Below the pieces are notes generated by a model. The model saw only the letters and a program-made list of their open reading frames with translations. It was not told the origin of the DNA and searched no databases. From a virus, in IMG/VR virus record IMGVR_UViG_3300019458_000067, positions 1 to 37,575 of that record: DNA of 37,575 nucleotides; one strand, written 5' to 3'. Within the stretch, counting starts at the first letter, position 1. Every line of letters starts with the position of its first letter. Positions 1 through 37,575 of the stretch are shown in pieces. The position numbers and the translations under genes are program-made.

Positions 1-103
1 CCATAGACTTGCGCATCGCCAGAGACCCGCGCATTGCCAGAGACCCACGCATTGCCAGAGACCCGCGCATCGCCATAGACTTGCGCATCGCCATAGACTT
101 GCG
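1..103. repeat. Terminal direct repeat, left copy
   Basis: Bases 1-103 are identical to 37473-37575. The match begins at the first base of the window and ends at the last, as expected for the overlap left when a circular or permuted genome is assembled as a linear contig. It lies inside an 18-bp minisatellite, so a collapsed or incomplete repeat is also possible. Support for true closure: the leftward reading frame entering from 401 continues without a break into the frame at 37472 when one copy of the 103 bp is removed. A genuine packaged terminal repeat is less likely, because the terminase and particle genes are of the P22 headful type. Confidence 0.85.
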
Positions 104-247
104 TATTGCCATAGACCCACGCATTGCCATAGACCCACGCATTGCCAGAGACTTGCGCATTGTCAGAGACCCGCGCATCGCCATAGACTTGCGCATCGCC
201 AGAGACCCACGCATTGCCAGAGACCCGCGCATTGCCATAGACTTGCG
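1..247. repeat. 18-bp minisatellite, left part
   Basis: About 13 to 14 tandem units of 18 bp of the type gcgcatcgccatagactt, with substitutions at a few fixed positions (cat or agag, cgc or tgc, ctt or ccg). The unit is a multiple of three, so gain or loss of units keeps the frame. Read on the minus strand in the frame of the gene starting at 401, each unit encodes a hexapeptide A-[QRW]-V-[YS]-G-[ND]. Confidence 0.95.
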
Positions 248-401
248 TTAGATTTTTTTCACTCTCGATGTATCCGCCAAGGTCGCCAATTCGGACGCCT
301 ATTTCGGCAATCGCAACCAATGCTCGAATGCGGTAGAGCTTACGTCCAGATGGCGTTTCAACAATGTCATCCTTAACAAGTTCGTATCGCTTGGTTTTCA
401 T
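1..401 (-). CDS. Hexapeptide-repeat (beta-helix-like) protein, N-terminal part, crosses the junction
   Basis: This gene starts with ATG at 401-399, with AGGAG about 10 bases upstream, and runs off the left end of the window. After removal of the 103-bp terminal overlap it continues in frame at 37472 and stops with TGA at 37126-37124, giving a 249-residue protein. Residues 1-50 form a unique domain (MKTKRYELVKDD..., ending GDLGGYIESEKN). Residues from about 51 to 166 are roughly 19 hexapeptides of the A-x-V-[YS]-G-[ND] type. This head-plus-repeat pattern is known from many phage proteins of unknown function, and the V-x-G-[ND]-A-x register resembles left-handed parallel beta-helix hexapeptides. 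It is the first gene of the leftward replication operon. The frame is missed by a linear ORF search because it has no stop and no start inside the right-hand piece. Function is unknown. Confidence 0.85.
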   Translation of the reverse strand, partial: MKTKRYELVKDDIVETPSGRKLYRIRALVAIAEIGVRIGDLGGYIESEKNLTQVYGNARVSGNAWVSGDAQVYGDARVSDNAQVSGNAWVYGNAWVYGNTQVYGDAQVYGDARVSGNAWVSGNARVSGDAQVY

Positions 402-473
402 CTCGACCATCTCCTGTTTCCAAACGTTCTTTGCCATTCGTTTTGGTGGCTGTCAAGCCCCTTGCAATTAATT

Positions 474-502
474 ATTTTACACGGTAGGTTGCTACAAAAC
501 AA
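474..502 (-). promoter_or_regulatory. Candidate leftward promoter for the hexapeptide-repeat/replication operon
   Basis: On the minus strand, TTGTTT (502-497) is followed after 17 bases by TAAAAT (479-474). The -10 box is good and the -35 box is weak. The start would lie near 467, giving a leader of about 65 bases before the ATG at 401. The -35 box and spacer are covered by the inverted repeat at 485-506, as expected for a repressible promoter. Confidence 0.45.
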
Positions 503-506
503 CCTA
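485..506. promoter_or_regulatory. Candidate operator, TAGGTTG inverted repeat
   Basis: Perfect 7-bp arms TAGGTTG (485-491) and CAACCTA (500-506) are separated by 8 bases. The site lies between two divergent genes, immediately before the small HTH gene and over the -35 region of the leftward promoter. Binding by the 72-residue HTH product next door is an inference from position. Confidence 0.5.
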
Positions 507-516
507 TGGTGACACT

Positions 517-735
517 ATGGATGGTATTGAATTGGTGCGACGAACGCAAAATCTTGTGCGAAATCGGCCTGTTACAAAACGCTATAGAACGATTGCGCGC
601 GATTTGACAGAATACGGCGTCACTGAACAGTGGATAAAAGACTTTATGAGCGGTCGTGCTCCGAATTCCCCCGCACACCGCGTTGAGGCTCTTTATAATT
701 ATCTGTCTCCGACGCCACTTTTTCCGAAAGTGTAA
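517..735 (+). CDS. Small Cro/C1-like helix-turn-helix regulator
   Basis: A 72-residue protein. The segment at about residues 24-63 (RTIARDLTEYGVTEQWIKDF, then SGRAPNSPAHRVEALYNYLS) fits the pattern of short phage HTH proteins, in which a helix-turn-helix is followed by a G-x-x-x-x-P-x-x-x-R-v-E-x-L loop and helix. It is likely a DNA-binding regulator acting in the cytoplasm. It starts 10 bases after the TAGGTTG inverted repeat, so it may control its own gene and the divergent leftward operon, like a Cro or repressor. The next gene begins 2 bases after its stop. No clear Shine-Dalgarno precedes the ATG, although GGTGAC lies close by. Confidence 0.7.
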   Translation: MDGIELVRRTQNLVRNRPVTKRYRTIARDLTEYGVTEQWIKDFMSGRAPNSPAHRVEALYNYLSPTPLFPKV

Positions 736-737
736 GC

Positions 738-2993
738 GTGTCTTTTGAAAATATCCCCGCCGAATTGCGGACGCTAAATCAATGGTGCGTATGGAAATAC
801 GCCGCCGTGCCCGGAAAAGACAAACCGACAAAGCCGCTTTATAATCCGAGCGGCTATCTGGCGTCGTCAACAAATCCTGCGACATGGTGCAGCTATGAAC
901 AGGCCGTTGCAGCCGCTCGCGCGCTAGAAAGCGAATTTGACGGTATAGGGTTCTTTTTTTCTGAAAACGATCCTTACGCCGGAATTGACATTGACGCGAC
1001 AAACGACGCCACGCATCGCGAATTGCACAATAGAGTGTGGGCAGCTTTTCCAAGCTATACCGAACGCAGTCCGAGCGGCACTGGTTATCATATAATCGTG
1101 AAAGGCAGCTTGCCCACGGGCAAACGGCGAATGTCGGTCGAAGTCTATTCGTCAGCTCGCTATTTTACGATGACTGGCGATGTTGTTCGCGATGCACCGA
1201 TCATAGATTGCCAAGAAAATCTGGACATTCTTTGGCAGGAAATGGGAGGCAAAGTTGATCCTTACGAACAAACAGAGGACGGTGGACAACTTAGAAGCGA
1301 CGACGAAATTGTAACGCGCGCTGCATCTGCTGAAAACAAGGATAAATTTAATCGGCTGATGGAAGGCGATATTAGCGGTTATCTGTCGCAATCCGAAGCG
1401 GATCAAGCTCTGCTTAACATATTGTCGTTTTATACAGACAGCAAATCGCAAGTTGCGCGCATCTTTTTCAATTCGCCTTTAGGCCAGCGCGAAAAGGCGC
1501 ACAAGCATCCGTCATACGTTCGCAATTCAATTGCTAAATCGTTCGACCGGAAATTGCCGCCTGTTGACATGAAAGAAATAAAAGAAAAACTAGCTGAACT
1601 TGTCAAAAAGCCGCTCAAAGAAACAAAAGAATATACCAATCCCGAAACCCCTTGGCCTCCCGGTCTTGTCGGCGAAATAGCGTCTTACGTGTACGCGCAA
1701 GCGCCGAGGCAGGTTAAAGATATTGCACTTGTCGCCGGTCTGGGGCTTATGAGCGGTATTGCGGGACAGGCATTCAACGTGTCAGGTCAAGGTCTGAACA
1801 TGTATTATATGCTAATAGCTGGAACCGGGCGCGGCAAGGAAGCCATTTCGAGCGGCATTTCCAAAATCCTGAACGAAATTTCAAAGTCGCATCCACATGC
1901 TCGCGATTTCATCGGACCCGGCGATATGGCGAGCGGTCAGGGACTTTCAACATGGCTCGAATACAATAGCTGTTTTGTTAGCATCATCGGCGAGTTTGGC
2001 ATACGGTTGCAGGCAATTTGCGCGCCGAACGCGCCAAGCCACGAACAAAATCTGAAAAAAATGTTTTTGGATTTGTATCACAAATCCGGCTACGGGATGA
2101 GTTTGCAACCCAGTGCGTATTCGACAAAGCAGAAGCGCGAACATGTCATAATTCATCGCCCTGCTTTTTCAATGATCGGTGAAAGTACGCCAACGCGATT
2201 TTACGAAGCGTTGGATGAAACGCTAATTGCGGACGGTCTTATTCCGCGAATGCTTGTTGTTGAGTATGACGGCGATAGAACTTATTTGTCAGAAACGCAT
2301 ACGAATGCGGAAATACCAAAGTCCATGACAGATAAAATTGTCGAATTGGTGACACAATGCAAAAATCTAACGATGCAAGACAGGGTTGAAAATGTAAGAT
2401 TTGAGCGCGAAGCCGAAGAACTTTTGCAGCAATTTGAAGTTCGCACAACAGATTTGATTAATGCCCACAAGGGTTCAGACGTTATCGGCGAGCTTTACAA
2501 TCGAGCGCATTTGAAAGCTTTGAGGCTTGCCGGTGTCGTCGCGGTCGGCATTAATTTTTATGCTCCGACCGTTTCAAAGGAAATTGCCGAGTGGTCAATT
2601 GCTTTGGTCATGCGCGACGTTAACAATATGCTGTTTCGATTTACCAGCGGTGAAACCGCTTCTGTTCATACCGGCAAAGAAATGAAGCAGGTTGAACTTG
2701 TGCAAAAAGTCATAAGCACTTGGGTTCAGCATCCTGAACGCATAAAAGGTTATCAGGGTGATCCTGAAATGATTAAACAAGGGGCGATTGCTCTGTCGCC
2801 GCTTTTGGTTCGTTGTGGGCAAATGAAGCTATTTAAGGAGGATCGGCGGGGAACCCCTGACGCAGTGCGCGCAGCGCTCAAGGTGATCGAGGACGCGGGC
2901 GACATTTACGAACTCAAGCGCGTCGAAGTCAAGGCGCGGTTTGGTCGGACGGCGGCGGCGTATCAGATTGCCAATGTTGACAAATTCAAGTAG
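738..2993 (+). CDS. Primase-polymerase (AEP type) fused to DUF3987-like helicase/ATPase domain
   Basis: A 751-residue protein starting with GTG. Residues 1-165 look like the archaeo-eukaryotic primase-polymerase domain found in phage and plasmid replication proteins such as that of deep-sea phage NrS-1. Key signs are an N-terminal L-x-x-L-N-Q-W-x-x-W-K, GIDID with acidic residues D84 and D86, and SPSGTGYH with H118. Residues about 200-270 match a small helical linker domain (ALLNILSFY...). From residue about 304 a DUF3987-like ATPase begins (PWPPGLVGEIA) with a P-loop-like GTGRGKE at 362-368. It probably primes or synthesises phage DNA at the origin and may unwind it. It is transcribed with the upstream HTH gene. 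The overrepresented TGTGGGCA octamer could be its start sequence (see findings). Confidence 0.8.
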   Translation: MSFENIPAELRTLNQWCVWKYAAVPGKDKPTKPLYNPSGYLASSTNPATWCSYEQAVAAARALESEFDGIGFFFSENDPYAGIDIDATNDATHRELHNRVWAAFPSYTERSPSGTGYHIIVKGSLPTGKRRMSVEVYSSARYFTMTGDVVRDAPIIDCQENLDILWQEMGGKVDPYEQTEDGGQLRSDDEIVTRAASAENKDKFNRLMEGDISGYLSQSEADQALLNILSFYTDSKSQVARIFFNSPLGQREKAHKHPSYVRNSIAKSFDRKLPPVDMKEIKEKLAELVKKPLKETKEYTNPETPWPPGLVGEIASYVYAQAPRQVKDIALVAGLGLMSGIAGQAFNVSGQGLNMYYMLIAGTGRGKEAISSGISKILNEISKSHPHARDFIGPGDMASGQGLSTWLEYNSCFVSIIGEFGIRLQAICAPNAPSHEQNLKKMFLDLYHKSGYGMSLQPSAYSTKQKREHVIIHRPAFSMIGESTPTRFYEALDETLIADGLIPRMLVVEYDGDRTYLSETHTNAEIPKSMTDKIVELVTQCKNLTMQDRVENVRFEREAEELLQQFEVRTTDLINAHKGSDVIGELYNRAHLKALRLAGVVAVGINFYAPTVSKEIAEWSIALVMRDVNNMLFRFTSGETASVHTGKEMKQVELVQKVISTWVQHPERIKGYQGDPEMIKQGAIALSPLLVRCGQMKLFKEDRRGTPDAVRAALKVIEDAGDIYELKRVEVKARFGRTAAAYQIANVDKFK

Positions 2994-3023
2994 GCTTTCG
3001 CTTTCTTTTCAGGAGCATTACAA

Positions 3024-3245
3024 ATGCCGCAGAACACTCAAGAGCAAATCGACGCTTTTAACAGAGCCAAGGCCCGCGCAATGCTTGCCAACGCGAAAAA
3101 GCGCAACGCCAGCATTGCCAAAGCTCAATCGAAAGCTGCGCCGCCTTCAAAGGGCGAAGGGCGAAGTATGCTTGAAAAACTTATGAGTAAAATTCATCCG
3201 CTCGGGGCAGCGCGTAAGAAAATCATAGACAAGGTTGAAGAATAA
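3024..3245 (+). CDS. Small basic protein, unknown
   Basis: A 73-residue, Lys/Ala-rich protein (MPQNTQEQIDAFNRAKARAM...). AGGAG lies 8 bases before the ATG. It follows the primase gene by 30 bases in the same direction and probably shares its transcript. The helical, basic composition would suit a nucleic-acid-associated role, but no family is recognised. Its stop is back to back with the stop of the convergent VRR-NUC gene at 3246, with no terminator in between. Confidence 0.7.
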   Translation: MPQNTQEQIDAFNRAKARAMLANAKKRNASIAKAQSKAAPPSKGEGRSMLEKLMSKIHPLGAARKKIIDKVEE

Positions 3246-3722
3246 TCAAACTCTGGCAACATAAATATATTTTTGAATTGCTTTTGCCGCATCTTCCCAA
3301 GATCGGCAAACGACAGCTTTGTAACCGATATTGTTTGCGTAAGTTATAAACTCGTTTTGTTTTTCTGAGGTGCGACCTTTTGTCGGTTTTTTCATTTCGA
3401 TGTAAAGTCCCGCTAAAACTATAAACTCTCGCGTTGGAGAGTTGGCAACTGGCAGCGGCAAGAAAATGTCAGGAACGCCTTTTTTGACGCCTTCGGCTTT
3501 CATTCTCCCGGCTGTGATTGCGTTTCGCGCGCCGCCGTTCGGAATTGCGTGTAACCAGCAAAGTTCAGGAACCGGCCATGCTGTAACGTCGGGCGGTGTC
3601 TTGTAGCTTTCAGGGTTCCAAGCGGCCTCGAAGCCTCGCCGTTCGGCTATGGCGGCCCACGCGAACAAGGCTTTTTGATGGGCGCTTTCGCTTTCCGGTT
3701 TGGCAATTTCCCAAGGGGTCAT
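3246..3722 (-). CDS. VRR-NUC domain nuclease
   Basis: A 158-residue protein with the core motifs of the VRR-NUC branch of PD-(D/E)XK nucleases: LHAIPNGG (57-64), GVPDIF with D85, then LYIEMKK with E109 and K111, and a trailing basic/aromatic helix (SEKQNEF). Stand-alone VRR-NUC proteins of this length are common in phages and are thought to process branched or broken DNA. It is the last gene of the leftward 5088-to-3246 set, and its ATG overlaps the stop of the preceding small gene (ATGA). Assignment to the family is firm; the biological substrate is not known. Confidence 0.9.
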   Translation of the reverse strand: MTPWEIAKPESESAHQKALFAWAAIAERRGFEAAWNPESYKTPPDVTAWPVPELCWLHAIPNGGARNAITAGRMKAEGVKKGVPDIFLPLPVANSPTREFIVLAGLYIEMKKPTKGRTSEKQNEFITYANNIGYKAVVCRSWEDAAKAIQKYIYVARV

Positions 3723-3883
3723 TTTACGGCCTTTCGAACACTGCCGCTATTTTCCAATATTTTTAGCCACCACGGCGCGCTTTGCATTGGAAGAATTATT
3801 GTGCCGTCGCGTTGAAGGCGTTGCGCAGGCGTTAGCTTGACAGGTGGTTGCCAATTGTCTTGGCCGGTTCTGGTCAATCGCAT
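3719..3883 (-). CDS. Small protein, unknown (54 aa)
   Basis: Starts at the ATG at 3883, preceded by AAAGGGAG, rather than at more distant upstream codons. This gives 54 residues (MRLTRTGQDNWQPPVKLTPA...). It contains QPPVKLTPAQRLQRDG and ends SGSVRKAVK. Its start overlaps the end of the 3874-4038 gene by ten bases and its stop overlaps the VRR-NUC start as ATGA, indicating tight coupling. No family recognised. Confidence 0.65.
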   Translation of the reverse strand: MRLTRTGQDNWQPPVKLTPAQRLQRDGTIILPMQSAPWWLKILENSGSVRKAVK

Positions 3884-4038
3884 TTCGCTCCCTTTCCTAT
3901 AAAATCCGCCAATTCTAAACTTTCGAAAATCAAATCTTTGTTTCCAGCGCGGCGGCCTTCCTGAAATGTTGATAGCGCCATGTCCGCAATCTGTTGAGGG
4001 GTCCAATTGGACAACTCTTTGAATTTTGATATTGACAT
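3874..4038 (-). CDS. Small protein, unknown (54 aa)
   Basis: A 54-residue ORF (MSISKFKELSNWTPQQIADM..., ending FIGKGAKCD). It has one of the strongest ribosome-binding sites in the window, AGGAGG 8 bases before the ATG. It overlaps the next leftward gene and so belongs to the same operon. It appears mainly helical and acidic/basic mixed. No known domain. Confidence 0.7.
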   Translation of the reverse strand: MSISKFKELSNWTPQQIADMALSTFQEGRRAGNKDLIFESLELADFIGKGAKCD

Positions 4039-4077
4039 TTTCAAAACCTCCTGTTTTGAAACTCTGTCGCTAAAAAG

Positions 4078-4413
4078 TTAACAAACGGTTATTTTCGTAT
4101 CTTGCGAGGAAGGCGCAGCGAAGCGCGCCAGCATGATCCACGTGTCCGTCATTTTAGGTTCCCTTCCAGCGACGCGGCGGCTGGCTTGATCGGGGGGTAG
4201 TTCGGGCCGATGCCGCCTTTCAGCGATCAGGGCGGCGATGGTCCCCACGAAGCCGGACGCGACGGTATGGAAGCCGTCCACTTCTGCCGCATATCGGTTC
4301 AACAAGTTCGAGGCAAAGCTGGCGAACTTGACCCGGAACCAACTATTTCCATTTGGGAAATAGTTCGCCTCGAAGGGGGCGCAGCCGTTCGCGGGCCTGT
4401 GCAGACCGCTCCG
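4078..4413 (-). other. GC-rich stretch of doubtful coding status, possible insertion scar
   Basis: This stretch is visibly richer in G and C than the genes around it and reads poorly as phage coding sequence. The minus-strand frame down to TAA at 4078 is open after the stop at 4414 but lacks a convincing start: a TTG at 4305, or an ATG at 4152 with GGAAGGG upstream giving a 24-residue peptide MTDTWIMLARF.... It contains a perfect 10-bp hairpin (4341-4365). Its right edge shares 40 bp with the IS transposase. It could be the decayed remnant of a past insertion. I do not assign a gene. Confidence 0.4.
4341..4365. repeat. Perfect 10-bp hairpin
   Basis: AACTATTTCC (4341-4350), a 5-base loop, then GGAAATAGTT (4356-4365). 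It is an AT-rich palindrome inside a GC-rich stretch, 36 bp from the transposase fragment. There is no T-run on either side, so it is unlikely to be a terminator. Confidence 0.75.
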
Positions 4414-4441
4414 TCAGGCCAGCGCTTCGCCTCGAAATAGG
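4402..4441 (-). repeat. 40-bp exact copy of part of the IS1595-type transposase gene
   Basis: Bases 4402-4441 on the minus strand are identical to 7143-7182 on the plus strand, inside the transposase (about residues 23-36, YFEAKRWPDGAVC). The same peptide frame is open here in a 50-residue ORF starting at 4451. Both flanks diverge immediately. Forty identical bases cannot be chance. They point to a fragment of the same or a close element, or to template switching or gene conversion. Confidence 0.9.
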
Positions 4442-4638
4442 CGCGGTTCATCGTTTCCACTTCGGCGAGGGACTGCCGCCTGAATTTGCGACGGATTAAA
4501 AATGTGCAACCATCCGTCGTCGTGTTCAACAATGACGCGTTCTTCGCCGCGCGAAGTTTCGACGCTTCCTCGATATGTGCCGGGAAACGGATAGCCAGAA
4601 GTTTTGACAACACGGTCGCCAATATTTAATTTAGTCAT
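4414..4638 (-). CDS. Small beta-rich protein, KOW/SH3-like pattern, unknown
   Basis: A 74-residue protein starting at the ATG at 4638 (GAGGTGG upstream): MTKLNIGDRVVKTSGYPFPG, then VIVEHDDGWLHIFNPSQIQ. The IGDRVVKTSGYPFPG...LHIFNP pattern recurs in short proteins of alphaproteobacteria and their phages, and suggests a small SH3-like barrel. The last 20 or so residues (RRSGNDEPRLFRGEALA) run through the 40-bp transposase-like fragment in another frame, so the natural C-terminus has probably been replaced. Coupled to the preceding gene by ATGA overlap. Function unknown. Confidence 0.75.
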   Translation of the reverse strand: MTKLNIGDRVVKTSGYPFPGTYRGSVETSRGEERVIVEHDDGWLHIFNPSQIQAAVPRRSGNDEPRLFRGEALA

Positions 4639-4733
4639 TTCACCACCTCGCAGACGCGCTCGGCAACAAGTTCCTCGTCGATAATCGCGAAGAATGTTTC
4701 GGCGAGTTCGATACGTCGTTGGTTGGTTAGCAT
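4635..4733 (-). CDS. Tiny protein, unknown (32 aa)
   Basis: A 32-residue acidic helical ORF (MLTNQRRIELAETFFAIIDE..., ending CEVVK). GAGGA lies upstream, its start overlaps the stop of the 4727-4867 gene, and its stop overlaps the start of the next gene. The tight packing supports translation. No family recognised. Confidence 0.6.
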   Translation of the reverse strand: MLTNQRRIELAETFFAIIDEELVAERVCEVVK

Positions 4734-4867
4734 GATTTGATTTCCTCTTTCTTCTCCGAAATGAAACCGAAAGTTGCAAGGTTTTCAAGGGCGCGATCAT
4801 AGCGAGCAGCTAGTTCGGCTTCCCATGCGGCCTTGGCGTAGTCTCTAATTTCTCGCTTGCGTTCCAT
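4727..4867 (-). CDS. Tiny protein, unknown (46 aa)
   Basis: A 46-residue ORF (MERKREIRDYAKAAWEAELA..., ending EEIKSC). It is charged and almost certainly one long helix. It sits in the leftward small-gene operon and overlaps the following tiny gene. Its ribosome-binding site is weak (GATAGGA). Confidence 0.6.
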   Translation of the reverse strand: MERKREIRDYAKAAWEAELAARYDRALENLATFGFISEKKEEIKSC

Positions 4868-4893
4868 GGTGCGTCCTATCAAGTTTATTCCAG

Positions 4894-5088
4894 TTAGTCA
4901 ATCTCTATCCAGCCGTTTCCGTCGCAATCGCAACATTCGACTTCCTTCATGATCCAGCCGGACGCATCGGTAAATTCTTCGATGCCGGTTCCGTTGCAAT
5001 GTTCACATTCAATCTTTCCCGTTTGATTACCAAACGCGCGAAGCGCTTGAACCAAGTTGTGATATTTGTCATTGGTCATTTCCTGCAT
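4894..5088 (-). CDS. CxxC zinc-ribbon-like small protein (DnaJ-type Cys motif)
   Basis: A 64-residue protein with CEHCNGTGIE and CCDCDGNGW, that is, two CxxC(x)GxG knuckles like the cysteine-rich repeats of DnaJ, likely binding one zinc ion. Such mini-proteins are frequent in phage early regions; the role is unknown. It is the first gene after the promoter at 5113-5141. The ATG at 5088 is preceded by GGAAATAAGAG; a second in-frame ATG four codons later is possible. Confidence 0.7.
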   Translation of the reverse strand: MQEMTNDKYHNLVQALRAFGNQTGKIECEHCNGTGIEEFTDASGWIMKEVECCDCDGNGWIEID

Positions 5089-5112
5089 CTCTTATTTCCA
5101 ACTGATACGCAC

Positions 5113-5141
5113 GTTTTAAGCTATGCTGGAAATTATGTCAA
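5113..5141 (-). promoter_or_regulatory. Sigma70-type promoter for the 5088-to-3246 leftward operon
   Basis: On the minus strand, a perfect TTGACA (5141-5136), a 17-base spacer, then TAAAAC (5118-5113). Transcription would start near 5106, about 18 bases before the CxxC gene. Confidence 0.7.
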
Positions 5142-5231
5142 TCAGAAAATGCACAACGGCAAATTATTTTTCACGTTGCCCACATCGTTTTTGGATCAAA
5201 TCGGCGGCCATGATTTGCGTCGTTAACAGCC

Positions 5232-5507
5232 TCAGCTAATCCTCGCCACTTCGCAAATTTCAAATTCAGAATGCCAAAGCACGATAAATTTGCGGCCCAA
5301 AATTTTGCCAACCGTGCTGGCTTGCGTTCGCAAAGATGCCTGTGTTTTTTCCAATTTTGAGACAGGAACCACGAAGCTCTGTTCTACTTCCAGCGCCTCA
5401 AATGGATATTTTGAAATGCGGCGCTCGGTTTCATTTTCTGCGTTCCGCCTCGTTTTCATTCGGTCAAGCGCTTTGGGCGAACTAGGATAAATTTCGTAAC
5501 TGGACAT
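5232..5507 (-). CDS. Paralogue of the C-terminal domain of the 9161-9673 protein (DUF7303-like)
   Basis: A 91-residue protein with the signature YPFEALEVEQSFVVP followed by LRTQASTVGKILGRKFIV. The same core, FPFDALEVGDSFFV...SFASTVTAANRKY, occurs in the protein at 9161-9673, so the phage carries two diverged copies. I recall similar short phage proteins classed as DUF7303; that label is from memory and was not checked. The pattern (F-x-x-L-x-V-G-x-S-F) suggests a small beta domain followed by a helix, often seen near ssDNA-handling genes. It is served by its own promoter at 5668-5696 with a long operator-rich leader. Confidence 0.65.
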   Translation of the reverse strand: MSSYEIYPSSPKALDRMKTRRNAENETERRISKYPFEALEVEQSFVVPVSKLEKTQASLRTQASTVGKILGRKFIVLWHSEFEICEVARIS

Positions 5508-5525
5508 TAATAATATCTTTCGCTT

Positions 5526-5660
5526 GTCATTAACACCAAAAAATGTTAATTACATTGCAGTTAATGAGGCCGAAGCGGTATCATTAACAATTGCCAATGG
5601 GACCGAAACGGTATCATTAACAAGGCTAAAAAATTGTCATTAACATTGAAATGTAATTAA
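5526..5660. repeat. Cluster of TTAACA dyads and CCGnnnCGG-containing direct repeats (operator/iteron array)
   Basis: The 21-bp elements at 5570-5590 and 5603-5623 both read CCGAARCGGTATCATTAACAA and are 33 bp apart, about three helical turns. The first is the centre of a nested palindrome: TTAATGA (5561-5567), CCGAAGCGG (5570-5578), TCATTAA (5581-5587), all sharing the centre 5574. A further imperfect dyad lies at 5526-5545, and CATTAACAT-type half sites lie at 5638-5660. All lie between the leftward promoter and the 5507 gene. Confidence 0.75.
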
Positions 5661-5667
5661 CATTCGG

Positions 5668-5696
5668 TTTGTAATTTAGACTTTTCGGCTTGTCAA
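5668..5696 (-). promoter_or_regulatory. Sigma70-type promoter for the 5507-5232 gene
   Basis: On the minus strand, TTGACA (5696-5691), a 17-base spacer, TACAAA (5673-5668). Start expected near 5661. The approximately 150-base leader then contains the dyad cluster, consistent with repression. Confidence 0.6.
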
Positions 5697-5936
5697 TAAC
5701 ATTTTTTTGCCCACATTTTGGCCGCGCGGCTGGCCTTCGACGGGATTTATATAGGGCCTCGTATAAAAGGTCCGTCCGGCTAAGTCGTTGAAGTTAAATG
5801 GGAATTTGGCAAAGCTTTTATGGGTCGAAAAGTGGCATATGAATGGAATTGTTCAATGTTTTCAAATGGTTAGGTGTGTTTTATATGGATTTTTATACTT
5901 TTGCTAAAAATAGTAGATAGTTATTAATTATACAAA

Positions 5937-5973
5937 TATTATTAACACCCAAATTCTCGGGATGTTAATAATA
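5937..5973. repeat. Large inverted repeat, 11-bp perfect arms
   Basis: TATTATTAACA (5937-5947) pairs with TGTTAATAATA (5963-5973). The stem can continue inward through CCC (5948-5950) and GGG (5959-5961) with one bulged A. It shares the TTAACA half site with the 5526-5660 cluster, suggesting the same DNA-binding protein. Confidence 0.75.
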
Positions 5974-5996
5974 CGTGTGTTACTGTACTACTACAC

Positions 5997-6027
<31 letters not shown>

Positions 6028-6254
6028 ATATATAACTATAAATAAAAAGAGAATTTTTCCCTCTTTTCCGTGCCTCTCCGGGCAAAATCGGAAAACACTA
6101 ATTTTCGACCCTTTTCAGGCCCAATCTATATAAGGATTCGCGCAAACCCGCAGAAAAGGTACTGTTTCACGGGAATGTTTCACGGCCAAAATCGCACTAA
6201 AAACAACTTTTCTCGCAGAATATGCAAAAATGTGGGCAAACTGAATTTTTTCGC

Positions 6255-6282
6255 TTGACTAAGTTTGCGGTTTGTATATGGT
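6255..6282 (+). promoter_or_regulatory. Candidate promoter for the 6312 gene
   Basis: TTGACT (6255-6260), a 16-base spacer, TATGGT (6277-6282), about 30 bases before the ATG at 6312. Confidence 0.45.
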
Positions 6283-6311
6283 GGGTTTCAACGGATGGAA
6301 GGAATTTTGAA

Positions 6312-6635
6312 ATGACCGTTATCAACGCAGATAGCTTCGAAGCAACCACCGCTGAAACTGTTTCTTATAGGGTTATCGAAACCGGCACGGTTGAAGTTAC
6401 GTTGGGTCATGAAACTCGCCGCGTTGAAGCGCAACGCCGGACGACGTTTGAAGGCAGCAATATTTCGATTGTGGCTTCCGGCTTTAGCGGACGTTACATT
6501 ACTGACGCGAAGCGTTGGCCCACCGTTGTTCGCATGGTAATTCGGTCGGATGGCCGCCAAACCGAAACTGCACACTTCCGTGGCGACCCTGACCCGAAGC
6601 TTAACAAAATGCGCGCTCTCTCCTTCGCAGCGTAA
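6312..6635 (+). CDS. Small soluble protein, unknown (107 aa)
   Basis: Starts at the ATG at 6312 with AAGGA 8 bases upstream; an apparent longer ORF from 6222 lacks a ribosome-binding site and includes the promoter. The 107-residue protein is beta-rich (SYRVIETGTVEVTLGHETRR..., ALSFAA end) with no recognised domain. A strong hairpin follows, so it may be a highly expressed monocistronic early gene. Confidence 0.7.
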   Translation: MTVINADSFEATTAETVSYRVIETGTVEVTLGHETRRVEAQRRTTFEGSNISIVASGFSGRYITDAKRWPTVVRMVIRSDGRQTETAHFRGDPDPKLNKMRALSFAA

Positions 6636-6641
6636 TCGACA

Positions 6642-6667
6642 CTGGGGCGGCCGGAAGGCCGCCCCAG
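6642..6667 (+). terminator. GC hairpin after the 6312 gene
   Basis: An 11-bp perfect stem, CTGGGGCGGCC / GGCCGCCCCAG with a GGAA tetraloop, 6 bases after the stop. There is no T-run, so it may stabilise the 3' end or act as a weak or factor-assisted terminator. Confidence 0.6.
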
Positions 6668-6700
6668 ACCAACCCGAAAGGAATTTGAAATGCTAACTTG

Positions 6701-6708
6701 CAAAGAAA
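6701..6708. repeat. Target-site duplication, left (CAAAGAAA)
   Basis: Eight bases directly left of the IS, identical to 8117-8124. An 8-bp duplication is the hallmark of IS1595-family insertion. Confidence 0.95.
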
Positions 6709-6734
6709 GGGAATTATATACTTGACTCCCGAAA
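6709..6734 (+). repeat. IS left terminal inverted repeat
   Basis: Pairs with 8091-8116; two mismatches (CT against GA at positions 13-14 of the repeat). Confidence 0.95.
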
Positions 6735-6750
6735 TACTTTCGGGTAGATA
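6722..6750 (+). promoter_or_regulatory. Promoter at the IS left end with an overlapping palindrome
   Basis: TTGACT (6722-6727), 17-base spacer, TAGATA (6745-6750). The spacer is exactly the palindrome CCCGAAA-TAC-TTTCGGG (6728-6744), a position typical for a repressor site. The first IS gene encodes a winged-helix protein that could bind it. The -35 box lies inside the inverted repeat. Confidence 0.5.
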
Positions 6751-6797
6751 TCTTCTTGTCATGTGGATAACCCTGTGACGAGAAAGGATGTTTTGAT

Positions 6798-7076
6798 ATG
6801 ACGAAGCTGACTGAAACGGAGGCGCAAGTCCTTACTGAACTGGACGGTGCGCCGGACAAGACCTTGCGTGAGGCCACATTGCGGAGTTGTGCTCCGCACA
6901 TCGGCATCATGCCGCGTCGGCTGCCTTTGGTGATGAGCCGCCTGATGAAACTCGGCTTCGTGGAGAAGAGCGAATATCGTGGAGAGACGACACCCCGTCG
7001 GTTCAACCTTACCCCTACCGGCGAAGCCGCATTGAAGGCGTGGCAGGACGACGTGCCGGAGATGACGGTGTTCTGA
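6798..7076 (+). CDS. Winged-helix DNA-binding protein, IS cargo
   Basis: A 92-residue protein with AAGGATG upstream of the ATG. The C-terminal half (LVMSRLMKLGFVEKSEYRG, then TPRRFNLTPTGEAAL) has the recognition-helix-then-wing layout of MarR/PadR-type winged helices. Its stop overlaps the transposase start (ATGA), so expression is coupled. It may repress the IS promoter or bind the ends; both are inference from position. Confidence 0.65.
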   Translation: MTKLTETEAQVLTELDGAPDKTLREATLRSCAPHIGIMPRRLPLVMSRLMKLGFVEKSEYRGETTPRRFNLTPTGEAALKAWQDDVPEMTVF

Positions 7077-7612
7077 TGAGCAAATCCACCATCAGCACCT
7101 TTGAACTGTTCCAGATGTTCCCTGACGCCGAGAGCGCCCGCACCTATTTCGAGGCGAAGCGCTGGCCTGACGGAGCGGTCTGTCCAGCTTGCAACGAGGC
7201 GGAGCGCATCGGCACCCGCAAGGGCGGCTTCTACCGCTGCAACGCCTGTCTGACGGACTTCACCGTCCGCACCGGCACCATCTTCGAGAAGTCGAAGGTG
7301 CCGCTGCACAAGTGGCTCTACGCGATGTATCTGCTGGTCACCGCCCGCAAAGGCATTAGCAGCCTTCAACTCGCCAAACAGATCGGCGTCACGCAAAAGA
7401 CGGCCTGGTTCATGCTCCAGCGCCTCCGTGAGGCATGTGGCAACGACCCGACGCAACTGGCGGGCGTTGTCGAAATCGACGAAACCTACGTCGGCGGCAA
7501 AGAGGCCGCGAAACACGAGGACAAACGCCTGAAGCTCGACCGTCTCGCCAGCTTGTTCAGCGCGGCCATTGGCCGTCGCCTCACCTACAAGGAGTTGATT
7601 GCATGCCGGTGA
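7076..7612 (+). CDS. IS1595-family transposase, truncated after the first catalytic Asp
   Basis: A 178-residue protein against about 300 or more for complete relatives. Residues 36-58 are the N-terminal zinc ribbon (CPAC...CNAC). Residues 63-125 match the family's conserved helical region (TGTIFEKSKVPLHKW...GVTQKTAWFMLQRLR). VVEIDETYVGGKE carries the first DDE aspartate at D135. After about residue 150 the sequence leaves the family and ends GRRLTYKELIACR, so the remaining catalytic residues are absent. Probably inactive. Its N-terminal region shares 40 bp with 4402-4441. Confidence 0.88.
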   Translation: MSKSTISTFELFQMFPDAESARTYFEAKRWPDGAVCPACNEAERIGTRKGGFYRCNACLTDFTVRTGTIFEKSKVPLHKWLYAMYLLVTARKGISSLQLAKQIGVTQKTAWFMLQRLREACGNDPTQLAGVVEIDETYVGGKEAAKHEDKRLKLDRLASLFSAAIGRRLTYKELIACR

Positions 7613-7947
7613 TATGGTGCACCGTCTGCCGTCAGCGCGTCGATGGGGACGACAAGGAAACGCTCTACCGCGATCACAACGGACACACGCTCGACTGTAG
7701 CTGGAACGCGCTTGAGAACCCTGACAACACGCCGTGGCGTCCGGGCTATCGCTTCGGAGTAGAGCAGGATTCAAAAAACGGTGGGCGTGGCAACTATCAC
7801 ATGAACACGCGTCGCTATGGGGTCTATTTCGAGATTGATCGTGATGGCCTGCTGCGATGGACGGGCGGCGTGAGGCCAACCGAGTACACACAAGAGCTTG
7901 TCGAGGACATGTATGCCCGAGGCAGGCCGGGGAGCAACTACGCATGA
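7603..7947 (+). CDS. IS cargo protein, unknown (114 aa)
   Basis: A 114-residue ORF overlapping the transposase end by ten bases. It begins MPVIWCTVCRQRVDGDDKET and has later Asp/Gly-rich and aromatic segments (LENPDNTPWRPGYRFGVEQ). A Cys pair near the N-terminus (CTVC) and C33 might hold a metal, but no family is recognised. It occupies the place where the transposase C-terminal domain would be encoded, so it came with the replacement of that segment. Confidence 0.6.
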   Translation: MPVIWCTVCRQRVDGDDKETLYRDHNGHTLDCSWNALENPDNTPWRPGYRFGVEQDSKNGGRGNYHMNTRRYGVYFEIDRDGLLRWTGGVRPTEYTQELVEDMYARGRPGSNYA

Positions 7948-8087
7948 CCGACCGCATCAAAGCCATTCTCGACGCGGCGACTGACCGCGTGTTTGCCTAC
8001 CGCCCAAAGGACAAGGGCGAGTGGGCGAAGCGCACGGAGCGGCGCGTGAAGCGCCAGCGCAAGAAAGCCGAGAAGGCAGATGATTAA
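7944..8087 (+). CDS. IS cargo, small basic protein (47 aa)
   Basis: A 47-residue, very Lys/Arg-rich protein (MTDRIKAILDAATDRVFAYR..., RRVKRQRKKAEKADD). It overlaps the previous ORF as ATGA and ends just before the right inverted repeat. The charge suggests nucleic-acid binding; role unknown. Confidence 0.55.
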   Translation: MTDRIKAILDAATDRVFAYRPKDKGEWAKRTERRVKRQRKKAEKADD

Positions 8088-8090
8088 TGG

Positions 8091-8116
8091 TTTCGGGAGT
8101 CATCTATATAATTCCC
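8091..8116 (-). repeat. IS right terminal inverted repeat
   Basis: Pairs with 6709-6734 at 24 of 26 positions. Confidence 0.95.
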
Positions 8117-8124
8117 CAAAGAAA
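8117..8124. repeat. Target-site duplication, right (CAAAGAAA)
   Basis: Identical to 6701-6708. Exactness means the insertion is recent or has been maintained without drift. Confidence 0.95.
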
Positions 8125-8367
8125 TGCGAGCCGACTGCGAACGTCGCGCAATGCTCGCCCATATCATCGCCTGTTCGCTTCCCGAAGATTTGAACCTTTA
8201 CGCAAGCGAGTCGTACGTGATAAACCGCATTGGCAGCGGCGACGATGTTGAAATGTCGAACGCAATCGTTAAATGTCAAAGTCACTGGGACGCAAGTCTT
8301 GTGCTCATCGCCTACTCAAACCGGAAAAGGCTGTCGAAATGCTAAGGCTCATCAGATACGCTTACTG

Positions 8368-8655
8368 ATGACGCACAAGCAAACTCTAACTTGGACCAAG
8401 CTCGCAACGTCCAAATTCAAAGCCTATCGCGCAATCAGTACGTTCGGCGAGTTTGAGATACGAAGTCGCAAGTCTCGCATCTGGACGTGCTGGCGCGATG
8501 GCAAAAAACTTTGGCGTTACACGTACATCTCAAAGCAACAGGCCATTGCCGAAATTGAAAACTGGTATTATGCCAGCGACGAGCAACGCCAACGTATGCT
8601 CGAAAGGCCGATTGATTTTGTCGATTTGCGAATTTTCAACGGGAAGGACGCATGA
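8368..8655 (+). CDS. Small protein, unknown (95 aa)
   Basis: Begins at the ATG at 8368; the frame is open further upstream but overlaps the split gene. The 95 residues contain FGEFEIRSRKSRIWTCWRDG and ISKQQAIAEIENWYY, a compact alpha/beta pattern without a known family. No good ribosome-binding site; coupling to the upstream gene, now broken by the IS, may have mattered for its translation. Its stop overlaps the next ATG. Confidence 0.6.
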   Translation: MTHKQTLTWTKLATSKFKAYRAISTFGEFEIRSRKSRIWTCWRDGKKLWRYTYISKQQAIAEIENWYYASDEQRQRMLERPIDFVDLRIFNGKDA

Positions 8656-8939
8656 GCGTGTCAAATTCCAATTCTAAGACACTATCGAGCGCCAAAAGCC
8701 GCTCGACTGTTGCCCGCGTACCAAAAAGCTCGATTGGCGCTCAGTGGGCTTCTCAGGGCGCTTTGTCTCAAAACAGGACAAAAATTGAAACCGCGGCAAC
8801 TCGCCGGGATAAACTCGTCGAAGAACTGAAAAACGAACTTCGCTGGTTTGGTCCCTGCAAAAACATGCCGTGGCGAAACGACCCGCTTGCGCTGGCGATG
8901 CACGCGCGGAGGATGAAAGAGATTTGCAATGAAGCTTGA
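8652..8939 (+). CDS. Small basic protein, unknown (95 aa)
   Basis: Ser/Lys-rich, likely disordered N-terminus (SNSNSKTLSSAKSRSTVARV), then a helical C-terminal part ending PLALAMHARRMKEICNEA. ATGA overlap with the preceding gene and an 11-base overlap with the following one. No recognised domain. Confidence 0.6.
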   Translation: MSVSNSNSKTLSSAKSRSTVARVPKSSIGAQWASQGALSQNRTKIETAATRRDKLVEELKNELRWFGPCKNMPWRNDPLALAMHARRMKEICNEA

Positions 8940-9132
8940 AATTGAAACGGGACGATCCGACGAGGAGCTTGCGCAATTCAATCCGACGCTGGCCCGCGAT
9001 TGGTTCGATTGCGGTTTTGTGTCGCTTGCTGAATTTCAACGCTGGTCGCGAATCAGACGAAAAATATTTAACGAAAAGAGCGCGAAGCAAAATCGCATAA
9101 CCTACGTTGACAAACGCAATCCTAATAATTAG
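8929..9132 (+). CDS. Small protein, unknown (67 aa)
   Basis: A 67-residue ORF (MKLEIETGRSDEELAQFNPT..., LAEFQRWSRIRRKIF). It starts inside the end of the previous gene with GATTTGCA but no strong ribosome-binding site, consistent with coupled translation. Unknown function. Confidence 0.55.
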   Translation: MKLEIETGRSDEELAQFNPTLARDWFDCGFVSLAEFQRWSRIRRKIFNEKSAKQNRITYVDKRNPNN

Positions 9133-9160
9133 GTTACGAAATGGTAAACGAGGAATGGAG

Positions 9161-9673
9161 ATGCTTGAAACAATTTACAACAAGATGAAGGTCGAACCGT
9201 TTTACGCAATGGTTAACCCCGGCGAGGCCGCCGAACTGGCGGCTTGCGGTTTGGTCGAACTCAATCACGACATTGTCGATGACTTCGGAAGCGTTGCGGC
9301 TCGCCTTACCGCTTCTGGAATTTTGGAATATGAAAATTCCAGCAAAATTGCTACAAAGACGAAGGAAAAACGCATGAATTTTGAAGTTACCAAGGGTGGT
9401 TTTGAGCCTGCTCCGCGCAAGACGTTTACTCGCGAAAGCAAGTTTCCGTTCGACGCGCTTGAAGTCGGCGACAGCTTTTTCGTTGCTGACCGCGACGCCA
9501 AGTCGTTCGCTTCGACCGTGACGGCAGCCAATCGCAAGTATTCGGAAGAAACCAACGAAACTGAAACTTACAAGTTTCGCGGCGAAGAACACACCCGCGC
9601 CGTACGCAAGTCGCTTCGCAAGTTTGCTGCGAAAGATGTTTACGGCGGTGTGCAGGTGGGACGCGTCGCCTAA
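9161..9673 (+). CDS. Two-part protein with DUF7303-like C-terminal domain; possible internal start
   Basis: From the ATG at 9161 (GAGGA 6 bases upstream) it encodes 170 residues. The first 65 contain NPGEAAELAACGLVELNHDIVDD..., resembling short phage domains at gene starts. The last 100 carry FPFDALEVGDSFFVADRD, matching the 91-residue protein at 5232-5507. An in-frame ATG at 9374 with AAGGA 8 bases upstream could give a separate 99-residue product with only the second domain. A strong terminator follows, as for an abundant early protein. The role is unknown; ssDNA handling is a guess. Confidence 0.65.
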   Translation: MLETIYNKMKVEPFYAMVNPGEAAELAACGLVELNHDIVDDFGSVAARLTASGILEYENSSKIATKTKEKRMNFEVTKGGFEPAPRKTFTRESKFPFDALEVGDSFFVADRDAKSFASTVTAANRKYSEETNETETYKFRGEEHTRAVRKSLRKFAAKDVYGGVQVGRVA

Positions 9674-9703
9674 GTAGCGCGCTTTGCCTGTTGGCGCGCT
9701 CGG

Positions 9704-9735
9704 AAAAGGGTCACTCGGAAACGAGTGGCCTTTTT
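9704..9735 (+). terminator. Rho-independent terminator, end of early right-hand genes
   Basis: AAAAGGGT-CACTCG, a GAAA loop, then CGAGTG-GCC and TTTTTCTTTTT. The stem has two GT pairs and is followed by a T-run. It separates the early genes from the lysis/virion module. Confidence 0.85.
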
Positions 9736-9794
9736 CTTTTTGCCGTGATAGACGGCCATGATTAAATTTTAGGCGAACAAAGTTTTCGGGGCAG

Positions 9795-10142
9795 ATGAGC
9801 GGCAATCGAACCATTCAGGAGCAAGTCGACAGAACCCGAACTCAACTCGGTTTCTTCCTGATCGGTTCGTTCGTCGGCGCACTGATTGCGCTGACGCTCA
9901 AAAACATGCCGAACGCCAACAAGGATATTCTGACTTACATGGTCGGTCAGCTTTCCGGCATGGCAACGACTGTGTTAGCATACTACTTCGCTAAAGGGGC
10001 AGGACAGGACGCACAGGACGCCAAGAAAGCCGAGAATACAGCCAAGGCGTTCGACGCAATCGCAGCCGCGCAAAATGTGGGCAACATTGAGCAAAAGAAC
10101 GTCAAATCCGATGAAATCGAAAAGGAATCGTCGTGGGATTGA
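9795..10142 (+). CDS. Two-TM membrane protein, holin candidate
   Basis: A 115-residue protein. Hydrophobic segments at about residues 18-35 (LGFFLIGSFVGALIALTL) and 46-64 (LTYMVGQLSGMATTVLAYYF) are followed by a charged, Lys/Glu-rich cytoplasmic tail. This is the profile of a class II holin. It directly precedes and overlaps the endolysin gene, which is the usual holin-endolysin order. It would form the inner-membrane lesion that triggers lysis. No family is certain, so holin is assigned by topology and position. Confidence 0.65.
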   Translation: MSGNRTIQEQVDRTRTQLGFFLIGSFVGALIALTLKNMPNANKDILTYMVGQLSGMATTVLAYYFAKGAGQDAQDAKKAENTAKAFDAIAAAQNVGNIEQKNVKSDEIEKESSWD

Positions 10143-10666
10143 ACATAGACCAGATTATCGAAGACATTCTTAAGGCCGAAGGCGGTTATGTTAACGATCC
10201 TCGCGACCGTGGCGGAGAGACAAATTTCGGAATAACGCTGGCGGTTGCGCGTCAAAATGGCTTTCACGGCAGCATGAAAGACATGCCGGAAAGTTTCGCC
10301 AGACTTGTCTATCGCAAGCGTTACATCGAAGCGCCCGGATTTCATCTGGTTCTTCCTATCAGCGAAACAATTGGGGCGGAGCTTGTCGATACCGGCGTCA
10401 ACATGGGGCCATCGGTTGCTGGCAAGTTCTTGCAACGCGCGCTAAATGTGCTTTCGCCGCACGAAATTGCGGTCGACGGTGTTGTCGGTCAAGGAACCCG
10501 CAAAACGCTGGAAGCTTATTTGAAACGACGTTCGGATGACGGCGAAAGCGTTTTGCTAAAGACTTTGAATTGCCTGCAAGGCGCGCGCTACATTGAGTTG
10601 GCGGAAGCCAGACAGCAGAACAAAGCGTTCATCTTTGGATGGATCAGGGCGAGGGTGAAAATATGA
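10133..10666 (+). CDS. Endolysin, GH108 family with PG-binding C-terminal domain
   Basis: A 177-residue protein starting with GTG at 10133 (AAGGA 6 bases upstream), overlapping the holin gene. The N-terminus has the GH108 signature AEGGYVNDPRDRGGETNFG with probable catalytic E16. The later region (NMGPSVAGKFLQRAL...VDGVVGQGTRKTL) is the usual peptidoglycan-binding part. It hydrolyses the glycan backbone of the cell wall. There is no signal peptide, so it depends on the holin. Its stop overlaps the next gene as ATGA. Confidence 0.9.
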   Translation: MGLNIDQIIEDILKAEGGYVNDPRDRGGETNFGITLAVARQNGFHGSMKDMPESFARLVYRKRYIEAPGFHLVLPISETIGAELVDTGVNMGPSVAGKFLQRALNVLSPHEIAVDGVVGQGTRKTLEAYLKRRSDDGESVLLKTLNCLQGARYIELAEARQQNKAFIFGWIRARVKI

Positions 10667-10977
10667 ACATTGACGACGTATTGGCCGAACGCAGTGTTCG
10701 TTATGGTAATTTTAGCGACCACGCGCTCATTGCACAAGAATTGCAAGACGTTATGCGCAACGCTGAAATAAAAATCGAAAACGGCCAAAGTTTGTTAACT
10801 TGGAACCGCTTGTCAATGGTTCAGAAACAGGCGCTAACCTCAATTGCTGACAAAATTGCTCGCATCCTTTCGGGTGATCCGCATTACGATGACAATTGGC
10901 GCGATATTCAGGGTTATGCAAAACTTGCGCTCGACAATCTTCATTTTCAGGAGCCGCGTTTGTCCGAAAAGGTATAG
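10663..10977 (+). CDS. DUF6378-like protein
   Basis: A 104-residue protein starting at the ATG at 10663 (GAGGGTG upstream). ERSVRYGNFSDHALIAQELQ and KIARILSGDPHYDDNWRDIQGYAKLA are the conserved blocks of a widespread phage family that I recall as DUF6378. Its role is unknown; relatives often sit among nucleotide or replication genes, so a location inside the lysis cassette between endolysin and spanins is notable. Confidence 0.75.
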   Translation: MNIDDVLAERSVRYGNFSDHALIAQELQDVMRNAEIKIENGQSLLTWNRLSMVQKQALTSIADKIARILSGDPHYDDNWRDIQGYAKLALDNLHFQEPRLSEKV

Positions 10978-11022
10978 ACGTTTTGCAATAAAGCAGAGTT
11001 ATCCAAAGTTGGAACCCTGAAG

Positions 11023-11397
11023 ATGATAAATAAAATCCTAGCCGGAACAATTCGCCACGTCCCTTTTATTTTGGCAGGGGTCGTTCTTTTTGCTGTTTTG
11101 TTTATAGGGAAGTGCGTCTATGATCGAAATTCTAAAACGCGCGTGGAACTTGGCAAAAATCAAACTGACGCAGCTTTGGCGAGCGGCAAGGATGCCGTTT
11201 CGACGATTGCCGAGACGCATTCTGACGAAATTGCTACTGACAAAATAACCAGTGAGAACGAAAAGGCTATTCGCAATGCCAAGGGGTCAAATGAAGTTGT
11301 TTCTTCTCCTGCCAATGACGCTGGCCTTGCAAGCTTGTGTCGGCGCGCCGCCTATCGTAAGCGCCCTGAGTGCATGCAGTACGCTGATCCCCGCTGA
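11023..11397 (+). CDS. Rz-like inner-membrane spanin subunit
   Basis: A 124-residue protein with one N-terminal membrane segment (HVPFILAGVVLFAVLFIG, about residues 12-29) followed by a periplasmic, polar, helical region. The o-spanin lipoprotein gene lies within its 3' half in another frame, the classical Rz/Rz1 arrangement. With its partner it would join inner and outer membranes in the last step of lysis of a Gram-negative host. Confidence 0.75.
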   Translation: MINKILAGTIRHVPFILAGVVLFAVLFIGKCVYDRNSKTRVELGKNQTDAALASGKDAVSTIAETHSDEIATDKITSENEKAIRNAKGSNEVVSSPANDAGLASLCRRAAYRKRPECMQYADPR

Positions 11398-11599
11398 GTG
11401 GCGCGAAGGCGTCGACGGCGCGCCGTTGCCGGTAGGCGGCACGGTCGGTGACTGGATCGTGTTCGGGGATGCGCAGACGGCGCAACTGGACAAGGCCAAT
11501 GACCGCCAGTCGGCCACGATTGGCATAATCGAGCGTTGCGAAGCAAGGGACAAAGCGGCGGTCAAAAAATCGCGCCCCAAGTTTCTAGGGATTTTCTGA
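11291..11599 (+). CDS. Rz1-like outer-membrane lipoprotein spanin
   Basis: Starts at the ATG at 11291 with AAGGGG 5 bases upstream, inside the Rz-like gene. MKLFLLLPMTLALQACVGAPP is a lipoprotein signal peptide with lipobox LQAC, lipidated Cys at residue 16. The 102-residue precursor is long for an Rz1; the extra part (EWREGVDGAPLPVGGTVGDW) is seen in alphaproteobacterial phage relatives. Anchored in the outer membrane, it would complex with the upstream spanin. Confidence 0.75.
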   Translation: MKLFLLLPMTLALQACVGAPPIVSALSACSTLIPAEWREGVDGAPLPVGGTVGDWIVFGDAQTAQLDKANDRQSATIGIIERCEARDKAAVKKSRPKFLGIF

Positions 11600-11652
11600 T
11601 TGCGCGGCGTTTGCCGTTTCAAGTACGTTGCGTTTTTCGTGGAGAGCTAATT

Positions 11653-12012
11653 GTGTCAGACCCGCAAGTTTTTGTACCGACAACAGAAGAACGGGTCGCA
11701 CATCTGGCCGAAATTCAGTCAATGCGTGCTATGACAGAGTTGTTGCGTAACATCAACGTCACCATGGCGAAGATGCAGGAAGTTGTCACCGACACCAGAG
11801 AACGCCTTATAAAGTTGGAAAGTAGCGGAATAGGGCGAAGTATTGACGGTCTTAGAAACGAAGTCGACATTTTGGAAAAACGCGTCGACAGTCTGGAACA
11901 GAATGAACACAGACGCACAGGCATGTTTGTACTGGCCGAAAGTTTCAGGCAATGGGCACCTTGGCTTTTAGCCTTTGGGGCCGGAATGTGGGCATTCTTA
12001 GAAAGAACATGA
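11653..12012 (+). CDS. Coiled-coil protein with C-terminal TM segment (XhlA/DUF1515-like layout)
   Basis: A 119-residue protein beginning with GTG at 11653 (GGAGAG upstream). Residues about 20-90 are a coiled coil with heptad spacing (LRNEVDILEKRVDSLEQNE). The end (QWAPWLLAFGAGMWAFLERT) is a membrane anchor. This layout resembles haemolysin XhlA-type proteins and similar phage lysis-associated proteins. It lies between the spanins and the terminase and overlaps the latter's start by four bases. A lysis accessory role is inferred from position. Confidence 0.6.
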   Translation: MSDPQVFVPTTEERVAHLAEIQSMRAMTELLRNINVTMAKMQEVVTDTRERLIKLESSGIGRSIDGLRNEVDILEKRVDSLEQNEHRRTGMFVLAESFRQWAPWLLAFGAGMWAFLERT

Positions 12013-12428
12013 CCGAGCGCGTACCTATTTACGAAGGCGAGGACGAACTTGCGCTTAAAATGGCGTTTGCTCACCATTGGGCGAAAAATCCTCACAAACA
12101 CGGTCGCATCGGCTATGACATTTTCGTCGACGACTGGCGAGCACTCCCCGCAAGCATTCATTGGCCGTCCGATGCGGTTGTACTTGATGAATTTACGCGA
12201 GCGACGCGGGAAATTCCGGGAAAGGAAGAATTTGCCCGCGAGGTTTTGAACTATGCTCGGGATTTGCGTTCGCCGACAGAACGCATAAACGCTTTCAAGC
12301 TGTTTGCTGATATGTGCGGCTTTACCAAGGCGCAAGCAACAGACATGAGCAAGGCCATTCCGAACACAGTCAAGGTTGAATTTGTGTCGTCGACTGGCGA
12401 AAAACGAGAGTTGAATGCAAATTCCTGA
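12009..12428 (+). CDS. terS: Terminase small subunit
   Basis: A 139-residue protein from the ATG at 12009, immediately before and overlapping the large terminase, which is the standard place for the DNA-recognition subunit. The sequence is acidic, with helical blocks TRATREIPGKEEFAREVLNY and TERINAFKLFADMCGF, like other small terminases that oligomerise on the packaging site. No clear N-terminal HTH is visible, so the call rests mostly on context and size. Confidence 0.65.
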   Translation: MTERVPIYEGEDELALKMAFAHHWAKNPHKHGRIGYDIFVDDWRALPASIHWPSDAVVLDEFTRATREIPGKEEFAREVLNYARDLRSPTERINAFKLFADMCGFTKAQATDMSKAIPNTVKVEFVSSTGEKRELNANS

Positions 12429-13653
12429 GGCGTTTTCATTTCTGTTCGATCCGCCGCTGGGATCAGTGCGCTATCGGGCTGCACACGGTGGACGCGGTTC
12501 GGCAAAGTCATGGAGTTTTGCAAGCGCACTTTTGACGCACGGAATGCAACAACCGCTTCGCATAGGTTGCTACCGTGAATTGCAACGCTCTATTTCAACA
12601 TCTTCAAAACAAATACTCGACGATGTTATCAAGCGCGAAGGCTGGCATAGCTTTTACAAGTCCACCAAGACGGATATTGTTGGCGTCAACGGAACATCTT
12701 TTATATTTGCAGGTTTGCGCCACAATATTGATAGTATTCGTTCGACCGAAGGCATTGACATTGCTTGGATAAGCGAAGCTGCGAAAGTCAGCGCAAGTTC
12801 ATGGGACGTGCTAAGGCCAACAATTCGCAAACTGGGGTCCGAAATTTGGTGCGAGTGGAACCCTGACTTGCCTACAGACCCTGTTGACGACATGTTTCGC
12901 GGCGAAAAAGGTCCGCCGCCAAACACTTTAATTCACGAAGTTAACTGGAACGACAACCCTTTCTTTCCTGAAACTTTGCTTGCCGATATGGAATACGATA
13001 AGCGGAGGGACAGTGACAAATATAATTGGGTGTGGAATGGAAACTATCGAAAAAATAGTCAGGCTCGCGTATTCAACAATTGGAAAGAGGAAGAATTTGA
13101 TGCACCTAGCGATGCTGTGTTTAGGCTTGGTGCTGATTTTGGTCATAGCCTTGAAATAACCGGTGATCCTTCTGTTCTGATCCGTTGTTACGTCGACGGC
13201 TTCAATCTTTACATTGATTATGAGGCATACGGGCACGGTATCAATATTCGCGACTTGCCGCAGCTTTTTGAAAGTGTGCCGGACGCTCGCCGCTGGATGA
13301 TAACCGCCGATACGTCGCGGCCTGAAACAATTCGCTATCTTCAGGGCGAAAAGTTCAAGATGCAGGCTGCGATAAAAGGGCCGCGTTCTGTCGAGGAAGG
13401 CGTTGAGTTCTTAAAGAACTACAACATAATTGTTCATCCGCGTTGTATAAACACAATTCGCGAACTTAACGCCTACAGTTACAAAGTTGATGATGTTACA
13501 GAGCAAGTTCTTCCTATTTTAGAAGATAATAATAACCACGTTATTGATGCTTTGCGGTATGCTATCGAAGGCGTCCGCTTGAGCGGAAAGAAAAGGGAAG
13601 AAGCCAAACGCAGCGTCATTATTCAATCGCCAAATGCATGGATGCAAGCATGA
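12415..13653 (+). CDS. terL: Terminase large subunit (PBSX type)
   Basis: A 412-residue protein. The ATPase motor has Walker A GGRGSAKS (25-32) and Walker B IDIAWISE with catalytic E121. The RNase H-like nuclease has GADFGHS with D241, ITADTSRPE with D299 and NNNHVIDALRYA with D378. All catalytic residues are present and the length is normal. It pumps DNA into the prohead through the portal and cuts it. Relatives of this type package by headful, which suits the circular assembly. Confidence 0.95.
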   Translation: MQIPEAFSFLFDPPLGSVRYRAAHGGRGSAKSWSFASALLTHGMQQPLRIGCYRELQRSISTSSKQILDDVIKREGWHSFYKSTKTDIVGVNGTSFIFAGLRHNIDSIRSTEGIDIAWISEAAKVSASSWDVLRPTIRKLGSEIWCEWNPDLPTDPVDDMFRGEKGPPPNTLIHEVNWNDNPFFPETLLADMEYDKRRDSDKYNWVWNGNYRKNSQARVFNNWKEEEFDAPSDAVFRLGADFGHSLEITGDPSVLIRCYVDGFNLYIDYEAYGHGINIRDLPQLFESVPDARRWMITADTSRPETIRYLQGEKFKMQAAIKGPRSVEEGVEFLKNYNIIVHPRCINTIRELNAYSYKVDDVTEQVLPILEDNNNHVIDALRYAIEGVRLSGKKREEAKRSVIIQSPNAWMQA

Positions 13654-13916
13654 AAAAGCACAAACTTCGCGTTATTGAAAAGGCAATGCCTGCCGTCGAT
13701 AACGAATGCTATGCGCGTTTGATCGAACTGGCTAGGCGAGCTAAACGCGGTGAAATTCAAGGTTTCGCCGCGATGGCAATAGCATCTTCAAACACCGGAC
13801 AAGTCGATACTGTTTCGTCTTGTTACGGAGGAGAGGGCATCCGACGAAATGTTCATGCTGTTATCGGCGGAATTGAAAATTTGAAGTTGAGATTTATTAA
13901 GGATTTTGACTTGTGA
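13650..13916 (+). CDS. Small protein, unknown (88 aa)
   Basis: Starts at the ATG at 13650, overlapping the terminase stop as ATGA; an upstream in-frame ATG at 13638 is possible. Contains YARLIELARRAKRGEIQGFAA, NTGQVDTVSS and a closing amphipathic helix. This short Ala/Arg pattern recurs in hypothetical phage proteins between terminase and portal. No function known. Confidence 0.65.
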   Translation: MKKHKLRVIEKAMPAVDNECYARLIELARRAKRGEIQGFAAMAIASSNTGQVDTVSSCYGGEGIRRNVHAVIGGIENLKLRFIKDFDL

Positions 13917-14026
13917 CGAGACTTGAACAGCTAAAGGCTAAATTTCGCGCTCGTGAGGGCAAAAAGGAATACGAAGAAAACGTAAAAATGCTGAAACTTG
14001 AAATCGAAAGACTGGAAAAATTATGA
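13913..14026 (+). CDS. Tiny coiled-coil peptide (37 aa)
   Basis: GTG start at 13913 overlapping the previous stop. MTRLEQLKAKFRAREGKKEY... ends KMLKLEIERLEKL, a highly charged leucine-heptad helix. Its stop overlaps the next ATG. Gene-packing continuity is the main evidence of translation. Confidence 0.55.
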   Translation: MTRLEQLKAKFRAREGKKEYEENVKMLKLEIERLEKL

Positions 14027-14166
14027 AGCGCGTAGACGAAGCGGCGGAACTGATGAGCCGGGAAGTGCCGCGCAGCTTGATAGCGGAGAAAATGGGCGTC
14101 AAGGTGACGACGGTTGATACTTGGATATATCGCATTAGGCAAAAATTAGGTTGTCAAGCGGTGTAA
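14023..14166 (+). CDS. Tiny helix-turn-helix protein (47 aa)
   Basis: MKRVDEAAELMSREVPRSLI, then AEKMGVKVTTVDTWIYRIRQKLG: a complete three-helix homeodomain-like/sigma-region-4-like HTH with recognition helix TTVDTWIYRIRQ. It overlaps the coiled-coil peptide as ATGA. It could help the terminase recognise DNA or regulate late genes; its position between terminase and portal favours the former, but this is a guess. Confidence 0.65.
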   Translation: MKRVDEAAELMSREVPRSLIAEKMGVKVTTVDTWIYRIRQKLGCQAV

Positions 14167-14186
14167 AGCAAAATTAGTCGTGACCG

Positions 14187-16349
14187 ATGGCTAGAAACTC
14201 AATTGCCGCTGACGACCCTGTTCGCCCTTTTGACGGAGAGGCGGACGACATTGAGGAAAACTCCCGTTGGGTTCCAAACGAGTTCGGCGACGAGGACGAA
14301 TTTCACCAGCACGTCTTGAAGCTGCGCCAAAACGCGCTCGACGCCGATAGGCTGAACCGTTACGCGGCGCTTGATGACTTACAATTCGTGGCCGATTTCA
14401 ACGGGATGCAGTGGGACGAAAGCGTCCGGGCCGCTCGCCAGTCACAAGGCCGCCCCTGCATCACAACCAACGTCTTGCCGCAGTTTATCGGTCAGGTTGT
14501 GGGCGACATGACGATCAACAAGCCTGCGATCAAGGTTCGCGCGGCAGAGGACGGCGACAAGGACGTTGCGGACATTCGCGAGGGGTTGATCCGGGCTATT
14601 CAAAATCAGTCCGACGCGCAGCGCATCTTTGTTCGTGTGGGCACAAATCAGGTGTCTTGCGGCATCGGCAACTTTAAGGTTGCTCTTGATTATTCAAATC
14701 GCGAAGTGTTCGATCAGGATATTTTCATTCGCGAAATTCCTAACCCTTTGGCGGTTATTTGGGATCCCGGTTCGATTGAAATTACCGGCAAAGATGCAAT
14801 GTATTGTTTCGTTGACGATTTGCTAAGTCTCGACGAGTTCAAACGCGAATGGCCCGACGTTCCAGCAACGCCTGTTGGCGATGAACTGCCGGTTCAGGAT
14901 ATTGAAGGTTGGTATTCGGGCAATACCATCCGAATTTCAGAATATTGGGCAATTCACGAAGAACCCGCCACGATTGCCATGTTTACGGACGGTTCGACGC
15001 GTTATATCGACCCGGACGAAGAAATCGACCCTTCGCAAATCATAAAGCAGCGCGAAACAACGCGGCGGTTTGCCGTCATGTATTTGATGACCGGCGCGCA
15101 ATTTCTTGACGGCCCTTATCGGTTGCCAATCGACAGACTTCCGATTTTTCGGGCCACGGGTCGTGAAGTCTATGTATCAAACAACCGCGTTCGCTACGGT
15201 TTGACGCGCTTTATCAAGGATCAGCAGCGCCTTAAAAACTACGCGGACAGCCAGATTGCCGAGTTTCTTTCAATGGCTCCGCGCGCGCAGTGGATTGCCG
15301 ATGAAATTGCAGTTGAAGGCAGGCAAAACAGTTTCCGAAATGCCCACATGGCGGGCGATCCGCTGCTTGAATTTAATGCTGGCGGACAAATCCAGCGCGT
15401 TGACCCGCCCCCGTTTCCGACTGCATTTTTGAACTGGTCGCAGCAGCAATCGCAGGCAATGAAAGACGCCAGCGGTCTGCACGATGCTTCGCTCGGCATT
15501 CGGTCAAACGAAACCAGCGGTAAAGCCATTCTGGCTCGCCAACAGGAAGGCGACGTTGCTGTTGTCATGTATCATGACAATCTGAACGCTGCAATTTCAG
15601 AAGCTGGCCGCGTCATAAACGACCTTATAGGCTATACTTACGATACAATGCGGACAATTCGCATTGTTGGCGAAGATGACGCCGCCAAAGTCATGCAGAT
15701 CAACAATCCTAACGATCCCGATAGCCCGAACCTTTCGATTGGCAATTATGACGTTTGGGTTGAAACCGGGCCGTCCTATTCGACCAAGAGAATGCAGGCT
15801 GCGGAAAGCATGATCGAGTTCATGCGCGCGGTTCCGCAGTCCGCAATGGTCATCGGCGATCTTATCGCAAAGGCGATGGATTGGCCCGATAGCGGCACGA
15901 TTGCCGACCGGCTCAAGGCGTCCATGCCGCCTGAGATTTCAGGGGCCGGGGAAGAACCTAGCCAAGAACAGATGCAGCAGCAGGCTATGGCGGCGCAGCA
16001 GGCTCAGGAACAGCAACAGTTACAGCAAATGGCTATCGCGCTCGATATGCGCCTGAAAGAGGCTCAGGTGCAGCGTGAGGAAGCTGAGGCGCAACGGGCG
16101 CAGGCGGAAGCCATGCGGGCGTATGCAGAGGCCAGCGCGGCATCCCAAGGCGCGGAAAATCGCAAGACAAACGCCGAAGCCGAGAAGGCTGAAGCTCAAG
16201 CCGCCGAAGCGTGGGCGCGCGCCGATCTTGCCGACGACCGCGTTCATATCGACCGCGCCGTTGCGTTCAATAAAATTTCTCCCCCGGTGTCGGACGACTG
16301 GGAACCGGAGCAGAAGTCCGCGAATGAGGAACAAAATGCCAATTACTGA
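14187..16349 (+). CDS. Portal protein, P22 gp1-like
   Basis: A 720-residue protein, about the length of P22 gp1. The N-terminal half has typical portal features: LDDLQFVADFNGMQWDESVR, GRPCITTNVLPQFIGQVVGD and RIFVRVGTNQVSCGIGNFKV. The C-terminal about 120 residues are a Gln/Ala/Glu-rich long helix (the barrel region of P22-type portals). It forms the dodecameric DNA gateway at one capsid vertex. It overlaps the scaffold gene by 14 bases. Confidence 0.9.
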   Translation: MARNSIAADDPVRPFDGEADDIEENSRWVPNEFGDEDEFHQHVLKLRQNALDADRLNRYAALDDLQFVADFNGMQWDESVRAARQSQGRPCITTNVLPQFIGQVVGDMTINKPAIKVRAAEDGDKDVADIREGLIRAIQNQSDAQRIFVRVGTNQVSCGIGNFKVALDYSNREVFDQDIFIREIPNPLAVIWDPGSIEITGKDAMYCFVDDLLSLDEFKREWPDVPATPVGDELPVQDIEGWYSGNTIRISEYWAIHEEPATIAMFTDGSTRYIDPDEEIDPSQIIKQRETTRRFAVMYLMTGAQFLDGPYRLPIDRLPIFRATGREVYVSNNRVRYGLTRFIKDQQRLKNYADSQIAEFLSMAPRAQWIADEIAVEGRQNSFRNAHMAGDPLLEFNAGGQIQRVDPPPFPTAFLNWSQQQSQAMKDASGLHDASLGIRSNETSGKAILARQQEGDVAVVMYHDNLNAAISEAGRVINDLIGYTYDTMRTIRIVGEDDAAKVMQINNPNDPDSPNLSIGNYDVWVETGPSYSTKRMQAAESMIEFMRAVPQSAMVIGDLIAKAMDWPDSGTIADRLKASMPPEISGAGEEPSQEQMQQQAMAAQQAQEQQQLQQMAIALDMRLKEAQVQREEAEAQRAQAEAMRAYAEASAASQGAENRKTNAEAEKAEAQAAEAWARADLADDRVHIDRAVAFNKISPPVSDDWEPEQKSANEEQNANY

Positions 16350-17289
16350 TGTTGAAGGTACACCCGAACAGCAGCTTGCCCGTATGCAAGGCGCAGGTGG
16401 CGGTCAGGGCGATCCTGAAAAGGAACAGTTTGTTGACCCTGCGCTTGTAAAGGAAGTCGAAGCCAACAATAAAGCCGAAGAAATCGACGAAGAAAACGAC
16501 GCCAACGGCGACGACGAAGTTGATGAAGTTGACGAAGAAGGCGACAACGACGACGAAGATGAGGCAGAAGGTTCCGACGAAGAAGAACCCGAAGAAGCCA
16601 AAAATAAATCTAAAAAATCCGTTCAATCTCGAATTAACGAATTGACGCGCGAACGCCACGAGGCCGAACGCAGCCGGGATTACTGGCGCACGAAGGCGCT
16701 CGAAGCGCAGCGTTCAGTCAATGTGGGCATCAGACACGAAGAACCCGATCCTTCTCGTTATGAATATGGCGAAGCTGACCCGGCTTATTATCGCGACCTT
16801 GCGAGGCATGAAGCAAAAATTGCTCTTGACGAAGAACGTAATGCTCGCGCACAAAATGATTACAGCGCGGCTTTGAACGGTGCTTTTGAAGCAACTATTT
16901 CCAAAGGTCGCGCTGTATTCGCTGACTTTGACCAAAAGGTCTTGGAAGGTGCGAGCAACGGCTCTTGGGATTGTTCGGAAGAACTGGCCCTACAGATCAT
17001 AGATAGCGAGAAGGGCGAAGAAATCGCTTACTTTCTCGCTATGAACCCGGCAGAAGCGCGCCGAATGTCGGCACTTCCTTCTCGCTCACTTGCACGGGAA
17101 ATTGGCAAGCTGGAATTTGCTCTTGAGCAACCCCAGTCAGTTAAACCCAAGGTGGTGAGCGACCTTCCGCCCCCGCCGAAACGGACTTCAAAGGGCAGTC
17201 TTCGCGGTAGCGGAGGCTTTGACCCTGAAACCGCTTCGATGGAGGATTTTGATAAGTTTTATCATAAGGTCGGAAACCGCCGCAGATAA
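16336..17289 (+). CDS. Scaffolding protein
   Basis: Starts at the ATG at 16336 with GAGGA upstream; the longer frame from 16075 is a portal shadow. The 317-residue protein has an extremely acidic linker (about residues 45-95, runs of D and E), a helical middle (INELTRERHEAERSRDYWRT) and a basic, Pro/Gly-rich C-terminal tail ending FYHKVGNRRR. This acidic-helical-basic layout between portal and coat is typical of scaffolds, with the basic tail binding coat protein. It would be lost from the mature head. Confidence 0.8.
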   Translation: MPITDVEGTPEQQLARMQGAGGGQGDPEKEQFVDPALVKEVEANNKAEEIDEENDANGDDEVDEVDEEGDNDDEDEAEGSDEEEPEEAKNKSKKSVQSRINELTRERHEAERSRDYWRTKALEAQRSVNVGIRHEEPDPSRYEYGEADPAYYRDLARHEAKIALDEERNARAQNDYSAALNGAFEATISKGRAVFADFDQKVLEGASNGSWDCSEELALQIIDSEKGEEIAYFLAMNPAEARRMSALPSRSLAREIGKLEFALEQPQSVKPKVVSDLPPPPKRTSKGSLRGSGGFDPETASMEDFDKFYHKVGNRRR

Positions 17290-17304
17290 AGCGGACTTCT
17301 CCCG

Positions 17305-18543
17305 ATGGCAAATACACTTCTTACTCCCTTGGTCTATGCAAAGACGGCGCTTGTACTTCTCAAGAACCAGCTTGTTATGGGCCGTCTCGTCGATACGTCG
17401 CTCACCAAAATGTTTAATCAGGTCGGCGACACTGTTTATGTCAAGCGTGACGTGAACTTTCAAATTCGTTCTGGCGCTCAGGCGCAGATGCAGAACGTAA
17501 CCGAAGGTCGCGTACCTGTCACGATTGACAAGCAGAAGGGTATCGACATCAAGTTCACGGATTTGCAGGAAGCTCTTTCGGTTACCGACCTTCTCCGTTC
17601 GAACATTCTCAAGTCGAAAACTGCGCAGCTTGCTCAGGAAGTTGACCGCGATCTTGCATTGTCCACCCTTGAATTTCCATCTTGGGTCGGCACACCGGGA
17701 CAGCTTATTAACAGCCCGAGCGACTTCAATACCGGTGTGACGCGGCTTAACAATCTCGCCGTACCGATGAATGACCGTTCTGCGATCATGTCGGCGGATG
17801 ATTATGGCGCGATGGTGTCGTTTTTCACCGTTCCAGCGTTCAATGACAATTCGACGAACCTTGACGCATTGCGCCGCGCAAAGCTGCCGATGCTGATGGA
17901 CGTTGACGCGTACATGACGCAGAATACGCCGCGTTTCCGCACCGGCACTCGCACCGCAGCAGGGGCCACGCAGATTGATGGCGCGAGCCAGAACGTCACC
18001 TATGAAAGCGTTGCGAACGCCTACACTCAGACGCTCAATCTCAAGGGCTTGACGAACGGCCATACAATCAAGAAGGGCGATATTTTCTCGATTGTCAGCG
18101 GTACGGCGGTAAACTTTGTCAATCCGCGCTCCAAGGAAGATACCGGCATTGCGGCTCAGTTTGTTGTTTTGGCCGATGTAACCGTCTCCGGTACAACGGC
18201 CACGGTAACAATCGCAAATCCGATTATTACCAGCGGCGCTTACCAGACTGTAACGGCTGCGCCGGACAATAGCGCGGCTGTGACTTGGGTTGGCACGGCT
18301 GACACGGTTTACACCCGCAACAGTATCTTTCAGGGCGATGCAATCAAACTTGTATGGGCAAAGCCGGTTATGCCGTTCAGCGGTCAGACTGCTTATGCTA
18401 CGGACCCTGACAGCGGCGTCACCATCCGTTACTGGCGCGAAAGCGATATTATCAACGACGAGCATATCCATCGTTGGGATATTATTTACGGCGTTGCCAA
18501 CGCTGATCGCCGTCTTGGTACTTCGCTTAACGGTACGGCTTAG
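17305..18543 (+). CDS. Major capsid protein, P22 coat-like
   Basis: A 412-residue protein, close to P22 gp5 (430). The N-terminus (ANTLLTPLVYAKTALVLLKN), the E-loop region (DTVYVKRDVNFQIRSGAQAQ) and the Ig-like insert region around 225-330 follow the P22 coat pattern. Builds the HK97-fold head. A terminator follows directly, allowing high coat expression relative to the genes downstream. Confidence 0.9.
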   Translation: MANTLLTPLVYAKTALVLLKNQLVMGRLVDTSLTKMFNQVGDTVYVKRDVNFQIRSGAQAQMQNVTEGRVPVTIDKQKGIDIKFTDLQEALSVTDLLRSNILKSKTAQLAQEVDRDLALSTLEFPSWVGTPGQLINSPSDFNTGVTRLNNLAVPMNDRSAIMSADDYGAMVSFFTVPAFNDNSTNLDALRRAKLPMLMDVDAYMTQNTPRFRTGTRTAAGATQIDGASQNVTYESVANAYTQTLNLKGLTNGHTIKKGDIFSIVSGTAVNFVNPRSKEDTGIAAQFVVLADVTVSGTTATVTIANPIITSGAYQTVTAAPDNSAAVTWVGTADTVYTRNSIFQGDAIKLVWAKPVMPFSGQTAYATDPDSGVTIRYWRESDIINDEHIHRWDIIYGVANADRRLGTSLNGTA

Positions 18544-18556
18544 CAAGAATTGAATC

Positions 18557-18588
18557 GGGCGGCTTAACCGCCGCCCTTTTCTTCTCTT
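18557..18588 (+). terminator. Terminator after the coat gene
   Basis: GGGCGGC (18557-18563), a 6-base loop, GCCGCCC (18570-18576), then TTTTCTTCTCTTT. Probably partial, because the late genes continue after it. Confidence 0.85.
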
Positions 18589-18607
18589 TCAAAAGGAAAT
18601 TTCTAAA

Positions 18608-18865
18608 ATGGCAAATCCTTCAAATGCGTTTCCGCAGTCGCCGCCGAAAGTTTTTGACGACGGCGCGGGGGCAGTTGTCTTGCAGCCTAAGAATATGTCA
18701 GTCATTACGACTGGCGTTATTACGACGGCGGCAACGTCCACATCGCCTTTCGGTTTCGCGACGGCTGCGCAGGCCGATGCGCTTGTTACTGCCGTCAATG
18801 CAATGCGCGCAGCTTTGATTTCTGCCGGTATTGTTACGACGACAACGGCAACGATTGGTATTTAA
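18608..18865 (+). CDS. Small Thr/Ala-rich virion-associated protein, possible decoration protein
   Basis: An 85-residue protein with AAAGGAAAT upstream. The Thr/Ala/Val-rich sequence (MSVITTGVITTAATSTSPFG) has a helical end (AVNAMRAALISAGI). A small gene directly after the coat gene often encodes a head decoration protein, but no family is recognised. Its stop overlaps the glycosyltransferase start (TAATG), which couples the two. Confidence 0.6.
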   Translation: MANPSNAFPQSPPKVFDDGAGAVVLQPKNMSVITTGVITTAATSTSPFGFATAAQADALVTAVNAMRAALISAGIVTTTTATIGI

Positions 18866-19485
18866 TGGTTAAGGGGAGAGCGTTCATTGCAACGCCGACA
18901 TATCGCGGCGAGGTTGTTTGGCAGTATGCTCACAGCCTTTGCAGGGATACAATGTTGGCGGCGCAAGCCGGGTGGTTTGTAGATGCGCCTTGGTGCGTCA
19001 ATGATACACTTGTTCACTTTGCGCGAAATAAAGCACTGAACGCTTTTCTTACGACCGAGCACGATTACCTTGTTTTTATTGACGGAGATTTGGGTTGGGA
19101 AAAAGGTGGTTTGGTAAAACTGCTTGAAACCGAAGGCGACATCGTAGGTGGTCTTTACCGCACCAAAAATGATAATCTTCATTACCCGTTCAACATGCTA
19201 GACCAATTGCCGCTTGCCCAAGGGGCTGTCAGCGGACCAGTCGCCAGTGTTCCAACGGGCTTTATGAAGATCAGTCGAAAAACGGCGCACAGAGTTCTTG
19301 CTGATTACCCGGAACCTTTCGAGTTTGAAAAAGACGAAAAAGGTACTTGGGGCGAAGATTTGACCTTTTGCAACCGTGCGCGCCGTTGCGGTTTGTCTGT
19401 TGTGGCACGAACAGACATTGAGTTTGCCCACATAGGGCCGAATGTCTGGAAGGGCCGCTTTACAGATGACGTAAAGGAACCTTGA
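18865..19485 (+). CDS. GT-A-fold glycosyltransferase
   Basis: A 206-residue protein. It starts RAFIATPTYRGEV, a GT-A Rossmann strand. It has DYLVFIDGDLGWE with a DxD-type metal/sugar-nucleotide motif (D73-G-D75), SGPVASVPTGFMKISR, then TWGEDLTFCNRARRCGL with the ED pair (164-165) and a closing H189. These features match glycosyltransferases of the family 2/Anp1-like group. Its translational coupling to the small protein after the coat suggests that it glycosylates a virion protein, or a host surface sugar. The acceptor cannot be told from sequence. Confidence 0.8.
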   Translation: MVKGRAFIATPTYRGEVVWQYAHSLCRDTMLAAQAGWFVDAPWCVNDTLVHFARNKALNAFLTTEHDYLVFIDGDLGWEKGGLVKLLETEGDIVGGLYRTKNDNLHYPFNMLDQLPLAQGAVSGPVASVPTGFMKISRKTAHRVLADYPEPFEFEKDEKGTWGEDLTFCNRARRCGLSVVARTDIEFAHIGPNVWKGRFTDDVKEP

Positions 19486-19486
19486 A

Positions 19487-19729
19487 ATGACTAAGAAAAA
19501 GGTAAAAGTTAATATTAACTTTGATTCTGCTAATAATTTTACTGCATATCGAAACGCAGTTGGCAAAGAAATTAATGTTAACGAACTAAAAAAATACGGC
19601 TTTCCTGCCAATCTTGGTAACGACGTTGCTTGGCTCGCTGCAAAGGTTGTTGCTCTTAAAGAGGCTCGCCTAAAAGAACACGAAATGACGCCAAAAGGCT
19701 ATCGGCAAATGCTTAAAGACTTCGGCTAG
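19487..19729 (+). CDS. Small protein, unknown (80 aa)
   Basis: Starts one base after the glycosyltransferase stop. The basic N-terminus (MTKKKVKVNINFDSANNFTA) is followed by NELKKYGFPANLGNDVAWLAAKVVALKEA, the latter probably a helix. No domain recognised; location suggests a virion or head-completion role. Confidence 0.6.
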   Translation: MTKKKVKVNINFDSANNFTAYRNAVGKEINVNELKKYGFPANLGNDVAWLAAKVVALKEARLKEHEMTPKGYRQMLKDFG

Positions 19730-19767
19730 TTTTCGTCCAACTTAATGTCGGGGGATTTGGAACTTAA

Positions 19768-20517
19768 ATGACGCTGGCTTCCGACATTATTTTTCAAGGC
19801 TATCGGGAAAACAACCTTGTCTCGATAAACGGCGCACTGACTGCGAACCAGACGGCAGAAGGATTGCGCCTTCTCAATTCAATTGTGGGCACGACGTTCA
19901 AAAACGAAGTTGGCGAAAATCTGCAAGATTGGCCTGTTGGCAATGTTGGCGTCAATTGGCCGTCCGGTTGGAATGCTGTTTTTTGGCAATATCCGCGCAT
20001 AAACAGCCGTATTATTTATAATGCGGACAGCCCACAAACTATTTATTTGCCGCCTATGCCTTGCGACGGTTCGTTTATTGCGGTTGTTCCGACAAACGGT
20101 AATGTTGTCCTAAATCCGCTAACGCTCGATGGTAACGGACGCCATATCGAAGGTGCGGCCACTCTCGTCATAGATACCGACGCTGAAACCGGCAGTTGGT
20201 TTTATCGGGCGGACCTTGGCGAGTGGATTAAACTTAGGACGCTGGTGGCAGCCGATGAAATGCCGTTTCCCGTTGAATTTGACGATTATTTTTCAATCAT
20301 GCTTGCGGTTCGCCTCGCGCCGCGCAACAGCAATACGGTCGAAAGCGCGAGCATAGAGGCGCTGACGCGCTGGCGGCGGCAAATCGCGGCCCGCTACTCG
20401 CAGACCGTTGTTACGCCTGCCGACCCTGCCGTGCTGCGGCTTAGCGAGTATGATGCTACCAGTTTCAACGGCAACGGTCCTTACGGAGCGTTTGGCCCTA
20501 ACGGGTGGATGCTCTAA
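19768..20517 (+). CDS. P22 gp4-like head-tail adaptor (head completion)
   Basis: A 249-residue protein with GGAACTTAA before the ATG. The all-helical frame typical of the gp4 tail accessory family is visible in ASDIIFQGYRENNLV, EGLRLLNSIV and FDDYFSIMLAVRLAPR, with a beta insert in the middle (PTNGNVVLNPLTLDGNGRHI) that makes it longer than P22 gp4 (166). It would bind the portal and close the packaged head. Order portal-scaffold-coat-gp4-gp10 agrees with P22. Confidence 0.75.
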   Translation: MTLASDIIFQGYRENNLVSINGALTANQTAEGLRLLNSIVGTTFKNEVGENLQDWPVGNVGVNWPSGWNAVFWQYPRINSRIIYNADSPQTIYLPPMPCDGSFIAVVPTNGNVVLNPLTLDGNGRHIEGAATLVIDTDAETGSWFYRADLGEWIKLRTLVAADEMPFPVEFDDYFSIMLAVRLAPRNSNTVESASIEALTRWRRQIAARYSQTVVTPADPAVLRLSEYDATSFNGNGPYGAFGPNGWML

Positions 20518-21788
20518 TGCCGCCCACAAATATTCCTCTCGCCAAAGGCGACTATGACCGCGCTGTTGCGAAAGAGGCGCGCTTGCTGCTTCACAATCGC
20601 TATTTCGAAGAAAACCCTTCGCTCACCGAAACGCAGGTTGCGCTCATCGCGCGTCCCGGCCTGCGGCGTTTTATGACGGTGGGCGACGGCCCTATCCGGG
20701 CGATTTACAGCCAAGCGGGCAGTTTTGAAAACGCGGCGTTTGTTGTTTCAGGCGACAAGCTTTACAGGCTCGATACAAATGGCGACTTGGCGGTTGCAGG
20801 TACGGGCTTGTTTTCGCCCGACTTTGGCAATGTCAGCATGGCGGCAACTGCCTATTTGGGCATAACAACGCCGGAATATTTGTTTGTCGCTGACGGTCGC
20901 AATCTTTGGCTCTATGTTGACGACGGTTTTGCAACGGCAACTTTGACAGGTTCAGGAGCAATTTCCAACACAGAGCAAATTGTAATTGGCGGAATTTATT
21001 ACACATGGACTAATGCAAGCGTTGATGCTGGTTCGCCAGCCGGAACGGTTGGAAACCCGTGGCTTGTCGCTTTGGGCGGCTCCAGCGCAGAGGCCATACA
21101 GAATATGGCAAATGCAATCAACGATAGCGGCGTAGCCGGGACGGCATATTCGACGGCGCTTGTTGCGAACACATTTGTAACGATGACTTTTTATAGCGCA
21201 AATACGATAGTTGTTCGCGCGATTGCCAATGGTGTTTCAGGCAATAGCATTGCAGTTTCGGAAACTGGCGCAAATCTTGCTTGGAGCGGCGCAACCCTTT
21301 CAGGCGGCGGCTCGCCCAGTTTTACAATTGTGCCAATGCCGGATGACGTAGGCGCGGTTAGCGTCGGCTATATCGCCAGCTACGTCATCGTCATCCCGGC
21401 GCAAGGCGAAGGCGTCAACGGGCGCTTTTACTGGATCGATCCGGGCGAAACGACAATCGACCCTTTGAATTTTGCAACGGCAGAACGCGCCCCTGATCCT
21501 GTTTATTCTGTCGTGGTGTTCGGCGATCAGTTTTGGCTACCGGGCCAAAGCACAACAGAGGTCTGGTATCCGTCTGGCGATTTTGATGCGCCGATGCTTC
21601 GCCTTCAAGGCGTCACGTTTGACCGTGGAACTTGGGAAGGCACTGCAATTCAGGTAAAGGAAAGCATGATTATCGTAGATAGCGACGGCGGTGTTTTTCA
21701 AATTGGCGGCGGTATTAAACGAATTTCGCGCCCTGACATTGAAGAAAAAATCAGAGTTGCAATACAAATACAGTCTGCGAATACGTGA
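20517..21788 (+). CDS. P22 gp10-like tail hub/stabilisation protein, N-terminal part
   Basis: A 423-residue protein, ATG at 20517. Propeller-like blocks AIYSQAGSFENAAFVVSGDKLYR, PEYLFVADGRNLWLY, VYSVVVFGDQFWLPGQSTTEVWYPSG and GGIKRISRPDIEEKI are those of the gp10 family. Residues about 143-265 hold an extra tail-associated domain (SSAEAIQNMANAINDSGVAG..., AIANGVSGNSIAV). The frame ends at IQSANT, where family members continue with an approximately 200-residue C-terminal region. That region is found 1.3 kb away in the 22853-23686 ORF, so the gene looks split. Confidence 0.8.
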   Translation: MPPTNIPLAKGDYDRAVAKEARLLLHNRYFEENPSLTETQVALIARPGLRRFMTVGDGPIRAIYSQAGSFENAAFVVSGDKLYRLDTNGDLAVAGTGLFSPDFGNVSMAATAYLGITTPEYLFVADGRNLWLYVDDGFATATLTGSGAISNTEQIVIGGIYYTWTNASVDAGSPAGTVGNPWLVALGGSSAEAIQNMANAINDSGVAGTAYSTALVANTFVTMTFYSANTIVVRAIANGVSGNSIAVSETGANLAWSGATLSGGGSPSFTIVPMPDDVGAVSVGYIASYVIVIPAQGEGVNGRFYWIDPGETTIDPLNFATAERAPDPVYSVVVFGDQFWLPGQSTTEVWYPSGDFDAPMLRLQGVTFDRGTWEGTAIQVKESMIIVDSDGGVFQIGGGIKRISRPDIEEKIRVAIQIQSANT

Positions 21789-21799
21789 GGTTTTGAAAA

Positions 21800-22852
21800 A
21801 TGTCTATTTTGTGGGCCGATCCGTTCATTCAATACAACAACGGGCAATCTGACGCCATTGACGGCGCTTGGGCAGAACTTACTCGCGCAAATGTCAGCAC
21901 TACATATATACCAAGAGCCGACACGAAAAGCATGAGCATTACCGGAGGCACAGGCGGCCCTGCTGCTCGTCGCGTTTATGGAACGACTATCGCGGCGGGT
22001 ACGGCGGCCGGAATTGCCCTTAGGTTTTATTTTCCGCAGCTTCCGGTATCTAATGGGCATTACAGACTTTCAAATTTCAGGTCGAACTCCAACGCCAATC
22101 AGGTCTATATTGATTGTACGACAACCGGGCAATACCGCGCCTTTAACGGTTCAGGTACGCTCTTGGGAACAAGCGAACAAGTTATAACGGCGGCTTCGTG
22201 GAACCATTTTGAATGCAAAGTGGTAGTTGATAACACGGTCGGAACTGTTGAAATTCGCCACAACGGTATAACGGTGTTGAACTTGACCGGCGTAGATACG
22301 CTCAATTCCGGCGACGGCAATATTGGTCAATGGGCGTTTACGCACGAAAGCAATATTAATGGTGAGTATCCTTATTATGTTTCCGAATGTATTGCTTGGG
22401 ACGGCAACGGAACTTCTAATAATAATTTTCTAGGAACGCAGGGTGTTTACTGGTTAAGGCCAAATGCAGACACTGTTGACGCGGATTGGGTTCCAAGCAC
22501 AGGCTCGTCAGGATTTGCGCTTATCAGCGTCACGCCGCCAAACGATGCAAACTATATTGAAGCGTTGGCGGTTGACGATACGTCAACTTTTGGGCTTCAA
22601 GATTTGCCTGTTGACGTAACTAGCGTGAAAGCGGTTATTCCTTTTGGAAGAATGTTCAAGTCGGACAGCGGCGATAACAATGTGCAAATGAATATTATTT
22701 CTAACGCGAGCGTAGCCAGCGGAATTAGCAGACCGGTGACAACGGAGCCGACTTATTGGTGGGACGTTATCCAACTCAATCCGGACGGCAGTGTTCCGTG
22801 GTCGCCAGCCGCTGTTAACGCAATGACTTTGCAATATGACAGGACGGTCTAA
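21800..22852 (+). CDS. Tail protein with lectin/LamG-like jelly-roll domain
   Basis: A 350-residue protein (MSILWADPFIQYNNGQSDAI...). The central part has the concanavalin/LamG strand pattern seen in phage tail proteins: AGIALRFYFPQLPVSNGHYRL, WNHFECKVVVDNTVGTVEIRHNGI, and YYVSECIAWDGNG. The C-terminal 130 residues resemble a second beta domain of siphovirus-type receptor-binding proteins. It lies between the two halves of the gp10-like protein. Likely carbohydrate or host-surface binding on the virion; the target is unknown. Confidence 0.7.
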   Translation: MSILWADPFIQYNNGQSDAIDGAWAELTRANVSTTYIPRADTKSMSITGGTGGPAARRVYGTTIAAGTAAGIALRFYFPQLPVSNGHYRLSNFRSNSNANQVYIDCTTTGQYRAFNGSGTLLGTSEQVITAASWNHFECKVVVDNTVGTVEIRHNGITVLNLTGVDTLNSGDGNIGQWAFTHESNINGEYPYYVSECIAWDGNGTSNNNFLGTQGVYWLRPNADTVDADWVPSTGSSGFALISVTPPNDANYIEALAVDDTSTFGLQDLPVDVTSVKAVIPFGRMFKSDSGDNNVQMNIISNASVASGISRPVTTEPTYWWDVIQLNPDGSVPWSPAAVNAMTLQYDRTV

Positions 22853-23686
22853 ATGGCGAACAGCCGACTTTCGCAAGGCGGCGCGATTGTTGTAGCGTCG
22901 GATGCTGCTTTTTCGCGGTTGTCGCAAGGCGGTTCGCTTGCAGTTGCCAATATTCGTGGTATTCAGGCAAATGCTTCGCAAGGTGGTACGTTTACGGTGG
23001 CCGACGCAGAAGGTGCAAACAAGTCTCGATTGTCGCAAGGCGGCGTTTTCGTCATCGCGCGGGGACGTACTGAAAACCCGCGCTTGCGAGCTTGGACATA
23101 CTCGTTAGACGGTCACGATTATTACGTACTTAGACTAGGCGACAATTCAACGCTTGTTTGGGATAATTATTCTGGCGAGTGGTCCGAATGGTCATCGGGC
23201 GGCGGCCTTGACTATTGGCGCGCAAGCGTAGGCACAAATTGGCTAGGGGCCGGTGAGTTTTCGCAAAACTACGGTTCAAGCGTTCTTGTCGGCGACGACA
23301 ATTTCGGCTTGCTTTGGTTCCTAAATCCAAACCAAGGTTTCGATAACAGCCCCGCACCAGAAGTTCAACCCGACGACATTCCGTTTGAACGAATTGTAAT
23401 GGGGCAAATTGCTTTGCGCGGAATTGTCGGCGTCAAATGCGACGTTATATATTTGACCGCAGATTTAGGTCAACCGTCGTGGGTCGGTGCGTCAGTTAAA
23501 CTTGAGGTTAGCGATGACGCCGGGTTTAGCTTCCTTGATGAAGGCTCGATTGTAATTACGGAGGATGACTTTACGCAGCGCGTTAGCTGGCGTTCGCTTG
23601 GTCAAATGACAGCACCCGGAAGGCTTTTCAAGATAACTGATGACGGCGCATTTAGTTCAATTTTCAGTATGGATATGAACGACTGA
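22853..23686 (+). CDS. RLSQGG-repeat module joined to the gp10-like C-terminal domain
   Basis: A 277-residue protein. Residues 1-75 carry four SRLSQGG-type repeats (with LSQGG or ASQGG followed by hydrophobic VVA/VAN), a module known from diverse phage tail proteins. From about residue 80, LRAWTYSLDGHDYYVLRLGD, then WDNYSGEWSEW and LLWFLNPNQGF look like the missing C-terminal part of the gp10 family. The repeat module and the 21800-22852 gene therefore seem to have inserted inside an ancestral gp10 gene. Whether the two gp10 parts assemble as separate chains is unknown. Confidence 0.75.
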   Translation: MANSRLSQGGAIVVASDAAFSRLSQGGSLAVANIRGIQANASQGGTFTVADAEGANKSRLSQGGVFVIARGRTENPRLRAWTYSLDGHDYYVLRLGDNSTLVWDNYSGEWSEWSSGGGLDYWRASVGTNWLGAGEFSQNYGSSVLVGDDNFGLLWFLNPNQGFDNSPAPEVQPDDIPFERIVMGQIALRGIVGVKCDVIYLTADLGQPSWVGASVKLEVSDDAGFSFLDEGSIVITEDDFTQRVSWRSLGQMTAPGRLFKITDDGAFSSIFSMDMND

Positions 23687-24477
23687 TGGTAGGGCGGCTT
23701 CAACCTCTCGTTTCGACAATTCCTATCGTTCTTCCGAGCGGTATGCCGACAGACTACTTTATCAGGTGGGCGCAGCAACGGCAAATTGATATTGGCGAAG
23801 GCATTACCGCTGCACAAGCTCAACAACTTATTGACGATTGGGCTGCTGCTAGAGAAATAATTGCCGGTGTTGGATTAGACGGTGGTGGTTTTTTGTCGTC
23901 AAATGTTACTGTTGATTTGGCAAATACCGCTGTTACGCCGGGTGCTTACACTAACACAAATTTGACTGTTGACGCTCAAGGTAGAATTACAGCGGCGGCA
24001 AACGGTTCAGGTGGCGGCGGTGGTTCTTGGACAACGCTTAAAACTTGGAATTTCGCAGTTGACGGGGCGACTGGAACTGTCAATTCTGGAAGTCTTTCCG
24101 GTTATAACGATTTAATGATAATGCTTGATGCAGTTACAACATCTTCATCAACGTGGCGATGTTTTAGATGTAGCGTTGACGGCGGTTCGACTTACGATAA
24201 CGGTGCAAACTATCGTAGTATTGATACTACGGGCACAATTAACGCTACCGATACCGAAGGGTTTTTTCATAGTACAGCATCTTCAGCGGCCAGATATTCG
24301 TCAATGTTAATGTACGCAATAAAAGAAACCGCGAAACCTAAAACTTTCTATGGTCCTAGAACAAGCGACGACATTTCGCAGTATTTAAATACAAGTGCTG
24401 TAACAAACATTCGTGTTTTTCCTCTAGCGGCGGCCAGCACATTTACCGGCGGAAAAATTTGGATTTTAGCGAGGTGA
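23686..24477 (+). CDS. Tail fibre/spike protein
   Basis: A 263-residue protein. Residues about 5-60 are a likely particle-binding helix region (QQLIDDWAAAREIIAG). DLANTAVTPGAYTNTNLTVD and AQGRITAAANGSGGGGG form the shaft repeat typical of phage fibres. The C-terminal 150 residues, Thr/Ser/Asn-rich beta (DGATGTVNSGSLSGYNDL...), form the probable receptor-binding head. It is short for a fibre and lacks an obvious enzyme domain. Together with the lectin-like 350-residue protein it is the best candidate for host recognition. Confidence 0.7.
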   Translation: MVGRLQPLVSTIPIVLPSGMPTDYFIRWAQQRQIDIGEGITAAQAQQLIDDWAAAREIIAGVGLDGGGFLSSNVTVDLANTAVTPGAYTNTNLTVDAQGRITAAANGSGGGGGSWTTLKTWNFAVDGATGTVNSGSLSGYNDLMIMLDAVTTSSSTWRCFRCSVDGGSTYDNGANYRSIDTTGTINATDTEGFFHSTASSAARYSSMLMYAIKETAKPKTFYGPRTSDDISQYLNTSAVTNIRVFPLAAASTFTGGKIWILAR

Positions 24478-24869
24478 TTTCGCTTTGTAAAAATTTGTCA
24501 TTTTTGAATAGTTTAATTAATCACGAACAAGTTAGACCTTACATTGGCGGTTTTGGTTATTTGGATATTTGGGAAATAATTGACCAAGGTGTTGCTTTAA
24601 GCGACGGTGAAAAGGTCGGTTTCTTTTTCCACAATCGAGACAGCGGAAGATTTGATGCGCACAGTTTTATTTTGCCGGAAGGTCGCGGCAAATACGGAGT
24701 GAAATGCGGCAAAGAGGCAATCTGGCAAATGTTTGAAAACCACGGCGCAAGGTTGATAATCGGCAGGACGCCGATTGAATTGCGGGCTGCGCGCATGTAT
24801 AACCGGCTTGTGGGCATGTCCCCCGCTGGAATTGTAGCGGGAAAGGAAATATTTTATGTCGCTAGGTAG
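24474..24869 (+). CDS. P22 gp14-like (DUF2824) protein
   Basis: Start taken as GTG at 24474, overlapping the fibre stop; TTG at 24459 is an alternative. 131 residues with VRPYIGGFGYLDIWEII, FDAHSFILPEGRGKYG, HGARLIIGRTPIELRAARMY and NRLVGMSPAGIVAGKEIF. These blocks belong to the small GNAT-like family that includes P22 gp14 (DUF2824 from memory), which helps assembly of the DNA-ejection proteins. It sits directly before the ejection genes, as expected. Confidence 0.7.
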   Translation: MISLCKNLSFLNSLINHEQVRPYIGGFGYLDIWEIIDQGVALSDGEKVGFFFHNRDSGRFDAHSFILPEGRGKYGVKCGKEAIWQMFENHGARLIIGRTPIELRAARMYNRLVGMSPAGIVAGKEIFYVAR

Positions 24870-25545
24870 CATTTTTGGCAAATCTGCCAAATCGACAAGT
24901 TCCAGCAATAATCAGGCCTATCCTTTCATCAAGGATCAGTATAGCGGCGCTGTTGGCACTGGCAATAGCGCCATGTCCACTTTGGGCGCGCTTCTTGGTA
25001 TTGGCGGGGACACAAACGCAGCAAATAATGCTTTCAATAATTACTTGGACAGCACGGGATACAACTTTGCTCTTAATCAAGGGTCAAAGGCAATTACTGG
25101 AAATGCTGCGGCGCGTGGATTGCTACAAAGCGGTGCGACCGGGCAGGCTTTGACCAAGTACGGGCAGAATTTGGGTCAAAATTATTTCCAGAATTATTTG
25201 CAGAATGTTTCCGGCTTGGCGAACCAAGGTTTGCAAGCTGGCAATCTTATTGCAGGTGCAGGTAGTCAGTCGCAAAGCAAGAACAGAGGCGGAAGCGGCG
25301 GCCTGTTGGGCGCTGCCGCTGGCATAGGTTCGCTATTTTCAGATCGTCGCCTTAAAACAGATATTGAAAAGGTCGGCGAACTTGATGACGGTTTGGGCGT
25401 TTACCGATACAAAATGTTTGGCAACGGCGAAAGCGTTACGGGCGTAATGGCCGATGAAGTTGAAAAACTCCGGCCTTGGGCAATGGCTGAACCCGTGCAC
25501 GGTTTTGCTCGCGTCAATTATGACAAGTTGGAAAGGGTAGAATAA
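24856..25545 (+). CDS. Ejection protein (gp7-like) with C-terminal S74 chaperone domain
   Basis: A 229-residue protein. The Gly/Ser/Asn/Gln-rich, low-complexity helical N-terminal part (NSAMSTLGALLGIGGDTNAA, YGQNLGQNYFQNYLQNVSGL) is typical of podovirus ejection proteins. From S162 it carries the intramolecular chaperone (Peptidase S74) signature SDRRLKTDIEKVG, ending GVMADEVEKLRPWAM. S74 domains normally trimerise and cleave themselves from spikes and fibres; here the domain caps an ejection-type protein. Confidence 0.75.
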   Translation: MSLGSIFGKSAKSTSSSNNQAYPFIKDQYSGAVGTGNSAMSTLGALLGIGGDTNAANNAFNNYLDSTGYNFALNQGSKAITGNAAARGLLQSGATGQALTKYGQNLGQNYFQNYLQNVSGLANQGLQAGNLIAGAGSQSQSKNRGGSGGLLGAAAGIGSLFSDRRLKTDIEKVGELDDGLGVYRYKMFGNGESVTGVMADEVEKLRPWAMAEPVHGFARVNYDKLERVE

Positions 25546-26324
25546 TGCCGCTACGGCAACTTCTTTCTCAACTGGCTTCGGGTGCAACGCCGGGTTTCAA
25601 TCCCAATGCACAGATGCCCACATTTGACGGCGCTCGCCAGCCGCTGGGCGGCGATCCGCGTGTCGACATGCAGACGCTCAGCTTGCCGGATATCGCGTCT
25701 CAGAAGCGCTCCAATCCGTTCGGGCGCGGCGGTAGCTTTTGGGATACGCTTGGCGGCATTAGCGACGCTATTGCAGTCAGTCGCGGCGCGCCAGAAACCT
25801 ACGCGCCGTTTCAGGAAAGACGCCTCGAACGTGAGCGCGAACTTAACACACGGAACGCGCTGGCAAACTTTCTTCAAAACCCGAACGACGAAGCCGGTTT
25901 GCAGGCTTTGATTTTGGCTGATCCTGAAAAGGCTTTGCCTTTCATAGCCGAGCGGCAAAAAGTAAATGAACCGCAAGTTATTCAGACGGGCCAAGGTGGC
26001 GCTATTGGAATTGATCCGCGAACCGGCGAACGCATTTGGGGCATTGATCCTGTTGTCAAGCCGACAGAAGCAACGCAATTGCAGCGCAATGTTGAATACA
26101 TCCGCACGTTGAACCCTAAACTTACCGACGAACAGGCCGCGCAAATCGCCATGCAGGGCATGTCTGGCTATCAGTACAGCCCGGAAGGTATTTCGGCGGC
26201 TGGCGAGCGCGAGAACGCGGTTGCATCGGCGCGCGCGCGGCATCGTGCGCCGCCAAGAGCATCGGGCGGAAGCGGTCTAAAAAGCATGTCCACAGCGGAC
26301 CTTTTGCGCGCGCTAGGAAACTAA
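25545..26324 (+). CDS. Probable ejection protein, gp20-like
   Basis: A 259-residue protein starting within the previous stop. Pro/Gln/Arg-rich N-terminus (NAQMPTFDGARQPLGGDPRV), then long helices (FQERRLERERELNTRNALAN, ATQLQRNVEYIRTLNPKLTD). The composition and its place between S74/gp7-like and gp16-like genes fit an internal, ejected virion protein. No firm sequence motif. Confidence 0.6.
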   Translation: MPLRQLLSQLASGATPGFNPNAQMPTFDGARQPLGGDPRVDMQTLSLPDIASQKRSNPFGRGGSFWDTLGGISDAIAVSRGAPETYAPFQERRLERERELNTRNALANFLQNPNDEAGLQALILADPEKALPFIAERQKVNEPQVIQTGQGGAIGIDPRTGERIWGIDPVVKPTEATQLQRNVEYIRTLNPKLTDEQAAQIAMQGMSGYQYSPEGISAAGERENAVASARARHRAPPRASGGSGLKSMSTADLLRALGN

Positions 26325-26327
26325 TTT

Positions 26328-27026
26328 ATGGTTACAAAATTCGAAGCCATGCAAGAACTTAGCAATCGCGGCGCTTTGCCTGAACAATATAAGGCGGAGT
26401 TTGAAGCCCTACGAATGCAGCAATTTGACGATGTGGCCATGAAAGAGGCTGCTAAAAAGCGCGGTCAAATCTACGGCGAAACCCGAGCAAAAGCTGAAAT
26501 TGATTTGCCCAAACTTGAGGACCAAGGGGGTTTGCTTATAAAACAAGTTGAAAAACTTGTGAACAGCCCCGGCTTTGAAGGTTCAGTCGGGCTTAAAAAC
26601 CCGCTTACCGGCAGTTTTGGCTTTGGTTTGACTGTTCCGGGTTCTCCCGCTGCGGATTTCAAAAACCTTCACGACCAAATCGCAGGGCAGCAATTTTTGC
26701 AAGCTTTTGAAACGCTAAAAGGTGGCGGCCAAATTACACAAATAGAAGGCCAAAAGGCAACCGATGCAATTAGCAGAATGAAAACAAATTCGTCAGAGCG
26801 CGAATTTAGAAAAGCAGCGGACGAATTTATGAGCGTTATTCGTTCCGGTATTGATCGTGCTCGAAATAACGTGAGAATTGACCCGTCGCGGCCAAATCAA
26901 CCGCGAGCGCCATCTGCTGGTAATCTTGGTGGCGGCGGTCGGCGTTTGTCGCCAGAACAAGCTGCAAAACTTCCAAGTGGAACGCGTTTTCTTTCTTCTG
27001 ACGGTCGCGTGATGGTGAGGCAATAA
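26328..27026 (+). CDS. Probable internal virion/ejection protein
   Basis: A 232-residue helical protein (VTKFEAMQELSNRGALPEQY, AADFKNLHDQIAGQQFLQAF) with a disordered, basic C-terminal tail ending GTRFLSSDGRVMVRQ. In related phages this block is often fused to the preceding ejection protein; here the two are separate and 3 bases apart. It may be one functional unit. Confidence 0.6.
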   Translation: MVTKFEAMQELSNRGALPEQYKAEFEALRMQQFDDVAMKEAAKKRGQIYGETRAKAEIDLPKLEDQGGLLIKQVEKLVNSPGFEGSVGLKNPLTGSFGFGLTVPGSPAADFKNLHDQIAGQQFLQAFETLKGGGQITQIEGQKATDAISRMKTNSSEREFRKAADEFMSVIRSGIDRARNNVRIDPSRPNQPRAPSAGNLGGGGRRLSPEQAAKLPSGTRFLSSDGRVMVRQ

Positions 27027-29081
27027 ATGGCTGACGACCTTTACGCTGGAATTGCTGTTGTTGAGGCCGATCCTTATGCCGGAATTGCAACGGTAGATAA
27101 ATCATCGTCTGCAAAAGCAAAAGGCACACCAAAGCGTTCGCATAACGTTTCGACGTTAGGTGCGCTTGCTCGCGGCGCTGCAAACAGCTTTTTTCTAGGT
27201 TTTCCTGATGAAATAGCAGGCGCAGGTCGTGCTTTGACGCGCGGCACTTTCGGAAACGAAGGGTTTGCGGAAGCCTATAAAAAAGGCCGCGACTATTACC
27301 GCGATGTTGAACGCGAAGATAGCAAAATGCGAAGCGGCTCTCGGCTTGTCGGTCAAATAGCCGGAGGTCTGGCTTTGCCAACAGGCGCTGTAGGTCGTAC
27401 CGGCGCGGCTCTTGCTGGTCGGCTCGCCAAAGAAGGCGCTGCTTACGGGGCGGCCTATGGGGCAGGAGAGGCCGAAAACCTTGGCGACGTGCCCAGCGAC
27501 GCTGTAACGGGCGCAGCGCTTGGCGCTGGCGTAGGTGCGGCTGTAGGCAAGGGCACAAACGCTCTAGGTGCGCGGCTCGCTCGGCGTCGGTTGATGCCGG
27601 AGCCGATGGCGGAAGTTGCAAAACGCCTTCAAGTGCAACCGTCACCCGCAACGGTCGGCGGACGGGCGGGCGAAATTGCACAGCTTGGTTTTGTGAACAC
27701 TCCGGGCGGAATAAACGCGGTCGCGCCAGTGATCGAGCGCGAAACGCAACAGCTTGGACAAGCCGCCGCACGTGCTGCTACCGACCTTGGGCCGGTTTCA
27801 ACAAAAGAAGGCGCAGGTCGTGCTTTGGTTAGGGGGCAACAGGCTTTTGACCGGCTAGAGCGTGGACGTGCGGGCGCAACTTATGGTGCGCGAACCCAAC
27901 TTATGGGCGGAGAAGATGCTCCTGTGCTTATGGCCGAAACGCGCACGGGCCTGCAAAATATAATTGACGAGTTTCCATCGGGCGAACCTTTGCTGAATGC
28001 AATTGGAACTCATCCTTCTATTCGAAAAATGGCAACCGCAAGTGAAGAATTAACGCTAAAGGAAGCAACGGAAGCCCTTTCGCATATTCGCTCTGAAAAG
28101 CGCAGACTGGCGCAGCAAGGTAATGTTTCTGACATTATCAAGCGACGCGTTAGCGAATTAGAACAGGCTGTTGAAAACGATGTTATGAATGCGGCCAAAG
28201 CTGCGGACACGTTCAACGAAACTTTGCGCAAAGGAGTGCCTAGCGCGGTCGATTTGCAACGTGCAGGTGATCGTGAGTATGCAGCCTATAAGCGCATTGT
28301 TGGTGGCAGCATGAAAAAGGCGTTTCAGTCGGCACGAGATGACGTAAATGTTGCTCCAGAAAAAGTTTTCGACCAATTCGCCGCCGATTTGCGAGAAAAA
28401 GGCGGCAACCTTTCGCGCGCTCGCCAAATGTGGGCAAACCTTCCTAAAGGGGCCCGCAGAGCATTTTCGGCTACCATGTTTGACGATATGGGCCGTGCAA
28501 TCCCTAGCGCTCAAGACAATGTTGGCGACGTTTGGTCGTCTGCGACGTTCCTTACGAACTGGAACAAGTTGTCCGACGAAGGAAGAAAACTTGTCTTTAG
28601 CGACCCTAAGGCAAAGCGGCAGATTGACGATATTGTAAGGTATGCTTCTCGCTTAAGAGATATTGATAAAACCCGCAACACCAGCGGAACTGCTCGCGCG
28701 GCAAGTTCAGCCGCTATTGTAGGTTCGGCTGTCACTCAGTTGTTATTTGGTAACGTCGCCGGTGCAGCGGCTACGGCAGCTTCGCCAATCCCGCTCTACG
28801 TTCTCGGCAAAGCGTTTGTTCATAACAGTAATAGCCGAAAATGGCTCGAAACCGTAACGAAAGCTGCGGCCAACGATAAGCCGGAAGTGGTTATGAACTT
28901 GGCCAGGCAGCTTCCAAGGCTGGCCGCAAAAAATCCAGCGATTGCACAAGACGTAGCCGGATTGCAGCGCGCGCTTCAAGAGGCGTTGTCAGGACCAGCC
29001 CGCGTTGCGGCGGAAGAAAATGACGAAATTGACGGGCGTGGCATCAGCGTTCGTTTTTCGGGTTCTGACGAATTTCAATAA
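27027..29081 (+). CDS. Large ejection protein, gp16-like DNA transfer protein
   Basis: A 684-residue protein (P22 gp16 is 609). It opens with a repeated DDLYAGIAVVEADPYAGIAT, then a Gly/Ala-rich amphipathic stretch (residues about 100-190: VGQIAGGLALPTGAVG, AAYGAAYGAGEA, GAALGAGVGAAVGKG) suited to membrane insertion. Long helices follow and a short hydrophobic patch near residues 550-580 (AASSAAIVGSAVTQLLFGNV). It would leave the virion and help DNA cross the cell envelope. Last gene of the rightward module; convergent with the leftward operon. Confidence 0.75.
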   Translation: MADDLYAGIAVVEADPYAGIATVDKSSSAKAKGTPKRSHNVSTLGALARGAANSFFLGFPDEIAGAGRALTRGTFGNEGFAEAYKKGRDYYRDVEREDSKMRSGSRLVGQIAGGLALPTGAVGRTGAALAGRLAKEGAAYGAAYGAGEAENLGDVPSDAVTGAALGAGVGAAVGKGTNALGARLARRRLMPEPMAEVAKRLQVQPSPATVGGRAGEIAQLGFVNTPGGINAVAPVIERETQQLGQAAARAATDLGPVSTKEGAGRALVRGQQAFDRLERGRAGATYGARTQLMGGEDAPVLMAETRTGLQNIIDEFPSGEPLLNAIGTHPSIRKMATASEELTLKEATEALSHIRSEKRRLAQQGNVSDIIKRRVSELEQAVENDVMNAAKAADTFNETLRKGVPSAVDLQRAGDREYAAYKRIVGGSMKKAFQSARDDVNVAPEKVFDQFAADLREKGGNLSRARQMWANLPKGARRAFSATMFDDMGRAIPSAQDNVGDVWSSATFLTNWNKLSDEGRKLVFSDPKAKRQIDDIVRYASRLRDIDKTRNTSGTARAASSAAIVGSAVTQLLFGNVAGAAATAASPIPLYVLGKAFVHNSNSRKWLETVTKAAANDKPEVVMNLARQLPRLAAKNPAIAQDVAGLQRALQEALSGPARVAAEENDEIDGRGISVRFSGSDEFQ

Positions 29082-29178
29082 TTACGGCAAAGAGCAGCAG
29101 CAGTCCAATGATCTTTAAGGCTGATGCGCTGTTATTCATTAAAATGTAAAACACAAGTGTCGATATAAAAAGACACAT
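29044..29178 (-). CDS. Tiny membrane peptide (44 aa), tentative
   Basis: MCLFISTLVFYILMNN, then ALKIIGLLLLFAVIIEIR, ending NPKNER: one or two membrane segments. It overlaps the stop of the gene at 29178-29348 (TAATG) and the 3' end of the convergent gp16-like gene by 38 bases. Coupling and composition favour a real product, but there is no independent evidence. Confidence 0.45.
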   Translation of the reverse strand: MCLFISTLVFYILMNNSASALKIIGLLLLFAVIIEIRQNPKNER

Positions 29179-29348
29179 TAGTCTGCGCTCTTGGCGGCTT
29201 CCGCCTCATAGTGACGAATGAATGTCCTGATAATTTGGTCCGCAAGCGTCTTGCATTTGCCATAGTCAATATTGGGAACCATCGCTTTAATATCGCGAAC
29301 AATATTGTCGCGCAGATCACCGGGCATTCCGGTTAGTTCTTCATTCAT
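29178..29348 (-). CDS. Small protein, unknown (56 aa)
   Basis: MNEELTGMPGDLRDNIVRDI... ends HYEAEAAKSAD. AAGGA lies 7 bases before the ATG, and the ATG overlaps the DNA polymerase stop (ATGA). Helical, acidic, no family recognised. Confidence 0.65.
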   Translation of the reverse strand: MNEELTGMPGDLRDNIVRDIKAMVPNIDYGKCKTLADQIIRTFIRHYEAEAAKSAD

Positions 29349-31228
29349 ATCAATTTCCTTCGTTCTTGTTTTTTGTAAAAACCGATGTCATGCAAAACTT
29401 GTTCGGCAGTGTTTATATACCAATCGTAATCAATATCCGGCTCTAAACCGCCAAGTTGCATTAAAGGCTTTGCGCCTTCGGTTTTCGGCACACTGTCGCC
29501 TTTGAGTTTGTTTATTGTTCCGGTTTCGCCTTTGGCATAATACCAGCGAACAACTTTCCCCAAATAAACACCATTTTTGTGAGCGCCTCCTGTAGCTTTT
29601 CTGACCGAAACGAAACGCCGCATATCCTCGCAAGAACATATTGTATCAGATAAAGAACGCCCGAGCGATAAAAACTTTTCGATTGCATCGTTGACAACCA
29701 GCGTTTCTGGATTTTTCGATAGTACCGAATTAAGAGCCGATCCTTTTTCGCTGAAAACTCCTTTGGCTTTTGTTTCGCCGTTTGTTTTTATTGCCAAATA
29801 GTTGTTAACGTCGCGAGAATAAACAGCTTTGTATTGAGTTTCTTCGGTAAAGAAACCTGTTATATTTTCCCATGTGCCCACAAGCTGTTCGACTTTTGAT
29901 TTTTCAGACTTGGCGCATTTTATAATTAGGCCGTCAGTATTGGCTGAAATAACAGAGACGCCGCTTTCCTCCAAAAGTTCAATTAGCATCAGCAAGGCAA
30001 GTTGGCCTGTTATTGTTGTTTGTATAAGCAAGTCTGGGGCATACAATCTTGAATGTGGCGAACCTAGTTTGCCAAATGTCCCGTTGATTGTGATTTTCAA
30101 AGCATCAGCGGTCACTTTGTCTTTGCCTTTTGCCTCAAGCCGTTTTTTAACCAGTTTCTCAAAAACCTTTAGGAAGCTCCTTCCTATGTGCTTGGGATAC
30201 AATTCTTGATTTAGAATGATAGCAGGGTAATAGCTGGCTACGTCGCGGTCGAGCAGAAGCGTCTCATCGGCAGCAATGTGGCAAATTGACTTTTCGGTCG
30301 AGTGAAGGCCGCCGTTCCCCATTTTATAAACCGACTGCCCGATAGCTACGGAAAGCGCGGCCACCGATGGCGGAAGCTGAGGCGAGCCGCCTTTGTCGAG
30401 CCTGAAAATCGCGTCTTCAACGGTTGCCAGTGCGGCTTGCAATTGAACCGTCGAAAAAGAAAGCCACTCTGGCCGCTTATAGCGAAACGAAAAATCCTCT
30501 TTGAGCTTTGGTTTTCTAATAGGATAGCCAGTCAGTTTTTGAATTTCTGTCGATATAACGACTTCTGCAATTTGGGCGTCTGATTTAGATCGTAAATCTT
30601 CTCCGTATTCGCTACCCAATTTTTCGCGCAAAGCAATGTGGGGGCGAAGTTCGTTATAAAGAAGTTCGGTATTATCCAAATCGTTAAAGCAATAATCTGC
30701 AATCAGCGCCTTTTGATCGTCGCTCAACGGTTCGTTTGGATCGAACGGCAAATCTTGCATACGCTCGCAATGCAAACGGCCAGCATAAGTTTTCAAACTT
30801 TCGGACAGCGGAGCCACTTCAATAATGTCTATATGGTTGTATTTTTGAGAATTGCGAACGCGCTTATCTTCTAAAATAATTTCATCAGAAAGCCGCTTCA
30901 ATTCGGCAATTGTTTTGCCTTTGACCGCCGCTTCGATAATTGGAATATCGTACTTTAGCGAGTTGAACCCGATAATTTTGTATGCCCACATCATATAGCC
31001 AAGGTGTGCAACATCAATATTCATGTACGTTTGGCTGGCAATATGCTTGAAGCCGACAAAAAAGAAATTGGGATAAAGTTCGACATCAAATATAACCTCG
31101 TCGCCTAGCGGCCAAGGCTCGGTCGGCCTTTTCTTTTCTGTCGGTTTGTAATCGAACAGGCGCAACTCCTCGCGTTTTATGGTGTAAGGTTTGACCTTTT
31201 CGAGTTTTGGGAGGTTATCGAAAAACAT
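29345..31228 (-). CDS. Family B DNA polymerase
   Basis: A 627-residue protein. Exonuclease: Exo I FDVELYPN (D48, E50), Exo II NSLKYD (89-94), Exo III YCFNDLDNT (from Y179). Polymerase: motif A DRDVASYYP (D329), motif B KITINGTFGKLG (378-389), motif C NTDG (430-433). All catalytic positions are present. The protein is compact compared with T4-type enzymes and has no visible terminal-protein region, so protein priming is not indicated. It should be the main replicative enzyme, working with the clamp-like protein encoded just upstream, whose stop overlaps its start. Confidence 0.93.
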   Translation of the reverse strand: MFFDNLPKLEKVKPYTIKREELRLFDYKPTEKKRPTEPWPLGDEVIFDVELYPNFFFVGFKHIASQTYMNIDVAHLGYMMWAYKIIGFNSLKYDIPIIEAAVKGKTIAELKRLSDEIILEDKRVRNSQKYNHIDIIEVAPLSESLKTYAGRLHCERMQDLPFDPNEPLSDDQKALIADYCFNDLDNTELLYNELRPHIALREKLGSEYGEDLRSKSDAQIAEVVISTEIQKLTGYPIRKPKLKEDFSFRYKRPEWLSFSTVQLQAALATVEDAIFRLDKGGSPQLPPSVAALSVAIGQSVYKMGNGGLHSTEKSICHIAADETLLLDRDVASYYPAIILNQELYPKHIGRSFLKVFEKLVKKRLEAKGKDKVTADALKITINGTFGKLGSPHSRLYAPDLLIQTTITGQLALLMLIELLEESGVSVISANTDGLIIKCAKSEKSKVEQLVGTWENITGFFTEETQYKAVYSRDVNNYLAIKTNGETKAKGVFSEKGSALNSVLSKNPETLVVNDAIEKFLSLGRSLSDTICSCEDMRRFVSVRKATGGAHKNGVYLGKVVRWYYAKGETGTINKLKGDSVPKTEGAKPLMQLGGLEPDIDYDWYINTAEQVLHDIGFYKKQERRKLI

Positions 31229-32187
31229 TATTTCAAAACCTTTGAAATCATGCCTCTAGTCTTGTTGCCGAAAAACGGCGCTCGATCAGAATGCGTTTCA
31301 AAATCGATCGTTGTTGCAACAGTTTTTAATAGCAAAAACTGCTTTGCGTTAAAAGAGCATTTCGCCTTCAAACCTTCGCAATCGTAAGTAGCACCAACCA
31401 GTGCACCTTTTGTTTCAACGTAGCTTGAGCGAACTTTATTTTCTTCAAAACGAACAAGGCCGTCCTCCGAAAACTCGCTCATGGCTTTAACAGCTTCAAA
31501 CAAGGCGTCGTCAATTGCAACAGGCGTTGCAGCCACGTTCAAAACTTTGTCAATATCGGGCCATTGGCCTTGCATCCGCGAGCATCGAATATAAGCGCCG
31601 TTTTCATACCAGAACGTCAAAGAGTTGTCCGAAAACCCGAAACCGCAAAGTCCGTCGTATTTTGAAACGATTTGACCGAACCGCCTTGGGACGATCAAAT
31701 TCGGCGGCATGTTGACGCCGTGCCAGAATTGCAAAATGACGTTGCGGTTTGTGCTTGAGATTGTGCCGCCGTTCAACAGGAATGAAATTTCAACCAGCGT
31801 TTCGGCTTCCTCGCGAACAAGCGGCATGAGTGCTTTGAAGCCTTGCCGAATGTCGTCGGTGATCGGCGCAACCATTGGGTCCGGCGCAATCATCGGGATT
31901 GTCGCCGGGTCGGCGCAAGGGATGGTCGCGCGCAGCTTTTTGCCCTTGACGACGACGCGACGATTTTCTTGCTCCGCAATCGAGAACTTGTCTCCGGCCA
32001 GCTTCAAGGCGCTCGCCAGCCGCTCGGCATGTGGGCACAGCGCCAAATCCTCGCCAATCGGATGACCGATAGCCAAGGAGCCGTCGAACGCGCTCACATA
32101 GCCCCCGGCGAGCCGCAAATAGGCGCTGCTGTCAGCGACGCCGCCCGTGGCGGGGAGGACGAAGGAAACGGCTTCTAGAAGGTTCAC
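31228..32187 (-). CDS. Sliding-clamp-like protein (DNA polymerase III beta type)
   Basis: A 319-residue protein, similar in length to bacterial beta clamps (about 370). Strand-rich sequence with clamp-like blocks: AYLRLAGGYVSAFDGSLAIG, ALKLAGDKFSIAEQENRRVV and a C-terminal repeat CSFNAKQFLLLKTVATTIDF. I recall phage proteins with this pattern annotated as beta clamp homologues. It lies between the DnaQ-type exonuclease and the polymerase with stop/start overlaps on both sides, which supports a role as processivity factor. Sequence identity to true clamps is low, so this is probable rather than certain. Confidence 0.65.
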   Translation of the reverse strand: MNLLEAVSFVLPATGGVADSSAYLRLAGGYVSAFDGSLAIGHPIGEDLALCPHAERLASALKLAGDKFSIAEQENRRVVVKGKKLRATIPCADPATIPMIAPDPMVAPITDDIRQGFKALMPLVREEAETLVEISFLLNGGTISSTNRNVILQFWHGVNMPPNLIVPRRFGQIVSKYDGLCGFGFSDNSLTFWYENGAYIRCSRMQGQWPDIDKVLNVAATPVAIDDALFEAVKAMSEFSEDGLVRFEENKVRSSYVETKGALVGATYDCEGLKAKCSFNAKQFLLLKTVATTIDFETHSDRAPFFGNKTRGMISKVLK

Positions 32188-32711
32188 AGCCCTAATTCCT
32201 TAAGCTTGAAATAAATCCGCTTGCAGGCTTGCACGTCGGCCATAGCGTCGTGGGCGTTTTCAAATTCTTCGTTAAAAAAGTGTCTATGTGCTTCGGTCAG
32301 CTTAGGCCACTTAAATTTACCATAATTCCCCGGCACTTTACAAATATCAGTTGATTTTTGCATTGTGCAAAAAGTCTGCGGACCCCAAAGAGGGTAAGGA
32401 AATTTAAAGCTATTTGTACACATTTCAACGTCAAATTTGATATTGTGGCCTATCAAAATTGAACTGTCCGTCAAAAAGCGTTCGTACAGTTTTTGCGCAA
32501 TGTGCAGCGGTACACCGTTCGCCGCCATTTCGTCCGTTATCCCATGAACTTCCATAGCCTTCGGATGAATTGGAATTTCAGGATTTACGAGCGTGTTAAC
32601 AGTTGCAATCGTCGTTCCGTCATCTTTGCAAAAATCCATTGCAATCTGACAAATTCGAGCGGTTGAACCTAATCCGGTTGTTTCGGTATCAAGAAACAAA
32701 ATCATTTCCAT
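32184..32711 (-). CDS. DnaQ-like DEDDh 3'-5' exonuclease
   Basis: A 175-residue protein. Exo I FLDTETTGL (D8, E10), Exo II ILIGHNIKFD (D94), Exo III ENAHDAMADV (H154, D159). This is a complete DEDDh set, as in DnaQ and RNase T. The start at 32711 (TAGGA upstream) is preferred over the ATG at 32705. The polymerase already has its own proofreading domain, so this enzyme may process ends, primers or RNA. It overlaps both neighbours. Confidence 0.92.
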   Translation of the reverse strand: MEMILFLDTETTGLGSTARICQIAMDFCKDDGTTIATVNTLVNPEIPIHPKAMEVHGITDEMAANGVPLHIAQKLYERFLTDSSILIGHNIKFDVEMCTNSFKFPYPLWGPQTFCTMQKSTDICKVPGNYGKFKWPKLTEAHRHFFNEEFENAHDAMADVQACKRIYFKLKELGL

Positions 32712-34354
32712 TCAATTCCTACAATTTGAGGATATTTAGGTTTGTTGGTCCAAACGCGAACGGCGCTCGGTTGCCTAGCGTAGCTACATTGCGCCAAAAG
32801 CTGTTCGTTCGTTTCAGGCGGAATACCGTGGCATCTTTGCCTGAACCATTCGCGGCCTTTGTGCCTAACAAATTCTTTTTCATTTTCGACGCTAACCCAT
32901 TCGTGGAAAACTTCGTTTCCGCAATAATACGAAACTTTTATCGAGAACGGCAATTCGTCTTGCCGTTTGTCAGAATTTGCTCGGCGTATGTCGCCCTTGA
33001 CGTGCTTTGCATAAGTAACGTGCGTCACTGGAAACGTGTCAATTTGCGGCAAATCGGAACGCATTATTTCCTCATTGGCGGCGGTTTTTTTAAGTTTCTG
33101 CTGAAACGTAAATTCAAACCCGCAAGCTACGCAAAACCTCGCTGAAAGATGATTGTAAACGCCGCAATGATCGCACTCTTTAACCGGCGCTTCACCCGGC
33201 GGCCCTTTGCCTTTCTGCTGCGGAATTACAGGATCATTGATCGGCCCCAAACGCTTTGTGTTTCCCGCAAAATCCAGAACGAGCGCATCAACCTTTCCGG
33301 GCGCAACTCGCATCGCGCGGCCACACATTTGAACCCAAAGCCCGGTTGACATTGTTGGGCGCAACATGCCCACAAGGTCAATTGGCGGGTGATCGAAGCC
33401 CGTCGTAAGAATATCTTTGTTGACAACACACCGAAACTCGCCGCGTTTGAACGCCTCAATTCGACTGTCGCGCTCACTTGTGGGCATCTTAGAATGCACA
33501 ACGGTCGTCGGAATATTAAATTGTTCGTTCAGCGTTTTGCACAAATGTTCAGCATGTTCGATACCGCTGGCGAATACGATCCACGAACGCCGATTTTGAC
33601 CATAAAGGCAAAGTTCCTTTAGAGCTAGATAGTTTACAATGTCGTTGTCAACGGCCTCTTGCAATTCGTGATTATTGAAATCGCCAGTGTTACTCAAACT
33701 TACGTTTGAAACGTCAAGTGAAGTCTTGGTCTTTTTCGAAACGAGCGGCGACAAAAACCCTTGGGCTATAAGATGCGCAAAACCTTCCATGTTGCACATA
33801 TTGAAAGCAACGTCTGTAAAGATATTGCCGTTCGTCAAACATCCTAAACCTAAGCGGTAAGTGGTAGCAGTCAGACCTATGATTTTTAACCACGGATTTG
33901 TTTTTTGAAGCTGGCCTATCAAGTCTTGATATGAAGTTTCGTCTTTAGGCGAAACCAAATGCGCCTCGTCAATCAACATCAAATCGCGATGGCCCATGTC
34001 ATGCTTAATCATGGATTTGACACCGCCGAAAATTATCGGCTCGTGAATTGCGCGCTGTTTCAATCCGGCAGAATGAATGCCAATCGGCGCGTTCGGCCAA
34101 ATTCTAAGCATTGTGTTGTAGTTCTGCCTAATTAGCTCTTTGACATGCGTTGACATAAGAATTTTTGTGCCGGGATAGGCCGTCAAAGCGCGTTTGCAAA
34201 TTTCAGCAACAATCAGCGCCTTCCCGGCTCCGGTTGGCAAAGCTAAAAGCGGATTGGCTCTTTTTGGTTGCCCGGTTTCATCTGCGCCCCTGTTTTTAGC
34301 GAAATAGCTAAAAATCGTTTCAACGGCTTGAGATTGATAGTCGCGGAGTTGCAT
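32702..34354 (-). CDS. SF2 DEAD/DEAH-box helicase with C-terminal zinc ribbon
   Basis: A 550-residue protein. N-terminal Q-like motif (LRDYQSQAVE), Walker A LPTGAGKA (39-46), DEAH box LIDEAH (127-132), motif III GLTATTYRLG, and the helicase C domain with FDHPPIDLVGMLRP and QMCGRAMR. Near residue 400 a zinc ribbon CDHCGVYNHLSARFCVACGF follows, then a beta-rich tail. Likely the replicative or recombination helicase of the leftward operon; the RAD25/UvsW-like layout suggests fork or branch remodelling. Confidence 0.92.
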   Translation of the reverse strand: MQLRDYQSQAVETIFSYFAKNRGADETGQPKRANPLLALPTGAGKALIVAEICKRALTAYPGTKILMSTHVKELIRQNYNTMLRIWPNAPIGIHSAGLKQRAIHEPIIFGGVKSMIKHDMGHRDLMLIDEAHLVSPKDETSYQDLIGQLQKTNPWLKIIGLTATTYRLGLGCLTNGNIFTDVAFNMCNMEGFAHLIAQGFLSPLVSKKTKTSLDVSNVSLSNTGDFNNHELQEAVDNDIVNYLALKELCLYGQNRRSWIVFASGIEHAEHLCKTLNEQFNIPTTVVHSKMPTSERDSRIEAFKRGEFRCVVNKDILTTGFDHPPIDLVGMLRPTMSTGLWVQMCGRAMRVAPGKVDALVLDFAGNTKRLGPINDPVIPQQKGKGPPGEAPVKECDHCGVYNHLSARFCVACGFEFTFQQKLKKTAANEEIMRSDLPQIDTFPVTHVTYAKHVKGDIRRANSDKRQDELPFSIKVSYYCGNEVFHEWVSVENEKEFVRHKGREWFRQRCHGIPPETNEQLLAQCSYARQPSAVRVWTNKPKYPQIVGIEWK

Positions 34355-34371
34355 TAGGCGGCCCTATTTTT

Positions 34372-35184
34372 CTAAACTATAGATTGCCATTGCCCGCAAC
34401 CTTCTTTTACAAAATCCTTAGGGATTACTTTTTCTACTAAGCCGCATTGCCATTCTGAATTTTCAACTGGCTTTGCAAACTTGCAGGAACGACAATTTTT
34501 TTCCGGCAAATGATTTGAATGACAAATGTCGTTAAAATGACACCATTTGCATTTGAAAAACGTTGGCGTTTCGCTTATCTTTTTTGGTGGAACCTGACTA
34601 AAAATTATTTCGCCGGCTTTGGCGACATGCAAAGCGCCAACCGTAGGATCGAGCGCAACCCGTTCAAAATAAAATTCATCGGTGTTCTTATTGACCGCGC
34701 AATAAAGTCCGTTTGGCAAATCGTAGAACGGGCCGTAAGTCTGCATCTGCACAAGGTGCTGAGGTTTAGATAATTCCAAACCGTTCTTTTCAAGTTCTTT
34801 AAAAGACTTGTCGCCGTGCGTTTTAAACTCAAGAAGAAATGAACCGTGTCCGGTTATTTGAGCTATACCGTCCAGCGAGCCGCCAAAATGACCATTGTGG
34901 GCACTTATGCGAAACTGCTTACCTGTGTCAGGATCAACTTCTTGAACTTGTATGCCCACAAGTGAGAGTGCTTTTACAAATCGGGCTTCCTCAAGTTGCC
35001 CGCGTTCGAATAGACGATACATTCGCCCGTCAAACTGTTCTAATTTCAACCAGCGAAATGTATTCCAAATGTAGCGCGAACATTCATGGCCGATGATCGA
35101 AGCGCCTAGATGCGACCTATGGCCTTCGCGGAAATGCTCAACGCAAGTAGCATCGACATTTTGCTTTAGTTTTGCGGTGTCCAT
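34372..35184 (-). CDS. Cas4-like PD-(D/E)XK exonuclease with Cys cluster
   Basis: A 270-residue protein. The N-terminus has SHLGASIIGHECSRYIWNTF with C35; GGSLDGI gives D105 and LLEFKTHG gives E119/K121, the PD-(D/E)XK core. Near the C-terminus KCKWCHFNDICHSNHLPEKN followed by CRSCKF offers several cysteines; C35 plus three of these could hold a Cas4/AddB-type iron-sulphur cluster. Such phage exonucleases resect ends for single-strand annealing or Sak4-type recombination. It is not part of a CRISPR system here. Confidence 0.82.
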   Translation of the reverse strand: MDTAKLKQNVDATCVEHFREGHRSHLGASIIGHECSRYIWNTFRWLKLEQFDGRMYRLFERGQLEEARFVKALSLVGIQVQEVDPDTGKQFRISAHNGHFGGSLDGIAQITGHGSFLLEFKTHGDKSFKELEKNGLELSKPQHLVQMQTYGPFYDLPNGLYCAVNKNTDEFYFERVALDPTVGALHVAKAGEIIFSQVPPKKISETPTFFKCKWCHFNDICHSNHLPEKNCRSCKFAKPVENSEWQCGLVEKVIPKDFVKEGCGQWQSIV

Positions 35185-35202
35185 TTTAAATCTTTCTTCT
35201 TA

Positions 35203-35270
35203 GGTGGCGCATCGTGCAACCTGTCCGGTACTATCAGGGGGGGCACGGCCAATTCCCACGATGCGCCGCC
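35203..35270 (-). ncRNA. Long stem-loop element between exonuclease and SSB genes
   Basis: Arms 35203-35216 and 35257-35270 (GGYGGCGCATCGTG on opposite strands) match at 13 of 14 positions and enclose a 40-base, GC-rich loop with a seven-G run. It directly follows the terminator at 35271-35302 in the leftward direction, and ends 19 bases before the exonuclease ATG. Could be a processed leader structure, a small RNA or a mobile hairpin. Function unknown; the ncRNA label is provisional. Confidence 0.4.
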
Positions 35271-35302
35271 AAAAAAGGCATACGTTCTTCGCCCGGTATG
35301 CC
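35271..35302 (-). terminator. Rho-independent terminator after the SSB gene
   Basis: On the minus strand, GGCATAC, a 12-base loop, GTATGCC, then TTTTTT. It lies about 20 bases after the SSB stop and would set the recombination genes apart from the polymerase genes. Confidence 0.85.
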
Positions 35303-35323
35303 AGCGAGCGGGCCATTGCAGGT

Positions 35324-35872
35324 TTAGCCCGGTGCGCCCCATGGCCCTGCTGCGCCAGCTTGGACACCCCAAGGGTTGTTCGAAGGGGACGCATTCTCCG
35401 CAGGCACGGTAAACGTTGGCGTCGGAGGAGCAGGGTTTACCATAGGCGCTGCACCCGCTCGCACTACTTCGCTGGGTTTACGCATATCGCTCGTGTAAAT
35501 AGCAACAACGTCGGTCATTTCAGGGCGATTTTTCTGCGGACCGATTTCAACAACGAACGGACGCTTGCAAAGTTCGTCAGTGTTCTTGAATTTGAAAACG
35601 CCGGTTACATAGCAATAGGCGGAAAGCTGCTTCTGTGCAATCTCAACCGCCATTGCGTTAGAATTGTGGAGGTTGATACGATCAGTATGGCGAACGCCTT
35701 TTGCGGGACCGTCAACAGCCTCCATCGTCAGAGCAAGAAAACCACCGTCCCCTTTGTTAGTTGACTTGAGTTCGGTTTCAACAATCATAACCGGATGCTT
35801 TCCGATAGGAAGCATTCCCCCGCCGCCATATTGTGGCGTGTAATTAGTTGCGTCAAATTCAAACGATGGCAT
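35324..35872 (-). CDS. Phage ssDNA-binding protein (DUF669-like)
   Basis: A 182-residue protein with AAGGA 9 bases before the ATG. The N-terminal OB-like block (LPIGKHPVMIVETELKSTNK, GGFLALTMEAVDGPAKGVRH, INLHNSNAMAVEIAQKQLSA) is that of the DUF669 single-strand-binding family. The Pro/Ala/Gly-rich, disordered tail ends WGAPG. Lies next to the Sak4-like ATPase, its usual partner. Confidence 0.85.
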   Translation of the reverse strand: MPSFEFDATNYTPQYGGGGMLPIGKHPVMIVETELKSTNKGDGGFLALTMEAVDGPAKGVRHTDRINLHNSNAMAVEIAQKQLSAYCYVTGVFKFKNTDELCKRPFVVEIGPQKNRPEMTDVVAIYTSDMRKPSEVVRAGAAPMVNPAPPTPTFTVPAENASPSNNPWGVQAGAAGPWGAPG

Positions 35873-35874
35873 TT

Positions 35875-36702
35875 TTACTTTCCTTCTCGATTGTAAAGGT
35901 CAATTCCTTTAGATTTGTAAATTGCGTCTGCTAGATAATTCCAACTGTTCTCCTTCGGAATTGCAATTGTTTCGGTCAAATCGTATCTGTTTTTAGCGAC
36001 CCATTGGGGCGAACGATCAACAGCCAGCATTCGGCCTTGGTTGGCCGAAACTGCCATCTTATGATTGTCCTCTTTGGTTACGAAAAGGGGTTCGTGCATG
36101 AAACCGATAAGGTCGGCCCATTGGGTTATAAATTCGCGCGGCCCATAGGTTTTACCGTCTTTTGGCGAATACAAAAGCAATTCCCATTGCAAATATTCGC
36201 CGTAAGCAGGGTCGATAACTTTGCTGGCAAACGTATGACACGTAATAACGATGTTTATTTTGGCATATTTTGCAAGCTCATCGCAACGCGCAATAAAATC
36301 CTGAAACAAATTTCGCATGTGAACGAACGCTTTACCGTAACCGCCGTGAGCCGTCGCCATTGTCAGCTTTTTCTTTTTGTGGTCCGGATCGGCTTCGATG
36401 GTTGCAATTTCTATCATGCGTTCAAGCGCCGTAGCACTGTCAAACACCAGCGTTTTGTGGGCAAATTTACCAGTCTGCGCAGCACCTCTAATTTCGTCCA
36501 TTAGGCCGATAAGTTGCAGCCACGTTGCAATCTGTGGCGTACGATGGGTGGTGATCGACGCATAGCCGTTTTCCAGCGGGATCAGAAGCGAACCCGGCGC
36601 GCCACAAGCAAGCGTCGTTTTGCCAACGCCTTCGGTGCCACTGATGACAATTCGCTGACCTTCAAACGAAGGACCGCTTGTGGTTTGCGCTAGAAGACTC
36701 AC
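35875..36702 (-). CDS. Sak4-like RecA-fold ATPase (single-strand annealing/recombination)
   Basis: A 275-residue protein. P-loop SGTEGVGKTT (21-30), Walker B region TLVFDSATALE, and NIVITCHTFA, which is the layout of the AAA_24/Sak4 family. With the adjacent DUF669 SSB it forms the standard Sak4-SSB recombination pair; the Cas4-like exonuclease would supply ends. Together they may form concatemers for packaging. Overlaps both neighbours by few bases. Confidence 0.85.
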   Translation of the reverse strand: MSLLAQTTSGPSFEGQRIVISGTEGVGKTTLACGAPGSLLIPLENGYASITTHRTPQIATWLQLIGLMDEIRGAAQTGKFAHKTLVFDSATALERMIEIATIEADPDHKKKKLTMATAHGGYGKAFVHMRNLFQDFIARCDELAKYAKINIVITCHTFASKVIDPAYGEYLQWELLLYSPKDGKTYGPREFITQWADLIGFMHEPLFVTKEDNHKMAVSANQGRMLAVDRSPQWVAKNRYDLTETIAIPKENSWNYLADAIYKSKGIDLYNREGK

Positions 36703-37130
36703 GATTTAGGTTCCACAATCTCAAAAGTCGGCATTCCCGGCGAAGTTGTCAGAACGCTATCGACAATTCCTTTGATTGCGCGTTGTTGTTCCGTATCTTC
36801 TAGCTTTTTGTATTCGCTGATGGAAAGTTCAGCTTTCCATTTGAACAAGCGTTCAGCAATAAACGAGCCTTCATTGCCGATATTGGCAATGCGATTTTCT
36901 GCATCCGCTACTTTGTTCTTGTCTGCGTCCAATTTATAATTGGTTTTCGCTGTCAATTTGGCTTTCCAACCATTGCCAATATCGAGCGTGTTTACGCCGT
37001 CGGCAGCATCAGGAAAGAGCGAAGTCAAAATTTCATGGCGCAAATTCGCTTCATGTTCTTTGACGGCTTCGAGCGACCTTTTCGCTTCCATCCAATTTGT
37101 TAACAATGCGCTCTGTTCGACGGTCAACAT
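36699..37130 (-). CDS. Small helical/beta phage protein, unknown (143 aa)
   Basis: A 143-residue protein: helical N-terminus (NWMEAKRSLEAVKEHEANLR), central beta-like DGVNTLDIGNGWKAKLTAKT, helical C-terminus. Its pattern (L-x-A-x-K-x-x-E-x-x-L-R-x-x-i, then NTL-l-GNGWK) recurs in hypothetical proteins placed just before Sak4/SSB genes in many phages. Starts inside the stop region of the hexapeptide-repeat gene. Likely part of the recombination module; function not known. Confidence 0.7.
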   Translation of the reverse strand: MLTVEQSALLTNWMEAKRSLEAVKEHEANLRHEILTSLFPDAADGVNTLDIGNGWKAKLTAKTNYKLDADKNKVADAENRIANIGNEGSFIAERLFKWKAELSISEYKKLEDTEQQRAIKGIVDSVLTTSPGMPTFEIVEPKS

Positions 37131-37575
37131 TGTTTGTTCTCCGTTGTCGGTTCAATAAATTCGTTCAGTTCGGCCATGCGCTCAAGGTGATCGACGAGAA
37201 CAAGGCTCTCACGCCCTAGTTGCGTGTCGCCGCGCGTTTCGGCCCAGTGCTTTCGCGCCTGCTCGAAAGTGAAGTAACGACACCCTGCAATCAAACGTGA
37301 GCCTTCTGGTGTAGGCGCGACGAGGAATGTATAGCCATCGGAGCGGGTGGCGGCGATGATAGAAATATAAATCCGCGCATCGCCAGAGACTTGCGCATTG
37401 CCATAGACTTGCGCATCGCCAGAGACCCACGCATTGCCATAGACTTGCGCATCGCCATAGACTTGCGCATTGCCATAGACTTGCGCATCGCCAGAGACCC
37501 GCGCATTGCCAGAGACCCACGCATTGCCAGAGACCCGCGCATCGCCATAGACTTGCGCATCGCCATAGACTTGCG
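37124..37575 (-). CDS. Hexapeptide-repeat protein, C-terminal part (continues from 1-401)
   Basis: This is the 3' part of the junction-spanning gene; 37473-37575 duplicates 1-103. Repeats AQVYGD, ARVSGN, AWVSGN continue to about residue 166. An 83-residue unique tail then begins RIYISIIAATRSDG, contains GSRLIAGCRYFTFEQA and ends KQC. A repeat domain followed by a small aromatic, Cys-containing tail is the usual architecture of this phage family. The stop TGA (37126-37124) overlaps the start ATG (37130-37128) of the next leftward gene, indicating translational coupling. The two other minus-strand frames through the repeat are also open, but only because the repeat unit lacks stop codons. Confidence 0.85.
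   Translation of the reverse strand, partial: QVYGDAQVYGDARVSGNAWVSGNARVSGDAQVYGNAQVYGDAQVYGNAWVSGDAQVYGNAQVSGDARIYISIIAATRSDGYTFLVAPTPEGSRLIAGCRYFTFEQARKHWAETRGDTQLGRESLVLVDHLERMAELNEFIEPTTENKQC
37374..37575. repeat. 18-bp minisatellite, right part
   Basis: Continuation of the same 18-bp tandem array across the circular junction, about 11 units including the 103-bp overlap. On the minus strand it runs into the unique 3' part of the hexapeptide-repeat gene at about 37373. Confidence 0.95.
37473..37575. repeat. Terminal direct repeat, right copy
   Basis: Exact second copy of bases 1-103. Removing one copy leaves a circle of 37,472 bp and an unbroken gene across the junction. Confidence 0.85.

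Follow-up and report, generated by a model that had tools for sequence, protein, structure and literature searches.

The locus raises the question of how a phage with both a primase and a clamp-linked family B DNA polymerase copies its DNA, and how a DnaN-type clamp gets onto DNA when the phage encodes no loader: could host machinery be recruited by an SSB-like tip? The window (the whole 37,575-nucleotide stretch analysed, IMG/VR record IMGVR_UViG_3300019458_000067) was initially annotated as a P22-like phage with a primase-polymerase at 738-2993 and a family B polymerase, clamp-like protein and DnaQ exonuclease at 29345-32711. At the latter locus the open reading frames lie where they were placed, and family matches confirm their identities. 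We consider it likely that these genes represent the elongating half of a replisome that the phage itself encodes, with a primase, a clamp-tethered family B polymerase and a ring loaded by the host. As a kind, this replisome is already known. For the window phage, a known replication module is carried on a different virion chassis, and the novelty lies in that P22-like chassis and in the presence of DnaQ.

Phage context and organization of the replication genes

The head genes are of P22 type, in agreement with the affiliation first proposed. The portal protein (14187-16349, plus strand) matches PHROG_156 (E=1e-131) and, by tblastn, P22-type portals; coat (PHROG_283) and scaffold (PHROG_8865) proteins were also identified. 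To judge by its portal and head-closure genes alone, the virion may have a short tail (podovirus morphology). When 24 kb of the window were compared by megablast with 50,697 phages, there was no match.

The primer-making arm is an AEP-type primase fused to DUF3987 (738-2993, plus strand), which bears out the initial annotation. It matches PHROG_3022 (E=2e-198), PDB entry 7ola (E=4e-34) and NrS-1 6a9w (E=2e-19), with the DID and SPSGTGYH motifs aligned, and comprises an NrS-1/SaPI-like N-terminal Prim-Pol domain, a region like the NrS-1 HBD and a C-terminal DUF3987. The N-terminal AEP domain with both motifs is shared with the NrS-1 primase-polymerase and SaPI-type primases. Unlike these, the window enzyme has the C-terminal DUF3987, and its genome also encodes its own elongating polymerase.

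The polymerase arm lies on the minus strand. Its first recognised gene encodes a DUF7173 protein (36699-37130), which occupies the same place in the relative L263. Then come genes for a Sak4-like RecA-fold ATPase (35875-36702; AAA_24, PHROG_124), a DUF669 single-stranded-DNA-binding protein (35324-35872), a Cas4-like exonuclease with a C-terminal zinc ribbon (34372-35184; PHROG_1990, E=1e-99), an SF2 (DEAD/ResIII) helicase (32702-34354), the DnaQ-like exonuclease, the clamp and the polymerase. The polymerase and clamp genes overlap by 1 base and the clamp and DnaQ genes by 4 bases, which fits a single operon. The contig ends fall inside one gene for a hexapeptide-repeat (VYGDAQ) protein, with the N-terminal part, cut by the contig end, at 1-401 and the C-terminal part at 37140-37573 (both minus strand), so that the primase and polymerase arms are joined across the ends and are neighbours. 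The two enzymes are thus not far apart; they belong to the two divergent arms of a single module, which the contig break has separated. An 18-bp array at both contig ends was considered as an iteron origin and rejected, as at either end it codes, in a single reading frame, for VYGDAQ/VSGNAR hexapeptides. Most relatives lack an array at this site, and that of the nearest relative is a different one, also coding, with a 12-bp unit.

Sliding clamp

The 319-aa protein with a GTG start (31228-32187, minus strand) is predicted to fold as a DnaN-type three-domain sliding clamp, an assignment based on PHROG_947, AlphaFold2, Foldseek and VIA-align that sustains the earlier description of a clamp-like protein. 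PHROG_947, annotated as 'DNA polymerase processivity factor', matches it with E=1e-45. The AlphaFold2 model (pLDDT 95.1) has three domains and six helices (six helix-bearing half-domains). Foldseek finds the DnaN fold along the whole protein (E 1e-17), and structure alignment to bacterial DnaN covers 311/319 residues (Z 27.6, rmsd 2.4). Sequence similarity is slight: Pfam gave no match to the protein, a PDB profile search with the clamp alignment matched the beta clamp at only E=0.09, and viral contigs searched with this one protein as query gave no matches, an alignment being needed to find relatives. The case for homology therefore rests on structure and PHROG.

Charge is distributed as in a DNA-encircling ring, at +5 in the pore helices and -7 in the remainder of the window clamp (family means +3.9 and -9.8). 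The pocket columns T172, L177 (L/I/M), P242 and V247 (V/I), in E. coli DnaN numbering, are mostly conserved and R246 is not, according to a residue alignment taken from a low-probability hhalign match. The full-length three-domain fold and positive pore helices are shared with bacterial DnaN, as most peptide-pocket residues may be; the window clamp differs in being 12-16% identical, about 47 residues shorter and without a Pfam match. It probably encircles DNA as a head-to-tail ring dimer. No clamp loader family scored above the cut-off in the 41 long clamp/polymerase contigs; we therefore infer loading by the host.

DNA polymerase

The 627-aa family B DNA polymerase (29345-31228, minus strand) matches PHROG_1252 (E=6e-193), and its Pfam/NCBIfam PolB matches are weak. 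The AlphaFold2 model (pLDDT 90) finds its best Foldseek matches among PolB structures. The protein has its own 3'-5' exonuclease domain with intact ExoI-III; these motifs and A (DxxSYYP), B (KxxxNG) and C (TD) are invariant or nearly so among 39 aligned relatives. Motif C reads ANTDG, its first Asp replaced by Asn throughout the 39 sequences. Motifs A and B are separated by 49 residues and B and C by 54, spacings into which the TPR1/TPR2 insertions cannot fit, with phi29 as the reference for the room that they occupy. On these motifs, the enzyme appears to be a primer-dependent family B polymerase rather than one of the protein-primed type.

The module in other phages

The same cassette, a divergent AEP primase/DUF3987 followed on the other arm by Sak4, SSB, Cas4, SF2 helicase, clamp and polymerase, is found across hundreds of siphophages with genomes of 42-45 kb (e.g., phage 73, KL1, DLP1/2, Halfdan). 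In 214/221 clamp-polymerase loci the two genes lie close together, and a primase is present in 40/41 long clamp/polymerase contigs. Because the set travels together, the proposal that the primase starts strands and the clamp-held polymerase elongates them is the natural reading. The adjectives attached to it do not hold: this is a standard cassette of isolated phages, not an unusual one, and with a helicase, an SSB-like protein, Sak4 and a Cas4-like exonuclease it is hardly minimal. A search of host genomes found the cassette in one MAG contig only, so it is not a common part of prophages.

A 'DNA polymerase - replicative clamp - primase/helicase' module has been described in Stenotrophomonas phages DLP1/DLP2 (PMC4559383). 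The Septimatrevirus/Kilunavirus phages (Pseudomonas 73, Burkholderia KL1, DLP1/DLP2) share gene families, gene order and divergent primase with the window (PMC4559383), their polymerase being about 48% and their clamp about 31% identical. They differ in having siphovirus virions, an LFF-type C-terminal polymerase tail, a DDIPF-tipped clamp and no DnaQ, whereas the window has a P22-like head, an MFFDN tail, a clamp without the tip and the additional DnaQ. Sphingomonas phages Kimi/Birtae and Paracoccus phage R3 also carry the cassette, with clamps among the closest to that of the window (37-41% identity). Their polymerase is of family A (pol I-like) with an unrelated catalytic domain, yet it begins with an MFFDD-type start as in the window.

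Terminal tails and polymerase exchange

Depending on the relative, the polymerase adjoining the clamp is of family B or of family A, to which it is unrelated. With 184 clamps, the tree requires 16 changes between the A and B labels, of which at least four are forced by well-supported branches. Clamp-linked polymerases of both families carry a homologous N-terminal tag of about 45 residues (DSIGLFWED...PPxPxTxWxxPxxxPxLxxA), with an MFFD(D/N) short form in some. An HMM of the PolA tag detects the tags of clamp-linked PolB with E-values as low as 3e-9, against 0.5 at best for shuffled controls. We read this as a putative clamp-docking tag. In patterns picked after inspection of the sequences, 72/78 clamp-linked PolA have the N-terminal motif (mean of 3.1 after shuffling), an N-terminal extension would fit in 100/105 PolB that are clamp-linked and in 4/23 that are clamp-less, and a C-terminal F tail is found in 67/94 and 4/21, respectively. 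The clamp-less controls are mutually related, so that P values of this comparison overstate independence, and in 2 of the 22 control contigs PHROG_947 is weakly matched at another place.

A search of the polymerase tail for clamp-binding motifs had been proposed; candidates are present in the window, in weak form. The N-terminal tail MFFDNLPKLEKVKP (31187-31228, minus strand) has the FF[DEN] motif common to clamp-linked PolA and PolB, with the tag shortened to MFFDN (E=0.16 with the PolA tag HMM). The relative L094 keeps it as IFFDNLP despite an ATT start. The C-terminal tail KKQERRKLI (29345-29374, minus strand) is a degenerate form, without F, of the QxxLFF/ISFF tail of relatives. Residues 1-13 and 623-627 have pLDDT below 50. 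An internal ELRLF in the pre-exonuclease region was rejected as a docking motif because it is not conserved in L094.

Proposed mechanism and alternatives

In the proposed scheme, the AEP primase would make primers, the primed DNA would be encircled by the DnaN-type ring, probably loaded by the host DnaX complex, and the ring would tether the family B polymerase, an enzyme able to proofread what it copies by means of its own exonuclease. The clamp-polymerase operon would also supply helicase, SSB, Sak4 and the Cas4-like exonuclease. The polymerase most likely docks in the clamp's DnaN-type pocket by flexible terminal peptides, in the window mainly by the MFFDN tail, the C-terminal RKLI tail being weakened. 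In T4/RB69 a short terminal peptide holds the family B polymerase gp43 on the phage clamp gp45, a trimer of two-domain subunits for which the phage supplies a loader, gp44/62. The window may share the terminal-peptide arrangement and differs in its DnaN-type clamp and in that no loader was found.

We think it unlikely that the clamp mainly recruits repair or recombination proteins (Sak4, Cas4 exonuclease, helicase, DnaQ) or lures the host replisome as a decoy, with PolB processive by itself. Recombination genes are abundant in the cassette, clamp-less PolB relatives exist and the window's own tails are weak, but the near-constant pairing of clamp and polymerase, tails that track clamp presence, and exchange of the polymerase type and not of the clamp all speak against it. 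There is similarly a small chance that the tails bind host DnaN and the phage clamp serves another partner. Bacterial clamp-binding peptides are of the QLxLF type, which the tail motif resembles, and four clamp-less PolB relatives retain a Q/KxxLF-like tail. Against this, the tail is missing in 17/21 clamp-less PolB with a known C-terminus, an N-terminal tag would not fit in 19/23, and most residues of the pocket are retained in the phage clamp, as far as the low-probability residue alignment indicates.

That the shared N-terminal tag is a functionless scar, with first codons carried along by recombination at a clamp-polymerase exchange hot spot, seems quite improbable. The tag does lie directly at this junction in most genomes, where the genes often overlap. 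It is, however, conserved at the protein level with synonymous codon variation (including its FF codons), extends for about 45 residues in both polymerase families, and persists across intergenic gaps of 160-250 bp (L032, L067) and despite the ATT start. It is highly improbable that replication is protein-primed as in phi29/PRD1, with a terminal protein that escaped detection. A 627-aa PolB in a 37-kb genome would suit it, as would the many small, uncharacterised ORFs of the window. As first noted, no terminal protein gene was recognised. We rejected terminal-protein priming on the lack of TPR room and the presence of both primase and clamp; moreover, the contig ends within a repeat gene and not at inverted terminal repeats.

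Clamp loading and the DnaQ exonuclease

Tails on polymerases of two unrelated families point to the clamp as a fixed hub and the polymerase as an exchangeable part. A broader reading, which we hold tentatively and with some doubt, is that a portable docking tag of about 45 residues was kept while the catalytic polymerase was swapped between A and B several times; the conserved core of the replisome would then be the clamp and not the polymerase. The host loader would load the ring and be recruited in many relatives by the DDIPF tip, on the clamp or on a zinc-ribbon adaptor; the window would have lost the tip, with DnaQ in the adaptor's place. The processivity-factor annotation would then become a testable rule: ring and docking tag hold the replicase, and the polymerase can be swapped across unrelated families. 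In relatives the SSB-like DDIPF tip occurs on the clamp or on the small zinc-ribbon protein, never on both. The window clamp is without it, and the small zinc-ribbon ORF between helicase and clamp is absent, the sole nearby zinc ribbon being the Cas4 C-terminus.

The slot that this small protein has in many relatives is occupied in the window by the gene for the 175-aa DnaQ-like DEDDh 3'-5' exonuclease (32184-32711, minus strand; RNase_T, E=1.5e-19; PHROG_192). Inspection by eye found no clamp-binding motif in it. Substitution for a dead PolB exonuclease was rejected, as ExoI-III are intact in 39/39 aligned polymerases. The enzyme may serve as a lineage-specific extra exonuclease; among 256 loci, the gene is present in the cassette of the window phage and L094 only.

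Organization of the window

The window, a virus record of 37,575 bp from IMG/VR, encodes a P22-like portal, coat and scaffold; no close relative was found by nucleotide search of the phage collection. Three minus-strand ORFs encode a DnaQ-like exonuclease (32184-32711), a clamp-like protein of 319 aa (31228-32187) and a family B DNA polymerase (PolB; 29345-31228), with positions and families as placed in the initial annotation. They form a single tightly packed operon (overlaps of 4 and 1 bases), upstream in which are genes for an SF2 helicase, a Cas4-like exonuclease, a DUF669 SSB, Sak4 and a DUF7173 protein. On the plus strand, 738-2993 encodes an AEP primase, fused to DUF3987, as identified by family and structure-sequence matches.

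Both ends of the contig lie in one 18-bp array. Read on the minus strand, the two sides are in frame and encode the N-terminal and C-terminal parts (1-401 and 37140-37573) of a single hexapeptide-repeat (VYGDAQ) protein that begins MKTKRYELVKDD.. and ends ..FIEPTTEN. Thus, the record is circular or permuted and broken within the array, the repeat number of which is not fixed by the assembly. In the nearest relative (contigs L094/L263; polymerase 64% and clamp 53% identical), which also has a P22-like portal, the arm with the primase is set apart from that with DUF7173 and Sak4 by nothing more than a repeat gene and several small ORFs. Given this layout and the single repeat gene across the contig ends, the primase and the polymerase operon are neighbours, as two divergent arms of one module.

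At the place of the array, L263 has a 525-aa ORF (2915-4492, plus strand) in which a 12-bp unit occurs 46 times (NATRNATD repeats). In L265, also a P22-like relative, a 6-bp array of 43 copies lies upstream of the primase (2504-2761), and siphovirus relatives mostly lack an array at this place. Elsewhere in the window, ORFs at 6494-7612 (e.g., 6887-7612, plus strand) include a stretch (FEAKRWPDGAVCPACNE...ETYVGGKE) that reads by eye as an IS1595-like transposase or a zinc ribbon, and a similar piece occurs at 4299-4622 on the minus strand (FEAKRWPDGAVC). A PHROG_1574 protein of unknown function (18865-19485, plus strand), glycosyltransferase-like by eye, is encoded between the head and tail genes.

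Polymerase and sliding clamp

The polymerase belongs to PHROG_1252 and has a PolB fold. Invariant in 39 polymerase sequences are ExoI D48/E50, ExoII D94, ExoIII Y179/D183, motif A D329/Y334/P335, motif B K378/N382/G383 and motif C T431/D432. The TPR insertions of protein-primed polymerases need wider motif spacing, as in phi29, than the 49 (A to B) and 54 (B to C) residues present here, which makes a protein-primed PolB very unlikely. This spacing and the intact exonuclease motifs indicate a predicted primer-dependent, proofreading PolB. Because the exonuclease of PolB is itself intact, the DnaQ-like enzyme would be an extra activity beside it. In all 39 aligned polymerases the usual first Asp of motif C is replaced by Asn. 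Divergent groups with altered motif C are described in a 2020 PolB survey (PMC7544198), in the searched passages of which this siphophage group is not named.

The 319-aa protein has no match in a Pfam search and is a member of PHROG_947 ("DNA polymerase processivity factor"). Among PDB structures, an AlphaFold2 monomer model based on an alignment of 50 viral homologues (pLDDT 95.1) matches bacterial DnaN rings best, and does so along its entire length (Foldseek E about 1e-17 and TM about 0.8; VIA-align Z 27.6, with rmsd 2.4 across 311 residues and 12-15% identity). The proposal that this protein folds as a clamp is thus borne out for the predicted monomer. Helices matching the six pore-lining helices of DnaN have a net charge of +5 and the remainder of the protein −7 (family means, +3.9 and −9.8), and the columns tentatively aligned with pocket residues T172, L177, P242 and V247 of E. 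coli DnaN keep residues of similar type.

None of 41 contigs matched the clamp-loader family PF13177 above its cut-off, whereas 13 of 14 control genomes were positive; since this loader was not found, loading by the host loader is the simplest inference. An SSB-like acidic C-terminal tip (DDDIPF) occurs on 40 of 189 non-redundant clamps (L007, L008, L009, L014, L017, L056 and others). Among loci with enough upstream sequence, the clamp has the tip in 26; in 24 by strict criteria, and ~15 more by looser ones, it belongs to a small zinc-ribbon protein whose ORF directly precedes the clamp gene and follows the helicase gene (L002-L006, L010, L034, L053 and others). None of these loci has both. 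The tip may bear on clamp loading; the partners bound by the C-terminus of E. coli SSB include the chi subunit of the Pol III holoenzyme (PMC6783573). The window has neither a tipped clamp nor a tipped zinc-ribbon protein.

Distribution of the replication module

Matches were found in 294 phage records for the clamp, 1201 for the polymerase and 477 for the primase, and a scan of bacterial and archaeal genomes returned one relative only, on a MAG contig. Phage 73-like viruses, KL1, Titanvirus, Lokivirus and sphingophages share a gene order, with primase/helicase on one strand and MazG or small genes, RecA/Sak4, SSB, Cas4 exonuclease, helicase, a small ORF, clamp and polymerase on the other. The cassette was already annotated as a replication module in DLP1/DLP2 (PMC4559383). 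Where a long contig carries clamp or polymerase, the primase is nearly always present too (40 of 41). Therefore, the initial annotation, confirmed in its observation, is partly supported in its interpretation: the pairing of primase with clamp-bound polymerase stands, but the replisome is widespread rather than an oddity of this phage.

What is new is the combination of a P22-like chassis with an extra DnaQ. A P22-type portal is encoded in 9 of the 41 contigs (one by a fragment match), accompanying clamp and PolB (window, L094) or clamp and PolA (L034, L050); the module has therefore passed from one virion type to another. The DnaQ-like gene occurs in 2 of 256 loci, the window and L094, in the slot held in many relatives by the zinc-ribbon protein gene.

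The neighbour of the PHROG_947 clamp is PolB in most loci and elsewhere an unrelated family A polymerase (PolA; PHROG_17, pol I-like). On a tree of 184 clamps, parsimony gives 16 changes of polymerase label, and well-supported branches force at least four PolA/PolB changes. Clamp-linked PolA, including that at L034:6876-8912, match NCBIfam DpoZ (aminoadenine-incorporating polymerase; E=8e-71) below the DpoZ cut-off.

Terminal tails of clamp-linked polymerases

An FFDD/LFDE-type peptide starts all nine aligned PolA encoded beside the clamp, the wider set starting with DS(I/V)G(L/M)FW(E/Q)D, and many PolB start similarly (MFFDNLP in the window). Other polymerases carry C-terminal tails of ETASLFF, KQISFF or EQVDMFA type. 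In most PolB relatives without a clamp, 6-28 residues precede ExoI and the C-terminus has no tail. With patterns picked after inspection and sequences related to one another, 72 of the 78 clamp-linked PolA have the N-terminal motif, against a mean of 3.1 when residues are shuffled; 35 or more residues precede ExoI in 100/105 clamp-linked vs 4/23 clamp-less PolB (Fisher 1e-14), and a C-terminal F tail is present in 67/94 vs 4/21. An HMM built on the tag region of PolA matches seven clamp-linked PolB tags over all ~45 residues (E 5e-6 or better, best 3e-9; best shuffled control, 0.5), and the FF[DEN] codons differ synonymously among polymerases.

Together, the tail counts, HMM matches and synonymous codons suggest that these tails are probably clamp-docking peptides, the N-terminal tag probably being a homologous module shared by polymerases whose catalytic domains are unrelated. 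The comparison adds a testable docking-tag hypothesis of broader interest than the window alone. Candidate clamp-binding motifs, for which the initial annotation had pointed to the polymerase tail, are found in the clamp-linked relatives, but those of the window are weak (HMM E=0.16; C-terminus RRKLI). Residues 1-13 and 623-627 of its polymerase are predicted to be disordered. The L094 polymerase keeps FFDNLP despite an ATT start codon; this apparent start (L094:5999-6010) overlaps the clamp stop codon (TAATTTTC).
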